DNA from: Clostridia bacterium
GTDB lineage: Bacteria; Bacillota; Clostridia; Oscillospirales; CAG-272
Direction: 5' to 3'
Assembly: GCA_017463865.1 (NCBI GenBank)
Contig: JAFTOI010000018.1
Location: forward strand, 1 to 63,604
DNA: 63,604 nt
Positions within the stretch are counted from its first letter, which is position 1. Every line of letters begins with the position of its first letter. Shown here one piece after another: positions 1 through 63,604 of the stretch. Under the pieces are notes generated by a model. It saw nothing but the letters and a program-made list of their open reading frames with translations. It was not told the DNA's origin and made no database searches. A program made the position numbers and the translations under genes.

Positions 1-1240
1 CACCTCTAAAAACCACTCAAAAACAAGCGGACAATAGAGGACAAAGCCTAAAAGTGCAAAGATAACGATTTATCCCTGTATCAATCCCCCGAAAAAGGGG
101 ATATGGGTGCGCCAAGGGCGCAGTTACCCTATGACAAGGGAGCTGCGACATAAGAATTCGTAGCGGAAAAGGTTATAAATCAGGTTGGTGAGGCCGATGT
201 TGAAGTCGGCACGCTTCAACCCAATAGAGCGCAGAGTAAGCCCGTGCATGGAGTTCGTCATGAACCCGAATACGTGCTCGATGCGACATCTGATCTTGGA
301 TTTGAGACGATTGTTGGCGACCTGTTCAGGAGTCAAGGGCTGCTGCTTGGTTCCGCGTTCGCAAATGCGGTTTACCACATTGGCAGGCAGAGAATCGGCA
401 ACGGGCTTGCCCCAATAGCCACTATCGGCATATACGACATTGTCGGTTTCATCGATCAAGTGAGGAATCATCTGGCTGTCGTGCATGGCAGCATGAGTGG
501 TTTCATAGTCCAAAATGAGTTTGCTGTCTGCATCGACCTTGACAGAATCCTTATACCCGTAATGCTCCTCACGGCCTTTACGGGTAAAACGTCCTTCCCA
601 GTCCTTTTGGCGCAATCTGTTCTTATTTTCAGGCTTTTTCCATTCCTCGGGAGTCTCGCCCTTCTTGATATACTCACGCTCTACACGGGTAGTGCGGGGT
701 CTGGGCGCATCCACAAAGGTGGCATCTACAATGGTGCCGGTGCGCGTGACAAGATGGGCATCCTGAAGCTGCTTTCCGAACAGGTTAAAGAGTTCGTGCA
801 TGATACCGGCCTTGACCAGTGTATTACGAAACAGCCAGATGGTTTTTGCATCCGGCACACGATCCTCAAGGCCTAAACCGAGGAATCTCATGAAGCTCAT
901 GCGGTCGTTGATCTGGTATTCGGTCTGGTCATCGCTCAGGTTATAGATCCGTTGCAGTACCAACACCTTAAACATGAGTACGCAATCAAACGGAGGGCGC
1001 CCGCCCTTTCCCTTGTTTTCTTTTCGGCTTGCCTCACTCAAAAGAGGGCGGAACATCTCCCAGTTTATGACTCGATTCAGTTTTACCAACGAATCTCCCA
1101 ACTCGCTCAATTTTGCAAGTCGAATATCTTCGTCAAAAATCCCTCTGTTTCCCATCTCTTTTGCTCCTTTGCTTGGTTTCCCGTATTATATCATATATTT
1201 GTTACATGGGTGTGAGCATGGAGAGTTTTTAGAGATGCCC
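1..1240 (-). mobile_element. IS5-family insertion sequence, left end at window edge
   Basis: Terminal inverted repeats are visible: CACCTCTAAAAAC at 1-13 and GTTTTTAGAGATG at 1225-1237, whose reverse complement differs by one base (12 of 13 identical). The right end probably reaches 1240 (GCCC), so the left end likely starts a few bases before position 1. One transposase gene fills the element. The target duplication cannot be read because the left flank is missing. The element at the window edge is typical of an assembly that breaks at a multicopy IS. Confidence 0.8.
124..1155 (-). CDS. IS5-family transposase (DDE type)
   Basis: Encodes a 343-residue DDE transposase that would cut and rejoin the ends of its own element. 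The N-terminal part (about residues 5-125) is the conserved IS5/IS1182-type helical domain with the GRPPFD and MSFMRFLGL segments. The catalytic triad is readable: Asp in TIVDATFVDAP near 143, Asp in VYADSGYWG near 242, and Glu in CRIEHVFG near 293. A Shine-Dalgarno AAAGGAG lies just upstream of the ATG. Length is normal for the subgroup and the frame is intact, so it may be active. It is the only gene of the element and stands against the transcription of the next gene. Confidence 0.93.
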   Translation of the reverse strand: MGNRGIFDEDIRLAKLSELGDSLVKLNRVINWEMFRPLLSEASRKENKGKGGRPPFDCVLMFKVLVLQRIYNLSDDQTEYQINDRMSFMRFLGLGLEDRVPDAKTIWLFRNTLVKAGIMHELFNLFGKQLQDAHLVTRTGTIVDATFVDAPRPRTTRVEREYIKKGETPEEWKKPENKNRLRQKDWEGRFTRKGREEHYGYKDSVKVDADSKLILDYETTHAAMHDSQMIPHLIDETDNVVYADSGYWGKPVADSLPANVVNRICERGTKQQPLTPEQVANNRLKSKIRCRIEHVFGFMTNSMHGLTLRSIGLKRADFNIGLTNLIYNLFRYEFLCRSSLVIG

Positions 1241-1436
1241 TATAATGGTAGAAACACAAGATTGCAGGGGCGGCCCTGTGTTGTTATGATTGTTTCCACT
1301 GTTATTGTTATGATTGGCTCCCCCACGCAAGGATGACCGAAACTTTCCCATCGTGCGCACCGAACAGTTGACAGCGTAGGGAAAAAACGGTATAATATTC
1401 GCATACGATCAAACCGAACAGAGAGGAGAAACAACT
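1156..1436. other. IS end and intergenic spacer
   Basis: This 281-base gap holds the right end of the insertion sequence (to about 1240), an A/T- and GTT-rich stretch of about 120 bases in which I see no gene or clear hairpin, and then the promoter of the dehydrogenase at 1368-1396. Confidence 0.5.
1368..1396 (+). promoter_or_regulatory. sigma-70 type promoter of the 2-hydroxyacid dehydrogenase
   Basis: TTGACA at 1368-1373 and TATAAT at 1391-1396 with a 17-base spacer, both perfect consensus. Start codon follows 41 bases after the -10 box, with AGGAG at 1424-1428. Confidence 0.88.
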
Positions 1437-2390
1437 ATGATCCACGCGGTCATTCTGGATGGCGCCACCCTGGGGGAGGATATCTCGTTCGCTTCGCTTG
1501 AGGAACGGGCGTCGCTGACCGTCTATCCGCTCACCCCGCCGGAGGAGGTCGCGGCCCGCATCCGCAATGCGCAGGTGGTCATCGTCAACAAGATCAGACT
1601 AAACGAGGCCAACCTCGCCGGCGCCGACGCGCTGAAGCTGATCTGCGTGGCGGCAACGGGGTACGATAACATTGATGTGGCTTACTGCCGCCGACGTGGC
1701 ATTGCCGTGTGCAACGTCCTGGGGTACTCCACCGACAGCGTGGCCCAGCTCACGGTGGCCATGGTGCTGGAGCTAATACTCCATCTGCCCGAGATGAGCG
1801 GCTATGTGCGCAGCGGCGCATATACCGCGTCGGGCGTAGCCAACCGCCTGACGCCCGCCTTTCACGAGCTGGCGGGCAGGACCTGGGGCATCATTGGGGC
1901 CGGGAACATCGGCAAAAAGGTGGCCCGCATCGCCGAGACCTTCGGCTGCCGGGTGCTGGTCTGCCGACGTCGGCCCGATCCCGATTATCCCGCCGTCGAT
2001 ATCGACACGCTCTGCCGGGAGGCGGACATTATCTCGGTACACACACCGCTGACCGACGAGACGCGGGGGCTGATCTCCCGTGAGCGCATCGCCGCCATGA
2101 AGCCTGGCGTGATCGTCGTCAACGTCGCCCGCGGCGCCGTCGCGGACGAGGCGGCGCTGGCCGATGCCGTCCGGACGGGGCAGATCGGCGGTCTGGGGGT
2201 CGACGTGTACTCGGCCGAGCCGCTGCCGGCCGATCACCCGCTGTACGCCGTCCGCGAACTGCCGAATGTCTGCTTCACACCCCACATGGCGTGGGGCGCG
2301 GTGGAAGCGCGACAGCGCTGCATCGACGAGATCGCGGAAAATATCCGCGCCTTCTTTGCCGGCGAGTGCCGCTGCCGCGTGGATCGGTGA
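1437..2390 (+). CDS. D-isomer-specific 2-hydroxyacid dehydrogenase (glycerate/hydroxypyruvate reductase-like)
   Basis: 317 residues, normal for the family. It would reduce a 2-keto acid to a D-2-hydroxy acid (or the reverse) with a nicotinamide cofactor in the cytoplasm. The Rossmann motif GAGNIG is at 154-159. The catalytic set is complete: Arg232 in NVARG, Glu261 in SAEP and His283 in TPHMAW. After the second Rossmann strand the chain reads CRRRP instead of ending in Asp; in this family a basic run here usually means NADP(H) rather than NAD(H), so a hydroxypyruvate or glyoxylate reductase role is plausible. It has its own strong promoter and no obvious operon partner, so the substrate cannot be fixed. 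Confidence 0.88.
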   Translation: MIHAVILDGATLGEDISFASLEERASLTVYPLTPPEEVAARIRNAQVVIVNKIRLNEANLAGADALKLICVAATGYDNIDVAYCRRRGIAVCNVLGYSTDSVAQLTVAMVLELILHLPEMSGYVRSGAYTASGVANRLTPAFHELAGRTWGIIGAGNIGKKVARIAETFGCRVLVCRRRPDPDYPAVDIDTLCREADIISVHTPLTDETRGLISRERIAAMKPGVIVVNVARGAVADEAALADAVRTGQIGGLGVDVYSAEPLPADHPLYAVRELPNVCFTPHMAWGAVEARQRCIDEIAENIRAFFAGECRCRVDR

Positions 2391-2462
2391 CCAAATATTG
2401 CATCCACGCCGTCAAAAAGAATTCACTTTTTACATGAGTCGAACTTTTTTTCAAAAAAGCTA

Positions 2463-2491
2463 TTGACAAACCGAATCAGTCGTGTTATAAT
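2463..2491 (+). promoter_or_regulatory. sigma-70 promoter of the ilv operon
   Basis: TTGACA at 2463-2468 and TATAAT at 2486-2491, 17-base spacer. Transcription from here would start near 2498 and read through the T-box leader. Confidence 0.9.
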
Positions 2492-2497
2492 ATACGG

Positions 2498-2804
2498 CAT
2501 AAAACACGTCGAAGTGGATCAGTAAGTGGTTCTGTTTCCCGTCAGAGAGATGTCGGCCGGTGCGAGACATTGAATGCAGACTGCTGAACTCGCCATGGAG
2601 TGGCTGCAATAAAATCGAAAGAAAGTAATTGCAGACGGGTACTCCCGTCATTGAGTTGCGGTGTGCTGGCACCGCGAGTGCACCCCCGTTTTGATTCAGC
2701 CTGGGGTGAAAAAGAGTGGTACCGCGGAAGGGTATTATTTTGTCTGTTTTACGCTTTCGTCTCTTTGGTTATCGACAGGATAGCAAGGAGACGAGAGCGT
2801 TTTT
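2498..2804 (+). promoter_or_regulatory. T-box leader (tRNA-sensing riboswitch) of the ilv operon
   Basis: The T-box core TGGTACCGCGG is at 2717-2727, followed by an intrinsic terminator at 2752-2804. Upstream, an AGAGAG-type stem I begins near 2544, and the sequence GAACTCG at 2586-2592 matches the layout of a specifier loop, giving CUC (Leu) at 2589-2591 as the likely specifier codon. Known role of the family: uncharged cognate tRNA binds the specifier and the T-box, stabilises the antiterminator and lets transcription continue. The leader fills most of the 439-base gap between the dehydrogenase and ilvB. The T-box call is secure; the specifier assignment is an inference from the motif. Confidence 0.92.
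2752..2804 (+). terminator. T-box regulated intrinsic terminator
   Basis: A 12-base stem (CGCTTTCGTCTC at 2752-2763 with GAGACGAGAGCG at 2788-2799, one G-U pair) followed by five T residues. It lies after the T-box and 26 bases before the ilvB start. Confidence 0.9.
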
Positions 2805-2829
2805 GTTATCTAACAATCGGAGGTTCTTT

Positions 2830-4538
2830 ATGGAAAATAAACAGGTGCAGGTCATGAACGGCGCGCAGATCGTCATCGAGACCCTCATCGAACAGGGCGT
2901 CACCGATGTGTTCGGCTACCCCGGCGGGCAGGTCATCAACATCTACGACGCACTTTACAACGCGAGTGATCGCATCAATCACGTCTTAACTGCCCATGAG
3001 CAGGGCGCATCCCACGCCGCCGACGGCTACTCCCGTGTCACCGGCAAGGTCGGCGTCGTCATCGCCACCTCCGGCCCCGGCGCGACGAATCTGGTCACCG
3101 GCATCGCCACCGCCATGCTTGACTCGATCCCCATGGTGGCCATCACCGGCAACGTCCCGAACAGCCTCATCGGCAAGGACAGCTTTCAGGAGATCAACAT
3201 CACCGGCATCACCCTGCCCATCACCAAGCACAACTACTTCGTGCAGGATATCAATGAGCTGGCCGACACCATCCGCGAGGCCTTCAAGATCGCCAAGTCC
3301 GGCCGTCCCGGCCCTGTGCTGATCGACATCCCGAAGGATGTGCAGATCGCGAAGACGGAATTCATCCCCGGCAGCGTGGTTGAGCCCTTCCCGCAGGCCG
3401 AGGTGGAGGACGCTGACATCGACCGCGCGGTTGAGCTGATCAACGCGGCCGAGCGCCCCTACATCTACATTGGCGGCGGCGCGGCCGGGCGCGGCATGAC
3501 CAAGGACATCATGGCGCTGGCTGAGAAGGTCGACGCCTACATTGGCTGCACCTTCATGGGTCTGTCGGCCATGCCCAACTCCTACGACCGCTTCCTCGGT
3601 ATGCAGGGTATGCACGGTCATTACGCCTCGTCGATGGCCAACAAGGAGGCCGACCTCATTATCGGCGTCGGCGTTCGCTTCAGCGACCGCGCCACTGGCA
3701 ATATCTCAAAATATGCCAAGGGCGCCAAGATCATTCAGCTCGACACCGACCTGTCCGAGATCAACAAAAACGTCAAGGTCGACGTCGGCCTGATCGGCAG
3801 TATCGTCTCCTCGTTCAGCCGCATTCTCTCGCGCTGCGAGAAGAAGAACCATCCCGAATGGCACACCATCGTCGACGGCTTCAAGGCGGAGGAACGGCGC
3901 ATCAGCGATGAGGCTGAGAAGAGGGCCACAAACCCCATGACGCCGAAGAAAATTTTCGATATCATCAACGAAATCAAGGATAAAAACACCATCATCGCCA
4001 CCGATGTCGGCCAGCATCAGATGTGGGCCGCGCAGTATGTGGACTTCGAGCGCACCCGCCGGTTTGCCTCCAGCGGCGGCCTTGGCACCATGGGCTACGG
4101 TCTCGGCGCCGCCATCGGCGCGCAGATCGCCTCGGGCGACCGCACGGTGCTCATCACCGGCGACGGCAGCTTCGGCATGAACCTCAACGAGCTGGCCACC
4201 GCCGTCACCTACAACACCCCCGTGGTCATCGTGCTGATGAACAACGGCGTGCTGGGTATGGTCCGCCAGTGGCAGACCCTCTTCTTCAACAAGCACTACT
4301 CGAACACCGTGCTTGACCGCAAGACCGACTTCGTCAAGCTGGCTGACGCCTTCGGGCTGCCCGCCCGCCGGGTTACCACCCCCGAGGAGTTCCGCGACGC
4401 CTTCGCGGCGGCCATGCAGCACGACGGTCCGTATCTGATCGATACCATCATCGACATGGACGAGTTCGTCCTCCCCATGCTCCCGCCCGGCGGCTCGATC
4501 GAGGACATCATCACGACTAAGGAAAAGGAGGCGAGCAA

Positions 4539-4542
<4 letters not shown>
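2830..4542 (+). CDS. ilvB: acetolactate synthase, large (catalytic) subunit
   Basis: Catalyses the first common step to valine, leucine and isoleucine: pyruvate plus pyruvate or 2-ketobutyrate to the acetohydroxy acid, with thiamine diphosphate (ThDP) and FAD. 570 residues. The ThDP-activating Glu is Glu57 in TAHEQGA, and the ThDP/Mg motif starts GDGSF near 443 and runs to the NN pair near 470. The ATG at 2830 is chosen because CGGAGG sits 6 bases before it; a longer in-frame start at 2716 would translate the T-box itself. It is followed by the regulatory subunit with a 4-base overlap (ATGA). Regulation is by the T-box upstream. Confidence 0.97.
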
Positions 4543-6085
<1,543 letters not shown>

Positions 6086-6175
6086 GAAAGACCTTGGGGC
6101 TTTGCCCCAACCCCCACCAGAGGGACTTTTGGAAAAAAAGTCCCTCTGGACTCTTCAAAAACTTTCCATAAAGAG
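6086..6175 (+). repeat. palindromic repeat family A, copy 1 (inside the ilv operon)
   Basis: Two hairpins in order: TTGGGGC/GCCCCAA at 6094-6110 and a 14-base perfect stem CCAGAGGGACTTTT (6117-6130) with AAAAGTCCCTCTGG (6136-6149), then GACTCTTCAAAAACTTT. The same series of elements (AAGACCTTGGGG..., CCCCAAxCCCCA, GGGACTTTT...AAAAGTCCC, TCTTCAAAA) recurs in reverse at 55322-55392. It separates ilvC from ilvD. Confidence 0.85.
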
Positions 6176-6185
6176 GGTTTTACTT

Positions 6186-7853
6186 ATGATTAAAGATACG
6201 ATTGTTGATGGGTTCCAGAATGCGCCGCATCGCAGCCTGTATCATGCGCTGGGTTTGACTAAGGAGGAGCAGGCGCGGCCGCTGATCGGCATTGTCAGCT
6301 CGTACAATGAGATTGTGCCGGGTCACATGAACCTGGACAAGATCGTGGAAGCGGTCAAGCTGGGCGTGGCCATGGCGGGCGGTACGCCGATCGTCTTCCC
6401 GGCCATCGCGGTCTGTGATGGCATTGCCATGGGTCACACCGGCATGAAGTATTCGCTCATCACCCGCGACCTCATCGCCGACTCGACCGAGGCAATGGTG
6501 ATGGCGCACGGCTTTGACGGCCTGGTAATGGTGCCCAACTGCGACAAAAACGTGCCCGGCCTGCTGATGGCCGCCGCACGTGTCAATATTCCCACCGTGT
6601 TCGTCAGCGGCGGCCCGATGCTGGCCGGCCGCGTCAACGGCAAGAAGACCAGCCTCTCGAGCATGTTCGAGGCGGTCGGCGCTTACACAGCGGGCAAGAT
6701 CGACGAGAAGCAGCTCTGCGTCTGCGAGGAGAACACCTGTCCCACCTGCGGCTCCTGCTCGGGCATGTACACCGCCAACTCGATGAACTGCCTGACTGAG
6801 GTGCTGGGCATGGGTCTGCGCGGCAACGGCACCATTCCCGCCGTCTACTCGGCCCGCATCGAGCTGGCCAAGCACGCCGGCATGCAGGTGATGGAGCTGG
6901 TCAAGCAGAACATCCGTCCCCGCGACATCATGACCGAGGCGGCTATCCGCAACGCCCTGACCGCCGATATGGCGCTGGGCTGCTCCACCAACAGCATGCT
7001 GCATCTGCCGGCCATTGCCAACGAGTGCGGCGTGAAATTTGACCTCGACATGGTCAACGCCATCAGCGAAAAGACGCCCAATCTCTGCCACCTCGCCCCC
7101 GCCGGCCCGACCTACATGGAGGATCTCAACGAAGCAGGCGGCGTTTACGCCGTGCTGGCCGAGATCGCGAAGCTGGGCCTGCTCGATACGAGCGTGATGA
7201 CCTGCACCGGCAAGACGCTGGGCGAAAACATCGCCGACGCCGTCAACCGCGATCCGTCGGTCATCCGCACGGTCGACAACGCCTACTCAAAGACGGGCGG
7301 CATCGCCGTTCTGCGCGGCAACCTTGCGCCCGACGGCTGCGTCGTCAAGCGCAGTGCCGTTGCGCCCGAGATGCTGGTGCATGAGGGCCCGGCCAAGGTC
7401 TTCGACAGCGAGGAGGACGCCATCGCGGCCATCTACGGCGGCAAGATCGTCAAGGGTGACGTGGTCGTCATCCGCTACGAAGGCCCCGCCGGCGGCCCCG
7501 GCATGCGTGAGATGCTCAATCCCACCTCGGCCATCGCCGGCATGGGACTGGACAAGGACGTCGCCCTCATCACCGACGGACGCTTCTCGGGTGCGACCCG
7601 CGGCGCGTCGATCGGCCACGTCTCGCCCGAGGCAGTGCGCGGCGGCCTGATCGCCTATGTCAAGGACGGCGACATCATTTCCATCAACATCCCCGCCTAC
7701 TCGATCGAGCTCAAGGTCAGCGACGACGAGCTTGCCGCCCGCCGTGCGTCGACCGAGATCAAGCGCAAGACCGGCATCCGCGGCGCACTTGCGCGCTACG
7801 CGGCACAGGTCAGCTCGGCAGATAAAGGCGCGATCATCAACCAATTCGACTAA
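6186..7853 (+). CDS. ilvD: dihydroxy-acid dehydratase
   Basis: Dehydrates 2,3-dihydroxy acids to the 2-keto acids that precede valine and isoleucine; Fe-S cluster dependent. 555 residues. Cluster ligands are visible: Cys in PNCDKN near 119 and the CPTCGSCSG run near 185-193. The conserved GGRFSG-type segment ([11 protein letters not shown]) is near 460. The ATG at 6186 starts at the family-typical [17 protein letters not shown]; a Shine-Dalgarno AAGAGGG precedes it. An upstream in-frame extension to 6102 runs through the palindromic repeat and is not credible. It follows ilvC across the repeat and is followed 14 bases later by a DUF815 ATPase gene. Confidence 0.96.
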
Positions 7854-7867
7854 AGGAGCATGCCCCT

Positions 7868-9049
7868 ATGACAAAGCAGGAACAACAAAAGCTGGCGTGC
7901 GACCTGTCGGCGCTGAGTCTCTTTCGCGGCCTGCTTGACCAGAAGCCCATGCGGGCACTGCTGGCCTACCTGAAATGCGACAAGCAGAAGACCGAGAAAA
8001 TGACGCACTACGGCGCCTTCGTCCATTCGCTGGCCGAGTGGGCCTATTCCTTCTCGGACTACCTCGCCCAGGCGGTGTACGCCGACGAGAACCCCTATGT
8101 CATCCGCACCGCCCGGCGTCTGCCCATCTCCGACGCCATCCGTGCCAACGCCGCGGCCGAGCTTGCACTGCTGTCGTCGCTGACGCAGCTGAACGCAGAG
8201 CAGCTGGCGGGCGGCTACGAGGACGGCTACCTCCCGCAGTTCGACAACACGCCAATCGACTTCACCCAGACCTACGCCGAGCGGCTGGCCCGCATCGACC
8301 ACTGCGGCTACGGCATCTTCGCCGTGGCGAAGATGTTCCGCGTGGCTGACAACACGATCGTCCCGGTCGAGGCCGCCGACGAGATTGCCCTCGACCGCTT
8401 CGTCGGCTACGAGGATGAGCGCCGCAAGGTGTTCGACAACACCCGTGCCCTCATCGACGGCCGGCCGGCGGCCAATGTGCTGCTCTTCGGCGACGCCGGC
8501 ACCGGCAAATCGTCGACTGTCAAAGCCTGCGCCAACCACTTCGCCGACGAGGGCGTCCGCCTGATCGAGCTGCGCAAGGATCAGCTGTTCAGCCTGTCGG
8601 CGATCATGGGACAGATCGCGGGCAACCCGCTGAAGTTCATCATCTTCATCGACGACCTCTCCTTCAACAAAAACGACGACTGCTTCAGCATGCTCAAGGC
8701 CGCCCTTGAGGGTTCGGCCTCGGCCAAGGCCCCCAACGCTGTCATCTATGCCACCAGCAACCGCCGCCACATCGTCAAGGAGACCTTCTCCGACCGCGCA
8801 ACGTCGGATGACATCCACCACAACGACACGGTGCAGGAGCTGATGTCCCTCTCCGACCGCTTCGGCCTCTGCGTCTATTTCGAGAAGCCGAGCAAGCCGC
8901 TCTACCTCGAGATCGTACACCGGCTGGCCGAGAAAAACGACATCACGCTCGCCCAGAGTGAGCTCGATCAGCGGGCCGAGGCCTTCGCCCTGGCCAAGGG
9001 CAGCCGCTCCCCCCGCGCGGCCGAGCAGTTTATCCATAGCCTGATATAG
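7868..9049 (+). CDS. DUF815-family AAA-type ATP-binding protein
   Basis: 393 residues; matches the DUF815 family of predicted ATPases. The N-terminal 190 residues are helical and of unknown role. The P-loop GDAGTGKSS is near 207-215, and the Walker B FIIFIDDLSF near 257-266. Later an NRRH and a DRF segment fit AAA sensor/arginine positions. A Shine-Dalgarno AAAGGAG is at the end of ilvD. It lies between ilvD and ilvA with 14- and 12-base gaps, so it is almost certainly co-transcribed with the branched-chain pathway. Function is unknown; family members are often near unrelated genes, so the linkage may be chance. Confidence 0.85.
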   Translation: MTKQEQQKLACDLSALSLFRGLLDQKPMRALLAYLKCDKQKTEKMTHYGAFVHSLAEWAYSFSDYLAQAVYADENPYVIRTARRLPISDAIRANAAAELALLSSLTQLNAEQLAGGYEDGYLPQFDNTPIDFTQTYAERLARIDHCGYGIFAVAKMFRVADNTIVPVEAADEIALDRFVGYEDERRKVFDNTRALIDGRPAANVLLFGDAGTGKSSTVKACANHFADEGVRLIELRKDQLFSLSAIMGQIAGNPLKFIIFIDDLSFNKNDDCFSMLKAALEGSASAKAPNAVIYATSNRRHIVKETFSDRATSDDIHHNDTVQELMSLSDRFGLCVYFEKPSKPLYLEIVHRLAEKNDITLAQSELDQRAEAFALAKGSRSPRAAEQFIHSLI

Positions 9050-9061
9050 AAAGGCATCACT

Positions 9062-10261
9062 ATGAAAGAACTTACCTTAGACCATGTTTACAAGGCCAGC
9101 TACGCCCTGCGCGGCGTGGCGCGCCAGACCGACGTTCTCTACGCCCCAAAGCTTAAGCCCGGCACCGAGCTGTACCTGAAGACCGAGAACCTGCAGGTGA
9201 CCGGCTCCTTTAAGGTACGCGGCGCATATTATAAAATGTCGCAGCTGACCGAAGAAGAGAAGGCGCGCGGCGTGGTCGCCTGCTCAGCCGGCAACCACGC
9301 GCAGGGCGTTGCGCTCGCGGCGCAGAAGAACGGCATCAAGGCCGTCATCTGCCTGCCCGACGGCGCACCCATCTCGAAGGTCGAGGCCACCCGCAGCTAC
9401 GGCGCCGAGATCTGCCTTGTCGAGGGCGTCTACGACGACGCCTACGCAAAGGCGCTCCAGCTCCGCGACGAGGAGGGCTACACCTTCATCCACCCCTTCG
9501 ATGACCCCGACGTCATCGCGGGACAGGGCACCATCGCCCTTGAGCTGATCGAGCAGCTGCCCGATCTGGACGCCATCATCGTCCCCATCGGCGGCGGCGG
9601 CCTGATCTCGGGCGTGGCGTACACCATCAAAAGCCTCAACCCGAACGTCAAGGTCTACGGCGTGCAGGCGTCGGGCGCACCGTCGATGCTCAACTCGATC
9701 CACGACGCGCACATTGAGAAGCTCGACTCAGTTCTCACCATCGCCGACGGCATTGCCGTCAAGCAGCCCGGCTCGCTGACCTACGACATCTGCTCGAAGT
9801 ACGTCGACGATATCGTCACCGTCACCGACGACGAGATCTCGGCCGCTATCCTCGCCCTGATGGAGCAGCACAAGCTGGTCACCGAGGGCGCGGGCGCCGT
9901 CGCCGTCGCGGCGGCCATGTTCGACAAGCTTGACCTGAACGGCAAGAAGACGGTCTGCCTGCTCTCGGGCGGCAACATCGACGTAACCATCCTCTCCCGC
10001 GTCATCACGCGAGGCCTGCTGATGTCGGGCCGCAGCTGCCAGCTCAACATCGAGCTGGTCGACAAGCCCGGCCAGCTGATGAATGTCTCCCGCATCATCG
10101 CCGAACAGGGCGGCAACGTCACCGCTGTCCATCACGAGCATTCCAACGAGGGCTCGGACGTCAACGGCTGTTCTCTGCGCATCACCCTCGAGACCCGCAA
10201 CTTCGCCCACATCGACAGCATCAAGCGTGCGCTGACCGAGAACGGACTCAAAATCATCTGA
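9062..10261 (+). CDS. ilvA: threonine ammonia-lyase (threonine dehydratase) with C-terminal ACT domain
   Basis: Converts threonine to 2-ketobutyrate and ammonia using PLP; this feeds isoleucine synthesis. 399 residues. Schiff-base Lys51 in GSFKVRGA, the SAGNHAQG substrate loop near 78-85, and the phosphate-binding GGGGL near 178-182. The last 75 residues form a single ACT domain (from about 325, SGRSCQLNIELVDKPGQ). This size and single ACT match the short clostridial form. It is the last gene of the T-box controlled operon, so threonine deamination is placed under the same tRNA sensor as ilvBNCD. Confidence 0.94.
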   Translation: MKELTLDHVYKASYALRGVARQTDVLYAPKLKPGTELYLKTENLQVTGSFKVRGAYYKMSQLTEEEKARGVVACSAGNHAQGVALAAQKNGIKAVICLPDGAPISKVEATRSYGAEICLVEGVYDDAYAKALQLRDEEGYTFIHPFDDPDVIAGQGTIALELIEQLPDLDAIIVPIGGGGLISGVAYTIKSLNPNVKVYGVQASGAPSMLNSIHDAHIEKLDSVLTIADGIAVKQPGSLTYDICSKYVDDIVTVTDDEISAAILALMEQHKLVTEGAGAVAVAAAMFDKLDLNGKKTVCLLSGGNIDVTILSRVITRGLLMSGRSCQLNIELVDKPGQLMNVSRIIAEQGGNVTAVHHEHSNEGSDVNGCSLRITLETRNFAHIDSIKRALTENGLKII

Positions 10262-10452
10262 TTTCGCGCTCCCGCACAAGGAGGGGGAAAGAACCATCTC
10301 AAACGCCGAAGGTTCTTTCCCCCTCTTGCCGCCTCCGGCGGCAATTCACCCCCTATCTCCTTGGCTGGCGTGCACCCAGCGTTCACAAAAATCAGCCCCG
10401 AAACATTTGTTTCGGGGCTGATTTTATGATAGACTCGCGCGGGAGCGCGAAA
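10262..10452. repeat. nested palindrome with 14-base perfect terminal inverted repeats (MITE-like)
   Basis: TTTCGCGCTCCCGC at 10262-10275 is matched exactly by its reverse complement at 10439-10452. Inside are GAGGGGGAAAGAACC with GGTTCTTTCCCCCTC (about 10282-10325), TTGCCGCC/GGCGGCAA (about 10327-10345) and a terminator hairpin at 10387-10425. It begins directly after the ilvA stop codon. No target duplication is visible. Confidence 0.7.
10387..10425 (+). terminator. intrinsic terminator after ilvA
   Basis: Near-perfect stem AAAATCAGCCCCGAAACA, loop TT, TGTTTCGGGGCTGATTTT, ending in a T-run. The stem core CCCCGAAACA is reused in the terminator at 36012-36045. Confidence 0.85.
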
Positions 10453-10543
10453 AGGTCTGCACACACCAATCTTGCTATTGCCAAACCACAAATCCATACC
10501 ATCGGGACAAAATTCTCTGTTTTTTTCACACACTTTTTCGTCC

Positions 10544-10572
10544 TTGACAAGTGTGGGCGGGTGTGTTATACT
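10544..10572 (+). promoter_or_regulatory. sigma-70 promoter of the glycoside hydrolase
   Basis: TTGACA at 10544-10549 and TATACT at 10567-10572, 17-base spacer; start codon 34 bases downstream with GGAGGAG at about 10592. Confidence 0.85.
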
Positions 10573-10606
10573 GCAAATAATCTCATCTGTCTGGAGGAGA
10601 AACGCC

Positions 10607-12049
10607 ATGAAAATTCGTATCAACACCACCGCTGTCACCGGCTCCTACCTTGATCCAACCGGCTGGCAGAACAGCACCCTGCGCTACGCCCCGCCCGAGG
10701 ACTTCCCCGCTTTCTGCGCCTCACGCATCGGCCGGGCGAAGATCATGCGCGTGTGGATCACCCTCGACGAATACTGGGACTACCGCACCGATGAAACCTA
10801 CCCCGACTATGACATCGGCGTCGCCCGCTATCCCGTGGAGGAACTGCACTACCCCTACGACTGGAAGTCCATCGTCCCTGCCCCCTCGGGCACCCGCTTC
10901 AAGGCCTATCTGACCTCCCACGCCGCCGAGGCCGACGAGCTGCTGCTCAATGTCCGCCGCCTTGAGCGCGAGGTGTCGGACGGCATCATCACCTACGCGC
11001 AGTACGAAGCCGTCTTCGAGCGGGCCGTCGAATACTGCAAGGAGCTCGCCCCCAACATCCGCTACATCGAGTGCTGCAACGAGGTCGACATCAAGTCCTT
11101 CGGCAACCTCAGCGCCGAGGAGTATGTGAAGATCTACCTCTGCGCCTATCGCGCCGTCAAGCGGCTCAATGCCAAGCATAACTATCCCCTGCCCCTCGAG
11201 ATCGGCGGCTACGCGGCGGCTCACCCGCTGCACCAGTGGGAACTGATGCAGGGTGTCATGCGCGGCCTGAAGGAAACCGAGATCGGCGATGACCCGATGG
11301 ATTTTTACTCCTATCATATCTACATGGCAGGCGCGACGATTGGTCTGATCAATATTGGTAAGATCAAGGAGGCCGAACTGAGCGACGTCGACAAGATTAA
11401 GCTGATCATGCATCAGCACAACGAGCTGATGGCCGAGCTGAATCTGCCCGCGAAACCGGTCTTCCTCAACGAGCTGGGCCGCACGCACACCACCGGTATC
11501 GACGGCGATGCGCTCTGCAACGCGGCAGGATTGATCACCCATCTCAATGCCTTCAGCATGGGTGAGATTCCCGGCATGTACCCCTTCCCCTGGTGCACTT
11601 TCCATAACCCCGAGCTCCAGATCTCCTTTACCCAGTTCTTGCTTCGCGAGGATGGCACTTATGCCGCCGCACCGAACGGCATCGCCATCCAGATGCTGCA
11701 TGAGCTGTCGGGCGACCGTCTGGAAACTGCGGTCACCGGCCGCGGTGAGGATCTGCGCTATCGCGTCGCTGCCGTGCGCAATGGCGATGCGATCGACATC
11801 GTCTGTACCAATCCCACCAGCGAGTCCATTCCCTGCGAACTGGAGCTGGCCGATCTTCCTGATGGCAGCTATCGCGTGGAGTCCTGGCACTGCACGCCCC
11901 GCTTGAACAACTGTGTTACCGGCAGCGGCAGCGGCACACTGGAAAAAACCGCAGAAGCCGAGCGAATCGCCAAAGATGGTCTCCTCTGCCACTGCGGCGC
12001 CCTCGCCACGCATGCCTTTGTGCGGTATCGCATCACGCCCCAAAAATAA
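10607..12049 (+). CDS. clan-A glycoside hydrolase (GH39/xylosidase-like)
   Basis: 480 residues with a (beta/alpha)8 barrel pattern. The clan GH-A signature is present: acid/base Glu159 in CCNEVD and nucleophile Glu289 in VFLNELGR. The last 90 residues look like a beta-sandwich (IDIVCTNPTSESIPCELEL), as in GH39 and related beta-xylosidases. No signal peptide, so it would act on imported oligosaccharides. The ATG at 10607 has GGAGGAG 8 bases upstream; a longer frame from 10472 would cover the promoter. It is a single-gene unit far from the 34-46 kb carbohydrate locus. The exact GH family and substrate are uncertain. Confidence 0.7.
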   Translation: MKIRINTTAVTGSYLDPTGWQNSTLRYAPPEDFPAFCASRIGRAKIMRVWITLDEYWDYRTDETYPDYDIGVARYPVEELHYPYDWKSIVPAPSGTRFKAYLTSHAAEADELLLNVRRLEREVSDGIITYAQYEAVFERAVEYCKELAPNIRYIECCNEVDIKSFGNLSAEEYVKIYLCAYRAVKRLNAKHNYPLPLEIGGYAAAHPLHQWELMQGVMRGLKETEIGDDPMDFYSYHIYMAGATIGLINIGKIKEAELSDVDKIKLIMHQHNELMAELNLPAKPVFLNELGRTHTTGIDGDALCNAAGLITHLNAFSMGEIPGMYPFPWCTFHNPELQISFTQFLLREDGTYAAAPNGIAIQMLHELSGDRLETAVTGRGEDLRYRVAAVRNGDAIDIVCTNPTSESIPCELELADLPDGSYRVESWHCTPRLNNCVTGSGSGTLEKTAEAERIAKDGLLCHCGALATHAFVRYRITPQK

Positions 12050-12050
12050 C

Positions 12051-12079
12051 TTGACAGGCGAATGTGCCTGTGTTATAAT
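12051..12079 (+). promoter_or_regulatory. sigma-70 promoter of the hydrogenase maturation operon
   Basis: TTGACA at 12051-12056 (two bases after the preceding stop codon) and TATAAT at 12074-12079, 17-base spacer. Confidence 0.9.
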
Positions 12080-12085
12080 GAGCAT

Positions 12086-12218
12086 GTAGATCCTGACATT
12101 AAGCGCAAAGCCGCTGCGTGAAAGGTGCGAACAACTCAATCTGCCGCCGTGTGCGCCGTCGGGCGCATGCGCTTCTCTGCATACGATTGCCGCATCTGTC
12201 AGGATGCGGCAATTTTTT
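12086..12218 (+). promoter_or_regulatory. candidate switching leader RNA of the hydrogenase maturation operon
   Basis: A leader of about 130 bases ends in a strong intrinsic terminator placed 16 bases before the first start codon. ATCCTGACA at 12090-12098 is perfectly complementary to 12197-12205 (terminator loop plus first 3 bases of the 3' arm), and TGCCGC at 12142-12147 is complementary to 12206-12211 (the rest of the 3' arm). Two further hairpins, CGCA/TGCG at 12104-12118 and TGCGCC/GGCGCA at 12152-12167, lie between. This is the layout of an attenuator with an alternative pseudoknotted fold. I do not recognise a known riboswitch class. Confidence 0.55.
12186..12218 (+). terminator. intrinsic terminator in the hyd leader
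   Basis: Perfect 11-base stem ATTGCCGCATC (12186-12196) with GATGCGGCAAT (12203-12213), loop TGTCAG, then six T residues. As it precedes the whole operon it must be bypassed conditionally or be leaky. Confidence 0.88.
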
Positions 12219-12234
12219 CTTGGAGGTACAACAC

Positions 12235-12492
12235 ATGGAAACCCGTGTTGCGGTCATGAGCATCATTGTCGAGCGGGGCGATACCGTCGAGCCGCTCAAC
12301 GCCCTGCTGCACGAATACGGCGAATACATCATCGGGCGCATGGGCATCCCCTACCGCCCGCGGAAGATCAGCATCATCAGCATCGCGCTGGACGCCCCGC
12401 AGAACACCATTGCCGCCCTCTCGGGCAAGATCGGCAATCTGCCCGGCGTCAGCGTCAAAACGGCCTATTCGAGCGTGATCAGCCATGAATGA
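12235..12492 (+). CDS. TM1266-like putative regulator of the iron-only hydrogenase system
   Basis: 85 residues with the ferredoxin-like ACT/NikR-type fold pattern of the TM1266 family (strands at 3-11, 41-50, 66-80). In Thermotoga and many Clostridia this small protein sits beside hydE and hydG and is described as a putative regulator of the [FeFe]-hydrogenase system; the ligand is unknown. The ATG at 12235 has TGGAGG 8 bases upstream. Its end overlaps the start of hydE by 8 bases, so the two are translationally coupled. Confidence 0.85.
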   Translation: METRVAVMSIIVERGDTVEPLNALLHEYGEYIIGRMGIPYRPRKISIISIALDAPQNTIAALSGKIGNLPGVSVKTAYSSVISHE

Positions 12493-13534
12493 GCACCTTT
12501 TTCCCCTCATCGACCGGCTGACAGCCGAGCATCGGCTCTCACTTGACGAATACGAATATCTCATCGCCCACCGCACCCCCGAGGCCGCCGCGCGGCTGGC
12601 CGAGCATGCGGTGCGCGCGCGGCAGGCCATCTATGGCAAGACCGTCTACATCCGCGGGCTGATCGAGGTTAGCAACATCTGCAAAAACGACTGCCTCTAC
12701 TGCGGCATCCGCCGCAGCAACCCGAACTGCCAACGCTACCGCCTGCCCCCCGCCGATATCCTCGCCTGCTGCCGGGAGGGATATGCCCTCGGTTTCCGCA
12801 CCTTCGTCCTGCAAGGGGGCGAGGACGGCTACTATACCGACGCCCTGCTCTGTGACCTCCTGCGCCGGATCAAGGCCGAATGGCCCGACTGTGCCGTCAC
12901 CCTATCGCTGGGCGAACGTAGCCGGGAGAGCTATGCGGCGCTGCGGGACGCAGGCGCCGACCGCTATTTGCTGCGGCATGAGACGGCCGACGCGGCGCAT
13001 TATGGGTCGCTCCACCCGTCAGCGATGTCCTACGACAACCGCATGCGCTGCCTGCGCGACCTCAAGGAATTGGGCTATCAGGTGGGCTGCGGCTTCATGG
13101 TCGGCCCGCCCGGGCAGACGGCCGCGCATCTGGCGCGCGATCTGCACTTTGTGGAGACCTTCCAGCCTGCGATGTGCGGCATCGGTCCCTTTATCCCGCA
13201 GGCCGACACGCCATTTGGCCATGAGCCGGCAGGGACGCTGGAGCTGACCTGCTATCTGCTCTCGATCATCCGGCTGATCCGGCCCAATATTCTGCTGCCC
13301 GCCACCACGGCGCTGGGCACCATCCACCCCGAGGGGCGGGAGCTGGGCATCCTCGCCGGGGCGAATGTGGTAATGCCCAATCTGTCCCCGGCGGCTGTCC
13401 GGAAGAAGTATCTGCTCTACGACAACAAGGCGTCGGACGGCGCCGAGTCTGCGCAGTGCAAGGAAGCCCTGATCCAACGCATGTCCTCGATCGGCTACAC
13501 CATTGTGACCGATCGCGGCGATATAAAGCTGTGA
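12485..13534 (+). CDS. hydE: [FeFe]-hydrogenase H-cluster radical SAM maturase HydE
   Basis: 349 residues. Radical SAM enzyme that helps build the diiron subcluster of the H-cluster; known work points to processing of an iron-cysteine complex supplied by HydG. The radical SAM motif is Cys66-x3-Cys70-x2-Cys73 in SNICKNDCLYCGIR, followed by GEDGYYT-like and GPPGQT segments of the family. The second, auxiliary cluster of some HydE proteins is not obvious here. It overlaps the TM1266-like gene and is followed 61 bases later by hydG. Confidence 0.95.
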   Translation: MNEHLFPLIDRLTAEHRLSLDEYEYLIAHRTPEAAARLAEHAVRARQAIYGKTVYIRGLIEVSNICKNDCLYCGIRRSNPNCQRYRLPPADILACCREGYALGFRTFVLQGGEDGYYTDALLCDLLRRIKAEWPDCAVTLSLGERSRESYAALRDAGADRYLLRHETADAAHYGSLHPSAMSYDNRMRCLRDLKELGYQVGCGFMVGPPGQTAAHLARDLHFVETFQPAMCGIGPFIPQADTPFGHEPAGTLELTCYLLSIIRLIRPNILLPATTALGTIHPEGRELGILAGANVVMPNLSPAAVRKKYLLYDNKASDGAESAQCKEALIQRMSSIGYTIVTDRGDIKL

Positions 13535-13595
13535 ACAAATTGTAACATCTGAAGCGGAAGAGCAATCTGACGCACAAGAAAAGGAGAATTCAACG

Positions 13596-15053
13596 ATGGC
13601 AATCTACGACCCCAAATCCCTCCGCGCGGAGGAATTCATCAACGACGAGGAAATCCGCGCCACCCTGGCTTACGCGGAAGCCAACAAGAACAATGTCGAG
13701 CTGATCGACCAGATCCTGGAAAAGGCCCGTCCGCAGAAGACGGCCACCGGCCATGTCTGCGCAGGCCTGACCCACCGCGAGGCCTCCGTCCTGCTGGCCT
13801 GTGAGATTCCCGAAAAAATCGAGCGGATGTACCAGATCGCCGAGGAGATCAAGCTGGCCTTCTACGGCAACCGCATTGTCATCTTCGCACCGCTGTATCT
13901 GTCCAACTACTGCGTCAACGGCTGCGTCTACTGCCCCTATCACCTCAAAAACAAGCACATCCCGCGCAAAAAGCTGACGCAGGAGGAGGTACGCGCCGAG
14001 GTCATCGCCCTGCAGGACATGGGGCACAAGCGGCTGGCCATCGAGTCGGGCGAGGATCCGGTCAACAACCCGATTGAGTACATCCTGGACTGCATCAAGA
14101 CCATCTACTCGGTGCATCACAAGAACGGCGACATTCGCCGCGTGAATGTGAACATTGCGGCCACGACGGTCGACAACTACCGCCGACTGAAGGAGGCCGG
14201 CATCGGCACCTACATCCTCTTCCAGGAAACCTACCACAAGGAGAGCTACCTCGAGCTGCACCCCACCGGGCCGAAGCATGACTATGCCTACCACACCGAG
14301 GCGATGGACCGCGCGATGGAGGGCGGCATCGACGATGTGGGGCTGGGCGTGCTGTTCGGGCTGGAGCTATACAAATACGAATTTGCGGGTCTGCTGATGC
14401 ATGCTGAGCATCTGGAGGCTGTGCACGGTGTCGGGCCGCACACCATTTCGGTGCCTCGTCTGAAGCGCGCCGACGACATTGACCCCGACCAGTTCGACAA
14501 CGGCATTGATGACGAAACCTTCGCCAAGATCACGGCCTGCATTCGTCTGGCTGTTCCCTACACCGGCATCATCATCTCCACCCGCGAGAATGAGCAGGTG
14601 CGGGGCAAGCTGCTGAATCTCAGCGTTTCGCAGGTGTCGGGCGGGTCGCGCACCTCGGTGGGCGGCTATGCCGGCTACTCGGCAGAGGAGCGCCCCCACG
14701 ACACCGAGCAGTTCGACGTCTCCGACCAGCGCAGTCTGGACGAGGTCGTCCGCTGGCTGATGGAGAACGGGCACATTCCGTCCTTCTGCACGGCCTGCTA
14801 CCGCGAGGGCCGCACCGGCGACCGCTTCATGAGCCTGTGCAAGAGCGGGCAGATCCTCAACTGCTGCCATCCCAACGCGCTGATGACGCTGTCCGAGTAT
14901 CTGGAGGACTACGCGTCGCCTGAGACGAAGGAGGTCGGCTACAAGATGGTTGAGGAGGAGCTGAAGCGCATCCCGAAGGACAAGGTGCGCGCCATTGCGG
15001 AGGACAACATCAAGGCGATCAAGGCGTCGAACCGCCGCGATTTCCGGTTCTGA
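13596..15053 (+). CDS. hydG: [FeFe]-hydrogenase H-cluster radical SAM maturase HydG
   Basis: 485 residues, full length. Splits tyrosine to p-cresol, CO and cyanide for the H-cluster. The SAM cluster motif is Cys106-x3-Cys110-x2-Cys113 (CVNGCVYC). The C-terminal auxiliary cluster motif is CTAC...CC at about 398-427 (FCTACYREGRTGDRF then ILNCCHP). Both clusters needed for CO/CN production are therefore present. Shine-Dalgarno AAAAGGAG lies just upstream of the ATG. Third gene of the maturation operon. Confidence 0.96.
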   Translation: MAIYDPKSLRAEEFINDEEIRATLAYAEANKNNVELIDQILEKARPQKTATGHVCAGLTHREASVLLACEIPEKIERMYQIAEEIKLAFYGNRIVIFAPLYLSNYCVNGCVYCPYHLKNKHIPRKKLTQEEVRAEVIALQDMGHKRLAIESGEDPVNNPIEYILDCIKTIYSVHHKNGDIRRVNVNIAATTVDNYRRLKEAGIGTYILFQETYHKESYLELHPTGPKHDYAYHTEAMDRAMEGGIDDVGLGVLFGLELYKYEFAGLLMHAEHLEAVHGVGPHTISVPRLKRADDIDPDQFDNGIDDETFAKITACIRLAVPYTGIIISTRENEQVRGKLLNLSVSQVSGGSRTSVGGYAGYSAEERPHDTEQFDVSDQRSLDEVVRWLMENGHIPSFCTACYREGRTGDRFMSLCKSGQILNCCHPNALMTLSEYLEDYASPETKEVGYKMVEEELKRIPKDKVRAIAEDNIKAIKASNRRDFRF

Positions 15054-15063
15054 GGAGGTATCC

Positions 15064-16266
15064 ATGGGACTGAACGAGACTGTATCGGCTGAACGTCTGC
15101 ATATCGGCTTTTTCGGCATGCGGAATGCCGGCAAATCGAGTCTGGTCAACGCCGTTACCGGGCAGCAGCTGGCGGTGGTGTCGGATGTGAAGGGCACCAC
15201 CACCGACCCGGTGAAAAAAGCCATGGAGCTGCTGCCGCTGGGGCCGGTGGTCATCATCGACACGCCGGGGCTTGACGACGAGGGCGAGCTGGGCGAGCTT
15301 CGTGTCGCGAAGGCGAAGCAGATCCTTGCCCAGACCGACATTGCGGTGCTGGTCATCGACGGCACGGCGGGGATGAGCGCACAGGACGAGGCGCTGATCG
15401 AGCAATTTCAGGCGCGGAAGCTGCCCTATCTGATCGCATATAACAAGGCTGATCTGACAGCCGACCGTCCGGCGTCGGGTGAGAGCACGCTCTATGTCAG
15501 CGCGGCGACCGGCGAGGGTGTTCACGCACTGAAGGAAGCGCTGGGCCGCTTTGCGGCGGCGCGAAAGGCGCCGAAGGTGCTGGTCGCCGATCTGCTCAGC
15601 CCCGGCGACGTGGTGGTGCTGGTAACCCCCATCGACGAATCGGCCCCGAAGGGGCGGCTGATCCTGCCCCAGCAGCTGACCCTCCGGGACATCCTCGACG
15701 CCCACGCGGCGGCGGTGGTCTGCCAGCCGGAGGAGCTGAAGCAAACGCTGGCGGGTCTGGCGAAGAAGCCACGCATGGTCATCACCGACTCGCAAGCCTT
15801 CGGCCGGGTGAGCGCCGATGTACCGGCGGATATTCCGCTGACCTCCTTCTCGATCCTGATGGCGCGCTACAAGGGCGACCTGAAGGCGCTGGTGCGGGGG
15901 GCAGCTATCCTCCGCGGACTGCGGGACGGGGATCGGGTACTGATCTCCGAGGGCTGCACGCATCACCGGCAGTGCAACGACATTGGGACGGTGAAGATCC
16001 CCGGCTGGATCGAGGGCTTCTCCGGCGCGAAGCCGGCCTACGCCTTTACCTCGGGGGGCGAGTTCCCCGACGACCTGTCTTCCTTCCAGCTGATCGTCCA
16101 CTGCGGCGGGTGCATGCTGAACGAGGCTGAGATGAAGCACCGCATTGAGCGGGCAACGGAGGCGGGCGTGCCGATCGTCAACTATGGCATCGCCATCGCG
16201 CAGATGCACGGCATCCTCGCGCGCAGTGTGGAGCTTTTTCCCGACGTGGCGGCGCTGTTAGGGTGA
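15064..16266 (+). CDS. hydF: [FeFe]-hydrogenase maturation GTPase HydF
   Basis: 400 residues. Scaffold GTPase that holds the diiron precursor and passes it to the apo-hydrogenase. P-loop GMRNAGKSS at 18-26, DTPG near 73-76, NKAD near 130. Cluster ligands in the C-terminal domain: Cys298 with His300/His301 (CTHH) and Cys347/Cys350 (HCGGC). The ATG at 15064 has GAGGAGG directly upstream, 10 bases after the hydG stop. A perfect GGGTGAA/TTCACCC hairpin covers the stop codon. With hydE and hydG the maturation set is complete. Confidence 0.95.
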   Translation: MGLNETVSAERLHIGFFGMRNAGKSSLVNAVTGQQLAVVSDVKGTTTDPVKKAMELLPLGPVVIIDTPGLDDEGELGELRVAKAKQILAQTDIAVLVIDGTAGMSAQDEALIEQFQARKLPYLIAYNKADLTADRPASGESTLYVSAATGEGVHALKEALGRFAAARKAPKVLVADLLSPGDVVVLVTPIDESAPKGRLILPQQLTLRDILDAHAAAVVCQPEELKQTLAGLAKKPRMVITDSQAFGRVSADVPADIPLTSFSILMARYKGDLKALVRGAAILRGLRDGDRVLISEGCTHHRQCNDIGTVKIPGWIEGFSGAKPAYAFTSGGEFPDDLSSFQLIVHCGGCMLNEAEMKHRIERATEAGVPIVNYGIAIAQMHGILARSVELFPDVAALLG

Positions 16267-16288
16267 AATTCACCCGAACCGGACGCTG

Positions 16289-16360
16289 TGTCATCCTGAG
16301 CGCAGCGAAGGATCTTTTCCCTGACCAAGATTCTTCGTCGCTTTGCTCCTCAGAATGACA
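16289..16360. repeat. palindromic repeat family B, copy 1
   Basis: TGTCATCCTGAG at one end and CTCAGAATGACA at the other, with GCGAAGGATCTT and AAGATTCTTCGTCGC inside, so the element folds on itself. Near-identical copies lie at 26962-27034 and 54684-54775, all between genes. Confidence 0.88.
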
Positions 16361-16429
16361 CAGTGTTTCGTTTTTCGCATTGCTGGCCGGCGGCAAATGC
16401 CGCTGGCGGGAGATATTCCGCGAAAACGG

Positions 16430-16458
16430 TTGAAAACTGCGGAAAAGTGTGGTATAAT
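16430..16458 (+). promoter_or_regulatory. sigma-70 promoter of the purine permease
   Basis: TTGAAA at 16430-16435, TATAAT at 16453-16458, 17-base spacer. Confidence 0.83.
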
Positions 16459-16500
16459 TTACACAACACCCGGCAAATCCAACGAACAGGCGGAATGACA

Positions 16501-17865
16501 ATGCTGAACAAGATCTTCAAGCTGAACGAAAACCACACCACGGTCAAGACCGAGATCGTCGCCGGTCTGACCACCTTCATGACGATGGCCTACATTCTCG
16601 CGGTCAACCCGAGCATCCTCGGCGACGCGGGCATGGATCCGACGGCCGTGCTGCTGGCGACCTGCCTTGCTTCCTTCATCGGCAGTGCATGCATGGGTCT
16701 GATGGCCAACCTGCCCTTCGTGCTCGCACCCGCCATGGGGCTGAACGCTTTCTTTGCCTACACCGTCGTCATCGGCTTCGGCTACCCCTGGCAGATCGCC
16801 CTGCTGGCTGTCTTTGTCGAGGGCGTCATCTTCATCATCCTCTCTCTGACCCGGGTCAGAGAGGCCATTTTCAACGCCATCCCCTTTGCGCTGAAGCAGG
16901 CGGTCACGGTGGGCATTGGCCTTTTCATTGCCTTCATCGGCCTGCAGAACGCCGGACTGAGCACGGCGAACGCCTCTACGCTGGTCTCAATCGTCAGCTT
17001 TACCGACAATTTCTCGACTGCCGGTATCTGCGCGCTGCTGGCCATCGTCGGCACCTTTGTCATGTCGATTCTCTACATTAAGCGAGTGAAGGGCTCGATT
17101 CTGATCGGCATTCTGGTGACCTGGCTGGCGGGCATTGCGTGCCAGTTTGCCGGAATCTATGTCCCCGATGCTGCGGCGGGCTATTCTTCGCTGCTGCCCA
17201 CCTTTGCGCTGACCGATTTCTCGAAGCTGGGCACCACCTTCGGGCAGTGCTTCAACGTCGATTTCAGCGGCGTGGATCTCTTTAACTTCATTGTCATCGT
17301 GTTCTCGTTCCTCTTTGTCGACCTGTTCGACACCCTCGGCACGCTGATCGGCGTCTGCGCCAAGGTTGACATGCTGGACGAAAACGGCAAGCTGCCTGCC
17401 ATCCGCCCCGCACTGCTGGCTGATGCCATTGCCACGACGGCGGGCGCTGTGTTCGGAACCTCCACCACGACCACCTTCGTGGAGTCATCGGCCGGCGTGG
17501 CCGCCGGCGGCCGGACAGGCCTGACCTCGCTGACGTCGGCGGTACTCTTCCTCGCTTCGATGTTCTTCGCGCCCATCTTCACGGCGATTCCGTCCTTCGC
17601 GACGGCACCCGCGCTGCTGATCGTCGGCTTTCTGATGTTCAGCAATGTCACCGCGCTGAAGCTGACCGAGGACAGCTGCACCACCGCCATCCCGGCCTAT
17701 CTTTGCATCATCGCCATGCCGCTCTTCTACAGCATTTCGGAGGGCATCTCGATCGGCATCATCTCGTATGTGCTCATCAACCTCGCCTGCCGGAAGGCGA
17801 AGGAGATCAACCCCGTCATGTATGTGCTGGCGCTGCTGTTTATCCTCAAGTATATCTTCCTGTGA
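16501..17865 (+). CDS. NCS2-family (AzgA-like) purine permease
   Basis: 454 residues with about 12-14 hydrophobic spans. Matches the AzgA-type guanine/hypoxanthine:proton symporters: N-terminal TTFMTMAYILAVNPSIL, LAPAMGLNAFFAYTVV near 80, and the late motifs FVDLFDTLGTLIG and GTSTTTTFVESSAGVAAGGRTG near 320-345. It would import hypoxanthine, guanine or adenine. Of the ATGs at 16495 and 16501, the second is at better distance from GGCGG. It has its own promoter. A tie to the salvage enzyme Hpt at 51 kb is possible in metabolism but not in operon structure. Confidence 0.9.
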   Translation: MLNKIFKLNENHTTVKTEIVAGLTTFMTMAYILAVNPSILGDAGMDPTAVLLATCLASFIGSACMGLMANLPFVLAPAMGLNAFFAYTVVIGFGYPWQIALLAVFVEGVIFIILSLTRVREAIFNAIPFALKQAVTVGIGLFIAFIGLQNAGLSTANASTLVSIVSFTDNFSTAGICALLAIVGTFVMSILYIKRVKGSILIGILVTWLAGIACQFAGIYVPDAAAGYSSLLPTFALTDFSKLGTTFGQCFNVDFSGVDLFNFIVIVFSFLFVDLFDTLGTLIGVCAKVDMLDENGKLPAIRPALLADAIATTAGAVFGTSTTTTFVESSAGVAAGGRTGLTSLTSAVLFLASMFFAPIFTAIPSFATAPALLIVGFLMFSNVTALKLTEDSCTTAIPAYLCIIAMPLFYSISEGISIGIISYVLINLACRKAKEINPVMYVLALLFILKYIFL

Positions 17866-17876
17866 CCAGACAGACC

Positions 17877-17910
17877 GAAGGCGGCAAGAATCCAGGTTCT
17901 TGCCGCCTTC
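17877..17910. terminator. hairpin between convergent genes
   Basis: Perfect 14-base stem GAAGGCGGCAAGAA / TTCTTGCCGCCTTC with a 6-base loop, between the ends of the permease and the Crp/Fnr gene. No long T-run on either strand, so efficiency is uncertain. Confidence 0.6.
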
Positions 17911-17921
17911 GCGCGTCCGAT

Positions 17922-18581
17922 TTATAGCAGTGTAAAGCGCTTTTTATCGCTCTCGATGATTCCTTCCCTGCGCATGCGGCTGATCTCAGCCGAGAGGCCG
18001 CTGCGGTCGACCTCGAGATAATCGGCCAGCTCCTGCCGGTCGAAGGGGATCTCGAAGCTGTTCGAGCCAGCCTTCTGTGCCTGCAGCATCAGGTAGGCCA
18101 TCAGCTTCTCCCGGGTCGAGCGCTTGGAGGTGATCTCCGCCTTCTGGTGGAAGATGAGGGTCTTGTTTGCCAGGTCCTTCATGAGGTTGAAGATCAGCTG
18201 CTGGTGGAAGCCGCAGTGGTTCGAGCAGGTGTGCAGGATGTGCGAGCAGTCGATGAGCATGACCTCGCTCGGCTCATTGGCGATCACGGTGACCGGGATC
18301 GCCGGCACCTCGGCGCAGGCGAAGGCCTCACCGAACACATCGGTGGGCTCGAGCTCGGTCAGGATGCTGCGGTTGCCGTAGTAGTCGATCCGCACGACCT
18401 GGGCGGTGCCCGACAGCAGAATGCCGATGTATTTGGCCGGGCTGCCCTCGGCGAAGATGGTGTATTTTTTGTCGAAGACCTCGATCTTCGCCCCGAGGCA
18501 GCCGAGCATGCGGAGCAGGTCGTCCGCCCCGATCTGGGCAAACAGCGGACAGCGCTGCAGGAGCTTCAGATATTTTTTCAT
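17922..18581 (-). CDS. Crp/Fnr-family transcription regulator
   Basis: 219 residues: cyclic-nucleotide-binding-like beta barrel (about 15-125), dimer helix, and C-terminal helix-turn-helix (ELADYLEVDRSGLSAEISRMRREG, about 178-201). The ATG at 18581 is preferred because GGAG lies 9 bases before it; the in-frame ATG at 18596 has no ribosome site and would place a palindrome over the codon. Cysteines at about 11, 43, 91 and 109-125 are not in a standard FNR cluster layout, so the ligand is unknown. It is divergent from the flavodiiron protein, its likely target, and near the hydrogenase cluster. Confidence 0.9.
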   Translation of the reverse strand: MKKYLKLLQRCPLFAQIGADDLLRMLGCLGAKIEVFDKKYTIFAEGSPAKYIGILLSGTAQVVRIDYYGNRSILTELEPTDVFGEAFACAEVPAIPVTVIANEPSEVMLIDCSHILHTCSNHCGFHQQLIFNLMKDLANKTLIFHQKAEITSKRSTREKLMAYLMLQAQKAGSNSFEIPFDRQELADYLEVDRSGLSAEISRMRREGIIESDKKRFTLL

Positions 18582-18595
18582 TTTTTCTTTCTCCA

Positions 18596-18611
18596 TGTTG
18601 AAATTTCAACA
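18596..18611. promoter_or_regulatory. Crp/Fnr-type operator palindrome
   Basis: TGTTGAAATTTCAACA, a perfect 16-base palindrome with the 5-6-5 geometry of Crp-family sites (TGTTG-N6-CAACA). It lies upstream of both divergent genes and touches the -35 region of the flavodiiron gene (TTCAAC at 18605-18610 with TATACT at 18628-18633, 17-base spacer). Confidence 0.7.
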
Positions 18612-18696
18612 GACTTCTTAGGTTTATTATACTATAATATTATCAGAACCGCAAGAGACAAACAAAAAATTTACATGATGATAGAGGAGAACCACT

Positions 18697-20487
18697 ATGT
18701 TTATCAGCGACAGCATCAAATATATCGGCGTCAACGACCGCCGGGTCGACCTGTTTGAGGGTCAGTATGTCGTGCCGAACGGCATTTCCTACAACTCCTA
18801 TGCCATTCTCGACGACAAGATCGCCATCATGGACACCGTCGACGCCGGCTTCACCCACGAGTGGCTGGACAATCTCCAGAACGCGCTGGGCGATCGGCGG
18901 CCCGACTATCTGATCGTCCAGCACATGGAGCCCGACCACGCGGCCAACATCCACAATTTTGCCCGCACCTACCCCGAAGCAAAGATCGTCGCATCGGCCA
19001 AGGCTTTCGCCATGATGAAGAACTTCTTCGGCACCGATTATCCCGACCGTCAGGTCGTGGTCGGCGAGGGGGATACGCTGTCGCTGGGCGCGCATCAGCT
19101 GACCTTCGTCACCGCGCCGATGGTACACTGGCCCGAGGTCATCGTGACCTACGACAGCACCGACAAGGTGCTCTTCTCGGCCGACGGCTTCGGCAAGTTC
19201 GGCACGCCCGACACCGACGAGCCCTGGGCTGACGAGGCCCGCCGCTATTTCATCGGCATCGTCGGCAAGTACGGCGCGCAGGTACAGGCGCTGCTCAAGA
19301 AGGCAACAGGGCTGGATATCCAGACCATCTGCCCCCTGCACGGCCCGGTGCTGAACGAGAACCTCGGCTACTACCTGAATCTGTACAACACCTGGTCGAG
19401 CTACCAGCCCGAGGAGGAAGGCATCGTTATCGCCTACACCTCGGTCTACGGCAACACCAAGAAGGCCGTCCAGCTGCTGGCCGACCGTCTGACGGCGAAC
19501 GGCTGCCCGAAGGTGGTCGTCTATGATCTCGCCCGCTGCGACATGGCGGCCGCGGTCGGCGACGCCTTCCGCTACAGCAAGCTGGTGCTGGCCACCACCA
19601 CCTACAATGCCGAGATCTTCCCCCACATGCGCGACTTCATCGCGCACCTGACCGAGCGCAATTACCAGAACCGCACCGTTGCCCTCATCGAGAACGGCAG
19701 CTGGGCGCCGATGGCGGCCAAGGTCATGCGCGGCCTGCTGGAGAAGAGCAAGAACCTGACCTTCACCGACACCACCGTGCGCATCCTCTCGGCCCTGAAT
19801 GAGGAGAGCGGCGCGCAGCTGAACGCCCTCTGCGACGAGCTTTGCCGCGAGTACCTCGCGCAGCGCGACGAAACGGCCAACAAGAACGATCTGACCGCCC
19901 TCTTCAACATCGGCTACGGCCTGTATGTCGTCACCTCGAACGACGGCCGAAAGGACAACGGTCTGATTGTCAACACCGTCACGCAGGTGACCAACACCCC
20001 CAACCGCCTGGCCGTGACCATCAACAAGGCCAACTATTCGCACCACGTCATCAAGCAGACCGGCAAGATGAACATCAACTGCCTGACCGAGGACGCACCC
20101 TTCGCGGCCTTTGAGAAGTTCGGCTTCCAGAGCGGCCGGAATGTGGATAAGTTCGCCGGGTGCGAGCCGCTTCGCTCGGACAATGGGCTGGTCTTCCTGC
20201 CGCGGCACATCAACTCCTTCATGTCGCTGAAGGTCGAGCAGTACATCGACCTCGACACCCACGGCATGTTTATCTGCTCGGTCACCGAGGCGCGGGTGCT
20301 CTCCGACCGCCCGACCATGACCTACACCTACTACCAGAATCATGTCAAGCCGAAGCCGGCGACCGACGGCAAGAAGGGCTTCGTCTGCAAGGTCTGCGGC
20401 TATGTGTACGAGGGCGAGACCCTGGCCGAGGATTTTGTCTGCCCGCTCTGCAAGCACGGCGCGGCTGACTTTGAGGAGATCAAGTAA
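18697..20487 (+). CDS. multidomain flavodiiron protein (FprA-type) with flavin reductase and rubredoxin domains
   Basis: 596 residues. Reduces O2 to water or NO to N2O in known homologues. Domain order: metallo-beta-lactamase diiron domain (1-245; ligand motif His76-x-Glu78-x-Asp80-His81), flavodoxin domain (about 250-390; YTSVYGNTKKA for FMN phosphate), flavin-reductase-like domain (about 395-540; TSNDGRKDNGLIVNTV), rubredoxin (about 546-596; CKVCGY and CPLCKHG). Electrons could pass from NAD(P)H or a partner to flavin reductase or rubredoxin and on to the FMN and diiron site in one chain. AGAGGAG precedes the ATG. Divergent from a Crp/Fnr regulator. Confidence 0.93.
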   Translation: MFISDSIKYIGVNDRRVDLFEGQYVVPNGISYNSYAILDDKIAIMDTVDAGFTHEWLDNLQNALGDRRPDYLIVQHMEPDHAANIHNFARTYPEAKIVASAKAFAMMKNFFGTDYPDRQVVVGEGDTLSLGAHQLTFVTAPMVHWPEVIVTYDSTDKVLFSADGFGKFGTPDTDEPWADEARRYFIGIVGKYGAQVQALLKKATGLDIQTICPLHGPVLNENLGYYLNLYNTWSSYQPEEEGIVIAYTSVYGNTKKAVQLLADRLTANGCPKVVVYDLARCDMAAAVGDAFRYSKLVLATTTYNAEIFPHMRDFIAHLTERNYQNRTVALIENGSWAPMAAKVMRGLLEKSKNLTFTDTTVRILSALNEESGAQLNALCDELCREYLAQRDETANKNDLTALFNIGYGLYVVTSNDGRKDNGLIVNTVTQVTNTPNRLAVTINKANYSHHVIKQTGKMNINCLTEDAPFAAFEKFGFQSGRNVDKFAGCEPLRSDNGLVFLPRHINSFMSLKVEQYIDLDTHGMFICSVTEARVLSDRPTMTYTYYQNHVKPKPATDGKKGFVCKVCGYVYEGETLAEDFVCPLCKHGAADFEEIK

Positions 20488-20493
20488 AATAAA

Positions 20494-20523
20494 TCCGCCT
20501 CCGAGCACATGATCGGAGGCGGA
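20494..20523 (+). terminator. intrinsic terminator after the flavodiiron gene
   Basis: Perfect 11-base stem TCCGCCTCCGA / TCGGAGGCGGA, then ACTGTTTTATTT. Confidence 0.8.
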
Positions 20524-20536
20524 ACTGTTTTATTTA

Positions 20537-20660
20537 AGCCTTCCTCCCCGAGGGAGGCGGCGGCACAGCCGTCGGAGGGAGTTTCCGCCAACCAAACGAC
20601 TGCGGCGGACTCCCTCAGTCACGGCAGAGCTGTGCCAGCTCCCTCGCAGAGGGAGCTTTT
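20537..20660. repeat. palindromic repeat family C, copy 1 (double unit)
   Basis: First half: CTTCCTCCCCGAGGGAGG, GGCACAGCC, GTCGGAGGGAGT. Second half: ACTCCCTCAGTCACGGC, GCTGTGCC, AGCTCCCTCGCAGAGGGAGCT. The halves are inverted relative to each other. A single unit of the same type is at 63154-63205. It fills the gap between the two convergent transcripts and ends in a T-run. Confidence 0.8.
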
Positions 20661-22112
20661 TTACTTCAGCATCGACACCGCGCTGGTGATGGTCTTCTCC
20701 ATCGCCTCGCGGCCGTACTTGTCGACCTCGGCCTTGTTCTTCTCGCCGTGGGTCAGGCAGCCGGCGCCGCCGATGCAGCCGCCGATGCACGCCATGCCCT
20801 CGATGAAGTTGGCGTCGAGAACGTTTTTGCTCTTCTTCAGCAGCGCCACGCGGCAGGCCTCGATGCCGTCGCAGGGCAGTGCCTTGAGGTCGAACTCGAT
20901 GTTTTGCTCCTTCAGACCCTGAACGACCGCGTCAGACAGGCCGCCCGAACGGGCGAAGATACGGCCGAAGTAGGAGGCGTTGTCGAGCACGTCCTCTTCC
21001 AGCGTCGTGATGTCGATATCGCGGCTGTCAAAGAGAGCCTGCAGCTCCTCGAAGGTCAGGACGGCGTCGACATACGGCTTCACCGTATCCAGCTGGGCCT
21101 CAGCCTTCTTGGCCGTGCAGGGGCCGATGAAGACGACCTTGGCGTCCTTGTGCGTCTCCTTGATGTACTTGGCCAGCGTTGCCATGGGCGAGAGGTTGTG
21201 CGAAACGTAGGGCAGCAGGTCGGGGAAGGCCGACTTGATGTAGGCCACGAATGCGGGGCAGCAGGAGCTGGTCAGGAAGCCTTTTTCGGCCAGCTCGCGC
21301 GACTCGGCCTGGGCGACCATGTCGGCGCCCAGTGCGGCCTCAATGACGGTGTAGAAGCCCAGCTCCTTGAGGCCGGAGATGACCTGGCCCAGCTTGGCGT
21401 AGGTGAACTGGCTCGAGATGGAGGGAGCAACCATGGCGTAGACCTTATACTTACTGTTCTTCTCGCTTCCCTTGATCAGGTCGATGACGCTGAGGATGTA
21501 GGACTTGTCGGTGATGGCGCCGAAGGGGCACTGGTAGACGCATGCACCGCAGGAGATGCATTTCTCGTCGTCGATGGACGCGGCCTTGTTCTCGTTCATC
21601 GAGATGGCCTTGACCTTGCAGGCGTTCTGGCAGGGGCGCTTGCGGCTGACGATGGCGGTGTAGGGGCAGACCTTGGCGCAGGCGCCGCACTCGATGCACT
21701 TGGACTTGTCAATGTGCGCCACATGGTTCTGGTCAAAGGTAATCGCGCCCCGCTTGCAGACGTCCTCGCAGCGGTGAGCCAGACAGCCGCGGCAGGCGTT
21801 GGTCACCTCATAACCGCCGACGGGGCACTCATCGCAGGCGATGTCGATGACCTGAATAACATTGGACTTATCGGAATCGCCGCCCATGGCCAGCTTGACG
21901 CGCTCGCCTAAGATCGCGCGCTCCTTGTATACGCAGCAGCGCATGGTCGGCTCGTTGCCCGGAACGATGATCTTGGGCACGTCAAGGACATGCTCGAGCA
22001 GGTTGTCCTGCCAGGCCAGCCGGGCCACCTCGCGCAGGACCTTGTATTTCAGGTGCTGCACCTTTGTATCAAACTTACGTACTTTTGTGTTTTGTGCTTT
22101 GGTATTCTCCAC
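20661..22112 (-). CDS. [FeFe]-hydrogenase, group B-like, with N-terminal ferredoxin domains
   Basis: 483 residues. N-terminal half (about 75-215) carries many Cys in 4Fe-4S motifs, including CDEC, CRGC, CIECGACAKVC and CISCGACVYQC. The C-terminal H domain has the four H-cluster ligands: Cys in TSSCCPAF near 288, GPCTAKK near 331, and two in GMACIGGCIGG near 446-450. TSSCCPAF and the absence of the group-A TSCCPGW form suggest group B, whose in vivo direction is not settled. The start is GTG with AAGGAGG 8 bases upstream. Last gene of the sensory cluster, 13 bases after the phosphatase. Confidence 0.85.
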   Translation of the reverse strand: MENTKAQNTKVRKFDTKVQHLKYKVLREVARLAWQDNLLEHVLDVPKIIVPGNEPTMRCCVYKERAILGERVKLAMGGDSDKSNVIQVIDIACDECPVGGYEVTNACRGCLAHRCEDVCKRGAITFDQNHVAHIDKSKCIECGACAKVCPYTAIVSRKRPCQNACKVKAISMNENKAASIDDEKCISCGACVYQCPFGAITDKSYILSVIDLIKGSEKNSKYKVYAMVAPSISSQFTYAKLGQVISGLKELGFYTVIEAALGADMVAQAESRELAEKGFLTSSCCPAFVAYIKSAFPDLLPYVSHNLSPMATLAKYIKETHKDAKVVFIGPCTAKKAEAQLDTVKPYVDAVLTFEELQALFDSRDIDITTLEEDVLDNASYFGRIFARSGGLSDAVVQGLKEQNIEFDLKALPCDGIEACRVALLKKSKNVLDANFIEGMACIGGCIGGAGCLTHGEKNKAEVDKYGREAMEKTITSAVSMLK

Positions 22113-22125
22113 TTCAGCGTCCTCC

Positions 22126-23298
22126 TTAGAAATAGCTTACCTTAATGCGCTTACCCATCAGCTTCAGGCATTTGGAAAGCTCCTCAACCAGGTTCATTTT
22201 GATATTGAAATTGATCGGCAGATCGGGGTTCTGATGCGCGGGGTTGACCGCTCTGCCTACATAGAAATTGATGTCTGTCGCTTCTTCAAAGAGCAGCTGG
22301 CAGATCAGCGAAGCGCCGTCGCGCTTGAAGTTCCACTGCTCATACAGCTCGTTTTGGTCAATGTAGTCCCGGGCATATTCCAGCACCCGGTTGACCGTGA
22401 TGACGCCCTCGGTGACCAGATCGACGCCCTCCAGTTCGGCGATGGGCGGCACGTCGGAGCGCTCGAAATTCAGGCTGGCCCGCAGGGGCTTGCCGAGATA
22501 TTTGGCGGCGATGGACGAGGTCGTGCCGCCGCAGATGATGTGCTTGCCCTCCTTGGAGAAAAAGAGCGCCATCATGCGGTTGCAGTCGTCGCGGTTGGAG
22601 GGGGGGCCGAAGAGGATGTTCATCGGCTCGCGCCGCCGGATCTTCACCACGCAGGCCGTGGTGTCGTCGCCCGGCTTGTTGCCGTAGAGGCGGTCGCACT
22701 CATCCACGAGGATGGTCGAGAGGTTTTTGGCCGTGAAGCCGCCGGGGGCCAGATCTTCCATATAGTGAATGATCTCCTCGCGCTTCCAGCCGAAGTTGAA
22801 GAAGCCGCCGATGCCCGCGTGGGAGCAGCCGTCGCTCATGGCGATGAAGATATCGTTCTCCTGCAGCTTCAGCGTGGTACTGATGATCTTTTTGCCGTCG
22901 ATGTTCATCTCGGTGCGCGGGTACTCATAGTTCACGCCGTCGCGCAGTACGATGACCTGCGGGTTGTCGTACTGGATGATGGTGGCCGTCTCGTTATCCA
23001 GCAGGTGGATGATGGTGAAGGTCGAATAGGCCACGCCCCGCACCGAGCAGACGGGGAGGGTCGCGGCGATGGTCGACACGCACTCCTCGATGGGCAGGCC
23101 GGCGGCCATCATGGTGGAGATGATCTTGGAGGTCAGCGTGGACAGGATGCTTGCCTTGACCCCGCTGCCCAGACCGTCGGCCAGAACGATGACGGTGGAG
23201 TTTTCGCTGTCCTCGATGATATCCACATGGTCGCCGCACAGCTCCTCGCCGTAGTGATTGATGCTTTTATAGCCGATATCGGCGCACAGATCATTCAT
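22126..23298 (-). CDS. SpoIIE-type PP2C serine/threonine phosphatase
   Basis: 390 residues. Residues 1-225 are the phosphatase domain: DHVDII near 25, VLADGLGSGVKAS near 40-52, the SDGCSHAG segment near 158-166 and GDDTTACVVKI near 213-223, giving the metal-binding Asp residues. The rest (about 230-390) is an extra domain with an ICGGTTSSIAAKYLGK segment of unknown role. The ATG at 23298 is preferred over the TTG two codons earlier, since AAGGAG lies 10 bases before the ATG. It overlaps the sensory hydrogenase gene by 8 bases, so the two are coupled. It would remove phosphate from Ser/Thr of a target; no kinase lies in the cluster. Confidence 0.88.
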   Translation of the reverse strand: MNDLCADIGYKSINHYGEELCGDHVDIIEDSENSTVIVLADGLGSGVKASILSTLTSKIISTMMAAGLPIEECVSTIAATLPVCSVRGVAYSTFTIIHLLDNETATIIQYDNPQVIVLRDGVNYEYPRTEMNIDGKKIISTTLKLQENDIFIAMSDGCSHAGIGGFFNFGWKREEIIHYMEDLAPGGFTAKNLSTILVDECDRLYGNKPGDDTTACVVKIRRREPMNILFGPPSNRDDCNRMMALFFSKEGKHIICGGTTSSIAAKYLGKPLRASLNFERSDVPPIAELEGVDLVTEGVITVNRVLEYARDYIDQNELYEQWNFKRDGASLICQLLFEEATDINFYVGRAVNPAHQNPDLPINFNIKMNLVEELSKCLKLMGKRIKVSYF

Positions 23299-24976
23299 TC
23301 GCAATCGACTCCTTCAGCTTGGTCAGGGCGATCTTGGTCTCGGCGGCTGTCTCGCCGAGCAGGGAGGCGATCTCCTGCACGATGCGCATCTGTTTGTCGA
23401 CCACGCGGTCGGCGACCTCGATGGTCTGGCGGCTGATGCTCTCCTTCTTTTCCTTCTCGGTCTCCTCGTCGGACACGTCGCGCATGATACCGATCAGCAG
23501 GTGGGAATCGCGATCATAGACGATGGTCTGCTCAACATAGCGCTTGTACTCGGCGAGGTAGACGCGCTGGTCGCGCACGCCCTTGCCGCTCTGCAGGACG
23601 TTGACGAAGACGGTGGGATCGAGGATGCGAATGACCGGCTCGCCGAGGACATCCGAGGATGTGCGGATGTTCATGATCTTCTTGGCCGCGGCGTTGATCT
23701 GCTGCACCTCGAGATTTTCGTTAAGGACGATCAGGCCGTTGGGGGTGTTCTTGACGATGGTATCCGAGAAGCTCTCGGCCTTGTCCTTGAGGAAGGGCAG
23801 GCACATCGAGATCTCGGCCTTGCCCTGGCAGATGGCAATGGCCTTCTCACGGCAGGAGTTATAGCCGCAGGTGCCGCAGTTGAGCTCATCCGCAGGCTTG
23901 AACTTGCCCATCTGGCGCAGGACAGCTGCGATCTCGGTCTCAGACGGCGGGGCGAGCTTATGCTCGATGTAGGTGAACTGCTTCTTCAGCTCGACCGGGC
24001 GGGGCTGGTGGACGTCGAAGTCCTTCGGGCCGGCAAAGCTGGCCACGGCCATGTAGTCCTGGACCGGCGAGCGGTGGTTCTTCTCCATGACGGGGCCGCC
24101 GATGCAGCTGCCGACGCAGGACGACATTTCGATGAAGCACTTGTGGATCTTGCCGCTCTCGATGTCCTTGAGGGCGGACATGCAGTTTTCGACCCCGTCG
24201 AGGGCCAGGTAGGTGTACCCGGGCGCATCCTGCGCCATGGTCTTGAGCACGCCGCCGGTGGTCGGGAAAAAGCGAGCGCGGCTGTTCTCGTCGGCGTCCA
24301 GCTCCTGCTCGAGCTCGATCTGCTCTTTTTTGAGCCATTCGGTCAGCTCGTCGAAGGTCAGGACGGCGTCCACGATGCCGCTGTAGTGCTCGGCCTCGTC
24401 CTTTTTGGCGACGCAGGGGCCGATGAAGACGGTCTTGGCGTTGGGATAGCGCTTCTTGATGTCGCCGCAGTGCGCCTGCATCGGCGAGACGACATCGGCC
24501 AGATACTCCAGCGCCACGGGGAAGTATTTCTGAATGAGCAGGTTAATGGAGTGGCAGCAGGACGAGATAATGATGTCCCGGTCGTCCTCCTTCAGCATGC
24601 GCTCGTATTCGGTTTTGACGATGGTCGCACCCTGCGCGGTCTCCTCGACGTCAAAGAAGCCGAGCTTCTTGAGCGCGCGCCGCATGGCGCCGATGCCCAC
24701 ACCGTCATAATTCGCGATAAACGAGGGGGCGAGGCTGACGATGACGGGGTCGCCGCTCTGCAGGAAGACCTTGACCTTTTCGGTCTCGTCGACGACCTCC
24801 TTGGCATTCTGCGGGCAGACAACAAAGCAATGGCCGCACAGAATACATTCGTTGCCGATGATGTGGGCCTGGTTGCCGGAGAAACGGATCGACTTGACCG
24901 GACAGTAACGGATGCACTTGTAGCAGTTTTTACAGTTGGATTTTTTGAGTGTCAGGCAGTTCGGCATCGTTGTCAC
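23291..24976 (-). CDS. PAS-domain sensory [FeFe]-hydrogenase (HydS-like, group C)
   Basis: 561 residues. Two 4Fe-4S motifs at the N-terminus (CKNCYKCIRYC and CILCGHCFVVC, residues 14-60), then an H domain with ISSCCHSIN near 141, GPCVAKK near 186 and EMSSCVGSCIGG near 285, then a CGTCGYNSC...C 4Fe-4S segment near 350-380, a PAS domain near 400-490 (TPNGLIVLNENLEVQQINAAA), and a helical tail. The group-A MACPGGC motif reads SSCVGSC, so the Met near the distal iron is Ser. Homologues are proposed to sense H2 or redox state rather than turn over H2 fast. Start GTG, overlapping the previous ferredoxin stop (GTGA). Confidence 0.88.
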   Translation of the reverse strand: MTTMPNCLTLKKSNCKNCYKCIRYCPVKSIRFSGNQAHIIGNECILCGHCFVVCPQNAKEVVDETEKVKVFLQSGDPVIVSLAPSFIANYDGVGIGAMRRALKKLGFFDVEETAQGATIVKTEYERMLKEDDRDIIISSCCHSINLLIQKYFPVALEYLADVVSPMQAHCGDIKKRYPNAKTVFIGPCVAKKDEAEHYSGIVDAVLTFDELTEWLKKEQIELEQELDADENSRARFFPTTGGVLKTMAQDAPGYTYLALDGVENCMSALKDIESGKIHKCFIEMSSCVGSCIGGPVMEKNHRSPVQDYMAVASFAGPKDFDVHQPRPVELKKQFTYIEHKLAPPSETEIAAVLRQMGKFKPADELNCGTCGYNSCREKAIAICQGKAEISMCLPFLKDKAESFSDTIVKNTPNGLIVLNENLEVQQINAAAKKIMNIRTSSDVLGEPVIRILDPTVFVNVLQSGKGVRDQRVYLAEYKRYVEQTIVYDRDSHLLIGIMRDVSDEETEKEKKESISRQTIEVADRVVDKQMRIVQEIASLLGETAAETKIALTKLKESIANE

Positions 24977-25233
24977 GACCTTTCCTGTTCAATGGGCTTT
25001 AAGATATGCTCCAGAAAAAATTCTCTGAAATTTTCGGGGGTAATCCCGACGTGGACGTCATCGTCCACCTGGACGGTGACGCCGACGCGGTTGCAGCTGC
25101 CGATGCAGAAGCTGCCGGCCAGGGTGACATCGTCCTGCAGGTGATATTCCTCAACTGCCTTCTGCAGGCGCTCGACGATCTCCGCCGAGCCCTTGAGATG
25201 GCATGAGCTTCCGACGCAGATCTGAACGATCAT
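24973..25233 (-). CDS. thioredoxin-like [2Fe-2S] ferredoxin (NuoE-like)
   Basis: 86 residues. Ligand pattern Cys6-x4-Cys11 (CVGSSC) and Cys43-x3-Cys47 (CIGSCN), as in the [2Fe-2S] domain of NuoE/HydC-type subunits. The separate small form is typical of operons with sensory or monomeric [FeFe]-hydrogenases. It likely carries electrons to the hydrogenase-like proteins downstream. Overlaps the sensory hydrogenase start by 4 bases; AAGG precedes the ATG. Confidence 0.87.
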   Translation of the reverse strand: MIVQICVGSSCHLKGSAEIVERLQKAVEEYHLQDDVTLAGSFCIGSCNRVGVTVQVDDDVHVGITPENFREFFLEHILKPIEQERS

Positions 25234-25237
25234 ACGC

Positions 25238-25477
25238 TCAGACCTTCGCGAGAACTTCGTTCTGGAAGAAGCTCTCCACCGTGTCGGGGGTGACCGAGTG
25301 GAAGCTGTCGTCCACCGTGACGCAGACGCCCTTCTGACATTCGCCCATGCAGAAAGTGCCGCCCAGATCGACCTTGTCGCCGAGATTGTTGGCAGCGATC
25401 AGCGCCTGCAGCTGCTCAACGACCTGACGGGAGCCCTTAATGTGGCAGGAGCTGCCAATACATACTGTGATTTTCAT
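25238..25477 (-). CDS. thioredoxin-like [2Fe-2S] ferredoxin (NuoE-like), paralogue
   Basis: 79 residues, clear paralogue of the next gene: CIGSSCHIKGS and FCMGECQKGVCVTV carry the four ligands. The ATG at 25477 has GAGG just upstream; a longer frame to 25558 has no ribosome site and starts in the promoter area. First gene of the five-gene minus-strand cluster; gap to the second ferredoxin is 4 bases. The two copies differ at the second motif (extra Cys in KGVCVTV), so they may have different partners. Confidence 0.87.
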   Translation of the reverse strand: MKITVCIGSSCHIKGSRQVVEQLQALIAANNLGDKVDLGGTFCMGECQKGVCVTVDDSFHSVTPDTVESFFQNEVLAKV

Positions 25478-25573
25478 CGTTTTCTTCCTCTCTATGTAAT
25501 ATCGAATATGGATGACCGGGGATAGCGGGGCAAACACGGAGCGGATGCTCCGCAGCATGTAATCTCAGCTTAT

Positions 25574-25602
25574 ATTCTACCACATTCCAAGACATATTTC
25601 AA
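25574..25602 (-). promoter_or_regulatory. promoter of the sensory hydrogenase cluster
   Basis: On the minus strand TTGAAA (25602-25597), 17-base spacer, TAGAAT (25579-25574). The start codon is about 97 bases downstream. TTGAAAT in the -35 box resembles a half of the palindrome at 18596. Confidence 0.75.
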
Positions 25603-25634
25603 GTCTTTTTTCGCATTGCGTGCTCACACAAAAA

Positions 25635-25660
25635 AACAAGACGGGAAAACCCGTCTTGTT
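25635..25660 (-). terminator. intrinsic terminator after alanine dehydrogenase
   Basis: Perfect 11-base stem AACAAGACGGG / CCCGTCTTGTT with 4-base loop, followed on the minus strand by a T-run (TTTTTGTG). Confidence 0.88.
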
Positions 25661-25677
25661 TGAGATACGGCTGAGGC

Positions 25678-26790
25678 TCAAAGTGCGTCGGAGAGCGTGG
25701 TGTAGCCGAGGCCAAGGCTGGCGGCGACGTTTTTGTTGGTGCACTTGCCGCGGCAGATGTTGACGCCGTCGGCCAGGCCCGCGTCCTTCGCGGCGGCGCC
25801 GGCGACACCGAGATCCGCCAGCATCAGGCCGTAGCGCAGGGTGGAGTTGGTCAGCGCCACGGTCGAGGTGTAGGGGACGGCGCCGGGCATGTTGCCGACG
25901 CAGTAGTGGACGATGCCCTCTTCGATGTAGATGGGCTCGTCGTGGGTGGTGACGTGGGAGGATTCGCAGCAGCCGCCCTGGTCGATGGCGATGTCGACGA
26001 TGACAGCGCCCTTCTTCATCAGGGGAAGATGCTCGCGGCGGACCAGCTTGGGGGTGGAGCCGCCGGGGATGAGAACCGAGCCGATGACGAGGTCAGCCTC
26101 GGCCAGTGCGCGGCGGATATTGGCCTCGGTGCTGTAGAGGGTGGTGACCGAAGCGCCGAAGATATCCTCGAGGTAGGCGAGGCGGTTGGCGTTGACGTCG
26201 AGCAGGGTGACCTGCGCGTCGATACCGACGGCCGCCTTGGCGGCGTAGGTGCCGGCGACACCGCCGCCGATGATGACGATCTTGCCGCGCTGGACACCGG
26301 GCACACCACCGAGCAGAATGCCGCGGCCGCCGAAGCCCTTCTCGAGGTACTTCGCGCCCTCCTGAACAGAGAGGCGGCCGGCGATCTGGCTCATGGGGCG
26401 CAGGCAGGGGAGGTTGCCCTGGCTGTCGGTGATGGTCTCATAGGCAATGGCGATGACGTTCTTTTCGATCAGCTTGGCGGCAAACTCGGGGTTTGCGGCA
26501 AGGTGGAGGTAGGTGTAAAGGATCTGCCCTTCGCGGAGGTAGTCGTACTCGCAGGGCTCCAGCTCCTTGACCTTGACGATCATTTCGGCGGCAGCGAAGA
26601 CCTCTTCGGGGGTATCGAGGAGGATGGCGCCGGCGGCGGCGTACTCCTCATCGGCGAAACCTGCGCCGATGCCGGCGCTCCGCTCAACATAGACGGTGTG
26701 GCCCTTGGCGGTGTAGGCGAGCACATTGTCGGGGGTCAGGCCGACGCGGTATTCGTGGTTTTTGAGTTCCTTGGTGGTTCCGATCTTCAT
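25678..26790 (-). CDS. ald: alanine dehydrogenase
   Basis: 370 residues. Interconverts L-alanine and pyruvate plus ammonia with NAD(H). The N-terminal PNTAlaDh motif is clear ([20 protein letters not shown]), His in TYLHLAAN near 95, the nucleotide motif [12 protein letters not shown] near 172-183 and Asp in DVNANR near 197-202. The conserved [12 protein letters not shown] segment is near 298-309. Its own promoter and terminator make it a single-gene unit. In a fermenter it can serve alanine catabolism or ammonia/NADH balance. Confidence 0.95.
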
Positions 26791-26849
26791 ATATTCTCCA
26801 TTCCGCCGCGGCTGGCGCGGCTAAAAAACTTACGGTTGGAATAAAGTAA

Positions 26850-26878
26850 ATTCTACCACAAATCGGTACAGATGTCAA
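26850..26878 (-). promoter_or_regulatory. sigma-70 promoter of ald
   Basis: Minus strand TTGACA (26878-26873), 17-base spacer, TAGAAT (26855-26850). Confidence 0.85.
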
Positions 26879-26961
26879 GATAAAAAGGCAGGAAATGCAC
26901 GGCAGCAGCATTTACTTTAACAGAAACCAAACGAAACATTGGACAGCTGAACGGTTCACCG

Positions 26962-27034
26962 TGTCATCCTGAGCGAAGCGAAGGATCTTTTCCTCTATCA
27001 AAGATTCTTCGTCGCGTTGCTCCTCAGAATGACA
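26962..27034. repeat. palindromic repeat family B, copy 2
   Basis: TGTCATCCTGAGCGAAGCGAA at the left and CTCAGAATGACA at the right; almost identical to 16289-16360. Confidence 0.88.
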
Positions 27035-27193
27035 GGGCTGTTTCGTTTGTGCGCAAAAGTAAATGCCGTTGCCCCGACGGAAAATGTCATATTGGCTGCC
27101 CGGGCGCGCGGCATCGCAGCCGAAACGGGAACATCTTTACAATGTGTTTACATTTATTTCCGCCATTCTTAAGTTGAATTTAGGTTCCGCCGG

Positions 27194-27226
27194 TATAATA
27201 GACGCAATCCGGTGCGCATGCGCACC
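27194..27226 (+). promoter_or_regulatory. -10 box and 16-base palindrome upstream of the export operon
   Basis: TATAAT at 27194-27199 has only a poor -35 (TTGAAT lies 14 bases away). Directly downstream, about +5 to +20, is the perfect palindrome GGTGCGCATGCGCACC (27211-27226), in operator position. This suggests a regulated promoter; no regulator gene is adjacent. Confidence 0.5.
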
Positions 27227-27247
27227 AAATCAAACAGGAGGCAAATC

Positions 27248-29215
27248 ATGACCCCATCCACCACCACAGCGCCGGCGGGGCGCAAAAAGAAGAAGCGCGT
27301 CGGACGGCGGATCATTCTGACGCTCGTCATTCTCGTCCTGCTCGGCGGGGCGGCGTTCGGCGTGTACTGGCTCTTCTTCCGGGAGACGCCCAAGGTTGCC
27401 ATGACCGACAAGACCACCTTCGGCGCGCTTGACCGAGCCATCGAGGGCTCAGGCACGACGGTGCCGGCTGAGACGCTGGCCATCACAGCCGCTTCTCGCG
27501 CAGAAATTAAAGAGGTCTATGTCAAGGCCGGAGACTATGTTGAGGAGGGCCAGCTGCTCTACACTCAGGACGACAGCGAGATCGACGAGAAGATCGCCGA
27601 CTACGAGGAGGAGATCGAAACCTACGAGGACGAGATCACCGAGTACGAGAACTCCATCGTTGAGCAGCAGAACAACATCACCGACTACAACGAGAAGATT
27701 GCCGACTACTACACCGAGATCGCCGAGGTCAACGAGGCCCGGCAGAACCTGACCATCCGCGCCGATTTCGCCGGCAAGATCACCAAGCTGAACGCCGAGG
27801 TGGGCAAGAATGTCAACTCGGGTACGACGCTGGCCGTTCTGACCGACGAGAGCACGATGACTCTGACGCAGTATTTCAGCTATGCCTACGCCGATCAGGT
27901 CAAGGTCGGCATGGCGGCCAAAATCTCGGTCAGCGGGCAGATGCTGACACTGGACGGCACGGTCAGCGCCGTCAGCTGGGTCGAGCGCATTACCGACGAG
28001 GGCATGAAGTGCTTCGCCGTGACGGTCAAGCTGGCCAACCCCGGCGTGCTACAGTCGGGCGAGAGCGCAGCCTGCTACCTCATCACCGACGACGGCACCC
28101 GGTTATATCCCGCGCTCGATGGCGTGCTGGAGTGGAGAGCCACCGAGAACATCACGGCCGGCGCCTCGGGCGAGCTGACAGCCATCAAGGTTGCCGACTA
28201 CGATCAGGTCGCGGCTGGACAGGTGCTCTTCGTCATCGACGCCACGACCTACGACACGCAGCTGGAGAATCTCCAGAAGCAGATCGAAAACTGTCAGAAA
28301 CAGATCACACAAGCCGAGAAGCAGATCACGAACTACGAAAAAAAGATCGAATCGACCAAAGAAAAGATCGAGACAACCCGCGAGAGCATCGCGGAGACCG
28401 AGGAGTCGCGCGCCGACTTTGCCATGCGCAGTGAGATCTCGGGCAAGGTCATGTACTGCACCGTCGAGGCGGGCGATACCCCCAACACGATGATGTCGAT
28501 CATCACCATTTATAATATGGATACCATGACCATCTCGGTCAACTTCGACGAGCTCGACGTCGACTACATCAGCGAGGGCACCAAGGTGACCATCACCCGC
28601 ACCAGTGCGGAGCGCAATACTTATTATGAAGGCACCATCACCTACCTCAGCCCCGAGGCGACCTCCTCGAACGGTGTGGCGACCTTCGCCGCCACCATTG
28701 AGATCGACTCGAAGGGCGAGCTTTCCTCGGGCGTCAGCGTCAGCTACAGCATCTCCCTCGGCGACAGCGAGGAGGGCGTGCTGGCCCCCATCTCTGCGCT
28801 GAAGTCGCATGAGGATCAGTATTACCTCTACGTCAAGGCCGACGAGCGGCCGGCGAACGCCGTTGATCTGGTTGATCCCGAGACTGAAGTGCCGGAGGGC
28901 TTCTATGCCGTGCCGGTCGAAGTCGGCAACGCAAATGCGCAGTACATCCGCATCCTCTCAGGCGTCGAGAAGGACGTCGAGGTCTTCACCCGCTACCGCC
29001 AGCAGGCGCCCAGCGGCGGCAGCAGCACCAGTGACAAGCAGGGCGATGACGAAATGAGCTTCGAGGATATGTTCGGCTCGGGTGCGATGCCCAGCTTCGG
29101 CGGGCAGTCCGGCGGCATGCCCAGCTTCGGCGGAAGCAGTGGCGGCGCAAGCAAAACGCCGTCCATGCCCAGCGGCGGCGGCCAGTCGGGCGGCGGACGC
29201 GGCAGCAGAGGGTAA
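27248..29215 (+). CDS. HlyD/MacA-type membrane fusion protein with two tandem adaptor modules
   Basis: 655 residues, longer than the usual 350-450. N-terminal basic stretch and one membrane span (about 20-45, after KKKKRVGRR). Module 1: lipoyl half near 80-105, coiled coil rich in E/Y/I (about 110-160), lipoyl half (ADFAGKITKLNAEVG), beta-barrel. Module 2 repeats this: TAGASGELTAIKVADYD, coiled coil rich in K/Q (LENLQKQIENCQKQIT...), then RSEISGKVMYCTVEAGD and barrel. The last 60 residues are Gly/Ser/Pro/Met-rich (MPSFGG twice). The ATG at 27248 has CAGGAGG upstream. First gene of an operon with a MacB-type ATPase and permease. Confidence 0.87.
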   Translation: MTPSTTTAPAGRKKKKRVGRRIILTLVILVLLGGAAFGVYWLFFRETPKVAMTDKTTFGALDRAIEGSGTTVPAETLAITAASRAEIKEVYVKAGDYVEEGQLLYTQDDSEIDEKIADYEEEIETYEDEITEYENSIVEQQNNITDYNEKIADYYTEIAEVNEARQNLTIRADFAGKITKLNAEVGKNVNSGTTLAVLTDESTMTLTQYFSYAYADQVKVGMAAKISVSGQMLTLDGTVSAVSWVERITDEGMKCFAVTVKLANPGVLQSGESAACYLITDDGTRLYPALDGVLEWRATENITAGASGELTAIKVADYDQVAAGQVLFVIDATTYDTQLENLQKQIENCQKQITQAEKQITNYEKKIESTKEKIETTRESIAETEESRADFAMRSEISGKVMYCTVEAGDTPNTMMSIITIYNMDTMTISVNFDELDVDYISEGTKVTITRTSAERNTYYEGTITYLSPEATSSNGVATFAATIEIDSKGELSSGVSVSYSISLGDSEEGVLAPISALKSHEDQYYLYVKADERPANAVDLVDPETEVPEGFYAVPVEVGNANAQYIRILSGVEKDVEVFTRYRQQAPSGGSSTSDKQGDDEMSFEDMFGSGAMPSFGGQSGGMPSFGGSSGGASKTPSMPSGGGQSGGGRGSRG

Positions 29216-29219
29216 GCCC

Positions 29220-29918
29220 ATGGCACTGATCGAACTGCACAACATCTACAAGATCTACGCCGAGGGCGAAGAGAACGAGGTCCGCGCCCTCGACGGGGTC
29301 GATCTGACCATCGACCGGGGGGAGTTCGTCGCCATCGTCGGCACCTCCGGCTCGGGCAAATCGACCATGATGAACATCCTCGGCTGCCTCGATGTGCCCA
29401 CCTACGGTGACTACTACCTCGACGGCATCTCGATCAAGGAGCGCACCGAGCGCGAACTGGCCGAGATCCGCAACTTTCAGATCGGCTTCATTTTCCAGGG
29501 CTACAACCTCATCCCGTCGCTCTCTGTCTGGCAGAATGTCGCGCTTCCCATGTCCTATCAGGGCGTGCGCAAGGATGAGCAGTACGACCGCGCCATGGCG
29601 GCGCTGGAGCAGGTCGAGATCGCCGAGAAGGCCGAGAACCGGCCCAACCAGCTCTCGGGCGGCCAGCAGCAGCGTGTCGCCATCGCGCGCGCCATCGCGA
29701 CCCAGTCGCCCATCATTATGGCCGACGAACCGACCGGCGCGCTTGACACCAAGACCGGCGCGCAGGTGCTGAGCATCCTGCGCGACCTGAACCGCGCCGG
29801 GACGACGGTCATCCTCATCACCCACGACAACGGCATCGCCGCGCAGGCACGCCGGCGCGTGCGGGTGCAGGACGGAAAGATCATCGAAGACGAGATCCTC
29901 GAGGAGGTGAGCCCATGA
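29220..29918 (+). CDS. MacB/LolD-type ABC transporter ATP-binding protein
   Basis: 232 residues. Walker A GTSGSGKST near 40-48, Q-loop FIFQGYNL near 90, signature LSGGQQQR near 145-152, Walker B IIMADEPTGALD near 165-176, H-loop THD near 200. All ATPase residues are present. The ATG at 29220 with AGAGGG just upstream is preferred; the frame extends further 5' only through the Gly-rich tail of the previous gene. It partners the permease that follows with a 4-base overlap. Confidence 0.94.
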   Translation: MALIELHNIYKIYAEGEENEVRALDGVDLTIDRGEFVAIVGTSGSGKSTMMNILGCLDVPTYGDYYLDGISIKERTERELAEIRNFQIGFIFQGYNLIPSLSVWQNVALPMSYQGVRKDEQYDRAMAALEQVEIAEKAENRPNQLSGGQQQRVAIARAIATQSPIIMADEPTGALDTKTGAQVLSILRDLNRAGTTVILITHDNGIAAQARRRVRVQDGKIIEDEILEEVSP

Positions 29919-31096
29919 GCGCAATCAAGCTGGCCTTCGACGCCATTCTGGAGAAAAAGGGACGCTCCTTCCTGACCATGCTGGGCATCATCATCGGCGT
30001 GGCGGCGGTGCTGATCCTGGTCGGCCTGGTGTCGGGCTACAACGCCGACATCACCGCCTACTACGAGAAGCTGGGCGTCAACAAGATCACCGTCGACATC
30101 ACCTACTACGACCGCACCAACACGGTCGATATCACCGATGACCTCATCGCATTCATCGGCGACGATCTCGCCGACGCCGTCATCGGCATCACACCCGAGT
30201 CGACCTCGACCGGCACGCTGAAGTACATGGCCAACAGCAACTCCACCGCCACTGTCTACTTCGGCAATGAGCAGTGGTCGGCCTGCAACAACTACGTCAT
30301 CGACCGGGGCCGCGATCTGCTGCCGATCGACGCCGCACAGCGCAGCCGCGTCTGCGTCATCGGCACCTACGTCGCCGAGAGCCTCTTCGGCTACATCAAT
30401 CCGGTCGGCAAAACCATCACCTTCGGCGGCGAGCCCTTCCTTGTGGTCGGCACCTACTACCAGAAGGACGGCACCGCCGAGGATTCGATGGACGACATGA
30501 TCGTCATTCCCTACACCCACATCCGCGCGCTGAAAAATACCGCCACGGTGACCAAATTCACCGTCAAGGTGCAGAACGCCGACCTGATGGAGACCGTCAT
30601 GGCCGAGCTGGAGTATTTCCTCGGCGACACGCTGAGCACCAACACCAGCTCCTACACCCTCGAGAACGGCAACGACGCCATGACCGAGAGTGACGAGGAG
30701 ACCGCCTCCATCAGCATCGTTCTGGGCGGTGTCGCCTGCATCGCTCTGCTGGTCGGCGGCATCGGCATCATGAACATCATGCTGGTCACCGTCACCGAGC
30801 GCACCCGCGAAATTGGCATCAAGAAGGCCATCGGCGCCCAGCGCAGCGTCATCATCACGCAGTTTCTGGTCGAGTCGAGCGTGCTCAGCGCGGCTGGCGG
30901 CGTCATCGGCATCGTCATCGGCTACGCCGGCTCACTGATCTTAGGCAAGATCATCTACGACCTGATCCTCGTGCCGGATACGCTGGTCACGGTGGGGGCG
31001 GCCCTTTTCTCGGTCGTCATCGGTGTCGTGTTCGGGCTCTATCCCGCCGTCAAGGCCTCCGGCCTGCAGCCGGTCGACGCCCTGCGTGCAGACTAA
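29915..31096 (+). CDS. MacB/FtsX-type ABC transporter permease
   Basis: 393 residues. N-terminal span (about 18-40, RSFLTMLGIIIGVAAVLILVGLVSG), a large extracellular MacB_PCD-type domain (about 45-265), and three C-terminal spans (about 270-390) with the family GGIGIMNIMLVTVTERTREIGIKKAIGA segment. This mechanotransmission-type permease usually moves peptides, lipoproteins or toxic compounds with a HlyD/MacA partner, which is encoded two genes upstream. Overlaps the ATPase gene by 4 bases. Confidence 0.94.
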   Translation: MSAIKLAFDAILEKKGRSFLTMLGIIIGVAAVLILVGLVSGYNADITAYYEKLGVNKITVDITYYDRTNTVDITDDLIAFIGDDLADAVIGITPESTSTGTLKYMANSNSTATVYFGNEQWSACNNYVIDRGRDLLPIDAAQRSRVCVIGTYVAESLFGYINPVGKTITFGGEPFLVVGTYYQKDGTAEDSMDDMIVIPYTHIRALKNTATVTKFTVKVQNADLMETVMAELEYFLGDTLSTNTSSYTLENGNDAMTESDEETASISIVLGGVACIALLVGGIGIMNIMLVTVTERTREIGIKKAIGAQRSVIITQFLVESSVLSAAGGVIGIVIGYAGSLILGKIIYDLILVPDTLVTVGAALFSVVIGVVFGLYPAVKASGLQPVDALRAD

Positions 31097-31112
31097 CATA
31101 TAAGGAAGGATT

Positions 31113-33890
31113 ATGCGCATGAAAACGATATCCCTTAAATTCGCCGCGCTCTGTCTGGCAGTCCTGCTCTGCTGCGGCGCGCTGGCCGCGCCGGCCTCGG
31201 CGGAGGGCGGCCGGGAAACCGCCTTCACCGACATCACCGACACCGAGACGGCGCAGGCCGCCTCGGTCCTTGCCGCCTTCGGCGTCGTGTCGGGCTACGG
31301 CGACGGCCGCTTCGGGCCGGATGATCTGCTCACCCGCGCCCAGTTCGCCAAGATGGCCATCGTGCTGATGGGGCTGGAGGATCAACTGCTGACCGCTTCG
31401 CAGAAGACCCTCTTCTCGGACGTGACCTCCGCCCACTGGGCGGCGGCTTACGTCAACCTCGCCTACTCGAAAGGGCTCATCCAGGGCTACGGCAACGGTT
31501 ACTTCGGCCCCGATGACAACATCGCCTACGAGCAGGCCGTCACCATCGCCCTGCGCATCCTCGGTTACGAGGCGGGCGACATCGGCAATTACTATCCCGA
31601 CGATTACCTCAACTTCGCCGACCGGCTCGACCTGACCGACAGCCTCGACCGCCTCGCCGGCGAGGCAATGACCCGCGGCGAGGCCGCGCGTCTGCTCTAC
31701 GCCCTGCTCACCTGCACGACCAAAACGGGCGGCATCTACGCCGACAAGCTGGCCGAGAAGACGGTGAAGGATGTGATCCTGCTCGACGCCGACACCAATT
31801 CCCCCGACGGCATCCTGAACGCCGCCAAGTTCTACTCGGCAGGCCAGGCGGTCTGGTATCCGCGCGCCGGCGAGCTCGACGCGGGCATGGTCGGCAGCGC
31901 TGGCATGGCGCTGCTCGACGAGGACGGGTATGTGATCGCCTTCCTGCCCGAGGAGACGCGCTACACCGTCGTGGACGGCATCCTGCTGTCCAACAACACC
32001 CGCGACAGCGGCCGCTACGCGGTCAAGCTCTACGCCGAGGGGGGGACGGTCGTCTACCCGCGTGCCAACACCATCTCGGCCAACCTCGTCGGCTGCACCG
32101 GCTCCCTGCTGCTCAGCGAAAACGGCTATGCCACCGCCTTCATCTCGGACGATATGGCCACCTACGACCTCACCTCGGACGCCGTCCTGCTGAGCAACAA
32201 CGCCATGTCCGACACCGGCGTGACCGGCTGCGCCGAGTTCTGGGTGAACGGCAAGTCGGTCTACTACAAGCAGGAGAGCGGCTCGCGCCTGCCGAATGAG
32301 CGGGTCGGCCAGAGCGGCATCATCCTCAGCGACGACAGCAGCGTCGTCCTCGACTTCCTGCCCGACGGCACCGCCTACACCATCAAGAGCGGCGTCTACC
32401 TTGGCGAGACGAGCGGCTACAGCCCCTACGGCGGCAGCTTTTACATCGGCGGCCGCACCGTCAGCTATCCCATCACCTCCCGCATGAGCAGCCAGAGCGG
32501 GACAAGCGGCCGCCTGCTCATCAACGAGACCGGCTATGTCACCGCCTTCCTCGCCGACAGCTCGGCCTCCTACAGCATGTCCGCCGACGCCATTCTGCTC
32601 GCCACCGACGTCACCTCCGACACCGGCAAGTCGAACTGCGCCGAGTTCCTTGTGAACGGCAAGCTGGTCTACTATGCGGTCAGCTACGCCAGCGGCCTGT
32701 CCGACCGCATGATCGGCCAGTCGGGCACCGTCCTCTTCGATGACGATAGCTATGTCCTCGACTTTATCGCCGACGGCGATACCTACGATGTCTTCACCGG
32801 CGTCTACGTCGAAACCACCTCCGCGGGCGCGACCTTCCTTGTGGGCAGCGATTCGGTCACCTACCCCACCGCAGTCTCGATCTCGTCGAACCAGGCGGGC
32901 TGCAGCGGCCGCGTCGTACTCAACGACGCTGGCTATGTCACCGCCTTCGTCGCCGACACCAGCGAAAAGAGCAGCATCATCACCGGCGCCATCCTGATCA
33001 GCGCCTACACGACGGCGGGCACCACCTACGGCGCCAAGTTCTACGTTGACGGCAAGACGATCACCTACCCCTACACGACCACCACCACGACCTACCCGTG
33101 GTACAGCGGTACTGCCTACCCCTGGTACGGCACCGGCTATTATTACGGCTATGCGCCCACCTACACGACGGTGAACGGTTCGCTCAGCGGCTATGTCGGT
33201 TACTCGGGCACCCTGCTGCTTGATGCAAACGGCTGTATCTCCGATTTCATCCCGAACGGCGACTACTACCGCCTCATCACCGGCGTGGTCGTGAGCAGCG
33301 GCACGGCGAGCGGCCTCGGCTACTTCGGCGGCAGCTATATCAGCATCTACACCGGCGGTCAGACGCTGCAGTACATGCAGTCGGGCTCGATCAACGCCCA
33401 GAGCGGCGCGTCGGGCATCCTGCTGGTGAACACCTCGGGCTATGCTGTCGCCTTCATCGCCGATTCGAGCGGCGGCAGCTACTCGATGTCGCAGTCGGGC
33501 GTCCTGCTCTCGACCGGCGAGATCGCCGCCGACGGCTCGACTGTGCTGGCAAAGCTCTACGTCAACGGCAATGTGACCACCTACGCCGTCTCGGGCTCGA
33601 TCTCGTCCGATTACATTGGCCGCACCGGCAAGCTGATGCTCGACGCCAGCGGCTGCGCCGTCGGGTTCATGCCCGAATCGGGCAGCACCCGCAGTGTCAC
33701 CGTGACGACGGCCAGCGCCGATACGCTCACGACGGAGAGCGGCAGTTACAGCATGCGCAGCAGCCTGCCCGTCATCTCGGGCGGCAGCGTCACGACCTGG
33801 GGCACCGCGGCGTCGACCCTCACGGCAGGGACGGCGCTCACCATCCACTTCGATTCGCTGGGCAGCATCAGCCTCATCGTGATCGGATAA
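31113..33890 (+). CDS. S-layer-homology surface protein with nine tandem repeats
   Basis: 925 residues. Signal peptide (about 1-31, cleavage near PASAEG). Three SLH domains: about 36-82 (FTDI...GYGDGRFGPDDLLTRAQFA), 98-148 (FSDVTSAHWAAAYVNLAYSKG) and a weaker third with MTRGEAARLL near 190; these bind secondary cell-wall polymer. From about 220 to 880 come nine repeats of 60-90 residues with the pattern GVLLS...FYVNGK.V.YP...GxSGxLLLxxxGYVTAFIxD. The seventh repeat carries a Tyr/Thr/Trp-rich insertion. AAGGAAGG precedes the ATG; ATG at 31119 is also possible. It lies 16 bases after the permease and is probably co-transcribed. Confidence 0.9.
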   Translation: MRMKTISLKFAALCLAVLLCCGALAAPASAEGGRETAFTDITDTETAQAASVLAAFGVVSGYGDGRFGPDDLLTRAQFAKMAIVLMGLEDQLLTASQKTLFSDVTSAHWAAAYVNLAYSKGLIQGYGNGYFGPDDNIAYEQAVTIALRILGYEAGDIGNYYPDDYLNFADRLDLTDSLDRLAGEAMTRGEAARLLYALLTCTTKTGGIYADKLAEKTVKDVILLDADTNSPDGILNAAKFYSAGQAVWYPRAGELDAGMVGSAGMALLDEDGYVIAFLPEETRYTVVDGILLSNNTRDSGRYAVKLYAEGGTVVYPRANTISANLVGCTGSLLLSENGYATAFISDDMATYDLTSDAVLLSNNAMSDTGVTGCAEFWVNGKSVYYKQESGSRLPNERVGQSGIILSDDSSVVLDFLPDGTAYTIKSGVYLGETSGYSPYGGSFYIGGRTVSYPITSRMSSQSGTSGRLLINETGYVTAFLADSSASYSMSADAILLATDVTSDTGKSNCAEFLVNGKLVYYAVSYASGLSDRMIGQSGTVLFDDDSYVLDFIADGDTYDVFTGVYVETTSAGATFLVGSDSVTYPTAVSISSNQAGCSGRVVLNDAGYVTAFVADTSEKSSIITGAILISAYTTAGTTYGAKFYVDGKTITYPYTTTTTTYPWYSGTAYPWYGTGYYYGYAPTYTTVNGSLSGYVGYSGTLLLDANGCISDFIPNGDYYRLITGVVVSSGTASGLGYFGGSYISIYTGGQTLQYMQSGSINAQSGASGILLVNTSGYAVAFIADSSGGSYSMSQSGVLLSTGEIAADGSTVLAKLYVNGNVTTYAVSGSISSDYIGRTGKLMLDASGCAVGFMPESGSTRSVTVTTASADTLTTESGSYSMRSSLPVISGGSVTTWGTAASTLTAGTALTIHFDSLGSISLIVIG

Positions 33891-33917
33891 ATCTCGCGCG
33901 CATGCGTACAAATCAAG

Positions 33918-33946
33918 GGGCGCTCCGGCCTTTGGCCGGAGCGCCC
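33918..33946 (+). terminator. hairpin ending the export/SLH operon
   Basis: Perfect 13-base stem GGGCGCTCCGGCC / GGCCGGAGCGCCC with TTT loop, followed by TCACTTTGTTT. Confidence 0.75.
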
Positions 33947-33969
33947 TCACTTTGTTTGGATATCCATAC

Positions 33970-34800
33970 TCACTCCGCCATTTTACGCTTCCTGTCCCTG
34001 TATTCGCTCGGATTCTGCCCCGTGTAGGTGCGGAAGGTGCGGGTGAAATAGGATTGATTGGCAAAGCCGCAGGCTCTGCCGATCTCGCCGATGGTCATCT
34101 TCTTTTCCGCTAAGAACGCCTTCGCCTTTTCGCACCGCACCAGATTCAGGTAGGACACGACCGAATATCCCGTAATGCGCCGGAACTCCCGGGCGAAATA
34201 GTATTTGCTCAACCCGGCGAACGCCGCGATATCCTCCAGCGACAGATCCCGATGGCTCTCGGAGCGGATGTACCCGATGGCCTGTTTGATGCTGGCCAGC
34301 AGGCGGGAGTCGGTGTGCGGCTTATCCTCGGTTTTGCCGTAACGGCGGCAGAGCAGCGCCATGATTTGCAGGACATCCCCCCGCAGGGTGGGCACCCGGT
34401 AGGGCAGCTGCGCCTTGGCGGTAAACTCCTGCTGAAAGGCTTCAATCAGACCGGCGATCTCGTCGTCCCGGAGCAGCGGATCAAAGCGGATGATGTTGGT
34501 GTCAAAGTGGTTGGCCAGACAGAAGGAGCGGTCGACGATCAGGCAGAAATAGCGCATTTCCTCGATGGAGGAAACGCTGTGCAGGCTGTTTGCGTTGATG
34601 ACCACAATGTCGCCCGCCTCCACCGGCAGACGTATTTCGTCGTTTTGAATCATTCCGCTTCCGCGCAGCACCAGAAGGATTTCGATGTTTTCATGCCAGT
34701 TGCAGGTGTTGCTGGGCCAGTTGGGGCGGAGACAGAAATCATGAAAAATGAAGGGCAGGCTGGGATCTTTCATCTTATGGACTTCGTAGGTCGTATGCAT
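33970..34800 (-). CDS. AraC-family transcription regulator
   Basis: 276 residues: N-terminal cupin sensor (about 1-150; NWHENIEILLVLRGSG and VEAGDIVVINANSLHSV) and C-terminal double helix-turn-helix (about 175-272; LSLEDIAAFAGLSKYYFAREFRRITG and TIGEIGRACGFANQSYFTRTFR). The ATG at 34800 has GAGG 7 bases upstream; the frame extends to 34842 without ribosome site. Divergent from the Idh/MocA oxidoreductase gene, which it likely activates in response to a sugar. Confidence 0.92.
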   Translation of the reverse strand: MHTTYEVHKMKDPSLPFIFHDFCLRPNWPSNTCNWHENIEILLVLRGSGMIQNDEIRLPVEAGDIVVINANSLHSVSSIEEMRYFCLIVDRSFCLANHFDTNIIRFDPLLRDDEIAGLIEAFQQEFTAKAQLPYRVPTLRGDVLQIMALLCRRYGKTEDKPHTDSRLLASIKQAIGYIRSESHRDLSLEDIAAFAGLSKYYFAREFRRITGYSVVSYLNLVRCEKAKAFLAEKKMTIGEIGRACGFANQSYFTRTFRTYTGQNPSEYRDRKRKMAE

Positions 34801-34852
34801 GGGAGAACCTCGAAAAAGCAAGATTGTGTTAAACATGAGCAAAAATATTGAA

Positions 34853-34881
34853 TTGACAAATCTCTTTTTTTATTATACAAT
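34853..34881 (+). promoter_or_regulatory. sigma-70 promoter of the Idh/MocA oxidoreductase
   Basis: TTGACA at 34853-34858, TACAAT at 34876-34881, 17-base spacer. Confidence 0.83.
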
Positions 34882-34945
34882 CAAAATCAGAAAAAAGCAA
34901 GCCCCCTGGCTGTATATCATCGAATTTCAAGGAGGATCCATTCCA

Positions 34946-36007
34946 ATGGAAAAGATCAAGGTTGCCATTGTCGGCGTCGGAAGCATTTCCAACGTCCATA
35001 TCCGCGGCTATCTGGCCAACAAAAACGCAGAGCTGTATGCATTCTGCGACATCAACGAAAAGCGGCTTCATTACATGGGTGAAAAGTACGGCGTGACCCG
35101 CCTGTACACCGACGAGGCCGAGATGCTGCGCGATCTGCCCGAGATCGAGGCAGTCAGCGTCTGCACCTGGAACAGCGCGCACGCGCCCTGCAGCATCATG
35201 GCGCTCAACGCCGGCAAGCACGTGCTCTGCGAAAAGCCCATGGCGATGAGCGTGGAGGAGGCGCTGGAGATGCAGGCCGCCGCCGAGAAGAACGGCCGGC
35301 TGCTGATGATCGGCTTTGTCCGCCGCTTCGGACAGGACTGCGACACGGTGATGGATCTGATGGCGAACGACCGGCTGGGCGAGCTCTATTATGCCAAGGC
35401 GCTCAATCTGCGCCGCAACGGCGCGCCCGGCGGCTGGTTCGGGGATAAATCCCGCTCGGGCGGCGGCCCGCTGATCGACCTCGGCGTGCATTCCATCGAC
35501 CTTGTCCGCTATCTGATGGGCAAGCCCCGCGCGGTCTCGGTGTACGGCTCGACCTTCACTAAGCTGAAAAACCGCCCGAACATCAAGACATCGAAGGCCT
35601 ATGTTTCGGCGGGCTCCTCGTCGAACGACGTCTACGACTGCGAAGACCTGGCCACCGCCATGGTGCGCTTCGACAACGGCGCCGTGCTCTCGCTGGAGAT
35701 GAGTTTCAGCCTCAACGTCCCCGAGAACCAGAACTACATCCAGCTGTTCGGCACCAAGAGCGGCGTGAAGATGGCCGACAAGGTCGAGATAGCCAGCGAG
35801 ATGGACGGGTATCTGACCAACATCTCCCTGGACGGCAAGACGGGCTTCGTCTTTGACGAGGCGTTCGTCCGAGAGACCGCGCATTTCCTCGACTGCATCG
35901 CCGGGAAGGCCGTCTGCCGCAATCCCGCCGAGGACGGCGTGGAGCTGATGCGGATCCTGACCGCGATCTACCAGTCTGCCGAGAGCGGCCACGAAGTGAT
36001 TCTTTGA
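34946..36007 (+). CDS. Gfo/Idh/MocA-family oxidoreductase
   Basis: 353 residues. N-terminal Rossmann fold (VAIVGVGSISNVHIRGY) and the EKPMA motif near 95, followed by the Gfo/Idh C-terminal domain with DLGVHSIDLVRYLMG near 178-192 (His of the active site). Such enzymes oxidise or epimerise sugars and inositols with NAD(P). ATG at 34946 with AAGGAGG 10 bases upstream. It is divergent from an AraC gene and ends against the GH10-containing operon, so it is part of a carbohydrate locus. Substrate not determined. Confidence 0.92.
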   Translation: MEKIKVAIVGVGSISNVHIRGYLANKNAELYAFCDINEKRLHYMGEKYGVTRLYTDEAEMLRDLPEIEAVSVCTWNSAHAPCSIMALNAGKHVLCEKPMAMSVEEALEMQAAAEKNGRLLMIGFVRRFGQDCDTVMDLMANDRLGELYYAKALNLRRNGAPGGWFGDKSRSGGGPLIDLGVHSIDLVRYLMGKPRAVSVYGSTFTKLKNRPNIKTSKAYVSAGSSSNDVYDCEDLATAMVRFDNGAVLSLEMSFSLNVPENQNYIQLFGTKSGVKMADKVEIASEMDGYLTNISLDGKTGFVFDEAFVRETAHFLDCIAGKAVCRNPAEDGVELMRILTAIYQSAESGHEVIL

Positions 36008-36011
36008 CAGG

Positions 36012-36045
36012 AAATTGCCCCGAAACAAATGTTTCGGGGCAATTT
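36012..36045 (+). terminator. intrinsic terminator after the Idh/MocA gene
   Basis: Perfect 15-base stem AAATTGCCCCGAAAC / GTTTCGGGGCAATTT with AAAT loop and T-run. Core identical to the terminator at 10387-10425. Confidence 0.88.
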
Positions 36046-36086
36046 TTCTGCATGTGGGCCAGCATTTTCCGCGCGCCGACCACGCG

Positions 36087-37394
36087 TCAGATCACCACTT
36101 CGATCTCACGCGCACCGTCGCGCAGCAGCGAGAAGCTGCGTTCCACCGTCGTGCCGTCGGGCAGTTCGAGGGTCAGGGCATACTCCCCGTGGAAGCCTCG
36201 GAAGCTGTATACGCCGTCAATGGTCGTGTCGATCTCGGTCTTCCACTCGTGGTTGATGAGGCGGTCGAGCGCACGGTAGACCGGCTTTTCGCTCATGTCG
36301 TAGTTGAGCAGGCCGCCGTGGTAGTAGTTCTCGCCCTCCTCGCTGCCGAGCGGAGCGTAAGCCGCTGTGCCGTCGACCAGATTCCACCAGACGATGGCCT
36401 CAACGCAAGGGTGGCTGAACCACAGGCGATAGAGCAGCTCGGTCACCTCGGCCTGGAGCTCGGGGCTGCCGGCCATGTCGGCGTAGGCGGGGACGGTGAT
36501 CTCCGAAACGTGAACGGGGCGCTCAAAATGAGCGTAGTAGTCAAGCACCTCGAAGAGATGCGCGGGATTGGTGAAGCGGTCCTTCTTTGCCTCCCAATTT
36601 TCCGGCTTTTCAAAGATGTGATACTGCAGGCCGATGGCGTCGATGCGGCGGCCCTTCATCAGCAGATTTTCGATCTGCAGATAGTAGGCGCTGTTTTCCT
36701 TGGCGAAATTGATCCAGGTATTGCCGGTCGTTTCGTTGATGAAGAGGCGGTTATCGGGCATCACGCCGTCGGTATAGGCGAAGGTGCGGTTGGTGCAGTC
36801 GTATGGGATCTTCTTCTCATACTCCCGCTGGGGCTTGCGGGCCAGCGTTTCGTTGACCACATCGAAGTCACGGATCCGCGCGCCGTATTCGCCGGCGATC
36901 TGCGTGATGCGGCGCTCGAGGAAGCGCATGTTCTGCTCCTTGTCCTCGCTCAGCCACTCGGGCATGAACTGCTGCCACATCAGGCAGTGGCCCTTGGTGT
37001 CGATGCCGTTCTCCGCCGCGTACTGCAGGACAAGCTCGGGCGCGGGACGGCGGTAGACGTTCGGCGCGTCAAGCCCGACGCGGGGCTTGCCTTCCTCGAC
37101 CTCGTAGTCCGACCAGTAAAAGGGGACGACGGCATAGTTGAAGAGCTCGGGGAATTTTTCGCGGTAGATGCGGTTATGCGCCTCATCGGGGAACTGGTCG
37201 AGCATGAAGATGTTGCAGCCGAACTTGAAGTCGTGTTTCTTCTGGGTGATCTTTGCGCGAGCGGCGACGGGCTTGCCCGTGCGGTCGGTGAGCTTCACGG
37301 TGAAGTCACTCTTGCGGTATCGCTCGGTATCGTCGGCGATGCGGCGGTCGGTCTCGGCCTTCTGGGCGTAGTAATGTTCGAGGTAGGTTGTCAT
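36087..37394 (-). CDS. GH10 endo-beta-1,4-xylanase-like glycoside hydrolase
   Basis: 435 residues. N-terminal beta-rich segment (20-75) then a GH10 barrel: KGHCLMWQ near 133, acid/base Glu in DFDVVNET near 177, nucleophile Glu in HVSEITVP near 297, and AIVWWNLVDG near 350. No signal peptide or membrane span, so it probably acts on imported xylo-oligosaccharides. It is the last gene of the minus-strand operon that starts at 42568, next to the solute-binding lipoprotein (34-base gap). Could act on other beta-1,4 pentosides or have glucanase activity. Confidence 0.87.
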   Translation of the reverse strand: MTTYLEHYYAQKAETDRRIADDTERYRKSDFTVKLTDRTGKPVAARAKITQKKHDFKFGCNIFMLDQFPDEAHNRIYREKFPELFNYAVVPFYWSDYEVEEGKPRVGLDAPNVYRRPAPELVLQYAAENGIDTKGHCLMWQQFMPEWLSEDKEQNMRFLERRITQIAGEYGARIRDFDVVNETLARKPQREYEKKIPYDCTNRTFAYTDGVMPDNRLFINETTGNTWINFAKENSAYYLQIENLLMKGRRIDAIGLQYHIFEKPENWEAKKDRFTNPAHLFEVLDYYAHFERPVHVSEITVPAYADMAGSPELQAEVTELLYRLWFSHPCVEAIVWWNLVDGTAAYAPLGSEEGENYYHGGLLNYDMSEKPVYRALDRLINHEWKTEIDTTIDGVYSFRGFHGEYALTLELPDGTTVERSFSLLRDGAREIEVVI

Positions 37395-37428
37395 GATGTG
37401 CTCCTTTCTGTTGTTGGTGCGGCAGCGG

Positions 37429-38931
37429 TCAGTTCAGCGCGGCGTATGCGGCAGTCATTTTGTCCAGCGAGGCCTCGAAGGATTTGTCAAGGGCCTTGAA
37501 TGCCGAGGCCAGGCTGGGGTAGATGTTAGCGTAACGGAAGAACTGGTAGGGGGTATTCATCAGCGCAGTGCCGTGGACAAACAGGAAGTCGATGGTGGCG
37601 CCGTCGCGAATGATGTCGAGCATCTCCTGCATATCGGCGTCGCTGGCGTATTTGGTCTTCAGCGCGACCTCATAATACTTGGGCGAGACCTCGGTGTAGC
37701 CGAAGTATGCCTCACACTCCATAACCTTCGAGGTCAGGGCGATGTCGGACACGGTCTTGGGCACGAACAGTGTGGAAGTCGAGGTGCCGATCTGGGTGAT
37801 ATACTTTTCCTGATTCTGGTCATATTTGGGGATGGGCACGATGCCGTAGTCATCCTCCATGTCGCGGATGTACTCGGTGGTGTAGATGAAGTTGGTCATC
37901 GTTGCGACGCGGCCGGCGGCGAAGGTCTCGCGGGGGGTATACTGGCCGACGACGGCCGAATCCTGATCCTTGATGCCGGGGACGGTCTCACGGAAGTTCG
38001 CCAGCTTGCGGTAGGCCGTGTCAAAGCGCTCGGTCAGGCCGGTGTAGGTGGGCGTTCCGTTCTCGTCGTACTCGATCAGCTGGAGGTTCAGCGCGGTGTG
38101 CCAGGTGCCGTTCGGGACATGCTCGCCGAAGTAGGTCAGCTGGTCGTTGTCCGAATCATACTGGCCGTCGCCGTTGAGGTCGCGGGACATATCCGAGCAG
38201 AGCTCGATGAATTTATCCAGCGTCCATTCATTGTTACGCACCAGTTCATAGAGGTTGGCGTCGGGCTTCTGGGCCTCCCAGATCGCCTTGTTGAAGAAAA
38301 CGACTGACATGTCCTTATACAGCGACAGCGAGGCGTCACCGAGGAAGCCGTACAGCTTACCCGAGACCGAGAAGCGCTCGTACATGTCCGCGAGCCACCA
38401 GGGCTGGTCGAAGTTGACATGGGGCAGCTCGTTGCCGTCGATAAAGGCACCGGAGGCAGCCAGCGGGAGGGTGCAGACGAGCATGTTGCTGACAAGATCA
38501 TAGGTAGCATCATTGGAGTTGACGGCCTGGGTGATTTTGGAATTGAATCCGCTGCGCTTCGCCCAGGAGCCGTTCTCGAGGATGATTTTAAGGTCGATGC
38601 CGAGGTATTCCTCAACCATCTGATCCTTCTTGAAGACGGCGTCGCTGACGACGTCACCGGTCAGGGCGTCCACATTGAACTCATAGGACGAGGTCGAGTT
38701 GGAGAGGATGGTGAATGGGCGGCCGCCGTTGTCGGCTTTTGCAAAACCAAGGATCTCTTCGAGGGACGGAGCGGTGGTTTCTGGCTCTGTCTCCACCGGC
38801 GTCGTTGCAGTATCGGCGACGGGAGCAGTGGTGCCGCTGCCGTTCTGTGCCGTGCCATCTCTGCCGCAGGCGGCAAGCGTGGGAAGCAGGAGCAAGGCTG
38901 CGAGAATTGAACAGAGTACGCGATGTTTCAT
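37429..38931 (-). CDS. carbohydrate ABC transporter solute-binding lipoprotein
   Basis: 500 residues. Lipoprotein signal with lipobox LAAC at about 19-22, then a Thr/Pro/Glu-rich linker (25-55). The mature part fits family 1 extracellular solute-binding proteins (RPFTILS, DLVSNMLV, ETFAAGRVAT, YGIVPIPKYD). It would capture an oligosaccharide at the cell surface. No permease or ATPase gene lies beside it in this window, which is unusual; the membrane partners must be elsewhere or shared. The gene is within the minus-strand sugar operon. Confidence 0.88.
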   Translation of the reverse strand: MKHRVLCSILAALLLLPTLAACGRDGTAQNGSGTTAPVADTATTPVETEPETTAPSLEEILGFAKADNGGRPFTILSNSTSSYEFNVDALTGDVVSDAVFKKDQMVEEYLGIDLKIILENGSWAKRSGFNSKITQAVNSNDATYDLVSNMLVCTLPLAASGAFIDGNELPHVNFDQPWWLADMYERFSVSGKLYGFLGDASLSLYKDMSVVFFNKAIWEAQKPDANLYELVRNNEWTLDKFIELCSDMSRDLNGDGQYDSDNDQLTYFGEHVPNGTWHTALNLQLIEYDENGTPTYTGLTERFDTAYRKLANFRETVPGIKDQDSAVVGQYTPRETFAAGRVATMTNFIYTTEYIRDMEDDYGIVPIPKYDQNQEKYITQIGTSTSTLFVPKTVSDIALTSKVMECEAYFGYTEVSPKYYEVALKTKYASDADMQEMLDIIRDGATIDFLFVHGTALMNTPYQFFRYANIYPSLASAFKALDKSFEASLDKMTAAYAALN

Positions 38932-38997
38932 GAGTTTTTCTTCCTTAATTTAATGATTTTATGGTACAGACGAACCGTCAGAGACAACGCGCTTCTC

Positions 38998-39900
38998 TCA
39001 CAGCATCGTCTGGGTATCGTTGGGGTCGCCGTTGCGGGCGGCGTCGTACTCGGGCGACCAGTCGAGGTGGCGATAGGCCTCGCCCCGCGGGTCGGCGGCG
39101 ATCCATTTTGTGAGCATATCGAGCATTTCCTCGGTCCAGGTGGCGCGGTCGATCTGGGCCGTCGTGAACTTGCCCTGGCCGATCATCTCAAAGCCGAAGT
39201 CGTCCTTGACGTGGGTCTTAGCCGCGCCGTCCACGACCTCGGGCACGAGGTGCGCCGGGATGAAGAGCACGCCGCCGCCCGCGCCGAAGACAATGTCGCC
39301 GGGCAGGACGGTCGCCTTGCCGATGCGGGTGATCGAATTGAAGTCCTTCATCACGAACTCGCGGATGGGCGTCGGGTCGATGCCGCGGTAGTAGACCTGC
39401 ACATCCTCGACGGCCTTCATCTGCTCGACATCGCGGATGCCGCCCCAGATGACGGCGCCGCCCGTCTTGGTGCGGGCCTTGATCGCGGTGGTCAGGTTGC
39501 CGCCGATGAAGGTGCCTTTGAAGATCTTGTCGTACATATCGGCCACCACCACATCGCCCTCGGTAAGGCTGTCGATGACCCACTGGTTATAGTTGCCCTT
39601 GCGTCCCTCGGCCGCACCGACGCCGAACATGACGTCGTGCAGATCAGGGCGGGTGGGAACGAAGGTAGACGTGACGGCGCGGCCGATCAGCTTGCGGCCG
39701 TCATCGTGGAGGGTGCGCAGGTCGCCCTCGAACTGGCTGATGTAGCCTTTGAGGTAGATGGGCTTCCAGAGCTCCTCGAGGGTCATTTTGCGCATTTCCT
39801 CGAGGTAGCGGTCAGGCACGCGCGGGCGGCCGTCGGGAAAGCGCTCGCCCGTCCAGAGAGGCGTCAGGGCAATGATTTCTTCGCGGGAATTGAGGTGCAT
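38998..39900 (-). CDS. RraA-like family protein (possible class II aldolase)
   Basis: 300 residues, longer than RraA (about 160) owing to N- and C-terminal extensions. The family core is visible: GDVVVADM, GGNLTTAIKARTKTGGAVIWGGIRD (substrate/metal loop with Arg and Asp) and GDIVFGAGGGVLFIP. Relatives are RNase E inhibitor-like proteins or 4-hydroxy-4-methyl-2-oxoglutarate/oxaloacetate aldolases; in sugar-acid operons such proteins are proposed to cleave keto-deoxy acids. Placement next to an enolase-superfamily dehydratase and SDR supports the aldolase reading. The N-terminal 60 residues are unlike RraA. Confidence 0.78.
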   Translation of the reverse strand: MHLNSREEIIALTPLWTGERFPDGRPRVPDRYLEEMRKMTLEELWKPIYLKGYISQFEGDLRTLHDDGRKLIGRAVTSTFVPTRPDLHDVMFGVGAAEGRKGNYNQWVIDSLTEGDVVVADMYDKIFKGTFIGGNLTTAIKARTKTGGAVIWGGIRDVEQMKAVEDVQVYYRGIDPTPIREFVMKDFNSITRIGKATVLPGDIVFGAGGGVLFIPAHLVPEVVDGAAKTHVKDDFGFEMIGQGKFTTAQIDRATWTEEMLDMLTKWIAADPRGEAYRHLDWSPEYDAARNGDPNDTQTML

Positions 39901-39902
39901 AA

Positions 39903-40535
39903 CTAAACTTCCTTTCTATGCATTAAGAGCCATGTATAGTGATCGGGATTGGCGTAGACCCGCGTCCAGCAGTCATGGCCGCAGGCGGAGAAGAGATAGA
40001 GCTGTGCACTGCCGCCGCTGGAATTGACGCGGCTGGCCATGCGGATGCTCTCCTCGGGGTAAACGGTGGTATCATCCATGCCGTGGAAGATACGCAGAGG
40101 GATTTGCTTGAGCCGTGCGGCGTTCCAGTACATCCCGCCGCCGCAGCAGACCATGGCAGCGGTGAACAGCTCGGGGCGGCTCATCATCAGCTGATAAGCC
40201 GTGTAGCCGCCCATGCTGATGCCCGAGAGGTAGAACCGGCTCTGATCGGTGTAATCGGCGGCGAAAATGTGTTCGCAGAAGGCAAGCAGCCGCTCGAACC
40301 GGTCAAACCAGCTGTCCGATGCGCACTGCGGCTCCACGAGGATGAATGGACGCAGGCCGGGATTGTCATGTTGGGCCTCGGCCATGACGCCGGTCTCCTT
40401 GAGACGTTCGAGATCAGTCCCGCGCCCGCCCGCGCCGTGTATGTGCAGCAGCACCGGACAGCGCTGTCCGGGCTGATAATCGTCGGGGAAGCGGATGAGG
40501 TAGTGCAGACTGCCATCGCTGCGTGCTTCGATCAT
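39903..40535 (-). CDS. alpha/beta-hydrolase esterase
   Basis: 210 residues. Nucleophile Ser in GISMGG near 103-108, acid Asp in HGMDD near 153, and His in CGHD near 187 give a complete triad. Oxyanion HGAGGRG near 33-39. Similar to short PHB-depolymerase/feruloyl or acetyl esterases. No signal peptide. It overlaps the SDR gene by 4 bases. In a xylan locus it may remove acetyl or other ester groups from imported oligosaccharides. Confidence 0.85.
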   Translation of the reverse strand: MIEARSDGSLHYLIRFPDDYQPGQRCPVLLHIHGAGGRGTDLERLKETGVMAEAQHDNPGLRPFILVEPQCASDSWFDRFERLLAFCEHIFAADYTDQSRFYLSGISMGGYTAYQLMMSRPELFTAAMVCCGGGMYWNAARLKQIPLRIFHGMDDTTVYPEESIRMASRVNSSGGSAQLYLFSACGHDCWTRVYANPDHYTWLLMHRKEV

Positions 40536-41242
40536 AGATGCATCCCTCCATCAATCACGATATCGCTGCCGGTGATATATCCGCCGGCCTCACTGCAGAG
40601 CAGGAGCACTGCGCCGACGCAGTCGGCGGGCTGGCCGAAGCGGCCGAGCGGGATGGTTGCCTCTACCGCTTCGCGTGCCGCCGGATCGTCGTAAACGGCC
40701 GCGTTTCGCGGCGTGGCGATGGCCCCGGGCGCGATGTTGTTGACCGTGACGCCGTCGGGCGCGGCGTATTTGGCGATGTTTTTGACGAGGCTCATGACGG
40801 CGCACTTGGTGGCGGCGTACATGGACAGCTCAGGGTGCTGACGGTACTGGTTGACGCTGCCCACTGTCACGATGCGGCCGAAGTGCTTCGCCTGCATGGC
40901 GGGATAGTAGGCCTGGATGAGCCTCAGCGTGCTTTTGACGTTGACCGTCATCTGCCGGTCAAAATCGGCGTCGGTGATGTCCTGCCAGCCCGCCTTGACC
41001 TGCACGCTGGCATTGAGGATAAGGCAGTCGACCGGGCCGGTCTGCGCGTACAGCCCGTCGACCTGCGCCATGTCGGCGAGGTCGCAGACCACCGCCGACG
41101 CCGCACCGATCTCGTCACGCACCCGCTTGGCCTTGGCGAGGTCGCGGGAGCAATGGACGATCACATCGTCGCCCCGGCGCACGAACGCCTCGGCCATGGC
41201 GCGGCCGATGCCTTGCGTTGAGCCGGTAATCAGAATTTTCAT
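40532..41242 (-). CDS. short-chain dehydrogenase/reductase
   Basis: 236 residues. TGSTQGIG near 6-13 binds NAD(P); catalytic Ser in GSVNQY near 128, Tyr and Lys in YAATK near 141-145; NNIAPGAIATP near 170-180. A classical SDR. In this operon it may oxidise a sugar, aldonate or keto-deoxy acid. Overlaps the esterase gene (ATGA); 12 bases after the dehydratase gene. Confidence 0.92.
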   Translation of the reverse strand: MKILITGSTQGIGRAMAEAFVRRGDDVIVHCSRDLAKAKRVRDEIGAASAVVCDLADMAQVDGLYAQTGPVDCLILNASVQVKAGWQDITDADFDRQMTVNVKSTLRLIQAYYPAMQAKHFGRIVTVGSVNQYRQHPELSMYAATKCAVMSLVKNIAKYAAPDGVTVNNIAPGAIATPRNAAVYDDPAAREAVEATIPLGRFGQPADCVGAVLLLCSEAGGYITGSDIVIDGGMHL

Positions 41243-41254
41243 CGGATTTCCTCC

Positions 41255-42568
41255 TTACGACCAGGTTCGATCGTTTGCCCATTCGTTGTCCCAGGCTGAG
41301 GTGTCGGCCCAGGGCTCGTCGCAGTCGGCCTTGCGGAACTGCGCGATCAGATCTTCATTCAGGCTCTCGATGCCAAGGCCCGGCGTATCCGGAACCGCCA
41401 TGAAGCCGTCCTCGATTCGGATCGCCGGCTTGACCAGATCATACCACTCGGGATGATCGACCGAGTGGAATTCGACGGCCAGCACATCCTTGAGCGCCGC
41501 CGCCATGTGGACGGCCGCCATAAACCCGATCGGGCTCTCGGCCATGTGCAGCGCGATGGCAACGCCGTACTTCTCACAGAGACCGCCCAGCTTCTTCATC
41601 TCGCCGAAGCCGCCAATGGTCAACAGATCGGGGTGCACGACGTTGACGCCGGCCTGCAGGACGGGCTCGAAATTTTCGGCCAGATAAATGTCCTCGCCGG
41701 TGCAGAGCGGAACGCAGGAATTGCGCGCGAACTTCGCCAGATGCTCGGTCATCTGCCAGGGGGCGAGGTCCTCCATCCAGGCGATGTTGTACTTTTCCAG
41801 CCGCCGCGCGAATCGAATGGCATCCTCAATGGCGACATGGCCGAAGTGGTCGATGGCCAGCGGCACGTCGTAGCCGATCTCCTCACGCACCTCGCGGACG
41901 TACTGCTCGAGCACATCCAGTCCGTGTTCGGTGATGTGGATGCCGGTCGCGTGGTGGGGGATAGTGAAGATCTCGTAGTTTTTGCCGAACATCAGCGATT
42001 TGTCGATCGAGCCCGACTGGTGGCAGATGGCCTTCATCGAGTATTTCTGCATCTCTTCCAGCATCCCCAGCGGCGCATTGAGCGCGCCCGGCTCGTCGTA
42101 GAGCAGTTCGATGCCGAGATCCATTTTGAGGTAGGTGAAGCCGGCTTCCATGCGTTTTTTCAGCGCACGGCCCATGTCACGGCCGGTGTGCTTGCCGTCG
42201 ACGTCGGTGTCGCAGTAGACGCGGACGCGGTCGCGGTACTGACCGCCGAGCAGCTGGTAGACGGGGATGCCGTAAAATTTTCCGACAATGTCCCAGAGGG
42301 CGATCTCGATGCCCGAGACGCCGCCGCCCTGGCGCGAATGACCGCCGAACTGGCGGATGCGGTTAAACAATTTTTCGACGTTCAGCGGGTTCTCGCCCAC
42401 CAGACGGTGCTTGAGCATCTTGGCGTAGGTGCCGCTTGAGGCGTCGCGCACCTCGCCGTAGCCGATGATGCCGGCGTTGGTGTAAATTTTCAGCAGGATC
42501 ATGTGCTTGGGCAGTCCGTCAATGTCGGCTGTCCGAATATCGGTAATTTTCAGTTTGCTTGCATCCAT
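41255..42568 (-). CDS. enolase-superfamily (mandelate racemase/muconate lactonizing) sugar-acid dehydratase
   Basis: 437 residues. N-terminal capping domain (about 1-125) and barrel. Metal ligands fit Asp in LAIDHFG, Glu in WMEDLAPW and Glu in CTGEDIY; a later His in ALHMAESP fits the catalytic base. FTYLKMDLG gives one Lys where mandelate racemase has KxK. This suggests an aldonate/uronate dehydratase, substrate unknown. The ATG at 42568 has AAGGAGAG upstream; the longer frame to 42706 covers the regulatory region. First gene of the operon, divergent from an AraC gene. Confidence 0.87.
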   Translation of the reverse strand: MDASKLKITDIRTADIDGLPKHMILLKIYTNAGIIGYGEVRDASSGTYAKMLKHRLVGENPLNVEKLFNRIRQFGGHSRQGGGVSGIEIALWDIVGKFYGIPVYQLLGGQYRDRVRVYCDTDVDGKHTGRDMGRALKKRMEAGFTYLKMDLGIELLYDEPGALNAPLGMLEEMQKYSMKAICHQSGSIDKSLMFGKNYEIFTIPHHATGIHITEHGLDVLEQYVREVREEIGYDVPLAIDHFGHVAIEDAIRFARRLEKYNIAWMEDLAPWQMTEHLAKFARNSCVPLCTGEDIYLAENFEPVLQAGVNVVHPDLLTIGGFGEMKKLGGLCEKYGVAIALHMAESPIGFMAAVHMAAALKDVLAVEFHSVDHPEWYDLVKPAIRIEDGFMAVPDTPGLGIESLNEDLIAQFRKADCDEPWADTSAWDNEWANDRTWS

Positions 42569-42594
42569 GGGGAATTCTCTCCTTGGTTTTGATG

Positions 42595-42700
42595 TGCCGT
42601 TTTGGGCTGCCTTCATTGTATCACGAAACGGCCTGCCGCGCGATAAGTATATTTCACTTTTCGCAAACAATATTTTGATTTTTCGCCCGCCGCCTTGACA
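42595..42700 (-). promoter_or_regulatory. weak, probably AraC-dependent promoter of the sugar operon
   Basis: On the minus strand TACAAT (42620-42615) has no recognisable -35 box at 16-18 bases (GC-rich stretch instead). This fits activation by the divergent AraC protein. Confidence 0.45.
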
Positions 42701-42723
42701 TTGCATCGGGAATTTGCTATACT
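42695..42723 (+). promoter_or_regulatory. sigma-70 promoter of the AraC gene (leaderless transcript)
   Basis: TTGACA at 42695-42700 and TATACT at 42718-42723, 17-base spacer. The start codon is at 42730, about the expected +1. Confidence 0.8.
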
Positions 42724-42729
42724 TGACGC

Positions 42730-43584
42730 ATGGAAATCATCAACACCATTCAACTCAACCAAACCGATGCCGTTAAGCTCTTCCGCTCGCTGGCCGCGGC
42801 GCGAAGCAACAATCTGCGCATCCACTATCATTCCATGATCGAGCTGTCTCTGATCGTGCGCGGCAGCGGGATCTACAAAACGCAGTCCCAGACCTACGCC
42901 ATCGCCCCCGGGGACATTTTCTTCTACCGTCCCAACGAGTCACACTGCATTACCGACATCGACGTCGGTGACATGGAGCTGCTTAACCTCCACATTGCGC
43001 CCTATTATCTCTACACGAATCTGCAGAATTCGCTGACATCGGCGTATATCAAGATTCTGTCGGTCAATTTTCCCATGAAAAGCAACCGGGTGAATGATTT
43101 TCTTTCAGCCGCACAGCTGGAGGAGGTCAGGTCGCTGATGCTGGATATCAAAGCCGAGATGGAAAATGCGCAGAGCGATTACACCATTTGCGTCAATAAC
43201 AATATTTCGGCGCTGATGATCCGCCTCTCCCGCGCGCATACCGCCAGTGTCTCTGACCACGCCGAGCCCAGAAGCTACCAGCGCGTCGCTGCCGCCATCG
43301 CCTTCATCGACGCCAACTTCAAGAGCGATATCACCCTCGAGAAGATCGCCGCCCACATCGGCTACAGCCGCTGCTACTTTTCAACGGTGTTCAAGCAGTG
43401 CATGGGCATGTCGCCGTGGGATTATATCTCGATCAAGCGCATCGAAGAGGCCATGACGCTGATCCGAACCACCAACCGCTCGATCCTCGAGATCGCAACA
43501 GCGTGCGGGTTCAACAATACGGTGAATTTCTGCCGGATCTTCAAGAAGTATACGAATCTGCTGCCAAGCAGCTTTCGTTCGTAA
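42730..43584 (+). CDS. AraC-family transcription regulator (probable leaderless mRNA)
   Basis: 284 residues: cupin sensor (about 1-130; HYHSMIELSLIVRGSGIY and APGDIFFYRPNESH) and AraC helix-turn-helix pair (about 185-283; ITLEKIAAHIGYSRCYFSTVFKQCMG and SILEIATACGFNNTVNFCRIFKKY). The ATG is 7 bases after a perfect -10 box and has no Shine-Dalgarno; the next in-frame Met (residue 36) lies inside the cupin strand. Divergent from the dehydratase operon, which it likely controls. Confidence 0.9.
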   Translation: MEIINTIQLNQTDAVKLFRSLAAARSNNLRIHYHSMIELSLIVRGSGIYKTQSQTYAIAPGDIFFYRPNESHCITDIDVGDMELLNLHIAPYYLYTNLQNSLTSAYIKILSVNFPMKSNRVNDFLSAAQLEEVRSLMLDIKAEMENAQSDYTICVNNNISALMIRLSRAHTASVSDHAEPRSYQRVAAAIAFIDANFKSDITLEKIAAHIGYSRCYFSTVFKQCMGMSPWDYISIKRIEEAMTLIRTTNRSILEIATACGFNNTVNFCRIFKKYTNLLPSSFRS

Positions 43585-43589
43585 AAGAG

Positions 43590-43619
43590 AAAAGCAGCAT
43601 GATTTATCATGCTGCTTTT
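43590..43619 (+). terminator. intrinsic terminator after the AraC gene
   Basis: Perfect 14-base stem AAAAGCAGCATGAT / ATCATGCTGCTTTT with TT loop. Confidence 0.85.
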
Positions 43620-43632
43620 AAGGAAAAAAAAG

Positions 43633-43660
43633 CAAGTCCGCAACAACTGTTGCGGACTTG
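43633..43660 (-). terminator. intrinsic terminator of tRNA-Ser
   Basis: Perfect 13-base stem CAAGTCCGCAACA / TGTTGCGGACTTG, followed on the minus strand by CTTTTTTTT. It begins 3 bases after the CCA end. Confidence 0.88.
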
Positions 43661-43663
43661 TTC

Positions 43664-43756
43664 TGGCGGAGAAGGAGAGATTTGAACTCTCGCGCCGGTA
43701 AACCCGACCTACACCCTTAGCAGGGGCGCCTCTTCGGCCAACTTGAGTACTTCTCC
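43664..43756 (-). tRNA. tRNA-Ser (anticodon GCU)
   Basis: 93 bases including an encoded CCA. Read on the minus strand: acceptor stem GGAGAAG with CTTCTCC, G discriminator, D-arm CTCAAGTTGGCCGAAGAG, anticodon stem/loop CCCCTGCTAAGGG with anticodon GCT, long variable arm (GTAGGTCGGGTTTACCGGCGC) as in serine tRNA, and T-arm GAGAGTTCAAATCTCTC. Confidence 0.96.
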
Positions 43757-43762
43757 ATGTAC

Positions 43763-43826
43763 TTGCACGGGCGGCCATCTCAGAGCCCGTGCAATATATT
43801 ATACCCCATCTTAGCCGGTTTGTCAA
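43763..43826 (-). promoter_or_regulatory. promoter and leader hairpin of tRNA-Ser
   Basis: Minus strand TTGACA (43826-43821), 17-base spacer, TATAAT (43803-43798). A 10-base perfect stem (TTGCACGGGC 43763-43772 with GCCCGTGCAA 43785-43794) lies between the promoter and the 5' end of the tRNA. The -35 box overlaps the stop codon of the upstream gene. Confidence 0.85.
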
Positions 43827-44359
43827 GGGCTTTTGCCAAATTCGTCGTAAAAATCTTCACTTTTTTTGGCTGGGCCGAGCATGGTCAGCAGGCGGAGGAG
43901 ATCGGCGTCGGGGGTAATGCGGATGTGCCGGTCGCCGTTGGGATCGGCACAGGTGAGGATACAGGCAGAGCTTGGGCGTGGCGCATTGAGATAGTGGTAG
44001 GTTATGCCGCGCGGGCGGGGGTGTCCGCCGATCTGCTCGGTGATGGCAGTGACGGTATCCAGCGCGACACGGCAGACGGTGGTACAGCGGCGGCCATTCT
44101 GCTCGGTGACGACAAAGTCGATCTGACCGTTCTCGTGCTGCTCAAGACTGTAGGTATAGACCCGCGCCAGCCAGCGCAGGGCCAGGTAAAGCCCGGCGGT
44201 GATGAGCCCGATCGCGCCGATGCGCCCCAGCACCCACAGGCCGGTCGCGGGCAGGGCAAGCCACAGCGCAAACCCGGCCGTCAGCAGCAGGGCCGCGGCG
44301 GCCGTCGGCAGACGGCCGTCATGCGGCGGCGTGCAGCGGCAGAGGGTGCGATCAATCAT
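43823..44359 (-). CDS. hypothetical membrane protein
   Basis: 178 residues, not recognised. Two hydrophobic spans (about 18-36 and 40-62) followed by a cytoplasmic-looking beta-rich domain (YSLEQHENGQIDFVVTEQNGRRCTTVCRV and CILTCADPNGDRHIRITPD). The start overlaps the previous gene's stop by 8 bases, so it is coupled to it. The tRNA-Ser promoter lies over its 3' end. Confidence 0.7.
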   Translation of the reverse strand: MIDRTLCRCTPPHDGRLPTAAAALLLTAGFALWLALPATGLWVLGRIGAIGLITAGLYLALRWLARVYTYSLEQHENGQIDFVVTEQNGRRCTTVCRVALDTVTAITEQIGGHPRPRGITYHYLNAPRPSSACILTCADPNGDRHIRITPDADLLRLLTMLGPAKKSEDFYDEFGKSP

Positions 44360-45125
44360 AGACCACTGCGCCCCCTTCGAGGGCTTTGCGGTCGGCTTTG
44401 GTCAGCTCATACGCGCGGTCGTCGCCGCGATACCAGACCAGGATCTCACTGTACGGCTCGGCGTCATAGTCGACGGCGCCGTTGTAATAGAACTCGAGGT
44501 AGCAGGCCGACGCGTCGGAGAGATCGACCTCATCAAAGATAAAGCGGCGATAATTATAGACCGTCTTTTCGTCGGGCAGGCAGGCGGAGGGATAGTAGCG
44601 CACCTCCTTGCGGGGGGCTTCCACCGTCTCGTCGGCCCCCTCGCCGATGACATCGGCGGACAGTGCATCGCGGTCGGCCTGCGCCTGCTCTTCCTCGGTG
44701 ACGGCGATGACCTTGACCAGCGTCACGTCGAAGACGTCGGCCTCGCGTGCCGGCACCTCGGCCAGGGCGAAGGTTTCGGCAGCGGCCTTCAGCGTGCTGT
44801 TGTTGTAGCGCGCCGTGACCTGCAGCTGGTCGATCGCCGGGATATAGCGCAGATTGCTCTGGGCGAACAGTCCCTCTTCGTCGAGGAGCTCCTGCTTCTG
44901 ATAGCGCACCTCCAGCGCTTCACCGGCCTCCGCGTAGGCGGCGGCGGTGCGGTCGTTGACCATCAGGGTCTCCATCAGCTTCGGGTCACCCGAGGTAAAC
45001 ATGCGCCAGAACAGAATAGCATTGATGCCGATGATCACGGCATAGAAGCTGAACTTCAGCAGCTTGCCGATGATCTTGAAAAATTTCGCAAACAGATCGT
45101 CGATCTTGCGGGTTGATTCGTTCAT
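44352..45125 (-). CDS. hypothetical membrane-anchored protein
   Basis: 257 residues, not recognised. One span near 27-45 (FYAVIIGINAILFWRMF) after a basic N-terminus with a FAKFFKIIGKLLKF amphipathic run; the remainder is predicted outside, with an acidic stretch (EEEQAQADRDALSADV) and many Tyr-rich strands (YYPSAC, YLEFYYNGAV). No enzyme motif seen. It overlaps the next gene by 8 bases; both may form a membrane pair. It lies 23 bases after ribulokinase. Confidence 0.7.
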   Translation of the reverse strand: MNESTRKIDDLFAKFFKIIGKLLKFSFYAVIIGINAILFWRMFTSGDPKLMETLMVNDRTAAAYAEAGEALEVRYQKQELLDEEGLFAQSNLRYIPAIDQLQVTARYNNSTLKAAAETFALAEVPAREADVFDVTLVKVIAVTEEEQAQADRDALSADVIGEGADETVEAPRKEVRYYPSACLPDEKTVYNYRRFIFDEVDLSDASACYLEFYYNGAVDYDAEPYSEILVWYRGDDRAYELTKADRKALEGGAVVYD

Positions 45126-45148
45126 TACGGTTCCTCTTCGGTTGGAAA

Positions 45149-46816
45149 TTACTCCATCGCCTCGGCGCGGATGGCGCGCAGACGCTTCATGACGTCGTTG
45201 CCGCCGCGGCCGAAGTAGTCGTGGAGGAGCTTATACTCGGCATAGAGCTTGTCATAGACAGCCTGCGCCTCAGGGTTGGGATGGTAGACGATATCGCTGA
45301 CGTTCTTCATGGCGTCGGAGGCCTCGAGCAGCGTATCGTAGCCGCCGTTGGCACTGCCAGCCGCCACAGCCGCGAAGATGGCGGTACCCAACGCCGGGCT
45401 CTGCGTTGAGCCGGCGATCTGAATGTCAAGCCCCAGCACGTCGGCATAGAGCTGCATAGTGAAGGGATCCTTGCGCGCGATGCCGCCGCAGGCGATGAAG
45501 CGCTTGACCGGCACGCCGTGGGTCTCGAAGTTCTCGACGATCATACGGGTGCCGTAGGCCGTCGCCTCGATCAGGGCACGCATCAGCTCCTCGGGGCGGG
45601 TGCGCAGGTTCATCCCGAGGAACATGCCCGACAGCTCGCTGTCAACGAGGATATTGCGGTTGCCGTTCCACCAGTTCAGCGCCATCAGGCCGCTCTCGCC
45701 GGGCTTGAGCTTGGCCGCGCGCTCGATGAAGATCTTGATGACCGGCAGATTGCGGGCCTTGGCCTCCTCGACGAACTCGGCCGGGGCCTGGTTCGTCAGC
45801 CAGGCGAAATGGTCGCCCATGCAGCACAGACCCGCCTCATAGCCGTAGAAGCCGGGCACCATGCCGTCGCGCACCGCGCCGCAGATGCCGGGGACATACT
45901 TGTCCTCATCGCCCAGCAGGTTGAAGCAGGCAGAGGTGCCGAGCACGGCGAACAGGTCACCCGCATGGCAGCAGCCCAGCGCGGGGCCGGCCACATGGCC
46001 GTCGGTCGTCGCGGCGGCGACGATCGTGCCGGGCGCAAGGCCAAAGCGCGCCGCAGCCGCCTCGGTGACGACGCCGATCTGATTGCCCGCCTCGATGATG
46101 GGCGCGTCGAGCTTGTCAAATACATCGGCGAGGCGCGGGTCGAGGGCGGTGAAGAAGTCCAGCGCGGGATAGCCGTGATCCTTGTCGTAGATGGCTTTGT
46201 AGCCGGTCGCAGTGTAGCCATGGGTCTTGACGCCGCACAGCTGCCATGCCAGCCAGTCGCCGGCCTCGATGAGGCAGTCGGCGCGGGCGTACAGCTCAGG
46301 GGCACAGTCGAGGAGCTCCCACACCTTGGGGAAGAGCCACTCGCTGGAGATCTTGCCGCCGTAGCGCTTCAGCCACGCCTCCCCCCGCTCGGCCGCCAGC
46401 TCGTTGAGGCGGTTGGCGTAGGGCTGGGCGGCGTGATGCTTCCACAGCTTGACATAGGCATGGGGATGGGTCTTATATTCATCAAGGAAGCAGAGAGGCG
46501 TACCGTCGGCAAGGGTGGGCAGCAGCGTGCAGGAGGTGAAGTCCACACCCACCGCAATGACGTCCTCGGCCGCAGCGCCGGACTTGGCCAGCACGCCGGG
46601 AATGACAGCCGCGAGGACATCGAGATAATCCTGCGGATGCTGGAGGGCAAAATCGGGGGGCAGGCGCAGATCGGTGCCGGGCAGGATCTCGTCGATCACG
46701 GCATGGGGATAGTCCATGACGCAGTCGGCCACCTCACGGCCGGTGCCGACCTCTACCAGAACCGCACGCCCCGACAGCGTGCCGAAGTCGATGCCGATCG
46801 TATATTTCGTAGACAT
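45149..46816 (-). CDS. araB: ribulokinase
   Basis: 555 residues, FGGY kinase family, usual length. Phosphorylates L-ribulose (and other ribuloses) with ATP. N-terminal TIGIDFGTLSGRAVLVE phosphate loop, the GVDFTSCTLLP segment, TTDGHVAGPALGCC and VLGTSACFNLL near 270-300, and FIACGGIARKDPF near 445. AraA and AraD are not adjacent, so ribulose-5-phosphate entry would need genes elsewhere. Own promoter at 46852-46880. Confidence 0.94.
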   Translation of the reverse strand: MSTKYTIGIDFGTLSGRAVLVEVGTGREVADCVMDYPHAVIDEILPGTDLRLPPDFALQHPQDYLDVLAAVIPGVLAKSGAAAEDVIAVGVDFTSCTLLPTLADGTPLCFLDEYKTHPHAYVKLWKHHAAQPYANRLNELAAERGEAWLKRYGGKISSEWLFPKVWELLDCAPELYARADCLIEAGDWLAWQLCGVKTHGYTATGYKAIYDKDHGYPALDFFTALDPRLADVFDKLDAPIIEAGNQIGVVTEAAAARFGLAPGTIVAAATTDGHVAGPALGCCHAGDLFAVLGTSACFNLLGDEDKYVPGICGAVRDGMVPGFYGYEAGLCCMGDHFAWLTNQAPAEFVEEAKARNLPVIKIFIERAAKLKPGESGLMALNWWNGNRNILVDSELSGMFLGMNLRTRPEELMRALIEATAYGTRMIVENFETHGVPVKRFIACGGIARKDPFTMQLYADVLGLDIQIAGSTQSPALGTAIFAAVAAGSANGGYDTLLEASDAMKNVSDIVYHPNPEAQAVYDKLYAEYKLLHDYFGRGGNDVMKRLRAIRAEAME

Positions 46817-46851
46817 AGCAGAACGTCCTTTCGATATGTAGAATTACCATC

Positions 46852-46880
46852 ATTATACCCGACTTTGGCGTATTTGTCAA
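46852..46880 (-). promoter_or_regulatory. sigma-70 promoter of ribulokinase
   Basis: Minus strand TTGACA (46880-46875), 17-base spacer, TATAAT (46857-46852). Confidence 0.87.
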
Positions 46881-47038
46881 AGGGTTTATAAAAATTTACA
46901 CATCTGACGCAGAGGAAGATACATTCCGACATGCTTTACGCACAAAATCCTGCTTTAAGCCGCAAAAAATCCGCAAAATATGGAACAAAATGCAATTTTC
47001 TTCGTCTATCTCTATACCACCGTGAAAGGAGCTCCCCC

Positions 47039-47908
47039 ATGAAACGACTCCGCCTCCTCCTTTTTCTGCTTGCGCTGGCCTCTGTGCTCTCGGGCTGCGG
47101 CGCGCCGAAGAACACCGTCTCCCCCCTCGACCCGCTGGCCACCGGCGATGCCGCACAGCGCCTCGCCGTCACCCTCTCGGTCTACGACGGCGAGACGGTG
47201 CAGAGCACCCGCCTCCTCGACAGCAGCGGCGGCGGTGCGCTGCTCGAGCGGCTCCGGGCCGTCCCGGCGCAGCTGGAGACGACAGACAATGCGCCCGCCA
47301 TCACCTTCCCCATCTACGGCCTGACCGGCGAGAAGCTGGACGGCACGATCTTCCGCCTCGCCTTCATCGACGACTACTGCATCACCGAGGACGGACTGTT
47401 CTACCGCTTGTGGTTCGACTTTGCAGACGCGCTGGCCGGCGGCGGCTGGACGTGGAGCACCGGCAGCATCGCCGAGTTCCCCTGCGCGCCCATCCTTTTC
47501 GTGGAGAATAACGGCATCACCGAGCCGGCCTGGCGCGCCGCTCTGATGCACCCCGCCCCCGAACAGACCATCACACCGCCCGTCGGCATCACGGCCGAGG
47601 CCGCACATTGGAACGGCGCGGCGCTGACCGTTACCTTCCGCAATGACTCGGGCTCGACCTGGTCGTATGGCAGCGAATACCGCGCCGAGGTCTGTCTGGA
47701 CGGGGTCTGGTACACCCTGCCCTATGCCATGAACGACTACCCGTTCGGCTGGTGGCTGGTCTCCTACTCACTGGCCGACGGCAAAACGGTCGAGGAGACC
47801 TACGCCATCTCCAACCTGTACGGCGTGCCGGCCCGGCACGGCTATCTGCCCGCGGGCCTCTACCGCATCGTCACGAACGGCCTGACCGTGGAATTCGAGG
47901 TGAACTGA
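47039..47908 (+). CDS. lipoprotein with C-terminal bacterial Ig-like domain, paralogue 1
   Basis: 289 residues. Lipobox LSGC near 18-21. Residues 40-150 form a mixed domain (SVYDGETVQSTRLLDSSGG, FPIYGLTGEKLDG, WTWSTGS); 170-289 fits a Big_14-like immunoglobulin domain (VTFRNDSGSTWSYGSEYRAEV...GVWYTLPY...LPAGLYRIV). ATG at 47039 has AAAGGAG upstream; an upstream in-frame ATG has no ribosome site. Function unknown; cell-surface exposed. One base before its paralogue. Confidence 0.83.
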   Translation: MKRLRLLLFLLALASVLSGCGAPKNTVSPLDPLATGDAAQRLAVTLSVYDGETVQSTRLLDSSGGGALLERLRAVPAQLETTDNAPAITFPIYGLTGEKLDGTIFRLAFIDDYCITEDGLFYRLWFDFADALAGGGWTWSTGSIAEFPCAPILFVENNGITEPAWRAALMHPAPEQTITPPVGITAEAAHWNGAALTVTFRNDSGSTWSYGSEYRAEVCLDGVWYTLPYAMNDYPFGWWLVSYSLADGKTVEETYAISNLYGVPARHGYLPAGLYRIVTNGLTVEFEVN

Positions 47909-47909
47909 G

Positions 47910-48773
47910 ATGAAACAGCTTTCCCTCCTTCTTGCCCTTCTCCTGCTTGCCGCCTCCCTTTCTGCCTGCGGCGGGAGCGGCAACACCCTCTTCGACGCGC
48001 TCGATACAACACGCCGATTTACCGTCAGCATCTATGATGGCCAAACCACACAGATCGCCTATCCCGGGACAGATGGCGAAGCACTGCTGAACAAACTCAA
48101 ATCTGCCCACGTCGAATATGCGCACATGACCACAACGCCCATTCCCAGTGAGTCTGTCATCTACGGCATCAGCGGCCAAAAGCGGGACGGCTCTTCCTTT
48201 CAGATCGCGTTCTTCGACGACCGCTGCTATACGCAGGACGGGCTGACCTATCACTTCGACCTCGATCTCGCGTGGGAGCTGGCCGCGTATGACTGGACAT
48301 GGAATCGCCTGCACGGCAGCGCCTACTTTCCCTGCGCCTCGCGTCTGCTTGCCTATGACGACGGCAGCTTTCGCCCGACCTGGCAGGTCGACTTCCTCTA
48401 TCCCGCGGATGTACAGGCTTCCGTCCCCCCCGAGGGAGTCACTGCGGCGTTTATCGAATGGGACGGCAGCCGGCTGACCTACGAGATCACGAACAATTCG
48501 GGCAAGGAATTTCCGTTGGTCGGTACCACCGCGCTCGAGGTCAGCATCGACGGCGTCTGGTACGCCGTCCCCAGCCGGGCCGATGGCTATTTCGACTGGC
48601 CGTATACAGCAGGAACGCTCGAGCTGGTCACCCTTGAAGATACCCGAACCACGATGCGTACCTATCCCGTTGTCGACCGCTACGGCACGCCTGCCTGCTT
48701 CTTCTTCGGGCTCCCCGCCGGGCAATACCGCCTGATCGTATACGGCTTAGCCGTGGAATTTGAGGTGAAATGA
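47910..48773 (+). CDS. lipoprotein with C-terminal bacterial Ig-like domain, paralogue 2
   Basis: 287 residues, lipobox LSAC near 17-20. Same two-domain plan and aligned motifs as the preceding gene: SIYDGQTTQIAYPG, ESVIYGISGQKRDGSSFQIAF, WTWNRL, YEITNNSGKEFPLVG, GVWYAVPS, LPAGQYRLIVYGLAVEFEV. Product of tandem duplication. Function unknown. Confidence 0.83.
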   Translation: MKQLSLLLALLLLAASLSACGGSGNTLFDALDTTRRFTVSIYDGQTTQIAYPGTDGEALLNKLKSAHVEYAHMTTTPIPSESVIYGISGQKRDGSSFQIAFFDDRCYTQDGLTYHFDLDLAWELAAYDWTWNRLHGSAYFPCASRLLAYDDGSFRPTWQVDFLYPADVQASVPPEGVTAAFIEWDGSRLTYEITNNSGKEFPLVGTTALEVSIDGVWYAVPSRADGYFDWPYTAGTLELVTLEDTRTTMRTYPVVDRYGTPACFFFGLPAGQYRLIVYGLAVEFEVK

Positions 48774-48834
48774 TTTGCCCGCAAATACCCCTGTATTAGA
48801 CAATAAAATCTTGAAATACAGAAAGGTTTTATTC

Positions 48835-49142
48835 ATGGAACGATTTTATCAAATGGTCGAAGCCTCGAACAAAGATTTCCGCGCGGCGTTGAGCCTTATC
48901 AAATGGCAACACGCTTGTTGGAAGAATGCGGCGAAGTTGCAGCTGAAATCAATTTATGGGAAGATTCCGGGATAAAACGCAAAAAACGCGGTGAACCGAA
49001 AAAGGAAAACCTTACAAATGAATTACGGCAAGCGATCACCGAGTTGTTCGAGATCGCACGATACTACCATGTGGAAAAGGAACTCGAGGAAGCCGTTAAG
49101 CGCTCTCTGCAGCGTTCCCGTGAAGAAGGCCTGATCGAATAA
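48835..49142 (+). pseudogene. MazG-like nucleotide pyrophosphohydrolase gene, frameshifted
   Basis: Two frames join into one MazG-like protein: the first gives MERFYQMVEASNKDFRAALSLI (from 48835), the second MATRLLEECGEVAAEINLW onward (from 48903, 79 residues). In the family LL..ATRLLEECGEVAAE is continuous, so one base is missing near 48898-48903 (LI-[A]A-ATG). The EECGEVAAE stretch carries metal-binding Glu residues. No ribosome site precedes 48903, while GAAAGG precedes 48835. Either an inactivated gene, a sequence error, or a frameshifted product. Confidence 0.75.
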
Positions 49143-49150
49143 CGCAAAAA

Positions 49151-49171
49151 GGGAGCCTCACTGAGGCTCCC
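49151..49171 (-). terminator. intrinsic terminator after ftsH
   Basis: Perfect 10-base stem GGGAGCCTCA / TGAGGCTCCC with a one-base centre (the effective loop is larger); on the minus strand followed by TTTTT. May serve the convergent MazG-like gene too. Confidence 0.8.
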
Positions 49172-49180
49172 TCTTCATTT

Positions 49181-51226
49181 TCATGACTCAGCCTTATCCG
49201 AGTCGTCTCCGTCATCACCCGACGTGGGGTCGAACCGGCGGCGCTCGTCTTCGAGCTTCTTCTTTTCCTCTTCCTCGCGGCGCTTCGCTTCTTCCTCGTC
49301 GCGCTTCGCGCGGGCGGCGTTTTCTTCCTCCGACTTGCGCTTCTTCTCGGCGACCATGGCCTCGAGCTCCTCGACGGTGGGATCGCCCTCCATCGCGGCG
49401 GCGAACTGCTCGGCGTCCATGACCTCGTTCTTGAAGAGGAACCCGGCCACAAAGTGCAGCTTGTCGATATTCTCTTCCAGCAGCTTCATCGCGCGGGCGT
49501 AGGCCTCGGTCACGATGCGCTTGATCTCGGCGTCGATCTGGGCGGCGGTATCCTCGGAATAGTTCTTGGTCGAGTTGAAGTCGCGGCCGAGGAAGACCTC
49601 GTCGCCGTCATGCTCCGAGCCGTAGACGATCGGGCCGAGCGTTTCGCTCATGCCGTACTTGGTGACCATGCTGCGGGCAATCGACGTCGCGCGCTGGATA
49701 TCGTTCGACGCGCCGGTCGAGATATCGCCCAGGATCAGCTGCTCGGCGACGCGGCCGCCCAAAAGACCCAGGATGTCGACCTCCATGTCGTTCTTGGAGC
49801 GGTAGGAGCGATCCTCCTTGGGCAGCGACAGGGTGTAACCGCCCGCGCGGCCGGCCGGAATGATCGAGATCTGATGCACCGTCTCCGAATCGTCGGAGAG
49901 GTAGCCCACGATGGCGTGACCCGCCTCGTGGTAAGCCGTCAGCTTGCGCTCCTTGTCGGAGACGACCTTCGACTTCTTCGCCGGGCCGACGATGACCTTG
50001 GTGAAGGCCTCCTCAATGTCGTTCATGCCGATGAGCGACTTGCCCTTGCGCGCGGCCAGCAGCGCGGCCTCGTTGAGCAGGTTCGCGAGGTCAGCACCCG
50101 TGAAGCCGATGGTCGACTTGGCGATGACCGACAGGTCGACGTCCGCCTCGAAGGGCTTGTTCTTGGCGTGAACCTTGAGGATATCCTCGCGGCCCTTGAT
50201 ATCGGGATAGTTGACCGTAATCTGCCGGTCGAAGCGGCCGGGACGCAGCAGCGCCGGGTCAAGGATGTCGGGACGGTTGGTGGCCGCGATGACGATGATG
50301 CCGTCATTCGAGCCAAAGCCGTCCATCTCGACCAGCAGCTGGTTCAGCGTCTGCTCGCGCTCATCGTGACCGCCGCCCAGGCCTGCGCCGCGGTGACGGC
50401 CGACTGCGTCAATCTCGTCGATGAAAATGATGGAAGCAGGGCTCTTCTTTGCAGTATCAAACAGGTCACGAACGCGGGACGCGCCGACGCCGACGTACAT
50501 CTCCACGAAGTCCGAACCCGAGATGGAGTAGAAGGGCACACCAGCCTCGCCGGCGACAGCCTTCGCGAGCAGGGTCTTACCCGTGCCGGGAGGGCCGACG
50601 AGCAGCACGCCGTGCGGAATCTTGGCGCCCAGCTTGGTGAAGTGCGCGGGATCCTTGAGGAATGCCACGACCTCCTCCAGCTCGGCCTTCTCCTCGTCGG
50701 CGCCGGCCACGTCCTTGAAGCGGACGGGGTTCTTGTCGGCCGACGACAGGCGGGCCTTGGCGCGGCCAAAGGAATTGAGCTTGTTGCCGCCGCCTCCCTT
50801 GCCGCCCATGCTCTGGTTGATCATGTAGAACCACAGACCGACAAAAAGGGCCATGATCAGCAGATAGGGAATCAGACTGAACAGAATCGAATTATTTGGG
50901 GTCTCATACTCATAATCAGTCAGAATACCCGCCGCGCGCTGCGCTTCGATCGTCTCAGCCAGCTCGGTATAGAACAGACTCAGGTCACGCAGCTCGTAAG
51001 TCACGACCTTCTTCTGCCCGTTCTCGTCCGCGACAAGCTCCATCTTGAGCAGATTGTCATCTTCAACAACGAAACGGGAAACCTGCTCGGTTTTGAAATA
51101 ATTGACCACGTCAGAGAAATGCACCTCGTCGACCTGCGCGTGGCCGAACATGGCGGCCAGCATCACGATAATGCCGACGATCAGGGCAATGTAGAAGACA
51201 ATGATCTTCAGATTGACTTTCTTCAT
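49181..51226 (-). CDS. ftsH: ATP-dependent zinc metalloprotease FtsH
   Basis: 681 residues. Membrane span 1 at about 8-26, small extracytoplasmic domain, span 2 near 113-136, then AAA domain with GPPGTGKT near 210-217, Walker B IIFIDEID near 268-275, second region of homology, and the protease zinc site HEAGH near 433-437. C-terminal tail is highly charged (K/E/R repeats, about 610-681). Degrades misfolded membrane and regulatory proteins. GAGGAGG precedes the ATG. Last gene of the tilS-hpt-ftsH group. Confidence 0.97.
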
Positions 51227-51349
51227 TCAAACCTCCTCGAACTGACAGCGTCAGCCGCAGTCAGACGTATGATGTACCATATAGGTTAGTATATCGCGCA
51301 GAGCGCGCGTGCATGCAGTCCCGGCCCGAAGGACAGGACTGCAAAATTT

Positions 51350-51907
51350 TCATTTTGTGTAAACCTCGGGCTTGAGAATCCCCACATAGGGCAGCGCGCG
51401 GTATTGCTCGTCATAGTCAAGGCCGTAGCCAATGACGAACTCGTCGGGGATGATGGTGCCGCAGTAGTCGGGGTGGAAGTCCACCAGCGAAGGGTCGCGG
51501 CGCTCGGGCTTGTCAAGCAGGGTGCAGGTCTTGACGCTGTTCGCCCCCTTGAGCTTGAGGTAATCGATCAGATAAGACAGGGTGCGGCCGCTGTCGATGA
51601 TGTCCTCGACGATGACGATGTCCACATCGGGCAGATCCTGGCGGTGCAGGTCGAGCAGGATGTTGACGCGCCCCGACGAAGCGGTGCCCGCGCCGTAGGA
51701 CGATACCTTCATGAAGTCGATCTCAACGGGCAGAGTGATCTTTTTCATCAGGTCGCCCATAAACACGACCGAGCCCTTGAGGATGCAGAGCAGCAGCAGC
51801 TTTTTGCCGGAATCGGCATAGTCGCGGTCGATCTCGGCCGCAATGCGGGTGGTAATGGTGTCGATCTCGTCCTCAGAGACGAGGATACTCAGAACGTCCT
51901 TGTTCAT
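51350..51907 (-). CDS. hpt: hypoxanthine phosphoribosyltransferase
   Basis: 185 residues. Makes IMP or GMP from hypoxanthine or guanine and PRPP. PRPP-binding motif VIVEDIIDSGRTL near 97-109, LLCILKGSVVFMGDL near 38-52, DEFVIGYGLDYDEQYR near 155-170. Its start overlaps the tilS stop (ATGA). A tilS-hpt-ftsH order is common in Firmicutes. The window also has a purine permease that could supply its substrates. Confidence 0.96.
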   Translation of the reverse strand: MNKDVLSILVSEDEIDTITTRIAAEIDRDYADSGKKLLLLCILKGSVVFMGDLMKKITLPVEIDFMKVSSYGAGTASSGRVNILLDLHRQDLPDVDIVIVEDIIDSGRTLSYLIDYLKLKGANSVKTCTLLDKPERRDPSLVDFHPDYCGTIIPDEFVIGYGLDYDEQYRALPYVGILKPEVYTK

Positions 51908-53277
51908 GATTCGATCCTTTCTTTTTCCAGGGCAGCGGCAACAAGCGCGCGGCCGTTATCGGCGCCGTCGCGCAGAGCCACACCGGGCAGCCAGACGATG
52001 CCGTGATCATCACAGAGAATGGGCAGCCGCGCGCGGTCGGCGGGCGGCAGGCGGCTCTCCTGCAGCAGCTTCTTGACGCTGCGGTGGTGGCCGCGGAGGA
52101 CAAGCACATCTCCGGGCCGGCGCGTGCGCCAGTGGAGATACCCTTCTATTGTATCAAAATTCAGATGCCGGTTGATAAATAATTTGTAAATATTTTTGTC
52201 CAAACCGACAATATTTTTGTTTTCTCCCCCATCGGGGAAAATTCCCACCCGCGCACAGCAGGGCGCGAGGGCCTGCCAGCCAATCTCGGCCGGCGTCGAC
52301 CAGCCCTCGGACGGGGCAATGGTCTCGCTTCGGGGCGCAAAACGCAGCTCGCCGCCCCACAGCGTCGCCGTCACACGGCCGGGGAGCGAAAGCGCACCGC
52401 CGTCTCCATCCAGCAGGCGGTCGAGCGCGAGGAGATGGATCTGCTCCAAGCTCGCCGACGTGACGGCACCGCTCATCCGCGCATACAGCCGCCAGCGCAG
52501 GGCGGTGGGCTGGCCGCGCAGCCACGCCGCATCCGCCCGATCGGGCGCACTGAGCGTGCGGTGGAGCGCATCGGCCATGTCGGCCAGATACACTTCGTCG
52601 GCGCGCAGAGCGTCGGCCGTGTCGGCCGCGCGGCTGAGCAGCGCGGGATTGAGCGCCGCCAGGGTCGGCACGACCTCGGCGCGAATACGGTTGCGAGTGT
52701 AAGCCGTATCGGCGTTGGTCGAATCGGTGCGGTAGGCGATGCCCTGCGCATCGCAGAGGGCGATCATCTCCGCCTTCGCCACGCGCAGAAAGGGCCGGAC
52801 GATCACGCCTCCCGCAAACTCCCGCACCGGCGGGATGCCGCATAGCCCCCGCAGGCCGCTGCCCCGCGTCAAGCGCATGAGCATGGTCTCGAGGTTATCG
52901 TCGGCATGGTGCGCCGTGACGAGCACACCAATCCCCGCGTCGGCCATCACCTCGGCGAAAAAGGCATACCGCGCGTCGCGGGCGGCCTCCTCGAGGCCAA
53001 TCCTCCGCGCAGCGGCCAGCGCCGGCACATCGACGCGGCGGCTGTGCAGCCGCACGCCGAAGCGGGCGCAGAGATTGGCGCAAAATCGCGCGTCGTCCGC
53101 CGACTCAGCACGGATCGCGTGGTCAAGGTGAGCGGCGGCGAGAGTACGCCCCTCGGCGCGGCACCATCTACTGAGCGCCGCCAGCGCGGCGCACGAATCG
53201 ACCCCGCCCGACAGGGCGAGCAGGACGGCCGCGCCGGGCGGCGCGTACCGCGCAAGCAGAGCATCGTCAAACATCAT
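51904..53277 (-). CDS. tilS: tRNA(Ile)-lysidine synthase
   Basis: 457 residues. N-terminal PP-loop LLALSGGVDSCA near 18-29 for ATP, then the MSD-like middle and TilS C-terminal domain (RRPGDVLVLRGHHRSVKKLLQESRLPPADRARLPIL). Modifies the C34 of tRNA-Ile(CAU) to lysidine, which is essential. Overlaps dnaB and hpt by 4 bases on each side. A short low-complexity insertion with FPDGGENKNIVGLDKNIYKL precedes the C-terminal domain and is A/T-richer than its surroundings. Confidence 0.95.
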   Translation of the reverse strand: MMFDDALLARYAPPGAAVLLALSGGVDSCAALAALSRWCRAEGRTLAAAHLDHAIRAESADDARFCANLCARFGVRLHSRRVDVPALAAARRIGLEEAARDARYAFFAEVMADAGIGVLVTAHHADDNLETMLMRLTRGSGLRGLCGIPPVREFAGGVIVRPFLRVAKAEMIALCDAQGIAYRTDSTNADTAYTRNRIRAEVVPTLAALNPALLSRAADTADALRADEVYLADMADALHRTLSAPDRADAAWLRGQPTALRWRLYARMSGAVTSASLEQIHLLALDRLLDGDGGALSLPGRVTATLWGGELRFAPRSETIAPSEGWSTPAEIGWQALAPCCARVGIFPDGGENKNIVGLDKNIYKLFINRHLNFDTIEGYLHWRTRRPGDVLVLRGHHRSVKKLLQESRLPPADRARLPILCDDHGIVWLPGVALRDGADNGRALVAAALEKERIES

Positions 53278-54626
53278 GGCTGGGGATTGCCGTCCTGATC
53301 CTTGACAATGGTGCGGAACTTCGTATACTTGCCGATCCAGCCCATCTCGACGTTGCCGGTCGAGCCGTGACGGTTCTTGGCCACAATGACCTCGGCAATG
53401 TTCGCCTCCTGCTGGTTCGGATCGCGGTCGGTCTTGTAATACTCGTCGCGGTAGAGGAACATGACGACGTCAGCGTCCTGCTCGATCGCACCCGAGTCAC
53501 GCAGGTCGGAGAGCATCGGCTTCTTGTCGGTACGCGACTCCGGGCCGCGGGAGAGCTGCGCACAGCAGATGACCGGCACGTTCAGCTCCTTGGCCATGAC
53601 CTTGAGGTTACGCGAAATGTCGGCGACCTCCTGCACGCGGTTGTCGATGCGGTGGTCGGCCTGCATCAGCTGCAGATAGTCGATGACGACCAGGCCGAGG
53701 TTCTCGACCCGGCGCAGCTTGGCCTTCATGCCGGTAACCGTGATGCCGGTGGTATCGTCGATGAGGATATCGCACCCCGAGAGCGTCGACGCCGCCTCGG
53801 CGAGATGATCCCACGACTCGGGGCTGATCTCACCGGTGCGCAGCGAGTAGCTGTCGACCATGGCCTCGGATGAGAGCACACGAGTGACCAGCTGCTCGGC
53901 CGACATCTCCAGCGAGAAGATGCAGACCGTCTTCTTTGTCGCCTGCGCCACGTTGGTCGCAATGTTCAGCGCAAACGAGGTCTTACCCATACCCGGTCGG
54001 GCACCGACCAGCACCAGGTCGGAGTTGCCCATGCCGGCCAGCACCGCATCAAGCCCGGAGAAGCCGGTTTTGGTGCCCTGCAGTGCACTTTTGTCCTCCT
54101 GCAGCAGGTGCAGACGGTCGAAGATGTTCAGCATCGCGTCGCGGATGTGGACGAAATTCTTGGAATCGCGCCCCTGCGCAATGGCGAAGATCTTGCTCTC
54201 AGCCAGACCCACGATCTGCGCGACCTCGTCCTGCTCACTGTAAGCCGCCTCAAGGATCTCGTTGCACGCAGTGATCAGCTGGCGCAGCGAGCTCTTGTCC
54301 TTGACGATGCGGGCATAGTCCTTGACATTGAGGGCATTCGGCACGGCCTCAGCCAACTGGCGAATATAATTCTCGCCGCCCGACTTGTCGTAGATGCCCT
54401 TCTGCACCAGCATGTCAATGAGCGTGACGATGTCGATCTCGCGGTTGCGCAGGAAGAGCTCCTGCATCGCGAGGTAGATCTGCGTGTGCTCGGTAAGGTA
54501 AAAGTCGGTGGCCGTCAGCATGTCGGCGATCTCGTTGAAGCTGTCGGGGTCAATGAGGATGGAGCCGAGCAGAGACTGCTCGGCGATCAGCGAAAAGGGT
54601 AGCTTTCGGGTCAGCTCTTCCGGCAT
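53274..54626 (-). CDS. dnaB: replicative DNA helicase DnaB
   Basis: 450 residues. N-terminal primase-binding domain (about 1-120; AEQSLLGSILID) and RecA-like ATPase with GARPGMGKTSFA near 208-219, FSLEMS near 240, and VVIDYLQLM near 310. Unwinds DNA at the replication fork. ATG at 54626 with AAAGGAGG upstream; a longer in-frame start at 54689 has no support. Order rplI-dnaB matches other Firmicutes. Confidence 0.97.
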   Translation of the reverse strand: MPEELTRKLPFSLIAEQSLLGSILIDPDSFNEIADMLTATDFYLTEHTQIYLAMQELFLRNREIDIVTLIDMLVQKGIYDKSGGENYIRQLAEAVPNALNVKDYARIVKDKSSLRQLITACNEILEAAYSEQDEVAQIVGLAESKIFAIAQGRDSKNFVHIRDAMLNIFDRLHLLQEDKSALQGTKTGFSGLDAVLAGMGNSDLVLVGARPGMGKTSFALNIATNVAQATKKTVCIFSLEMSAEQLVTRVLSSEAMVDSYSLRTGEISPESWDHLAEAASTLSGCDILIDDTTGITVTGMKAKLRRVENLGLVVIDYLQLMQADHRIDNRVQEVADISRNLKVMAKELNVPVICCAQLSRGPESRTDKKPMLSDLRDSGAIEQDADVVMFLYRDEYYKTDRDPNQQEANIAEVIVAKNRHGSTGNVEMGWIGKYTKFRTIVKDQDGNPQP

Positions 54627-54683
54627 GATTGGCCTCCTTTGGGGGGAATGTAAAGTTTGGCGATTGCAGCAAGCCCTCAAACC

Positions 54684-54775
54684 TGTCATTCTGAGGAGCA
54701 GCGCGACGAAGAATCTTCACCAAACGCGCTGCGCAAACCGAGCGAAGAAGATTCTTCGCTGCGCTCAGAATGACA
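54684..54775. repeat. palindromic repeat family B, copy 3
   Basis: TGTCATTCTGAGGAGCAGCGC at the left and GCGCTCAGAATGACA at the right, with AAGAATCTT / AAGATTCTT inside. It lies in the gap between rplI and dnaB, inside an operon. Confidence 0.87.
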
Positions 54776-54811
54776 CGGCGATAGGTTTTGCTGTCTGATT
54801 ATCCCAAATGC

Positions 54812-55258
54812 TTATTTATCCGAAACGACGACGGTGATCTTACCGGCGATCTCGGGATAGAGCTTGACGTCGAGCTGATAGGTGCCGAAAGCCTTGATGG
54901 GGTCGTTCAGCACGATCTTGCGCTTGTCGACGGCGATGCCGTGCTGCTTCTCGAGCCCCTCGGCAACATCCTTCGAGGTGACCGAGCCGTAGATGCGGCC
55001 ATCGGTGCCGGCGTCAGCCTTCAGCTTGACGGTGACAGTCGCCAGCTTGGCGGCGGTGTCGCGCGCAGCTTGCTTTTCAACCTCGATCTTGTGATGAGCG
55101 GCAGCTTCCTTGTTCTTCATTTCGTTGATGGACTTGGCGTCAGCCGGGATAGCAAGCCCCTTCGGCAGCAGAAAATTGCGCGCATAACCGTCGGAAACAT
55201 TGACCATCTGATCCTTCTTGCCCTGGCCCTTGACGTCCTGTGTAAGAATAACTTTCAT
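54812..55258 (-). CDS. rplI: 50S ribosomal protein L9
   Basis: 148 residues. N-terminal 23S-binding domain ([36 protein letters not shown]), long connecting helix with [15 protein letters not shown]-like charge pattern, and C-terminal domain ending [20 protein letters not shown] precedes the ATG. Between gdpP and dnaB. Confidence 0.97.
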
Positions 55259-55321
55259 TTTTTATATACCTCCAATTAGTAGCAAAAGCAAAATTATAAC
55301 AGCAAAAATACGTGAAAGCTT

Positions 55322-55392
55322 TTTGAAGATTCTTAAGGGACTTTTTCTCGAAAAAGTCCCTTAAGTGGGGTTTGGGGTGAAACCCCAAGGTC
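55322..55392 (-). repeat. palindromic repeat family A, copy 2
   Basis: On the plus strand: TTTTGAAGATT, 15-base stem CTTAAGGGACTTTTT / AAAAAGTCCCTTAAG (55332-55365), then TTGGGGT / ACCCCAA (55372-55388). Reverse orientation of the copy at 6086-6175. It lies between gdpP and rplI, inside an operon. Confidence 0.85.
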
Positions 55393-57405
55393 TTACCCCG
55401 CATCCAGATACCGGTCGATAGCGGCCTTCAGCTCCTTCATGGCGTCGCTGACGCTGTGGGTCGAGACCTGCGCGCCGGCGCTGTCGAAGTGGCCGCCGCC
55501 GCCCATCGATTCGAGGATGAGCTGCACGTTGATCGAGCCGTCCGAGCGGGCCGAGATGTGGACGGTGTCGTCGATGCGCACCAGCGCAAACGACGCCGCC
55601 ACCCGGCGCACGGTCAGCAGCTTGTTCGCCGCCTTCGCAGCCGCGACGCGGTCGGTCTGCTGCCCCTCGCCGTCGTAGTAGGCAATGGCGATGGACGAGC
55701 GGTAGATCACCACATTCGACTCGAACCGCGCTTCGCGGATGAAATCGTCCAGATTGGACTTGAAGAAGGCCTGCACCTCGCCGGGATTCGCCCCCTCGCT
55801 GCGCAGGTAGAGTGCCGCCGAGAAGGTGCGGGTGCCGGTGTTGGCCGAGAATTGCTTGGTATCGAGCAGCATGCCCGAGAGCATCAGGTTGGCCTCCTCC
55901 TTGAGCAGCCCGCCCTGCGGCAGGCACTGCTCGAGGATCTCGGCGATCAGCTCGCAGGCCGAGCTGGCCGACGGCTCGATATAGGAGAGCGCCAGCTTGT
56001 GCTCGGCGTCCACTGTCTTGCGGTGGTGGTCGATGACGGCCAGCGTCTGCACGTTCGCCGCAATCTCGGGCGCCTCGACGATCTCGAGGTTGTTGACGTC
56101 CACTACAATCAGCAGCGTGTCCGAGCGCACCAGATCCAGCCCCGCCGCACTATCGACGAAGACGTCCTCGTACTCCTCGGCGTCCCACAGCTTGCCCAGA
56201 CAAGCCTGCACGTTCGCATCACTGCGCGAAAGCACGATCTTCGCCCGCACACCGCAGAACATGCACAGCCGCGCCACGCCCACGCAGGCGCCGATCGAGT
56301 CAAAGTCAGGGTAGCGATGACCCATGATGAGCACATTGCCGGCCGATGAGATCATCGAGCAGAGCTCGCCCGAGATGATGCGCGCGCGAACCTTCGTCCG
56401 CTTCTGCACCGTCTTGGTGCGGCCGCCGTAGAATTCGACACCGTCGGCCGTGCGGAGCGCGACCTGGTCTCCGCCCCGCTGCAGCGCCGTGTCCAGCGCC
56501 GCGTTGGCTGTCTTTGCCCGCTCAGCCAGCGTTTCGCCCAGCGTCGAGATGCCCATCGACACCGTCACCGGCATGCTGTTCTCGCCGACGCGGACGTTGC
56601 GGATCTCGTCAAAAATGGCAAATTTCCGCTCAATGCAGGCTGCCAAATGTGCCGCCGGGAAGATCAGCAGATAGCGGTCGCGGTCGTATTCGGTCAGCAC
56701 ACCGTCCATCCCCTTCGCCCAGCGCTTGAGGATGCCCTCGATCTCGGACGCCGCCGAGCGAAAACTCTCGCCCCGCATATACTGCGCCAGCTCCTCGAGG
56801 TTGTCCAGCACGATGTAGGCCACCACCGTCTGCTCCCGCGCCGCGCGGTCAGCCAGCGCCACCAGCGCGGTGTCCTCGGTCAGCACGGTCAGCCAGAAGC
56901 TCTTACCCGGAACCGGCATGCGGTAGACCTTCGCACGGAAGTAGCGCTCGCCGAAAGCGACCGGCACGCCGTCCTCCTGCTCGTCACGGATCAGATCAGC
57001 CATGCGCACCGGAAAAAATTCGTCGGTCGAGAGGCCGTACAGCGAATCCTTCCGCCCGGTCAGCGCCAGCAGGGCGCGGTTGTACCAGATGATCCCCCCC
57101 ACCTCGTCGGTGATGAGGTAGGGCGCGTCGATTTTGCCCAGCATCTCGAGCATCATGTTGCCCAGTGCCGGCAGCTCGGCCTCCTTCTCAGCCTGCCGCG
57201 TCAGCCGCGCCCGGTCGAGCATCACGCCCGTCGGGATCAGCACCGCGTAAAGGACGAGCAGCGCAAGCCCGCTCACCACCGGCGGCGCCTCGGTCAGCGT
57301 GCAGATCAGCAGATGCACCGCAAAGAGCGCCACACCCCCCGCCAGACAGCTGTAAAACAGCGTCCGCGAGATCCGGAAGGTCGGCTTCTTGGATTTATTC
57401 GCCAT
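55393..57405 (-). CDS. gdpP: cyclic-di-AMP phosphodiesterase GdpP (DHH family)
   Basis: 670 residues. Two membrane spans near 10-65, PAS-like domain (about 85-165), degenerate GGDEF domain (about 170-305, no GGDEF motif), then DHH (MGHRYPDFDSIGACVG near 355-370, VVDVNNLE and VIDHHRKT near 430-465) and DHHA1 (GGGGHFDSAGAQ near 640). The metal-binding residues are intact. Lowers c-di-AMP, which in Firmicutes controls potassium and osmolytes. Typical neighbours yybS and rplI are in place. Confidence 0.95.
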   Translation of the reverse strand: MANKSKKPTFRISRTLFYSCLAGGVALFAVHLLICTLTEAPPVVSGLALLVLYAVLIPTGVMLDRARLTRQAEKEAELPALGNMMLEMLGKIDAPYLITDEVGGIIWYNRALLALTGRKDSLYGLSTDEFFPVRMADLIRDEQEDGVPVAFGERYFRAKVYRMPVPGKSFWLTVLTEDTALVALADRAAREQTVVAYIVLDNLEELAQYMRGESFRSAASEIEGILKRWAKGMDGVLTEYDRDRYLLIFPAAHLAACIERKFAIFDEIRNVRVGENSMPVTVSMGISTLGETLAERAKTANAALDTALQRGGDQVALRTADGVEFYGGRTKTVQKRTKVRARIISGELCSMISSAGNVLIMGHRYPDFDSIGACVGVARLCMFCGVRAKIVLSRSDANVQACLGKLWDAEEYEDVFVDSAAGLDLVRSDTLLIVVDVNNLEIVEAPEIAANVQTLAVIDHHRKTVDAEHKLALSYIEPSASSACELIAEILEQCLPQGGLLKEEANLMLSGMLLDTKQFSANTGTRTFSAALYLRSEGANPGEVQAFFKSNLDDFIREARFESNVVIYRSSIAIAYYDGEGQQTDRVAAAKAANKLLTVRRVAASFALVRIDDTVHISARSDGSINVQLILESMGGGGHFDSAGAQVSTHSVSDAMKELKAAIDRYLDAG

Positions 57406-57440
57406 AGGAACCTCCTATCTTACATCATCGTAGAACAAAA

Positions 57441-58451
57441 TTATTGTGCACGCGCCCCACGAAACACCCGCACCACGCCGATGCAGGCGACGATCAGCAG
57501 GACAATGCTCAGATTGCAGGTCAGCAGCATCAGGATCAGCAGGGCCAGCACCATGCCGTTCACCGTCTCACGGGAGCGGAAGTAGTCGGTGACCGCGCCG
57601 AGGCCGATCAAAGCCAGCGGGGGCTCGAGCAGCAGCACCAAATTCAGCGCCAGCGCCTCGAGCATCTTCAGCGAGCCGCCGCCGAACATTGAAGCCAGTG
57701 CCGCGGCAAGGAACACCACCGCGCCCATCCGGCTCATAGTCAGCCGCCGCGCCGCCGGCGGGATCAGCCCGCCCAGGCCATGCAGGCGGAACAGCAGCAA
57801 AGTCAGGCTCCAGCTCAGCCACGCCAGCGCGCAGCTGATGAGCAAAATCAGCCCGGGCAGCAGCAGCACGAACAGCTGCGCAACCTCCCCCGCCTGCTCG
57901 GCCGTGTAGCCCATCGTCGAGCCGCCGGCCGGTATCTCAACCGCCTGCAGAAGTGCTGTCAGCTCGGCCATCATCCGGTCAATCATCGCACCGGGCAGCC
58001 AGACATCCCACGCGCGGCCCAGCGAAAGGTAAACCTCGGGCAGCCAGATCACGCCGCAGAGCACAGCCAGCCGGCAGAGCAGCGGCGTCGCCGCCGTCTG
58101 CGCGGCGAGCAGACGGCGCAGCGCAAGAATGGGCGCAAAGAGCAGCAGCGTCCACGCCGCCGCAAGCCAGTCACCGCCGAGAAAGAATGCGGCCGTGACG
58201 CTCAGCGGGATGGTCACGATCAGCGCCGCCGTCGGCGCAAAAAGCGCGATGAACGCACCGCACGCCATGCCGATGGCCGCAAGCACGACCATCGGTACAA
58301 CCTGCATCAACACCGCCGCCCCGCCCGCCGGCACCGGCATCGCCGAGCCGAAGGCAAACACAAGCAGCAGCGCGAACAGCACCGTCGGCACGATCCGCAG
58401 CCGGGGCATGCGCGCCCCGCCAAACGGCAGACCAGCCTGTACCTCAGCCAT
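57441..58451 (-). CDS. yybS: YybS-family (DUF2232) membrane protein
   Basis: 336 residues with about eight hydrophobic spans and many Leu/Ala. Position directly upstream of gdpP is conserved in Bacillus and Clostridia. The ATG at 58451 has GGGAGG 7 bases upstream; a longer in-frame start runs through the promoter. Function unknown; first gene of the operon to ftsH. Confidence 0.87.
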   Translation of the reverse strand: MAEVQAGLPFGGARMPRLRIVPTVLFALLLVFAFGSAMPVPAGGAAVLMQVVPMVVLAAIGMACGAFIALFAPTAALIVTIPLSVTAAFFLGGDWLAAAWTLLLFAPILALRRLLAAQTAATPLLCRLAVLCGVIWLPEVYLSLGRAWDVWLPGAMIDRMMAELTALLQAVEIPAGGSTMGYTAEQAGEVAQLFVLLLPGLILLISCALAWLSWSLTLLLFRLHGLGGLIPPAARRLTMSRMGAVVFLAAALASMFGGGSLKMLEALALNLVLLLEPPLALIGLGAVTDYFRSRETVNGMVLALLILMLLTCNLSIVLLIVACIGVVRVFRGARAQ

Positions 58452-58493
58452 GAACGCACCTCCCGCCGATTTCGCTAATACTCCGATTATATA

Positions 58494-58522
58494 AGTATAC
58501 CATACTTTTCGGGGTTTGTAAA
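58494..58522 (-). promoter_or_regulatory. promoter of the yybS-to-ftsH operon
   Basis: Minus strand TTTACA (58522-58517), 17-base spacer, TATACT (58499-58494). Confidence 0.8.
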
Positions 58523-58613
58523 TATATTTATAGGAAAATTCGTAGCGAAAGCTTGAACATCCCCCACAACGCAAAAGGGGCCGGCCGCAGCCAGCCCCTC
58601 GCGGGAATCCGAT

Positions 58614-60251
58614 TCAATTTTTCTTCGCCGCAGCCATCTTGATCACGACCAGCGTACCGATCATCATTACAATGCCGATGGGCAGCGCGATCCAGGCCGA
58701 CTGCACAAAGCCGGCTACGATATACGCCACAAACGACACCGCCGCAACCGTAAGCGCATACGGCATCTGGGTCGAAACATGGTTGAGATGGTCACAGCGT
58801 GCACCGGCCGACGACATGATGGTCGTGTCCGAGATGGGCGAGCAGTGGTCGCCGCAGACAGCGCCGGCAAGGCATGCCGACATACCGATGTAGAGCAGCT
58901 CGTTGTCGGCCGGGAAAATCGCCACAACGATCGGGATGAGAATACCGAAGGTGCCCCACGAAGTACCAGTCGAGAAGGACAGGAAGCAGGCAACAAGGAA
59001 GATGACCGCCGGCAGGAAGTTTTCCAACCCCTCAGCCGCACCCTTCATCAAACCTTCCACGAAAGCATCTGCACCGAGCAGGTTGGTGGTGTTCTTCAGC
59101 GCGGTCGCGAAGGTCAGGATCAGGATGGCAGGCACCATCGCGATGAAGCCCTTCGGAATGCAGGCCATAGCGTCCTTGAAGGTGATGAGACGGCGCGCGA
59201 TGAGGTAGATGATGGTCACGACCAGTGCGATCATGCTGCCCCACGGCAGACCGACCGTGGCGTCGGTTTCGGCGAAAGCGTCGACAAAAGACACACCGTC
59301 GAAGAAGCCGCCAACATAGATCAGGCCGATGACGCAGATGATAATCAGCACGAGAATGGGTACGATGAGGTCGATGACCTTGCCGCGGCCGTTGCCGACA
59401 CCCAGCTCGTCCTCGACGGCGTCATGCTCAGCGCCCGAGGTGAAGAGGTCGCCATTTTCGATGGCATTGCGCTCGTGCTTGGCCATCGGACCGTAGTCGA
59501 ATTTCATGAAAGCCAGCGCGATGATGAAAACGAGGGTAAGCAGCGAATAGAAGTTGTAGGGAATGGCACGGATAAACAGCTCGATGCCAGAGTAGCCGGT
59601 GCCCTCCGCGAACTTGGAGACAGCGGCGGCCCAGGACGAGATGGGCGCGATCATGCAGACCGGCGCGGCAGTGGCGTCGATGATGTAGGACAGCTTCGCG
59701 CGGGAGACCTTATGCGTGTCGGTGACGGGCATCATGACCGAGCCGACGGTAAGGCAGTTGAAGTAGTCGTCGATGAAGATCAGCACGCCGAGGGCAAAGG
59801 TGGCCAGCATCGCGCCGGTGCGGGTCTTGATGTGGGTCTTGGCCCACTCACCGAAGGCGGCGGAGGCACCGGTCTTGTTGATCAGCGCGACGAGGACGCC
59901 GAGGATAACAAGGAAGATGAAGATACCGGCACTGCCCGAAACAGCGGAGATCAGGCCGTCATTGATCATGACGTCCATCGTGCCGGCAGGACTGAACGAG
60001 GCAGCCAGCATCGAGCCGACGAGCACACCGATAAAGAGGGAAGAGTAGACCTCCTTGGTGATGAGCGCGAGCACGATCGCGATGACGGGGGGCAGCAGGG
60101 ACAGCGCGGTGGCATAGGCAAAGGGAGCCGATTCGGCGGCGCCCTCACCCTCAGCAAACACCGTAATGCTGAAAGTCATGAGCGCGAAGACGAGGGCGAT
60201 GATCAGCGCCGTCATCATCCGCGTGCCGGGTCTGCGTTGACGAAGATACAT
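58614..60251 (-). CDS. NhaC-family Na+/H+ antiporter
   Basis: 545 residues, about 13 hydrophobic spans. Family motifs: LGVLIFIDDYFNCLTVGSVMMPVTD near 155-180, APVCMIAPISSWAAAVSKFAEGTGY near 195-220, FSTGTSWGTFGILIPIV near 440, and GAVCGDHCSPISDTTIMSSAGARCDH near 475-500. ATG at 60251 has AAGGAAC upstream. A conserved amino acid/Na+ exchanger role is possible in the wider NhaC group. It has its own promoter. Confidence 0.9.
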   Translation of the reverse strand: MYLRQRRPGTRMMTALIIALVFALMTFSITVFAEGEGAAESAPFAYATALSLLPPVIAIVLALITKEVYSSLFIGVLVGSMLAASFSPAGTMDVMINDGLISAVSGSAGIFIFLVILGVLVALINKTGASAAFGEWAKTHIKTRTGAMLATFALGVLIFIDDYFNCLTVGSVMMPVTDTHKVSRAKLSYIIDATAAPVCMIAPISSWAAAVSKFAEGTGYSGIELFIRAIPYNFYSLLTLVFIIALAFMKFDYGPMAKHERNAIENGDLFTSGAEHDAVEDELGVGNGRGKVIDLIVPILVLIIICVIGLIYVGGFFDGVSFVDAFAETDATVGLPWGSMIALVVTIIYLIARRLITFKDAMACIPKGFIAMVPAILILTFATALKNTTNLLGADAFVEGLMKGAAEGLENFLPAVIFLVACFLSFSTGTSWGTFGILIPIVVAIFPADNELLYIGMSACLAGAVCGDHCSPISDTTIMSSAGARCDHLNHVSTQMPYALTVAAVSFVAYIVAGFVQSAWIALPIGIVMMIGTLVVIKMAAAKKN

Positions 60252-60315
60252 GATGTTCCTTTCCCGAAACCGGAGGCACATCCGCCTCGGCGTTTCGTAC
60301 CAAAGTTTTGATACA

Positions 60316-60344
60316 ATGATAGCATAAATTCAGCGGTTTGGCAA
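60316..60344 (-). promoter_or_regulatory. promoter of the NhaC-type gene
   Basis: Minus strand TTGCCA (60344-60339), 17-base spacer, TATCAT (60321-60316). Confidence 0.68.
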
Positions 60345-60434
60345 GAGAAAATTCGCGAAAAGTCTACATTTTTTTCACAATTGCCGCCGCCCCAGCGAGG
60401 GCGCCCGGATCCCGTATAAATTTCACAAAAACCC

Positions 60435-60463
60435 TTGCACGCTGCGCAAACTTGTGGTATAAT
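60435..60463 (+). promoter_or_regulatory. promoter of the lipoprotein/sdaA unit
   Basis: TTGCAC at 60435-60440, TATAAT at 60458-60463, 17-base spacer. Confidence 0.75.
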
Positions 60464-60530
60464 AGACGTTAGCCAATCGCGCCTGCCCACCGTTCGGGCG
60501 ATTATTCGATAAATCGACAAGGAGTTTGAT

Positions 60531-61157
60531 ATGATGAAGCGCACCCTTCTGCTCTCGCTTACGCTTCTGCTGGCCGCACTGCTGCTGCTCAGCGCCTGCG
60601 CCGGGGATAACAGCCCCGCCGGCGATAGCACCGATCCCGCCACCACCGGCCCCGCCGAGACCGAACCGCCGGTCAACCTCGACCGCCTCACGGACAAGTA
60701 TGACGCCGATGTCAACGGCATCACCGCCGTCGCCGGCACCTTCACCGACCGCCTGACCGCCGATCAGCTCAACGAAGCCATCAAGCGCGGCCAGACCACC
60801 ACCGCAGACCCCCTGCTCTACAACATCATTCAGGTCATGGGCCTGACGAAGGATGACATCACCCTCTACAGCGAAATGAACGGCGGCTCGCTCGACGCCG
60901 CACTCATCGACGGGCTCTTCCTCACCGGCGACGCCATGCGCGAGGCCCTGCGCGGCGACTACACCATCATGGCCGGCGGCTATCCCTACACCGTCTACGA
61001 GCTGGCTTCCATGCCCGAGGCCGATCTCAAGGCGCTGAACATTCCCGCAGCCGACCTGAGTACCTTCCTCGCCGCCATCCCGATCGCCGCCGAGACAATG
61101 GGCGAGACGCTCGAGCCTGATGTACAATTTTTCATCGAAGCAAACACCGCAAAATAA
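60531..61157 (+). CDS. hypothetical lipoprotein
   Basis: 208 residues. Lipobox LSAC near 20-23, then a Thr/Pro/Glu-rich linker (28-48). The rest is helical with a VNLDRLTDKYDADVNGITAVAGTF start and no recognised domain. AAGGAG lies 8 bases before the ATG; a second ATG follows at once. It precedes the serine dehydratase gene by 75 bases, with a hairpin in between. Confidence 0.75.
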   Translation: MMKRTLLLSLTLLLAALLLLSACAGDNSPAGDSTDPATTGPAETEPPVNLDRLTDKYDADVNGITAVAGTFTDRLTADQLNEAIKRGQTTTADPLLYNIIQVMGLTKDDITLYSEMNGGSLDAALIDGLFLTGDAMREALRGDYTIMAGGYPYTVYELASMPEADLKALNIPAADLSTFLAAIPIAAETMGETLEPDVQFFIEANTAK

Positions 61158-61164
61158 ACCGCAA

Positions 61165-61198
61165 AACGTCCGAATCTCCGACCGGGGATTCGGACGTT
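61165..61198 (+). terminator. hairpin between the lipoprotein and sdaA
   Basis: Perfect 12-base stem AACGTCCGAATC / GATTCGGACGTT, no T-run after it. It may be a partial terminator. Confidence 0.5.
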
Positions 61199-61232
61199 CG
61201 AATAATCGGGAGCTTTCCCGTGGGAGGTTCGT

Positions 61233-62435
61233 ATGAAATCACTCAGAGCACTCTATAAGATCGGCCGCGGGCCGTCGAGCTCGCATACAATGGGCCCCAA
61301 CCGCGCCTGCCAGACCTTCCGGGCCGAGACACCCGGCGCGGCATCCTTCCGGGTGATCCTGTACGGCTCACTGGCCGACACCGGGCGGGGCCACCGCACC
61401 GACACGGCCTGCATCGAGGCCTTCGCACCCCTGCCCTGCACCGTTGAGTTCAATCACGACCGCACCATCCCCCTGCCCCACGAGAATACCATGGAGATTT
61501 TCGCCTACGACACGGCCGGCAAAGAGATCAACCGTATGCGGGTCATGTCGGTGGGCGGCGGTGCCATCTCCATCGAGGGCCGCGCCGACCTGGCCGAGCC
61601 CGAGGTCTACCGCGAAAACAGCTTCGGCGAGATCGCCGAATACTGCAAAGATCGCAACCTCCGCCTCTCCGACTATGTCTTCGCCTACGAGGGGGAGGAG
61701 ATCAAGACCTTCCTGCTTCAGATCTGGCAGGTCATGAACGAGGCCATCCACGATGGCCTTACCCGCCGCGGCATCCTCCCCGGCGGCCTCGCCGTCGAGC
61801 GCAAGGCGCAGTACCTCTTCAACCAGCGCCACATCGACGAAAGCAGCGAGACCCGCGAGAACCGCATCGTCTGCGCCTACGCCTTCGCCGCCAGCGAGCA
61901 GAACGCCGACTGCGGCACCATCGTCACCGCTCCCACCTGCGGCGCCTGCGCGGTACTCCCGGCGGTGCTGAAGTACATGCAGGAGAAGAAGGGCTTCTCA
62001 GACGCGCAGATCGTCCGCGCACTGGCCGTGGGCGGCCTCGTCGGAAACCTGGTCAAGCAAAACGCCTCCATCTCGGGCGCCGAGTGCGGCTGCCAGGTCG
62101 AGATCGGCACCGCCTGCTCGATGGCGGCCGCCGCACTCTGCGAACTGCACGAGATGGGCATTGACCAGATCGAGTACGCCGCCGAGGTGGCGCTGGAGCA
62201 TCACCTTGGGCTGACCTGCGACCCCATCTGCGGACTGGTGCAGATCCCCTGTATCGAGCGCAACGCTGTCGCCGCCATGCGCGCCATCAACGCCCTGTCG
62301 CTGGCGAACTTCCTGTCCGAGACGCGCAAGATCTCATTTGATATGGTGGTGCACACCATGTACGAAACCGGGCGCGACCTGCACCGCCACTATCGCGAAA
62401 CAGCCGAGGGCGGGCTGGCGAAGCATTATAAGTAA
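61233..62435 (+). CDS. sdaA: L-serine ammonia-lyase, iron-sulfur-dependent, single chain
   Basis: 400 residues, fused beta and alpha parts. Deaminates L-serine to pyruvate with an oxygen-sensitive [4Fe-4S] cluster. GRGPSSSHTMGP near 12-23 and APTCGACAVLPAVL near 235-248 are family motifs; cluster Cys are in TCGAC (about 238), a mid Cys in SGAECGCQVE and CDPICGLVQIPC near 330-341. Preceded by GGGAGG. It supplies pyruvate for fermentation. No own promoter seen, so it may be read with the lipoprotein gene. Confidence 0.93.
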   Translation: MKSLRALYKIGRGPSSSHTMGPNRACQTFRAETPGAASFRVILYGSLADTGRGHRTDTACIEAFAPLPCTVEFNHDRTIPLPHENTMEIFAYDTAGKEINRMRVMSVGGGAISIEGRADLAEPEVYRENSFGEIAEYCKDRNLRLSDYVFAYEGEEIKTFLLQIWQVMNEAIHDGLTRRGILPGGLAVERKAQYLFNQRHIDESSETRENRIVCAYAFAASEQNADCGTIVTAPTCGACAVLPAVLKYMQEKKGFSDAQIVRALAVGGLVGNLVKQNASISGAECGCQVEIGTACSMAAAALCELHEMGIDQIEYAAEVALEHHLGLTCDPICGLVQIPCIERNAVAAMRAINALSLANFLSETRKISFDMVVHTMYETGRDLHRHYRETAEGGLAKHYK

Positions 62436-62440
62436 GCAAG

Positions 62441-62478
62441 AAGCATACAGCCGCGCGAATCCGCGCGGCTGTATGCTT
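62441..62478. terminator. bidirectional intrinsic terminator
   Basis: Perfect 17-base stem AAGCATACAGCCGCGCG / CGCGCGGCTGTATGCTT with a 4-base loop, between sdaA and the convergent DUF6809 gene. Confidence 0.88.
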
Positions 62479-62480
62479 TG

Positions 62481-62744
62481 TTATTGGTTGCTGATCGCTT
62501 CCGCCAAAAAGTTTACCGCGAATCGCGCACCGCGGATAAAGGCTTCTTCTTCGGAAATCGCACCGAAGTGCAGACAAAGATCCGCATAATGGTTCATCAT
62601 GTCTGCTTGATCTGGCGGCAAAACGGCGTGCAGTTTCTTTTCAAGCTCAACAATCTCATCGAGAAGCTGCTGTTGTTCTTCTGTTTGCTGGGATGGCTTT
62701 TTCGGCAAGTCGCAATGCCATAAACATTGGAGCAATTGTTTCAT
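62481..62744 (-). CDS. DUF6809-family small protein
   Basis: 87 residues, helical, acidic middle (QQTEEQQQLLDEIVELEKKL), C-terminus with FIRGARFAVNFLAEA. Matches the small DUF6809 proteins of gut Clostridia. The ATG at 62744 has GGAGG 5 bases upstream; the in-frame start at 62777 has none. Divergent from a small HTH gene, the usual arrangement for such pairs is not known. Function unknown. Confidence 0.7.
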   Translation of the reverse strand: MKQLLQCLWHCDLPKKPSQQTEEQQQLLDEIVELEKKLHAVLPPDQADMMNHYADLCLHFGAISEEEAFIRGARFAVNFLAEAISNQ

Positions 62745-62790
62745 ATGAACCTCCATCATCGTGCAGGATAATTGCATTTTATATTATAGT

Positions 62791-62832
62791 CCACATACGA
62801 ACTAGAGTCGAGCAAAAATAGTTCATTTGTGG
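62791..62832. promoter_or_regulatory. 14-base imperfect inverted repeat between the DUF6809 and HTH genes
   Basis: CCACATACGAACTA (62791-62804) and TAGTTCATTTGTGG (62819-62832), 11 of 14 paired. Operator-like position between two divergent genes. Confidence 0.5.
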
Positions 62833-62884
62833 CATAATCAGCACAATGCACAAAATCCGCATGCTTGCATAGGAGGTTCCGCCC

Positions 62885-63103
62885 ATGACCATTTACCCAA
62901 GACTGCGCGATCTGCGTGAGGACGCTGATAAAAGCCAGGCCGAGATCGCACAGGTGATCGGCACCAGCCAATCCTATTATGCGCAATACGAAAACGGCAG
63001 ACGAATGCTGCCGTTTGACCGGGCAATTACCCTTGCCCGGTATTACAATGTGTCGCTTGATTATCTCGCGGGGCTGATCAACACGCCGCGAAAGCTTCGC
63101 TGA
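62885..63103 (+). CDS. XRE-family helix-turn-helix regulator
   Basis: 72 residues, essentially one HTH_3 domain: RLRDLREDADKSQAEIAQVIGTSQSYYAQYENGRRMLPFDRAITLARYYNVSLDYLAG, with the recognition helix near 29-40. AGGAGG precedes the ATG. Likely binds the nearby inverted repeat. Confidence 0.9.
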   Translation: MTIYPRLRDLREDADKSQAEIAQVIGTSQSYYAQYENGRRMLPFDRAITLARYYNVSLDYLAGLINTPRKLR

Positions 63104-63153
63104 CGCTTACTTCATCTCCCGCGCCAGCGTAAAACGCTCAACACACGGAAAAC

Positions 63154-63205
63154 GCCCTCCGTCACGGCTTACGCCGTGCCACCTCTCTCGAAGAGGGAGG
63201 CTTTG
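63154..63205. repeat. palindromic repeat family C, copy 2
   Basis: CCCTCCGTCACGGC, GCCGTGCC, ACCTCTCTCGAAGAGGGAGGC: same units and order as half of 20537-20660. It precedes the end of the CCA-adding gene. Confidence 0.75.
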
Positions 63206-63207
63206 CG

Positions 63208-63604
63208 TCACTTCATCTCCGCCGCCAGCGCCATCAGCTTCTCCCGCTCATTCATCGCCGGACTCTCGATCACCGCGTCAAGCAACTGGCCCAGCACCCG
63301 CCCGATCGCGGGGCCGCGGGGGATGCCGATGGCGGCGAGATCACTGCCGGTGACAGCAAGATGCGCGAGGTCAGTGCAGTCGCCCCGCGCGGCGGTGTGC
63401 GCAAGGGCGAGGGTGTAGGCCGACATATCCTCCCCGAAAGCAGCGCGGAACGCCAGCAGGTCGCCGGCGGCGACCTGCCCGCCGGCGCGCATCAACTGAC
63501 GCGCGGTTAGATTGGCATCCTCCCCCAGCGGCAGATCGCGCAGGGCGAGCGCGGCGGTCACACGGCGGATGACCGCACCGGGGAAACGCAGGCGGGTCAG
63601 CGCG
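63208..63604 (-). CDS. CCA-adding tRNA nucleotidyltransferase, C-terminal part (cut by window end)
   Basis: About 132 residues are visible, all from the C-terminal RNA-binding region: LAVTGSDLAAIGIPRGPAIGRVLGQLLDAVIES and NEREKLMALAAEM are typical. The reading frame stays open to 63604, so the catalytic domain lies beyond the window; the in-frame GTG at 63561 is not the start. The full protein adds or repairs the CCA end of tRNA. Confidence 0.85.
   Translation of the reverse strand, partial: ALTRLRFPGAVIRRVTAALALRDLPLGEDANLTARQLMRAGGQVAAGDLLAFRAAFGEDMSAYTLALAHTAARGDCTDLAHLAVTGSDLAAIGIPRGPAIGRVLGQLLDAVIESPAMNEREKLMALAAEMK

Follow-up and report, generated by a model that had tools for sequence, protein, structure and literature searches.

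A clostridial HydS/HydA2-type operon with a candidate H2-gated phosphatase and no adjoining kinase

What does a sensory [FeFe]-hydrogenase control when it is encoded beside a phosphatase, in a genome where the kinase and adhE genes that accompany such operons in many relatives are not found? The question is raised by the window (the whole 63,604-nt stretch of DNA analysed here), which comes from a genome that is 67% complete. Its relevant features are the following.

25634..25661, minus strand: terminator-like site between ald and the operon (site search)
25574..25602, minus strand: promoter-like site TTGAAA-17-TAGAAT, with TG before the -10; the sole one in 20400-25800
25238..25477, minus strand: HfsA1-type thioredoxin-like [2Fe-2S] protein, 79 aa (profile and R. 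albus alignment)
24973..25233, minus strand: HfsA2-type thioredoxin-like [2Fe-2S] protein, 86 aa (profile)
23291..24976, minus strand: HfsB/HydS, PAS-domain sensory [FeFe]-hydrogenase of group C type (profiles and R. albus alignment)
22126..23298, minus strand: HfsC, SpoIIE/PP2C-type phosphatase (residues about 1-222) plus an unnamed C-terminal domain (profile and R. albus alignment)
22126..22626, minus strand: the C-terminal (Ct) domain of HfsC, about 165 aa, without Pfam family, elsewhere also alone
20661..22112, minus strand: HfsD/HydA2, group B [FeFe]-hydrogenase (TIGR04105 and R. albus alignment)
12485-13534, plus strand: hydE, H-cluster maturation (recognised by eye)
13596-15053, plus strand: hydG, H-cluster maturation (profile match)
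15061-16266, plus strand: hydF, H-cluster maturation (profile match)

The five minus-strand genes are co-directional and tightly packed, in the order ferredoxin, ferredoxin, HfsB, HfsC, HfsD. The two ferredoxin genes are 4 bases apart, hfsB and hfsC overlap by 8 bases, and 13 bases separate hfsC from hfsD. The gap between the second ferredoxin gene and hfsB is 5 bases if HfsB begins at ATG 24967, the start favoured by the R. albus alignment, while the two genes overlap if GTG 24976 is the start codon. HfsA1 probably starts at ATG 25477 rather than at 25558. A sequence-only reading of this DNA had proposed the same gene identities, close spacing and single transcription unit: Pfam and NCBIfam profiles bear out the identities, the spacers are indeed 4-13 bases or overlaps, and five co-directional, close-set genes likely form one unit. 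The promoter that it placed at 25574-25602 is present as a sequence, but one such site in the region against 1.2 expected in shuffled sequence is no above-chance count; terminator-like sites number seven, against 4.9 expected. No Rex operator was found near the operon in a motif search of the window, the sole match lying at 46874-46891 with three mismatches. The maturation genes hydE, hydG and hydF (12485..16266) form a separate unit on the opposite strand, 4.4 kb from the operon.

Both small proteins match PF01257 (33.2 and 37.7 bits; cut-off 24.8) and each keeps four cluster cysteines; HfsA1 shares 75% identity with the first (2Fe-2S) protein of R. albus. HfsD scores 577 bits with TIGR04105 (cut-off 450) and has complete H-cluster motifs. 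In HfsC, the SpoIIE domain matches PF07228 at residues 32-220 (50.5 bits), and aspartates D41, D156, D211 and D212 do not vary among the 17 close relatives compared, all at least 66% identical. Conserved aspartates of SpoIIE-type phosphatases bind metal. HfsB combines 4Fe-4S, H-, FeS and PAS domains (PF02906, 167 bits), although its PAS match, at 23.5 bits, is barely above the cut-off of 22.6. Its H-domain with four cluster-ligand cysteines, together with C-terminal FeS and PAS domains, is the layout of group C. These profiles and the adjoining SpoIIE phosphatase support the earlier proposal of a sensory group C hydrogenase associated with a phosphatase.

We aligned hydrogenases with HfsB scores above 500 bits and HfsD scores above 450 bits only. 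The cysteine ligands of the H-cluster are intact in all 106 HfsB and all 35 HfsD sequences. The position of CpI Met497 is Met in 35/35 HfsD, whereas it is Ser, Asn or Leu in 93 of the 106 HfsB. Positions 299, 353 and 497 were placed by motif letters taken to be those of CpI. At these positions, as numbered in PMC10055695, the window HfsB carries Cys, Gly and Ser. Of sensory sequences, 17% are reported to have Cys at 299 (PMC10055695), which occurs in 57 of the 106 HfsB homologues; Gly at 353 is present in 35/35 HfsD too. As the proton-relay cysteine is kept in the window protein and in 57/106 homologues, HfsB could, judging from its residues, be catalytic.

The sequence-only reading had named, as a result that would refute it, homologues of the phosphatase without a hydrogenase in most genomes; the outcome favours it, as 104 of the 107 full-length HfsC relatives examined have an HfsB-type hydrogenase gene immediately before them. 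The strict script count is 103/107; L240, where the B and C frames, measured from stop to stop, share 435 bases, slightly above the script limit, was added by hand. The neighbourhoods sampled comprise 75 of the 99 rows of one search, four family loci and 40 rows of two further searches.

The same reading had left the extra domain of the phosphatase as an open point. It is a separate domain, for which a profile search found no Pfam family, and elsewhere it is encoded on its own, close to thioredoxin-like [2Fe-2S] domains. Comparison with the SIS-domain (GmhA-like) fold gave no significant match (best PDB match 3trj, E 0.038 and 0.058). In seven of seven intact loci examined, stand-alone Ct comes after a coding sequence for a thioredoxin-like [2Fe-2S]-type domain; this count excludes contig-edge pieces (L207, L237, L238) and genes that are split or carry a frameshift (L234, L236, L243), and the survey covers neither the short frames and fragments in G032, G702, G931, G606, G758 and G528 nor those in G805, G888, G108, G501 and G022. 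Because Ct is found alone, we rejected the idea that it is merely an accessory of the phosphatase. Some pairs of Ct and [2Fe-2S] domains without sensor hydrogenase or phosphatase adjoin fumarate-reductase-like genes; other settings include Rex-like, lactate dehydrogenase and HdrABC-like genes, and bifurcating hydrogenases.

The lack of a linked kinase, which the sequence-only reading had remarked on, is true of the window but not of the system. The gene upstream of the window operon is ald, in place of a rex-adhE-kinase block, and neither the kinase nor a full-length adhE was found just upstream or elsewhere in the 67% complete genome. In R. albus, an APH-fold kinase is encoded directly upstream, as it is at 32 of the 46 hfsC loci of 146 sampled family genomes, in most cases preceded by adhE (this and the following family counts hold among the matches listed). 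Across these 146 genomes, the kinase is present in 35 of 45 hfsC genomes, adhE adjoins it at 44 of 60 kinase loci, and hfsC with adhE but without the kinase is seen in none of 25 genomes. Kinase and adhE occur without hfsC in 17 family genomes, and kinase and hfsC without adhE in ten. Neither kinase nor adhE was found in 10 of the 45 sampled hfsC genomes, that of the window included. These counts leave out two stand-alone Ct rows, the edge fragments G501:C34 and G022 (G022 may thus be miscounted as lacking hfsC), kinase rows below 89 bits and low-identity adhE rows. The kinase keeps its HGD and D-W motifs in 14 of 14 sequences. A Niallia kinase match was dropped for want of annotation.

The kinase is seldom found beyond the family (11 of 77 class loci and none of 31 phylum loci with HfsC), where kinase-less operons are the common form. 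It is present at 49 and absent at 24 of the 73 loci that could be judged. On the phosphatase tree, its presence requires 17 changes, against a mean of about 20 in shuffled data (28-48 of 500 shuffles were as low), and the supported branches force at least 5. We therefore rejected the kinase as a fixed part of the operon, given its absence from 24/73 loci, its scatter on the tree and its rarity outside the family. The 5' part (rex, adhE, kinase) varies among relatives and is not a defining trait of hfs operons at large.

We favour, with a probability of roughly 0.55, the reading that the window holds the 3' five-gene part of a clostridial H2-sensing operon, in which HfsC, gated by HfsB, opposes a kinase acting on AdhE or on a regulator. 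Gene content, orthology, conserved H-cluster ligands and phosphatase residues, linkage and co-occurrence are the observations on which it builds; the signalling steps are all ones that we infer. HfsD would evolve H2 from reduced ferredoxin, and HfsB, with a putatively sensor-type H-cluster pocket, would read the H2 or redox state and, by way of its PAS domain and C-terminal helix, signal to the phosphatase HfsC. The two small [2Fe-2S] proteins may dock on the C-terminal domain of HfsC or exchange electrons with it. In the full-length system, HfsC would oppose the adjacent kinase, the phosphorylated target being either AdhE or a protein that regulates adhE/hfs expression. In the window genome, where the 5' part (rex, adhE and the APH-fold kinase) is absent from its position, HfsC might share its target with a different kinase, or take part in controlling the hfs operon. 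The linkage of kinase and adhE hints that the switch may have evolved to govern ethanol production. More tentatively, and with considerable doubt, we entertain a specific form of this reading: an H2-gated phosphorylation switch on ethanol, with the kinase/HfsC pair acting on AdhE or its immediate regulator, HfsB as the gate, and Ct plus [2Fe-2S] as a portable redox module. APH-fold kinases often phosphorylate small molecules. Points against the favoured mechanism are the patchy distribution of the kinase and its rarity outside the family, the family genomes that have the kinase with only one of hfsC and adhE, the possibly catalytic nature of HfsB, and its reliance on HfsB-HfsC and kinase-AdhE links that we infer.

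Genetic work on Thermoanaerobacterium bears on this mechanism and on an alternative that we consider unlikely, namely that HfsA, HfsB and HfsC serve HfsD as structural or electron-transfer partners in one multi-subunit H2-handling enzyme, HfsA and HfsB being redox relays and the phosphatase a scaffold or minor regulator, so that ethanol effects reflect electron flow (hydrogen cycling). In T. saccharolyticum, deletion of hfsA or hfsB is reported to raise ethanol yield, an effect linked to adhE expression, while deletion of hfsC or hfsD shifts flux to lactate (PMC5707799). In T. thermosaccharolyticum lacking hfsABCD, hfsD alone is described as bringing back an ethanol phenotype like that of the hfsB deletion (PMC11837493), which suits the multi-subunit enzyme and, as hfsD alone suffices and the phosphatase is not needed there, weakens the H2-gated HfsC mechanism. 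The authors ascribe high ethanol to hydrogen cycling (PMC11837493; also PMC13277313), and a functional HfsABC hydrogenase without HfsD has been raised as a possibility (PMC13277313). The tight operon, the [2Fe-2S] proteins, the N-terminal [4Fe-4S] domain of HfsB and the H-cluster ligands kept in every HfsB are also consistent with a single enzyme. However, many sampled stretches are A-B-C without an HfsD-type gene (15 of 80 class loci, for example, are just A-B-C), HfsC conserves its phosphatase residues, HfsB has a PAS domain, and hfsB deletion reportedly increases benzyl-viologen hydrogenase activity (PMC5707799).

As HfsC is a PP2C of the SpoIIE family, it might instead belong to a SpoIIE/RsbU-like partner switch, removing phosphate from a STAS-type antagonist that a HATPase_c_2 kinase has phosphorylated. 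A candidate for the latter is the HATPase protein whose gene adjoins a second hydrogenase-like gene in the genome's other hydrogenase cluster, on contig 17 (L150 10470-10892); it is one of three HATPase_c_2 matches (contigs 43, 17 and 3, that on contig 3 below the cut-off). Yet the 67% complete genome has two STAS matches, none near hfs or on contig 17: one on contig 43 beside a HATPase_c_2 gene (presumed SpoIIAA/SpoIIAB from position), the other a 609-aa frame with one stop. Since relatives carry the APH-fold kinase beside hfs genes instead, such a switch seems quite improbable. Finally, that the operon is a decaying remnant with no signalling target, in which only HfsD is still selected, would fit the missing kinase and full-length adhE here and in nine other sampled family hfsC genomes (among the matches listed), but is very unlikely given that all five genes are intact, that 10/45 hfsC genomes share this state and that kinase-less operons are common outside the family.

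The favoured H2-sensing reading matters for how fermenting gut bacteria switch between H2/acetate and ethanol, and so for interspecies hydrogen transfer and ethanol strains; the mechanism by which hfs mutations raise ethanol yield is still called not known (PMC13277313). The linkage pattern singles out a kinase, a phosphatase and a candidate substrate that lend themselves to joint testing, and the window genome offers a natural comparison, a putative switch without its usual kinase and adhE neighbours.

To judge from sequence comparison, the window operon is orthologous to the Ruminococcus albus HydS/HydA2 operon and not a new system, and earlier papers have described its gene arrangement (PMC6776011, PMC5707799, PMC11837493, PMC5037454). 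It corresponds to Thermoanaerobacterium hfs and to HydDB [FeFe] group C3, 'phosphatase-linked (putative)', in which a sensory hydrogenase is likewise set beside a serine/threonine phosphatase (PMC5037454); we found no difference from that group. Thermoanaerobacterium hfsABCD encodes a PAS-hydrogenase (HfsB), a serine phosphatase (HfsC) and a ferredoxin-linked hydrogenase (HfsD) (PMC11837493, PMC5707799), but has a single hfsA, said to align poorly with known proteins and likened to ours by description. By TIGR04105, HfsD resembles the group B [FeFe]-hydrogenases, which are reported to be what chiefly drives H2 production in the gut (PMC12578642), differing in being tied to a sensor operon; the R. 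albus cluster enzyme is called group A1 (PMC6776011). The R. albus 7 pRUMAL01 cluster has the same five-gene order (2Fe2S-2Fe2S-HydS-SpoIIE phosphatase-HydA2), with identities of 71% for HfsB/HydS and 77% for both HfsC and HfsD/HydA2, which bears out the R. albus comparison made in the sequence-only reading. It carries rex-adhE-phosphotransferase directly upstream, where the window has ald and an intervening terminator-like site, and a putative eight-gene R. albus cluster (with a sensory hydrogenase, a hydrogenase and an alcohol/aldehyde dehydrogenase) is reported to drop 111-fold when the organism is grown together with an H2 consumer (PMC6776011).

The five genes of the operon lie on the minus strand, and their identities and order are as the sequence-only reading had them: two thioredoxin-like [2Fe-2S] proteins (HfsA1 and HfsA2), a PAS-domain [FeFe]-hydrogenase (HfsB, or HydS), a SpoIIE-type phosphatase (HfsC), and a group B hydrogenase (HfsD, or HydA2). 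Successive intergenic spacings are 4, 5 (or an overlap), -8, and 13 bases, so that the five genes very likely form a single transcription unit. The promoter proposed for it corresponds to a promoter-like site (25602-25574) that is present and well placed, although sites of this type are as common as expected by chance; the unit is separated from the upstream ald gene by a terminator-like site. All four cluster cysteines are found in both small [2Fe-2S] proteins. Maturase genes (hydG and hydF by profile, hydE by eye) are located nearby on the opposite strand, and the interval between them and the operon (17922-20487) encodes a Crp-type regulator and a flavodiiron-flavin reductase-rubredoxin fusion protein. 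Behind hfsD, a palindromic intergenic element (20530-20660) carries a CTCCCTC...CACGGC core, with near matches elsewhere in the window at 28753, 44690, and 63153; core matches total 25 versus 13.3 expected, an equally high count being reached in 1 of 100 shuffles.

Association of the phosphatase with an HfsB-type hydrogenase extends beyond this operon. We fetched 119 neighborhoods (L151-L269), a subset of all matches to the HfsC C-terminal domain in relatives, family, order, class, and phylum searches; together with the window, they contain 107 full-length phosphatases. An HfsB-type hydrogenase, defined as one whose profile alignment runs through the PAS region, is encoded directly upstream on the same strand in 103 of them by script (75/77 and 28/30), and in 104 when overlapping frames in locus L240 are read by eye. 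Phosphatase homologues found mostly without a hydrogenase would have spoken against the proposed coupling; these loci instead speak for it. In the three exceptions, the phosphatase follows a [2Fe-2S] protein with no hydrogenase between (L168), lies beside a different hydrogenase cluster (L169), or has no hydrogenase neighbor (L256). A small [2Fe-2S] gene also precedes HfsB in 80 of the 103 loci.

The C-terminal domain itself (HfsC residues about 225-390) matches no Pfam family, the 74 members scanned giving only scattered, chance-like matches, and has no significant relative in the PDB (best E-value 0.058). It is also encoded alone, without a phosphatase domain, in the following contexts:

L151: after flavin reductase, FeS, fumarate-reductase-like (by eye), and transporter genes
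L152: amid Rex-like (Pfam domains), FlK-type thioesterase, and lactate/malate dehydrogenase genes, with HdrBCA-like genes (by eye) next
L235: downstream of adhE and a kinase gene
L230-L233 (one genus): with a set of bifurcating-hydrogenase-like genes on either side

All seven intact standalone loci examined, which represent four lineages, also encode a thioredoxin-like [2Fe-2S]-type domain upstream. In L151, L152 (where one gene intervenes), and L235 this domain has its own gene; in L230-L233 it makes up the C terminus of the HydA encoded before (i-E-values 1.8e-5 to 6.9e-11), the L230 copy being the weakest match and missing one of the four cysteines. These HydA ORFs span 665-686 amino acids, with the standalone gene directly after. 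The C-terminal domain and the small [2Fe-2S] protein may thus function as a pair.

The two hydrogenases also differ at the residue level, positions being placed by the CpI motif letters. H-cluster ligand cysteines are kept throughout the 106 HfsB (>500 bits) and 35 HfsD (>450 bits) compared. The position of CpI Met497 (numbering from PMC10055695) is Met in 35/35 HfsD and mostly Ser (43), Asn (37), Leu (13), or Met (8) in HfsB, and the proton-relay cysteine is present in 35/35 HfsD versus 57/106 HfsB, including that of the window. This pattern agrees with HfsD being catalytic and HfsB being of sensor type, but proves neither. Elsewhere in the window's genome, contig 17 (L150) (2790-11263) carries HydABC-like genes (partly by eye), two HATPase-type genes, a DRTGG protein, and a 437-amino-acid hydrogenase-like protein with an FeS domain; this region is a candidate second sensor system.

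That a linked kinase is lacking holds for the window, where none lies by the operon, but not for many of its relatives: R. albus encodes an APH-fold kinase upstream, and of 46 hfsC loci from 146 sampled family genomes, 32 have one upstream in the same orientation. In relatives, neighbor clustering and ORF reading revealed this protein, about 250 amino acids long, immediately before the first ferredoxin. In Pfam, both of the copies scanned hit APH (52 and 59 bits) and RIO1; one also hits a protein-kinase family, with a score below its cut-off. The HGD and D-W motifs are invariant (14/14). The R. albus copy, annotated as a phosphotransferase, is 73.8% identical to that of a genome of the window's genus; its existence is no novelty, as PMC5707799 cites an adjacent Ser/Thr kinase in R. 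albus.

The kinase is linked to adhE as well: of 60 kinase loci, 44 have the two genes adjacent, separated by -3 to 206 bases. Among the 146 genomes, hfsC occurs in 45, the kinase in 54, and adhE in 49, with hfsC and kinase together in 35 and kinase and adhE in 42 (Fisher p, ignoring kinship and genome incompleteness: hfsC-kinase 1.7e-11, kinase-adhE 1.5e-18, hfsC-adhE 2.8e-4). None of the 25 genomes with hfsC and adhE lacks the kinase, and none of the ten with hfsC and no kinase, including that of the window, has adhE. Neither kinase nor full-length adhE was found in the latter genome, a weak result as the assembly is only 67% complete. A same-genus genome (G002) shows the order adhE-kinase-hfsA-hfsA-hfsB-hfsC-lactate dehydrogenase-like gene-hfsD, and adhE-kinase-hfsA-hfsA-hfsB-hfsC-hfsD is found exactly at 27 of the 80 nearest loci. 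Kinase presence is scattered on the phosphatase tree (17 changes), so that gain, loss, and transfer fit alike; the nearest sequence neighbor of the window phosphatase (89%) has it. Beyond the family the kinase is rare, at 11/77 class and 0/31 phylum loci with HfsC. In Collinsella aerofaciens, from another phylum, adhE precedes the same kind of kinase (L314, 2228-5729), and the stretch displayed has no hydrogenase gene; in L311 (5644-7868), the gene right after the kinase encodes a group B-type hydrogenase, and the stretch showed no sensor, phosphatase, or adhE.

According to PMC5707799, hfsA/B deletion raises ethanol yield, an effect tied to adhE expression, and hfsC/D deletion diverts flux to lactate. 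Combining these genetics with gene linkage, we favor a mechanism in which H2 or redox state would gate the HfsC phosphatase, which would in turn counteract the linked kinase, the target being AdhE or an AdhE regulator. In some relatives (L292, 7234-8181; L295; some of L001-L080; one in the same genus), hfsC and hfsD are separated by a lactate dehydrogenase-like gene, which agrees with a control of electron sinks in fermentation. Counting against the phosphatase-kinase mechanism, hfsD alone yields the ethanol phenotype in T. thermosaccharolyticum without hfsABCD, and the authors argue for hydrogen cycling (PMC11837493). The idea of AdhE as kinase substrate was not found among the open-access literature matches listed, and may well be published.

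Among the named relatives found, the cluster on R. albus 7 plasmid pRUMAL01 is closest; it is annotated in the order Rex, AdhE, phosphotransferase, (2Fe-2S), (2Fe-2S), [Fe-Fe] hydrogenase, SpoIIE phosphatase, and 4Fe-4S protein, with identities to the window proteins of 71% (HydS), 77% (phosphatase), and 77% (HydA2). We take this run, matched by gene number, to be the putative eight-gene cluster reported in PMC6776011 to drop 111-fold in co-culture, where its hydrogenase is called group A1, whereas that of the window passes the group B model. According to PMC10838669, HydS and HydA2 form one transcription unit on pRUMAL01. As Thermoanaerobacterium hfsABCD (PMC5707799, PMC11837493) and HydDB class C3 (PMC5037454) are likewise of this kind, the window operon is a member of an already known kind.
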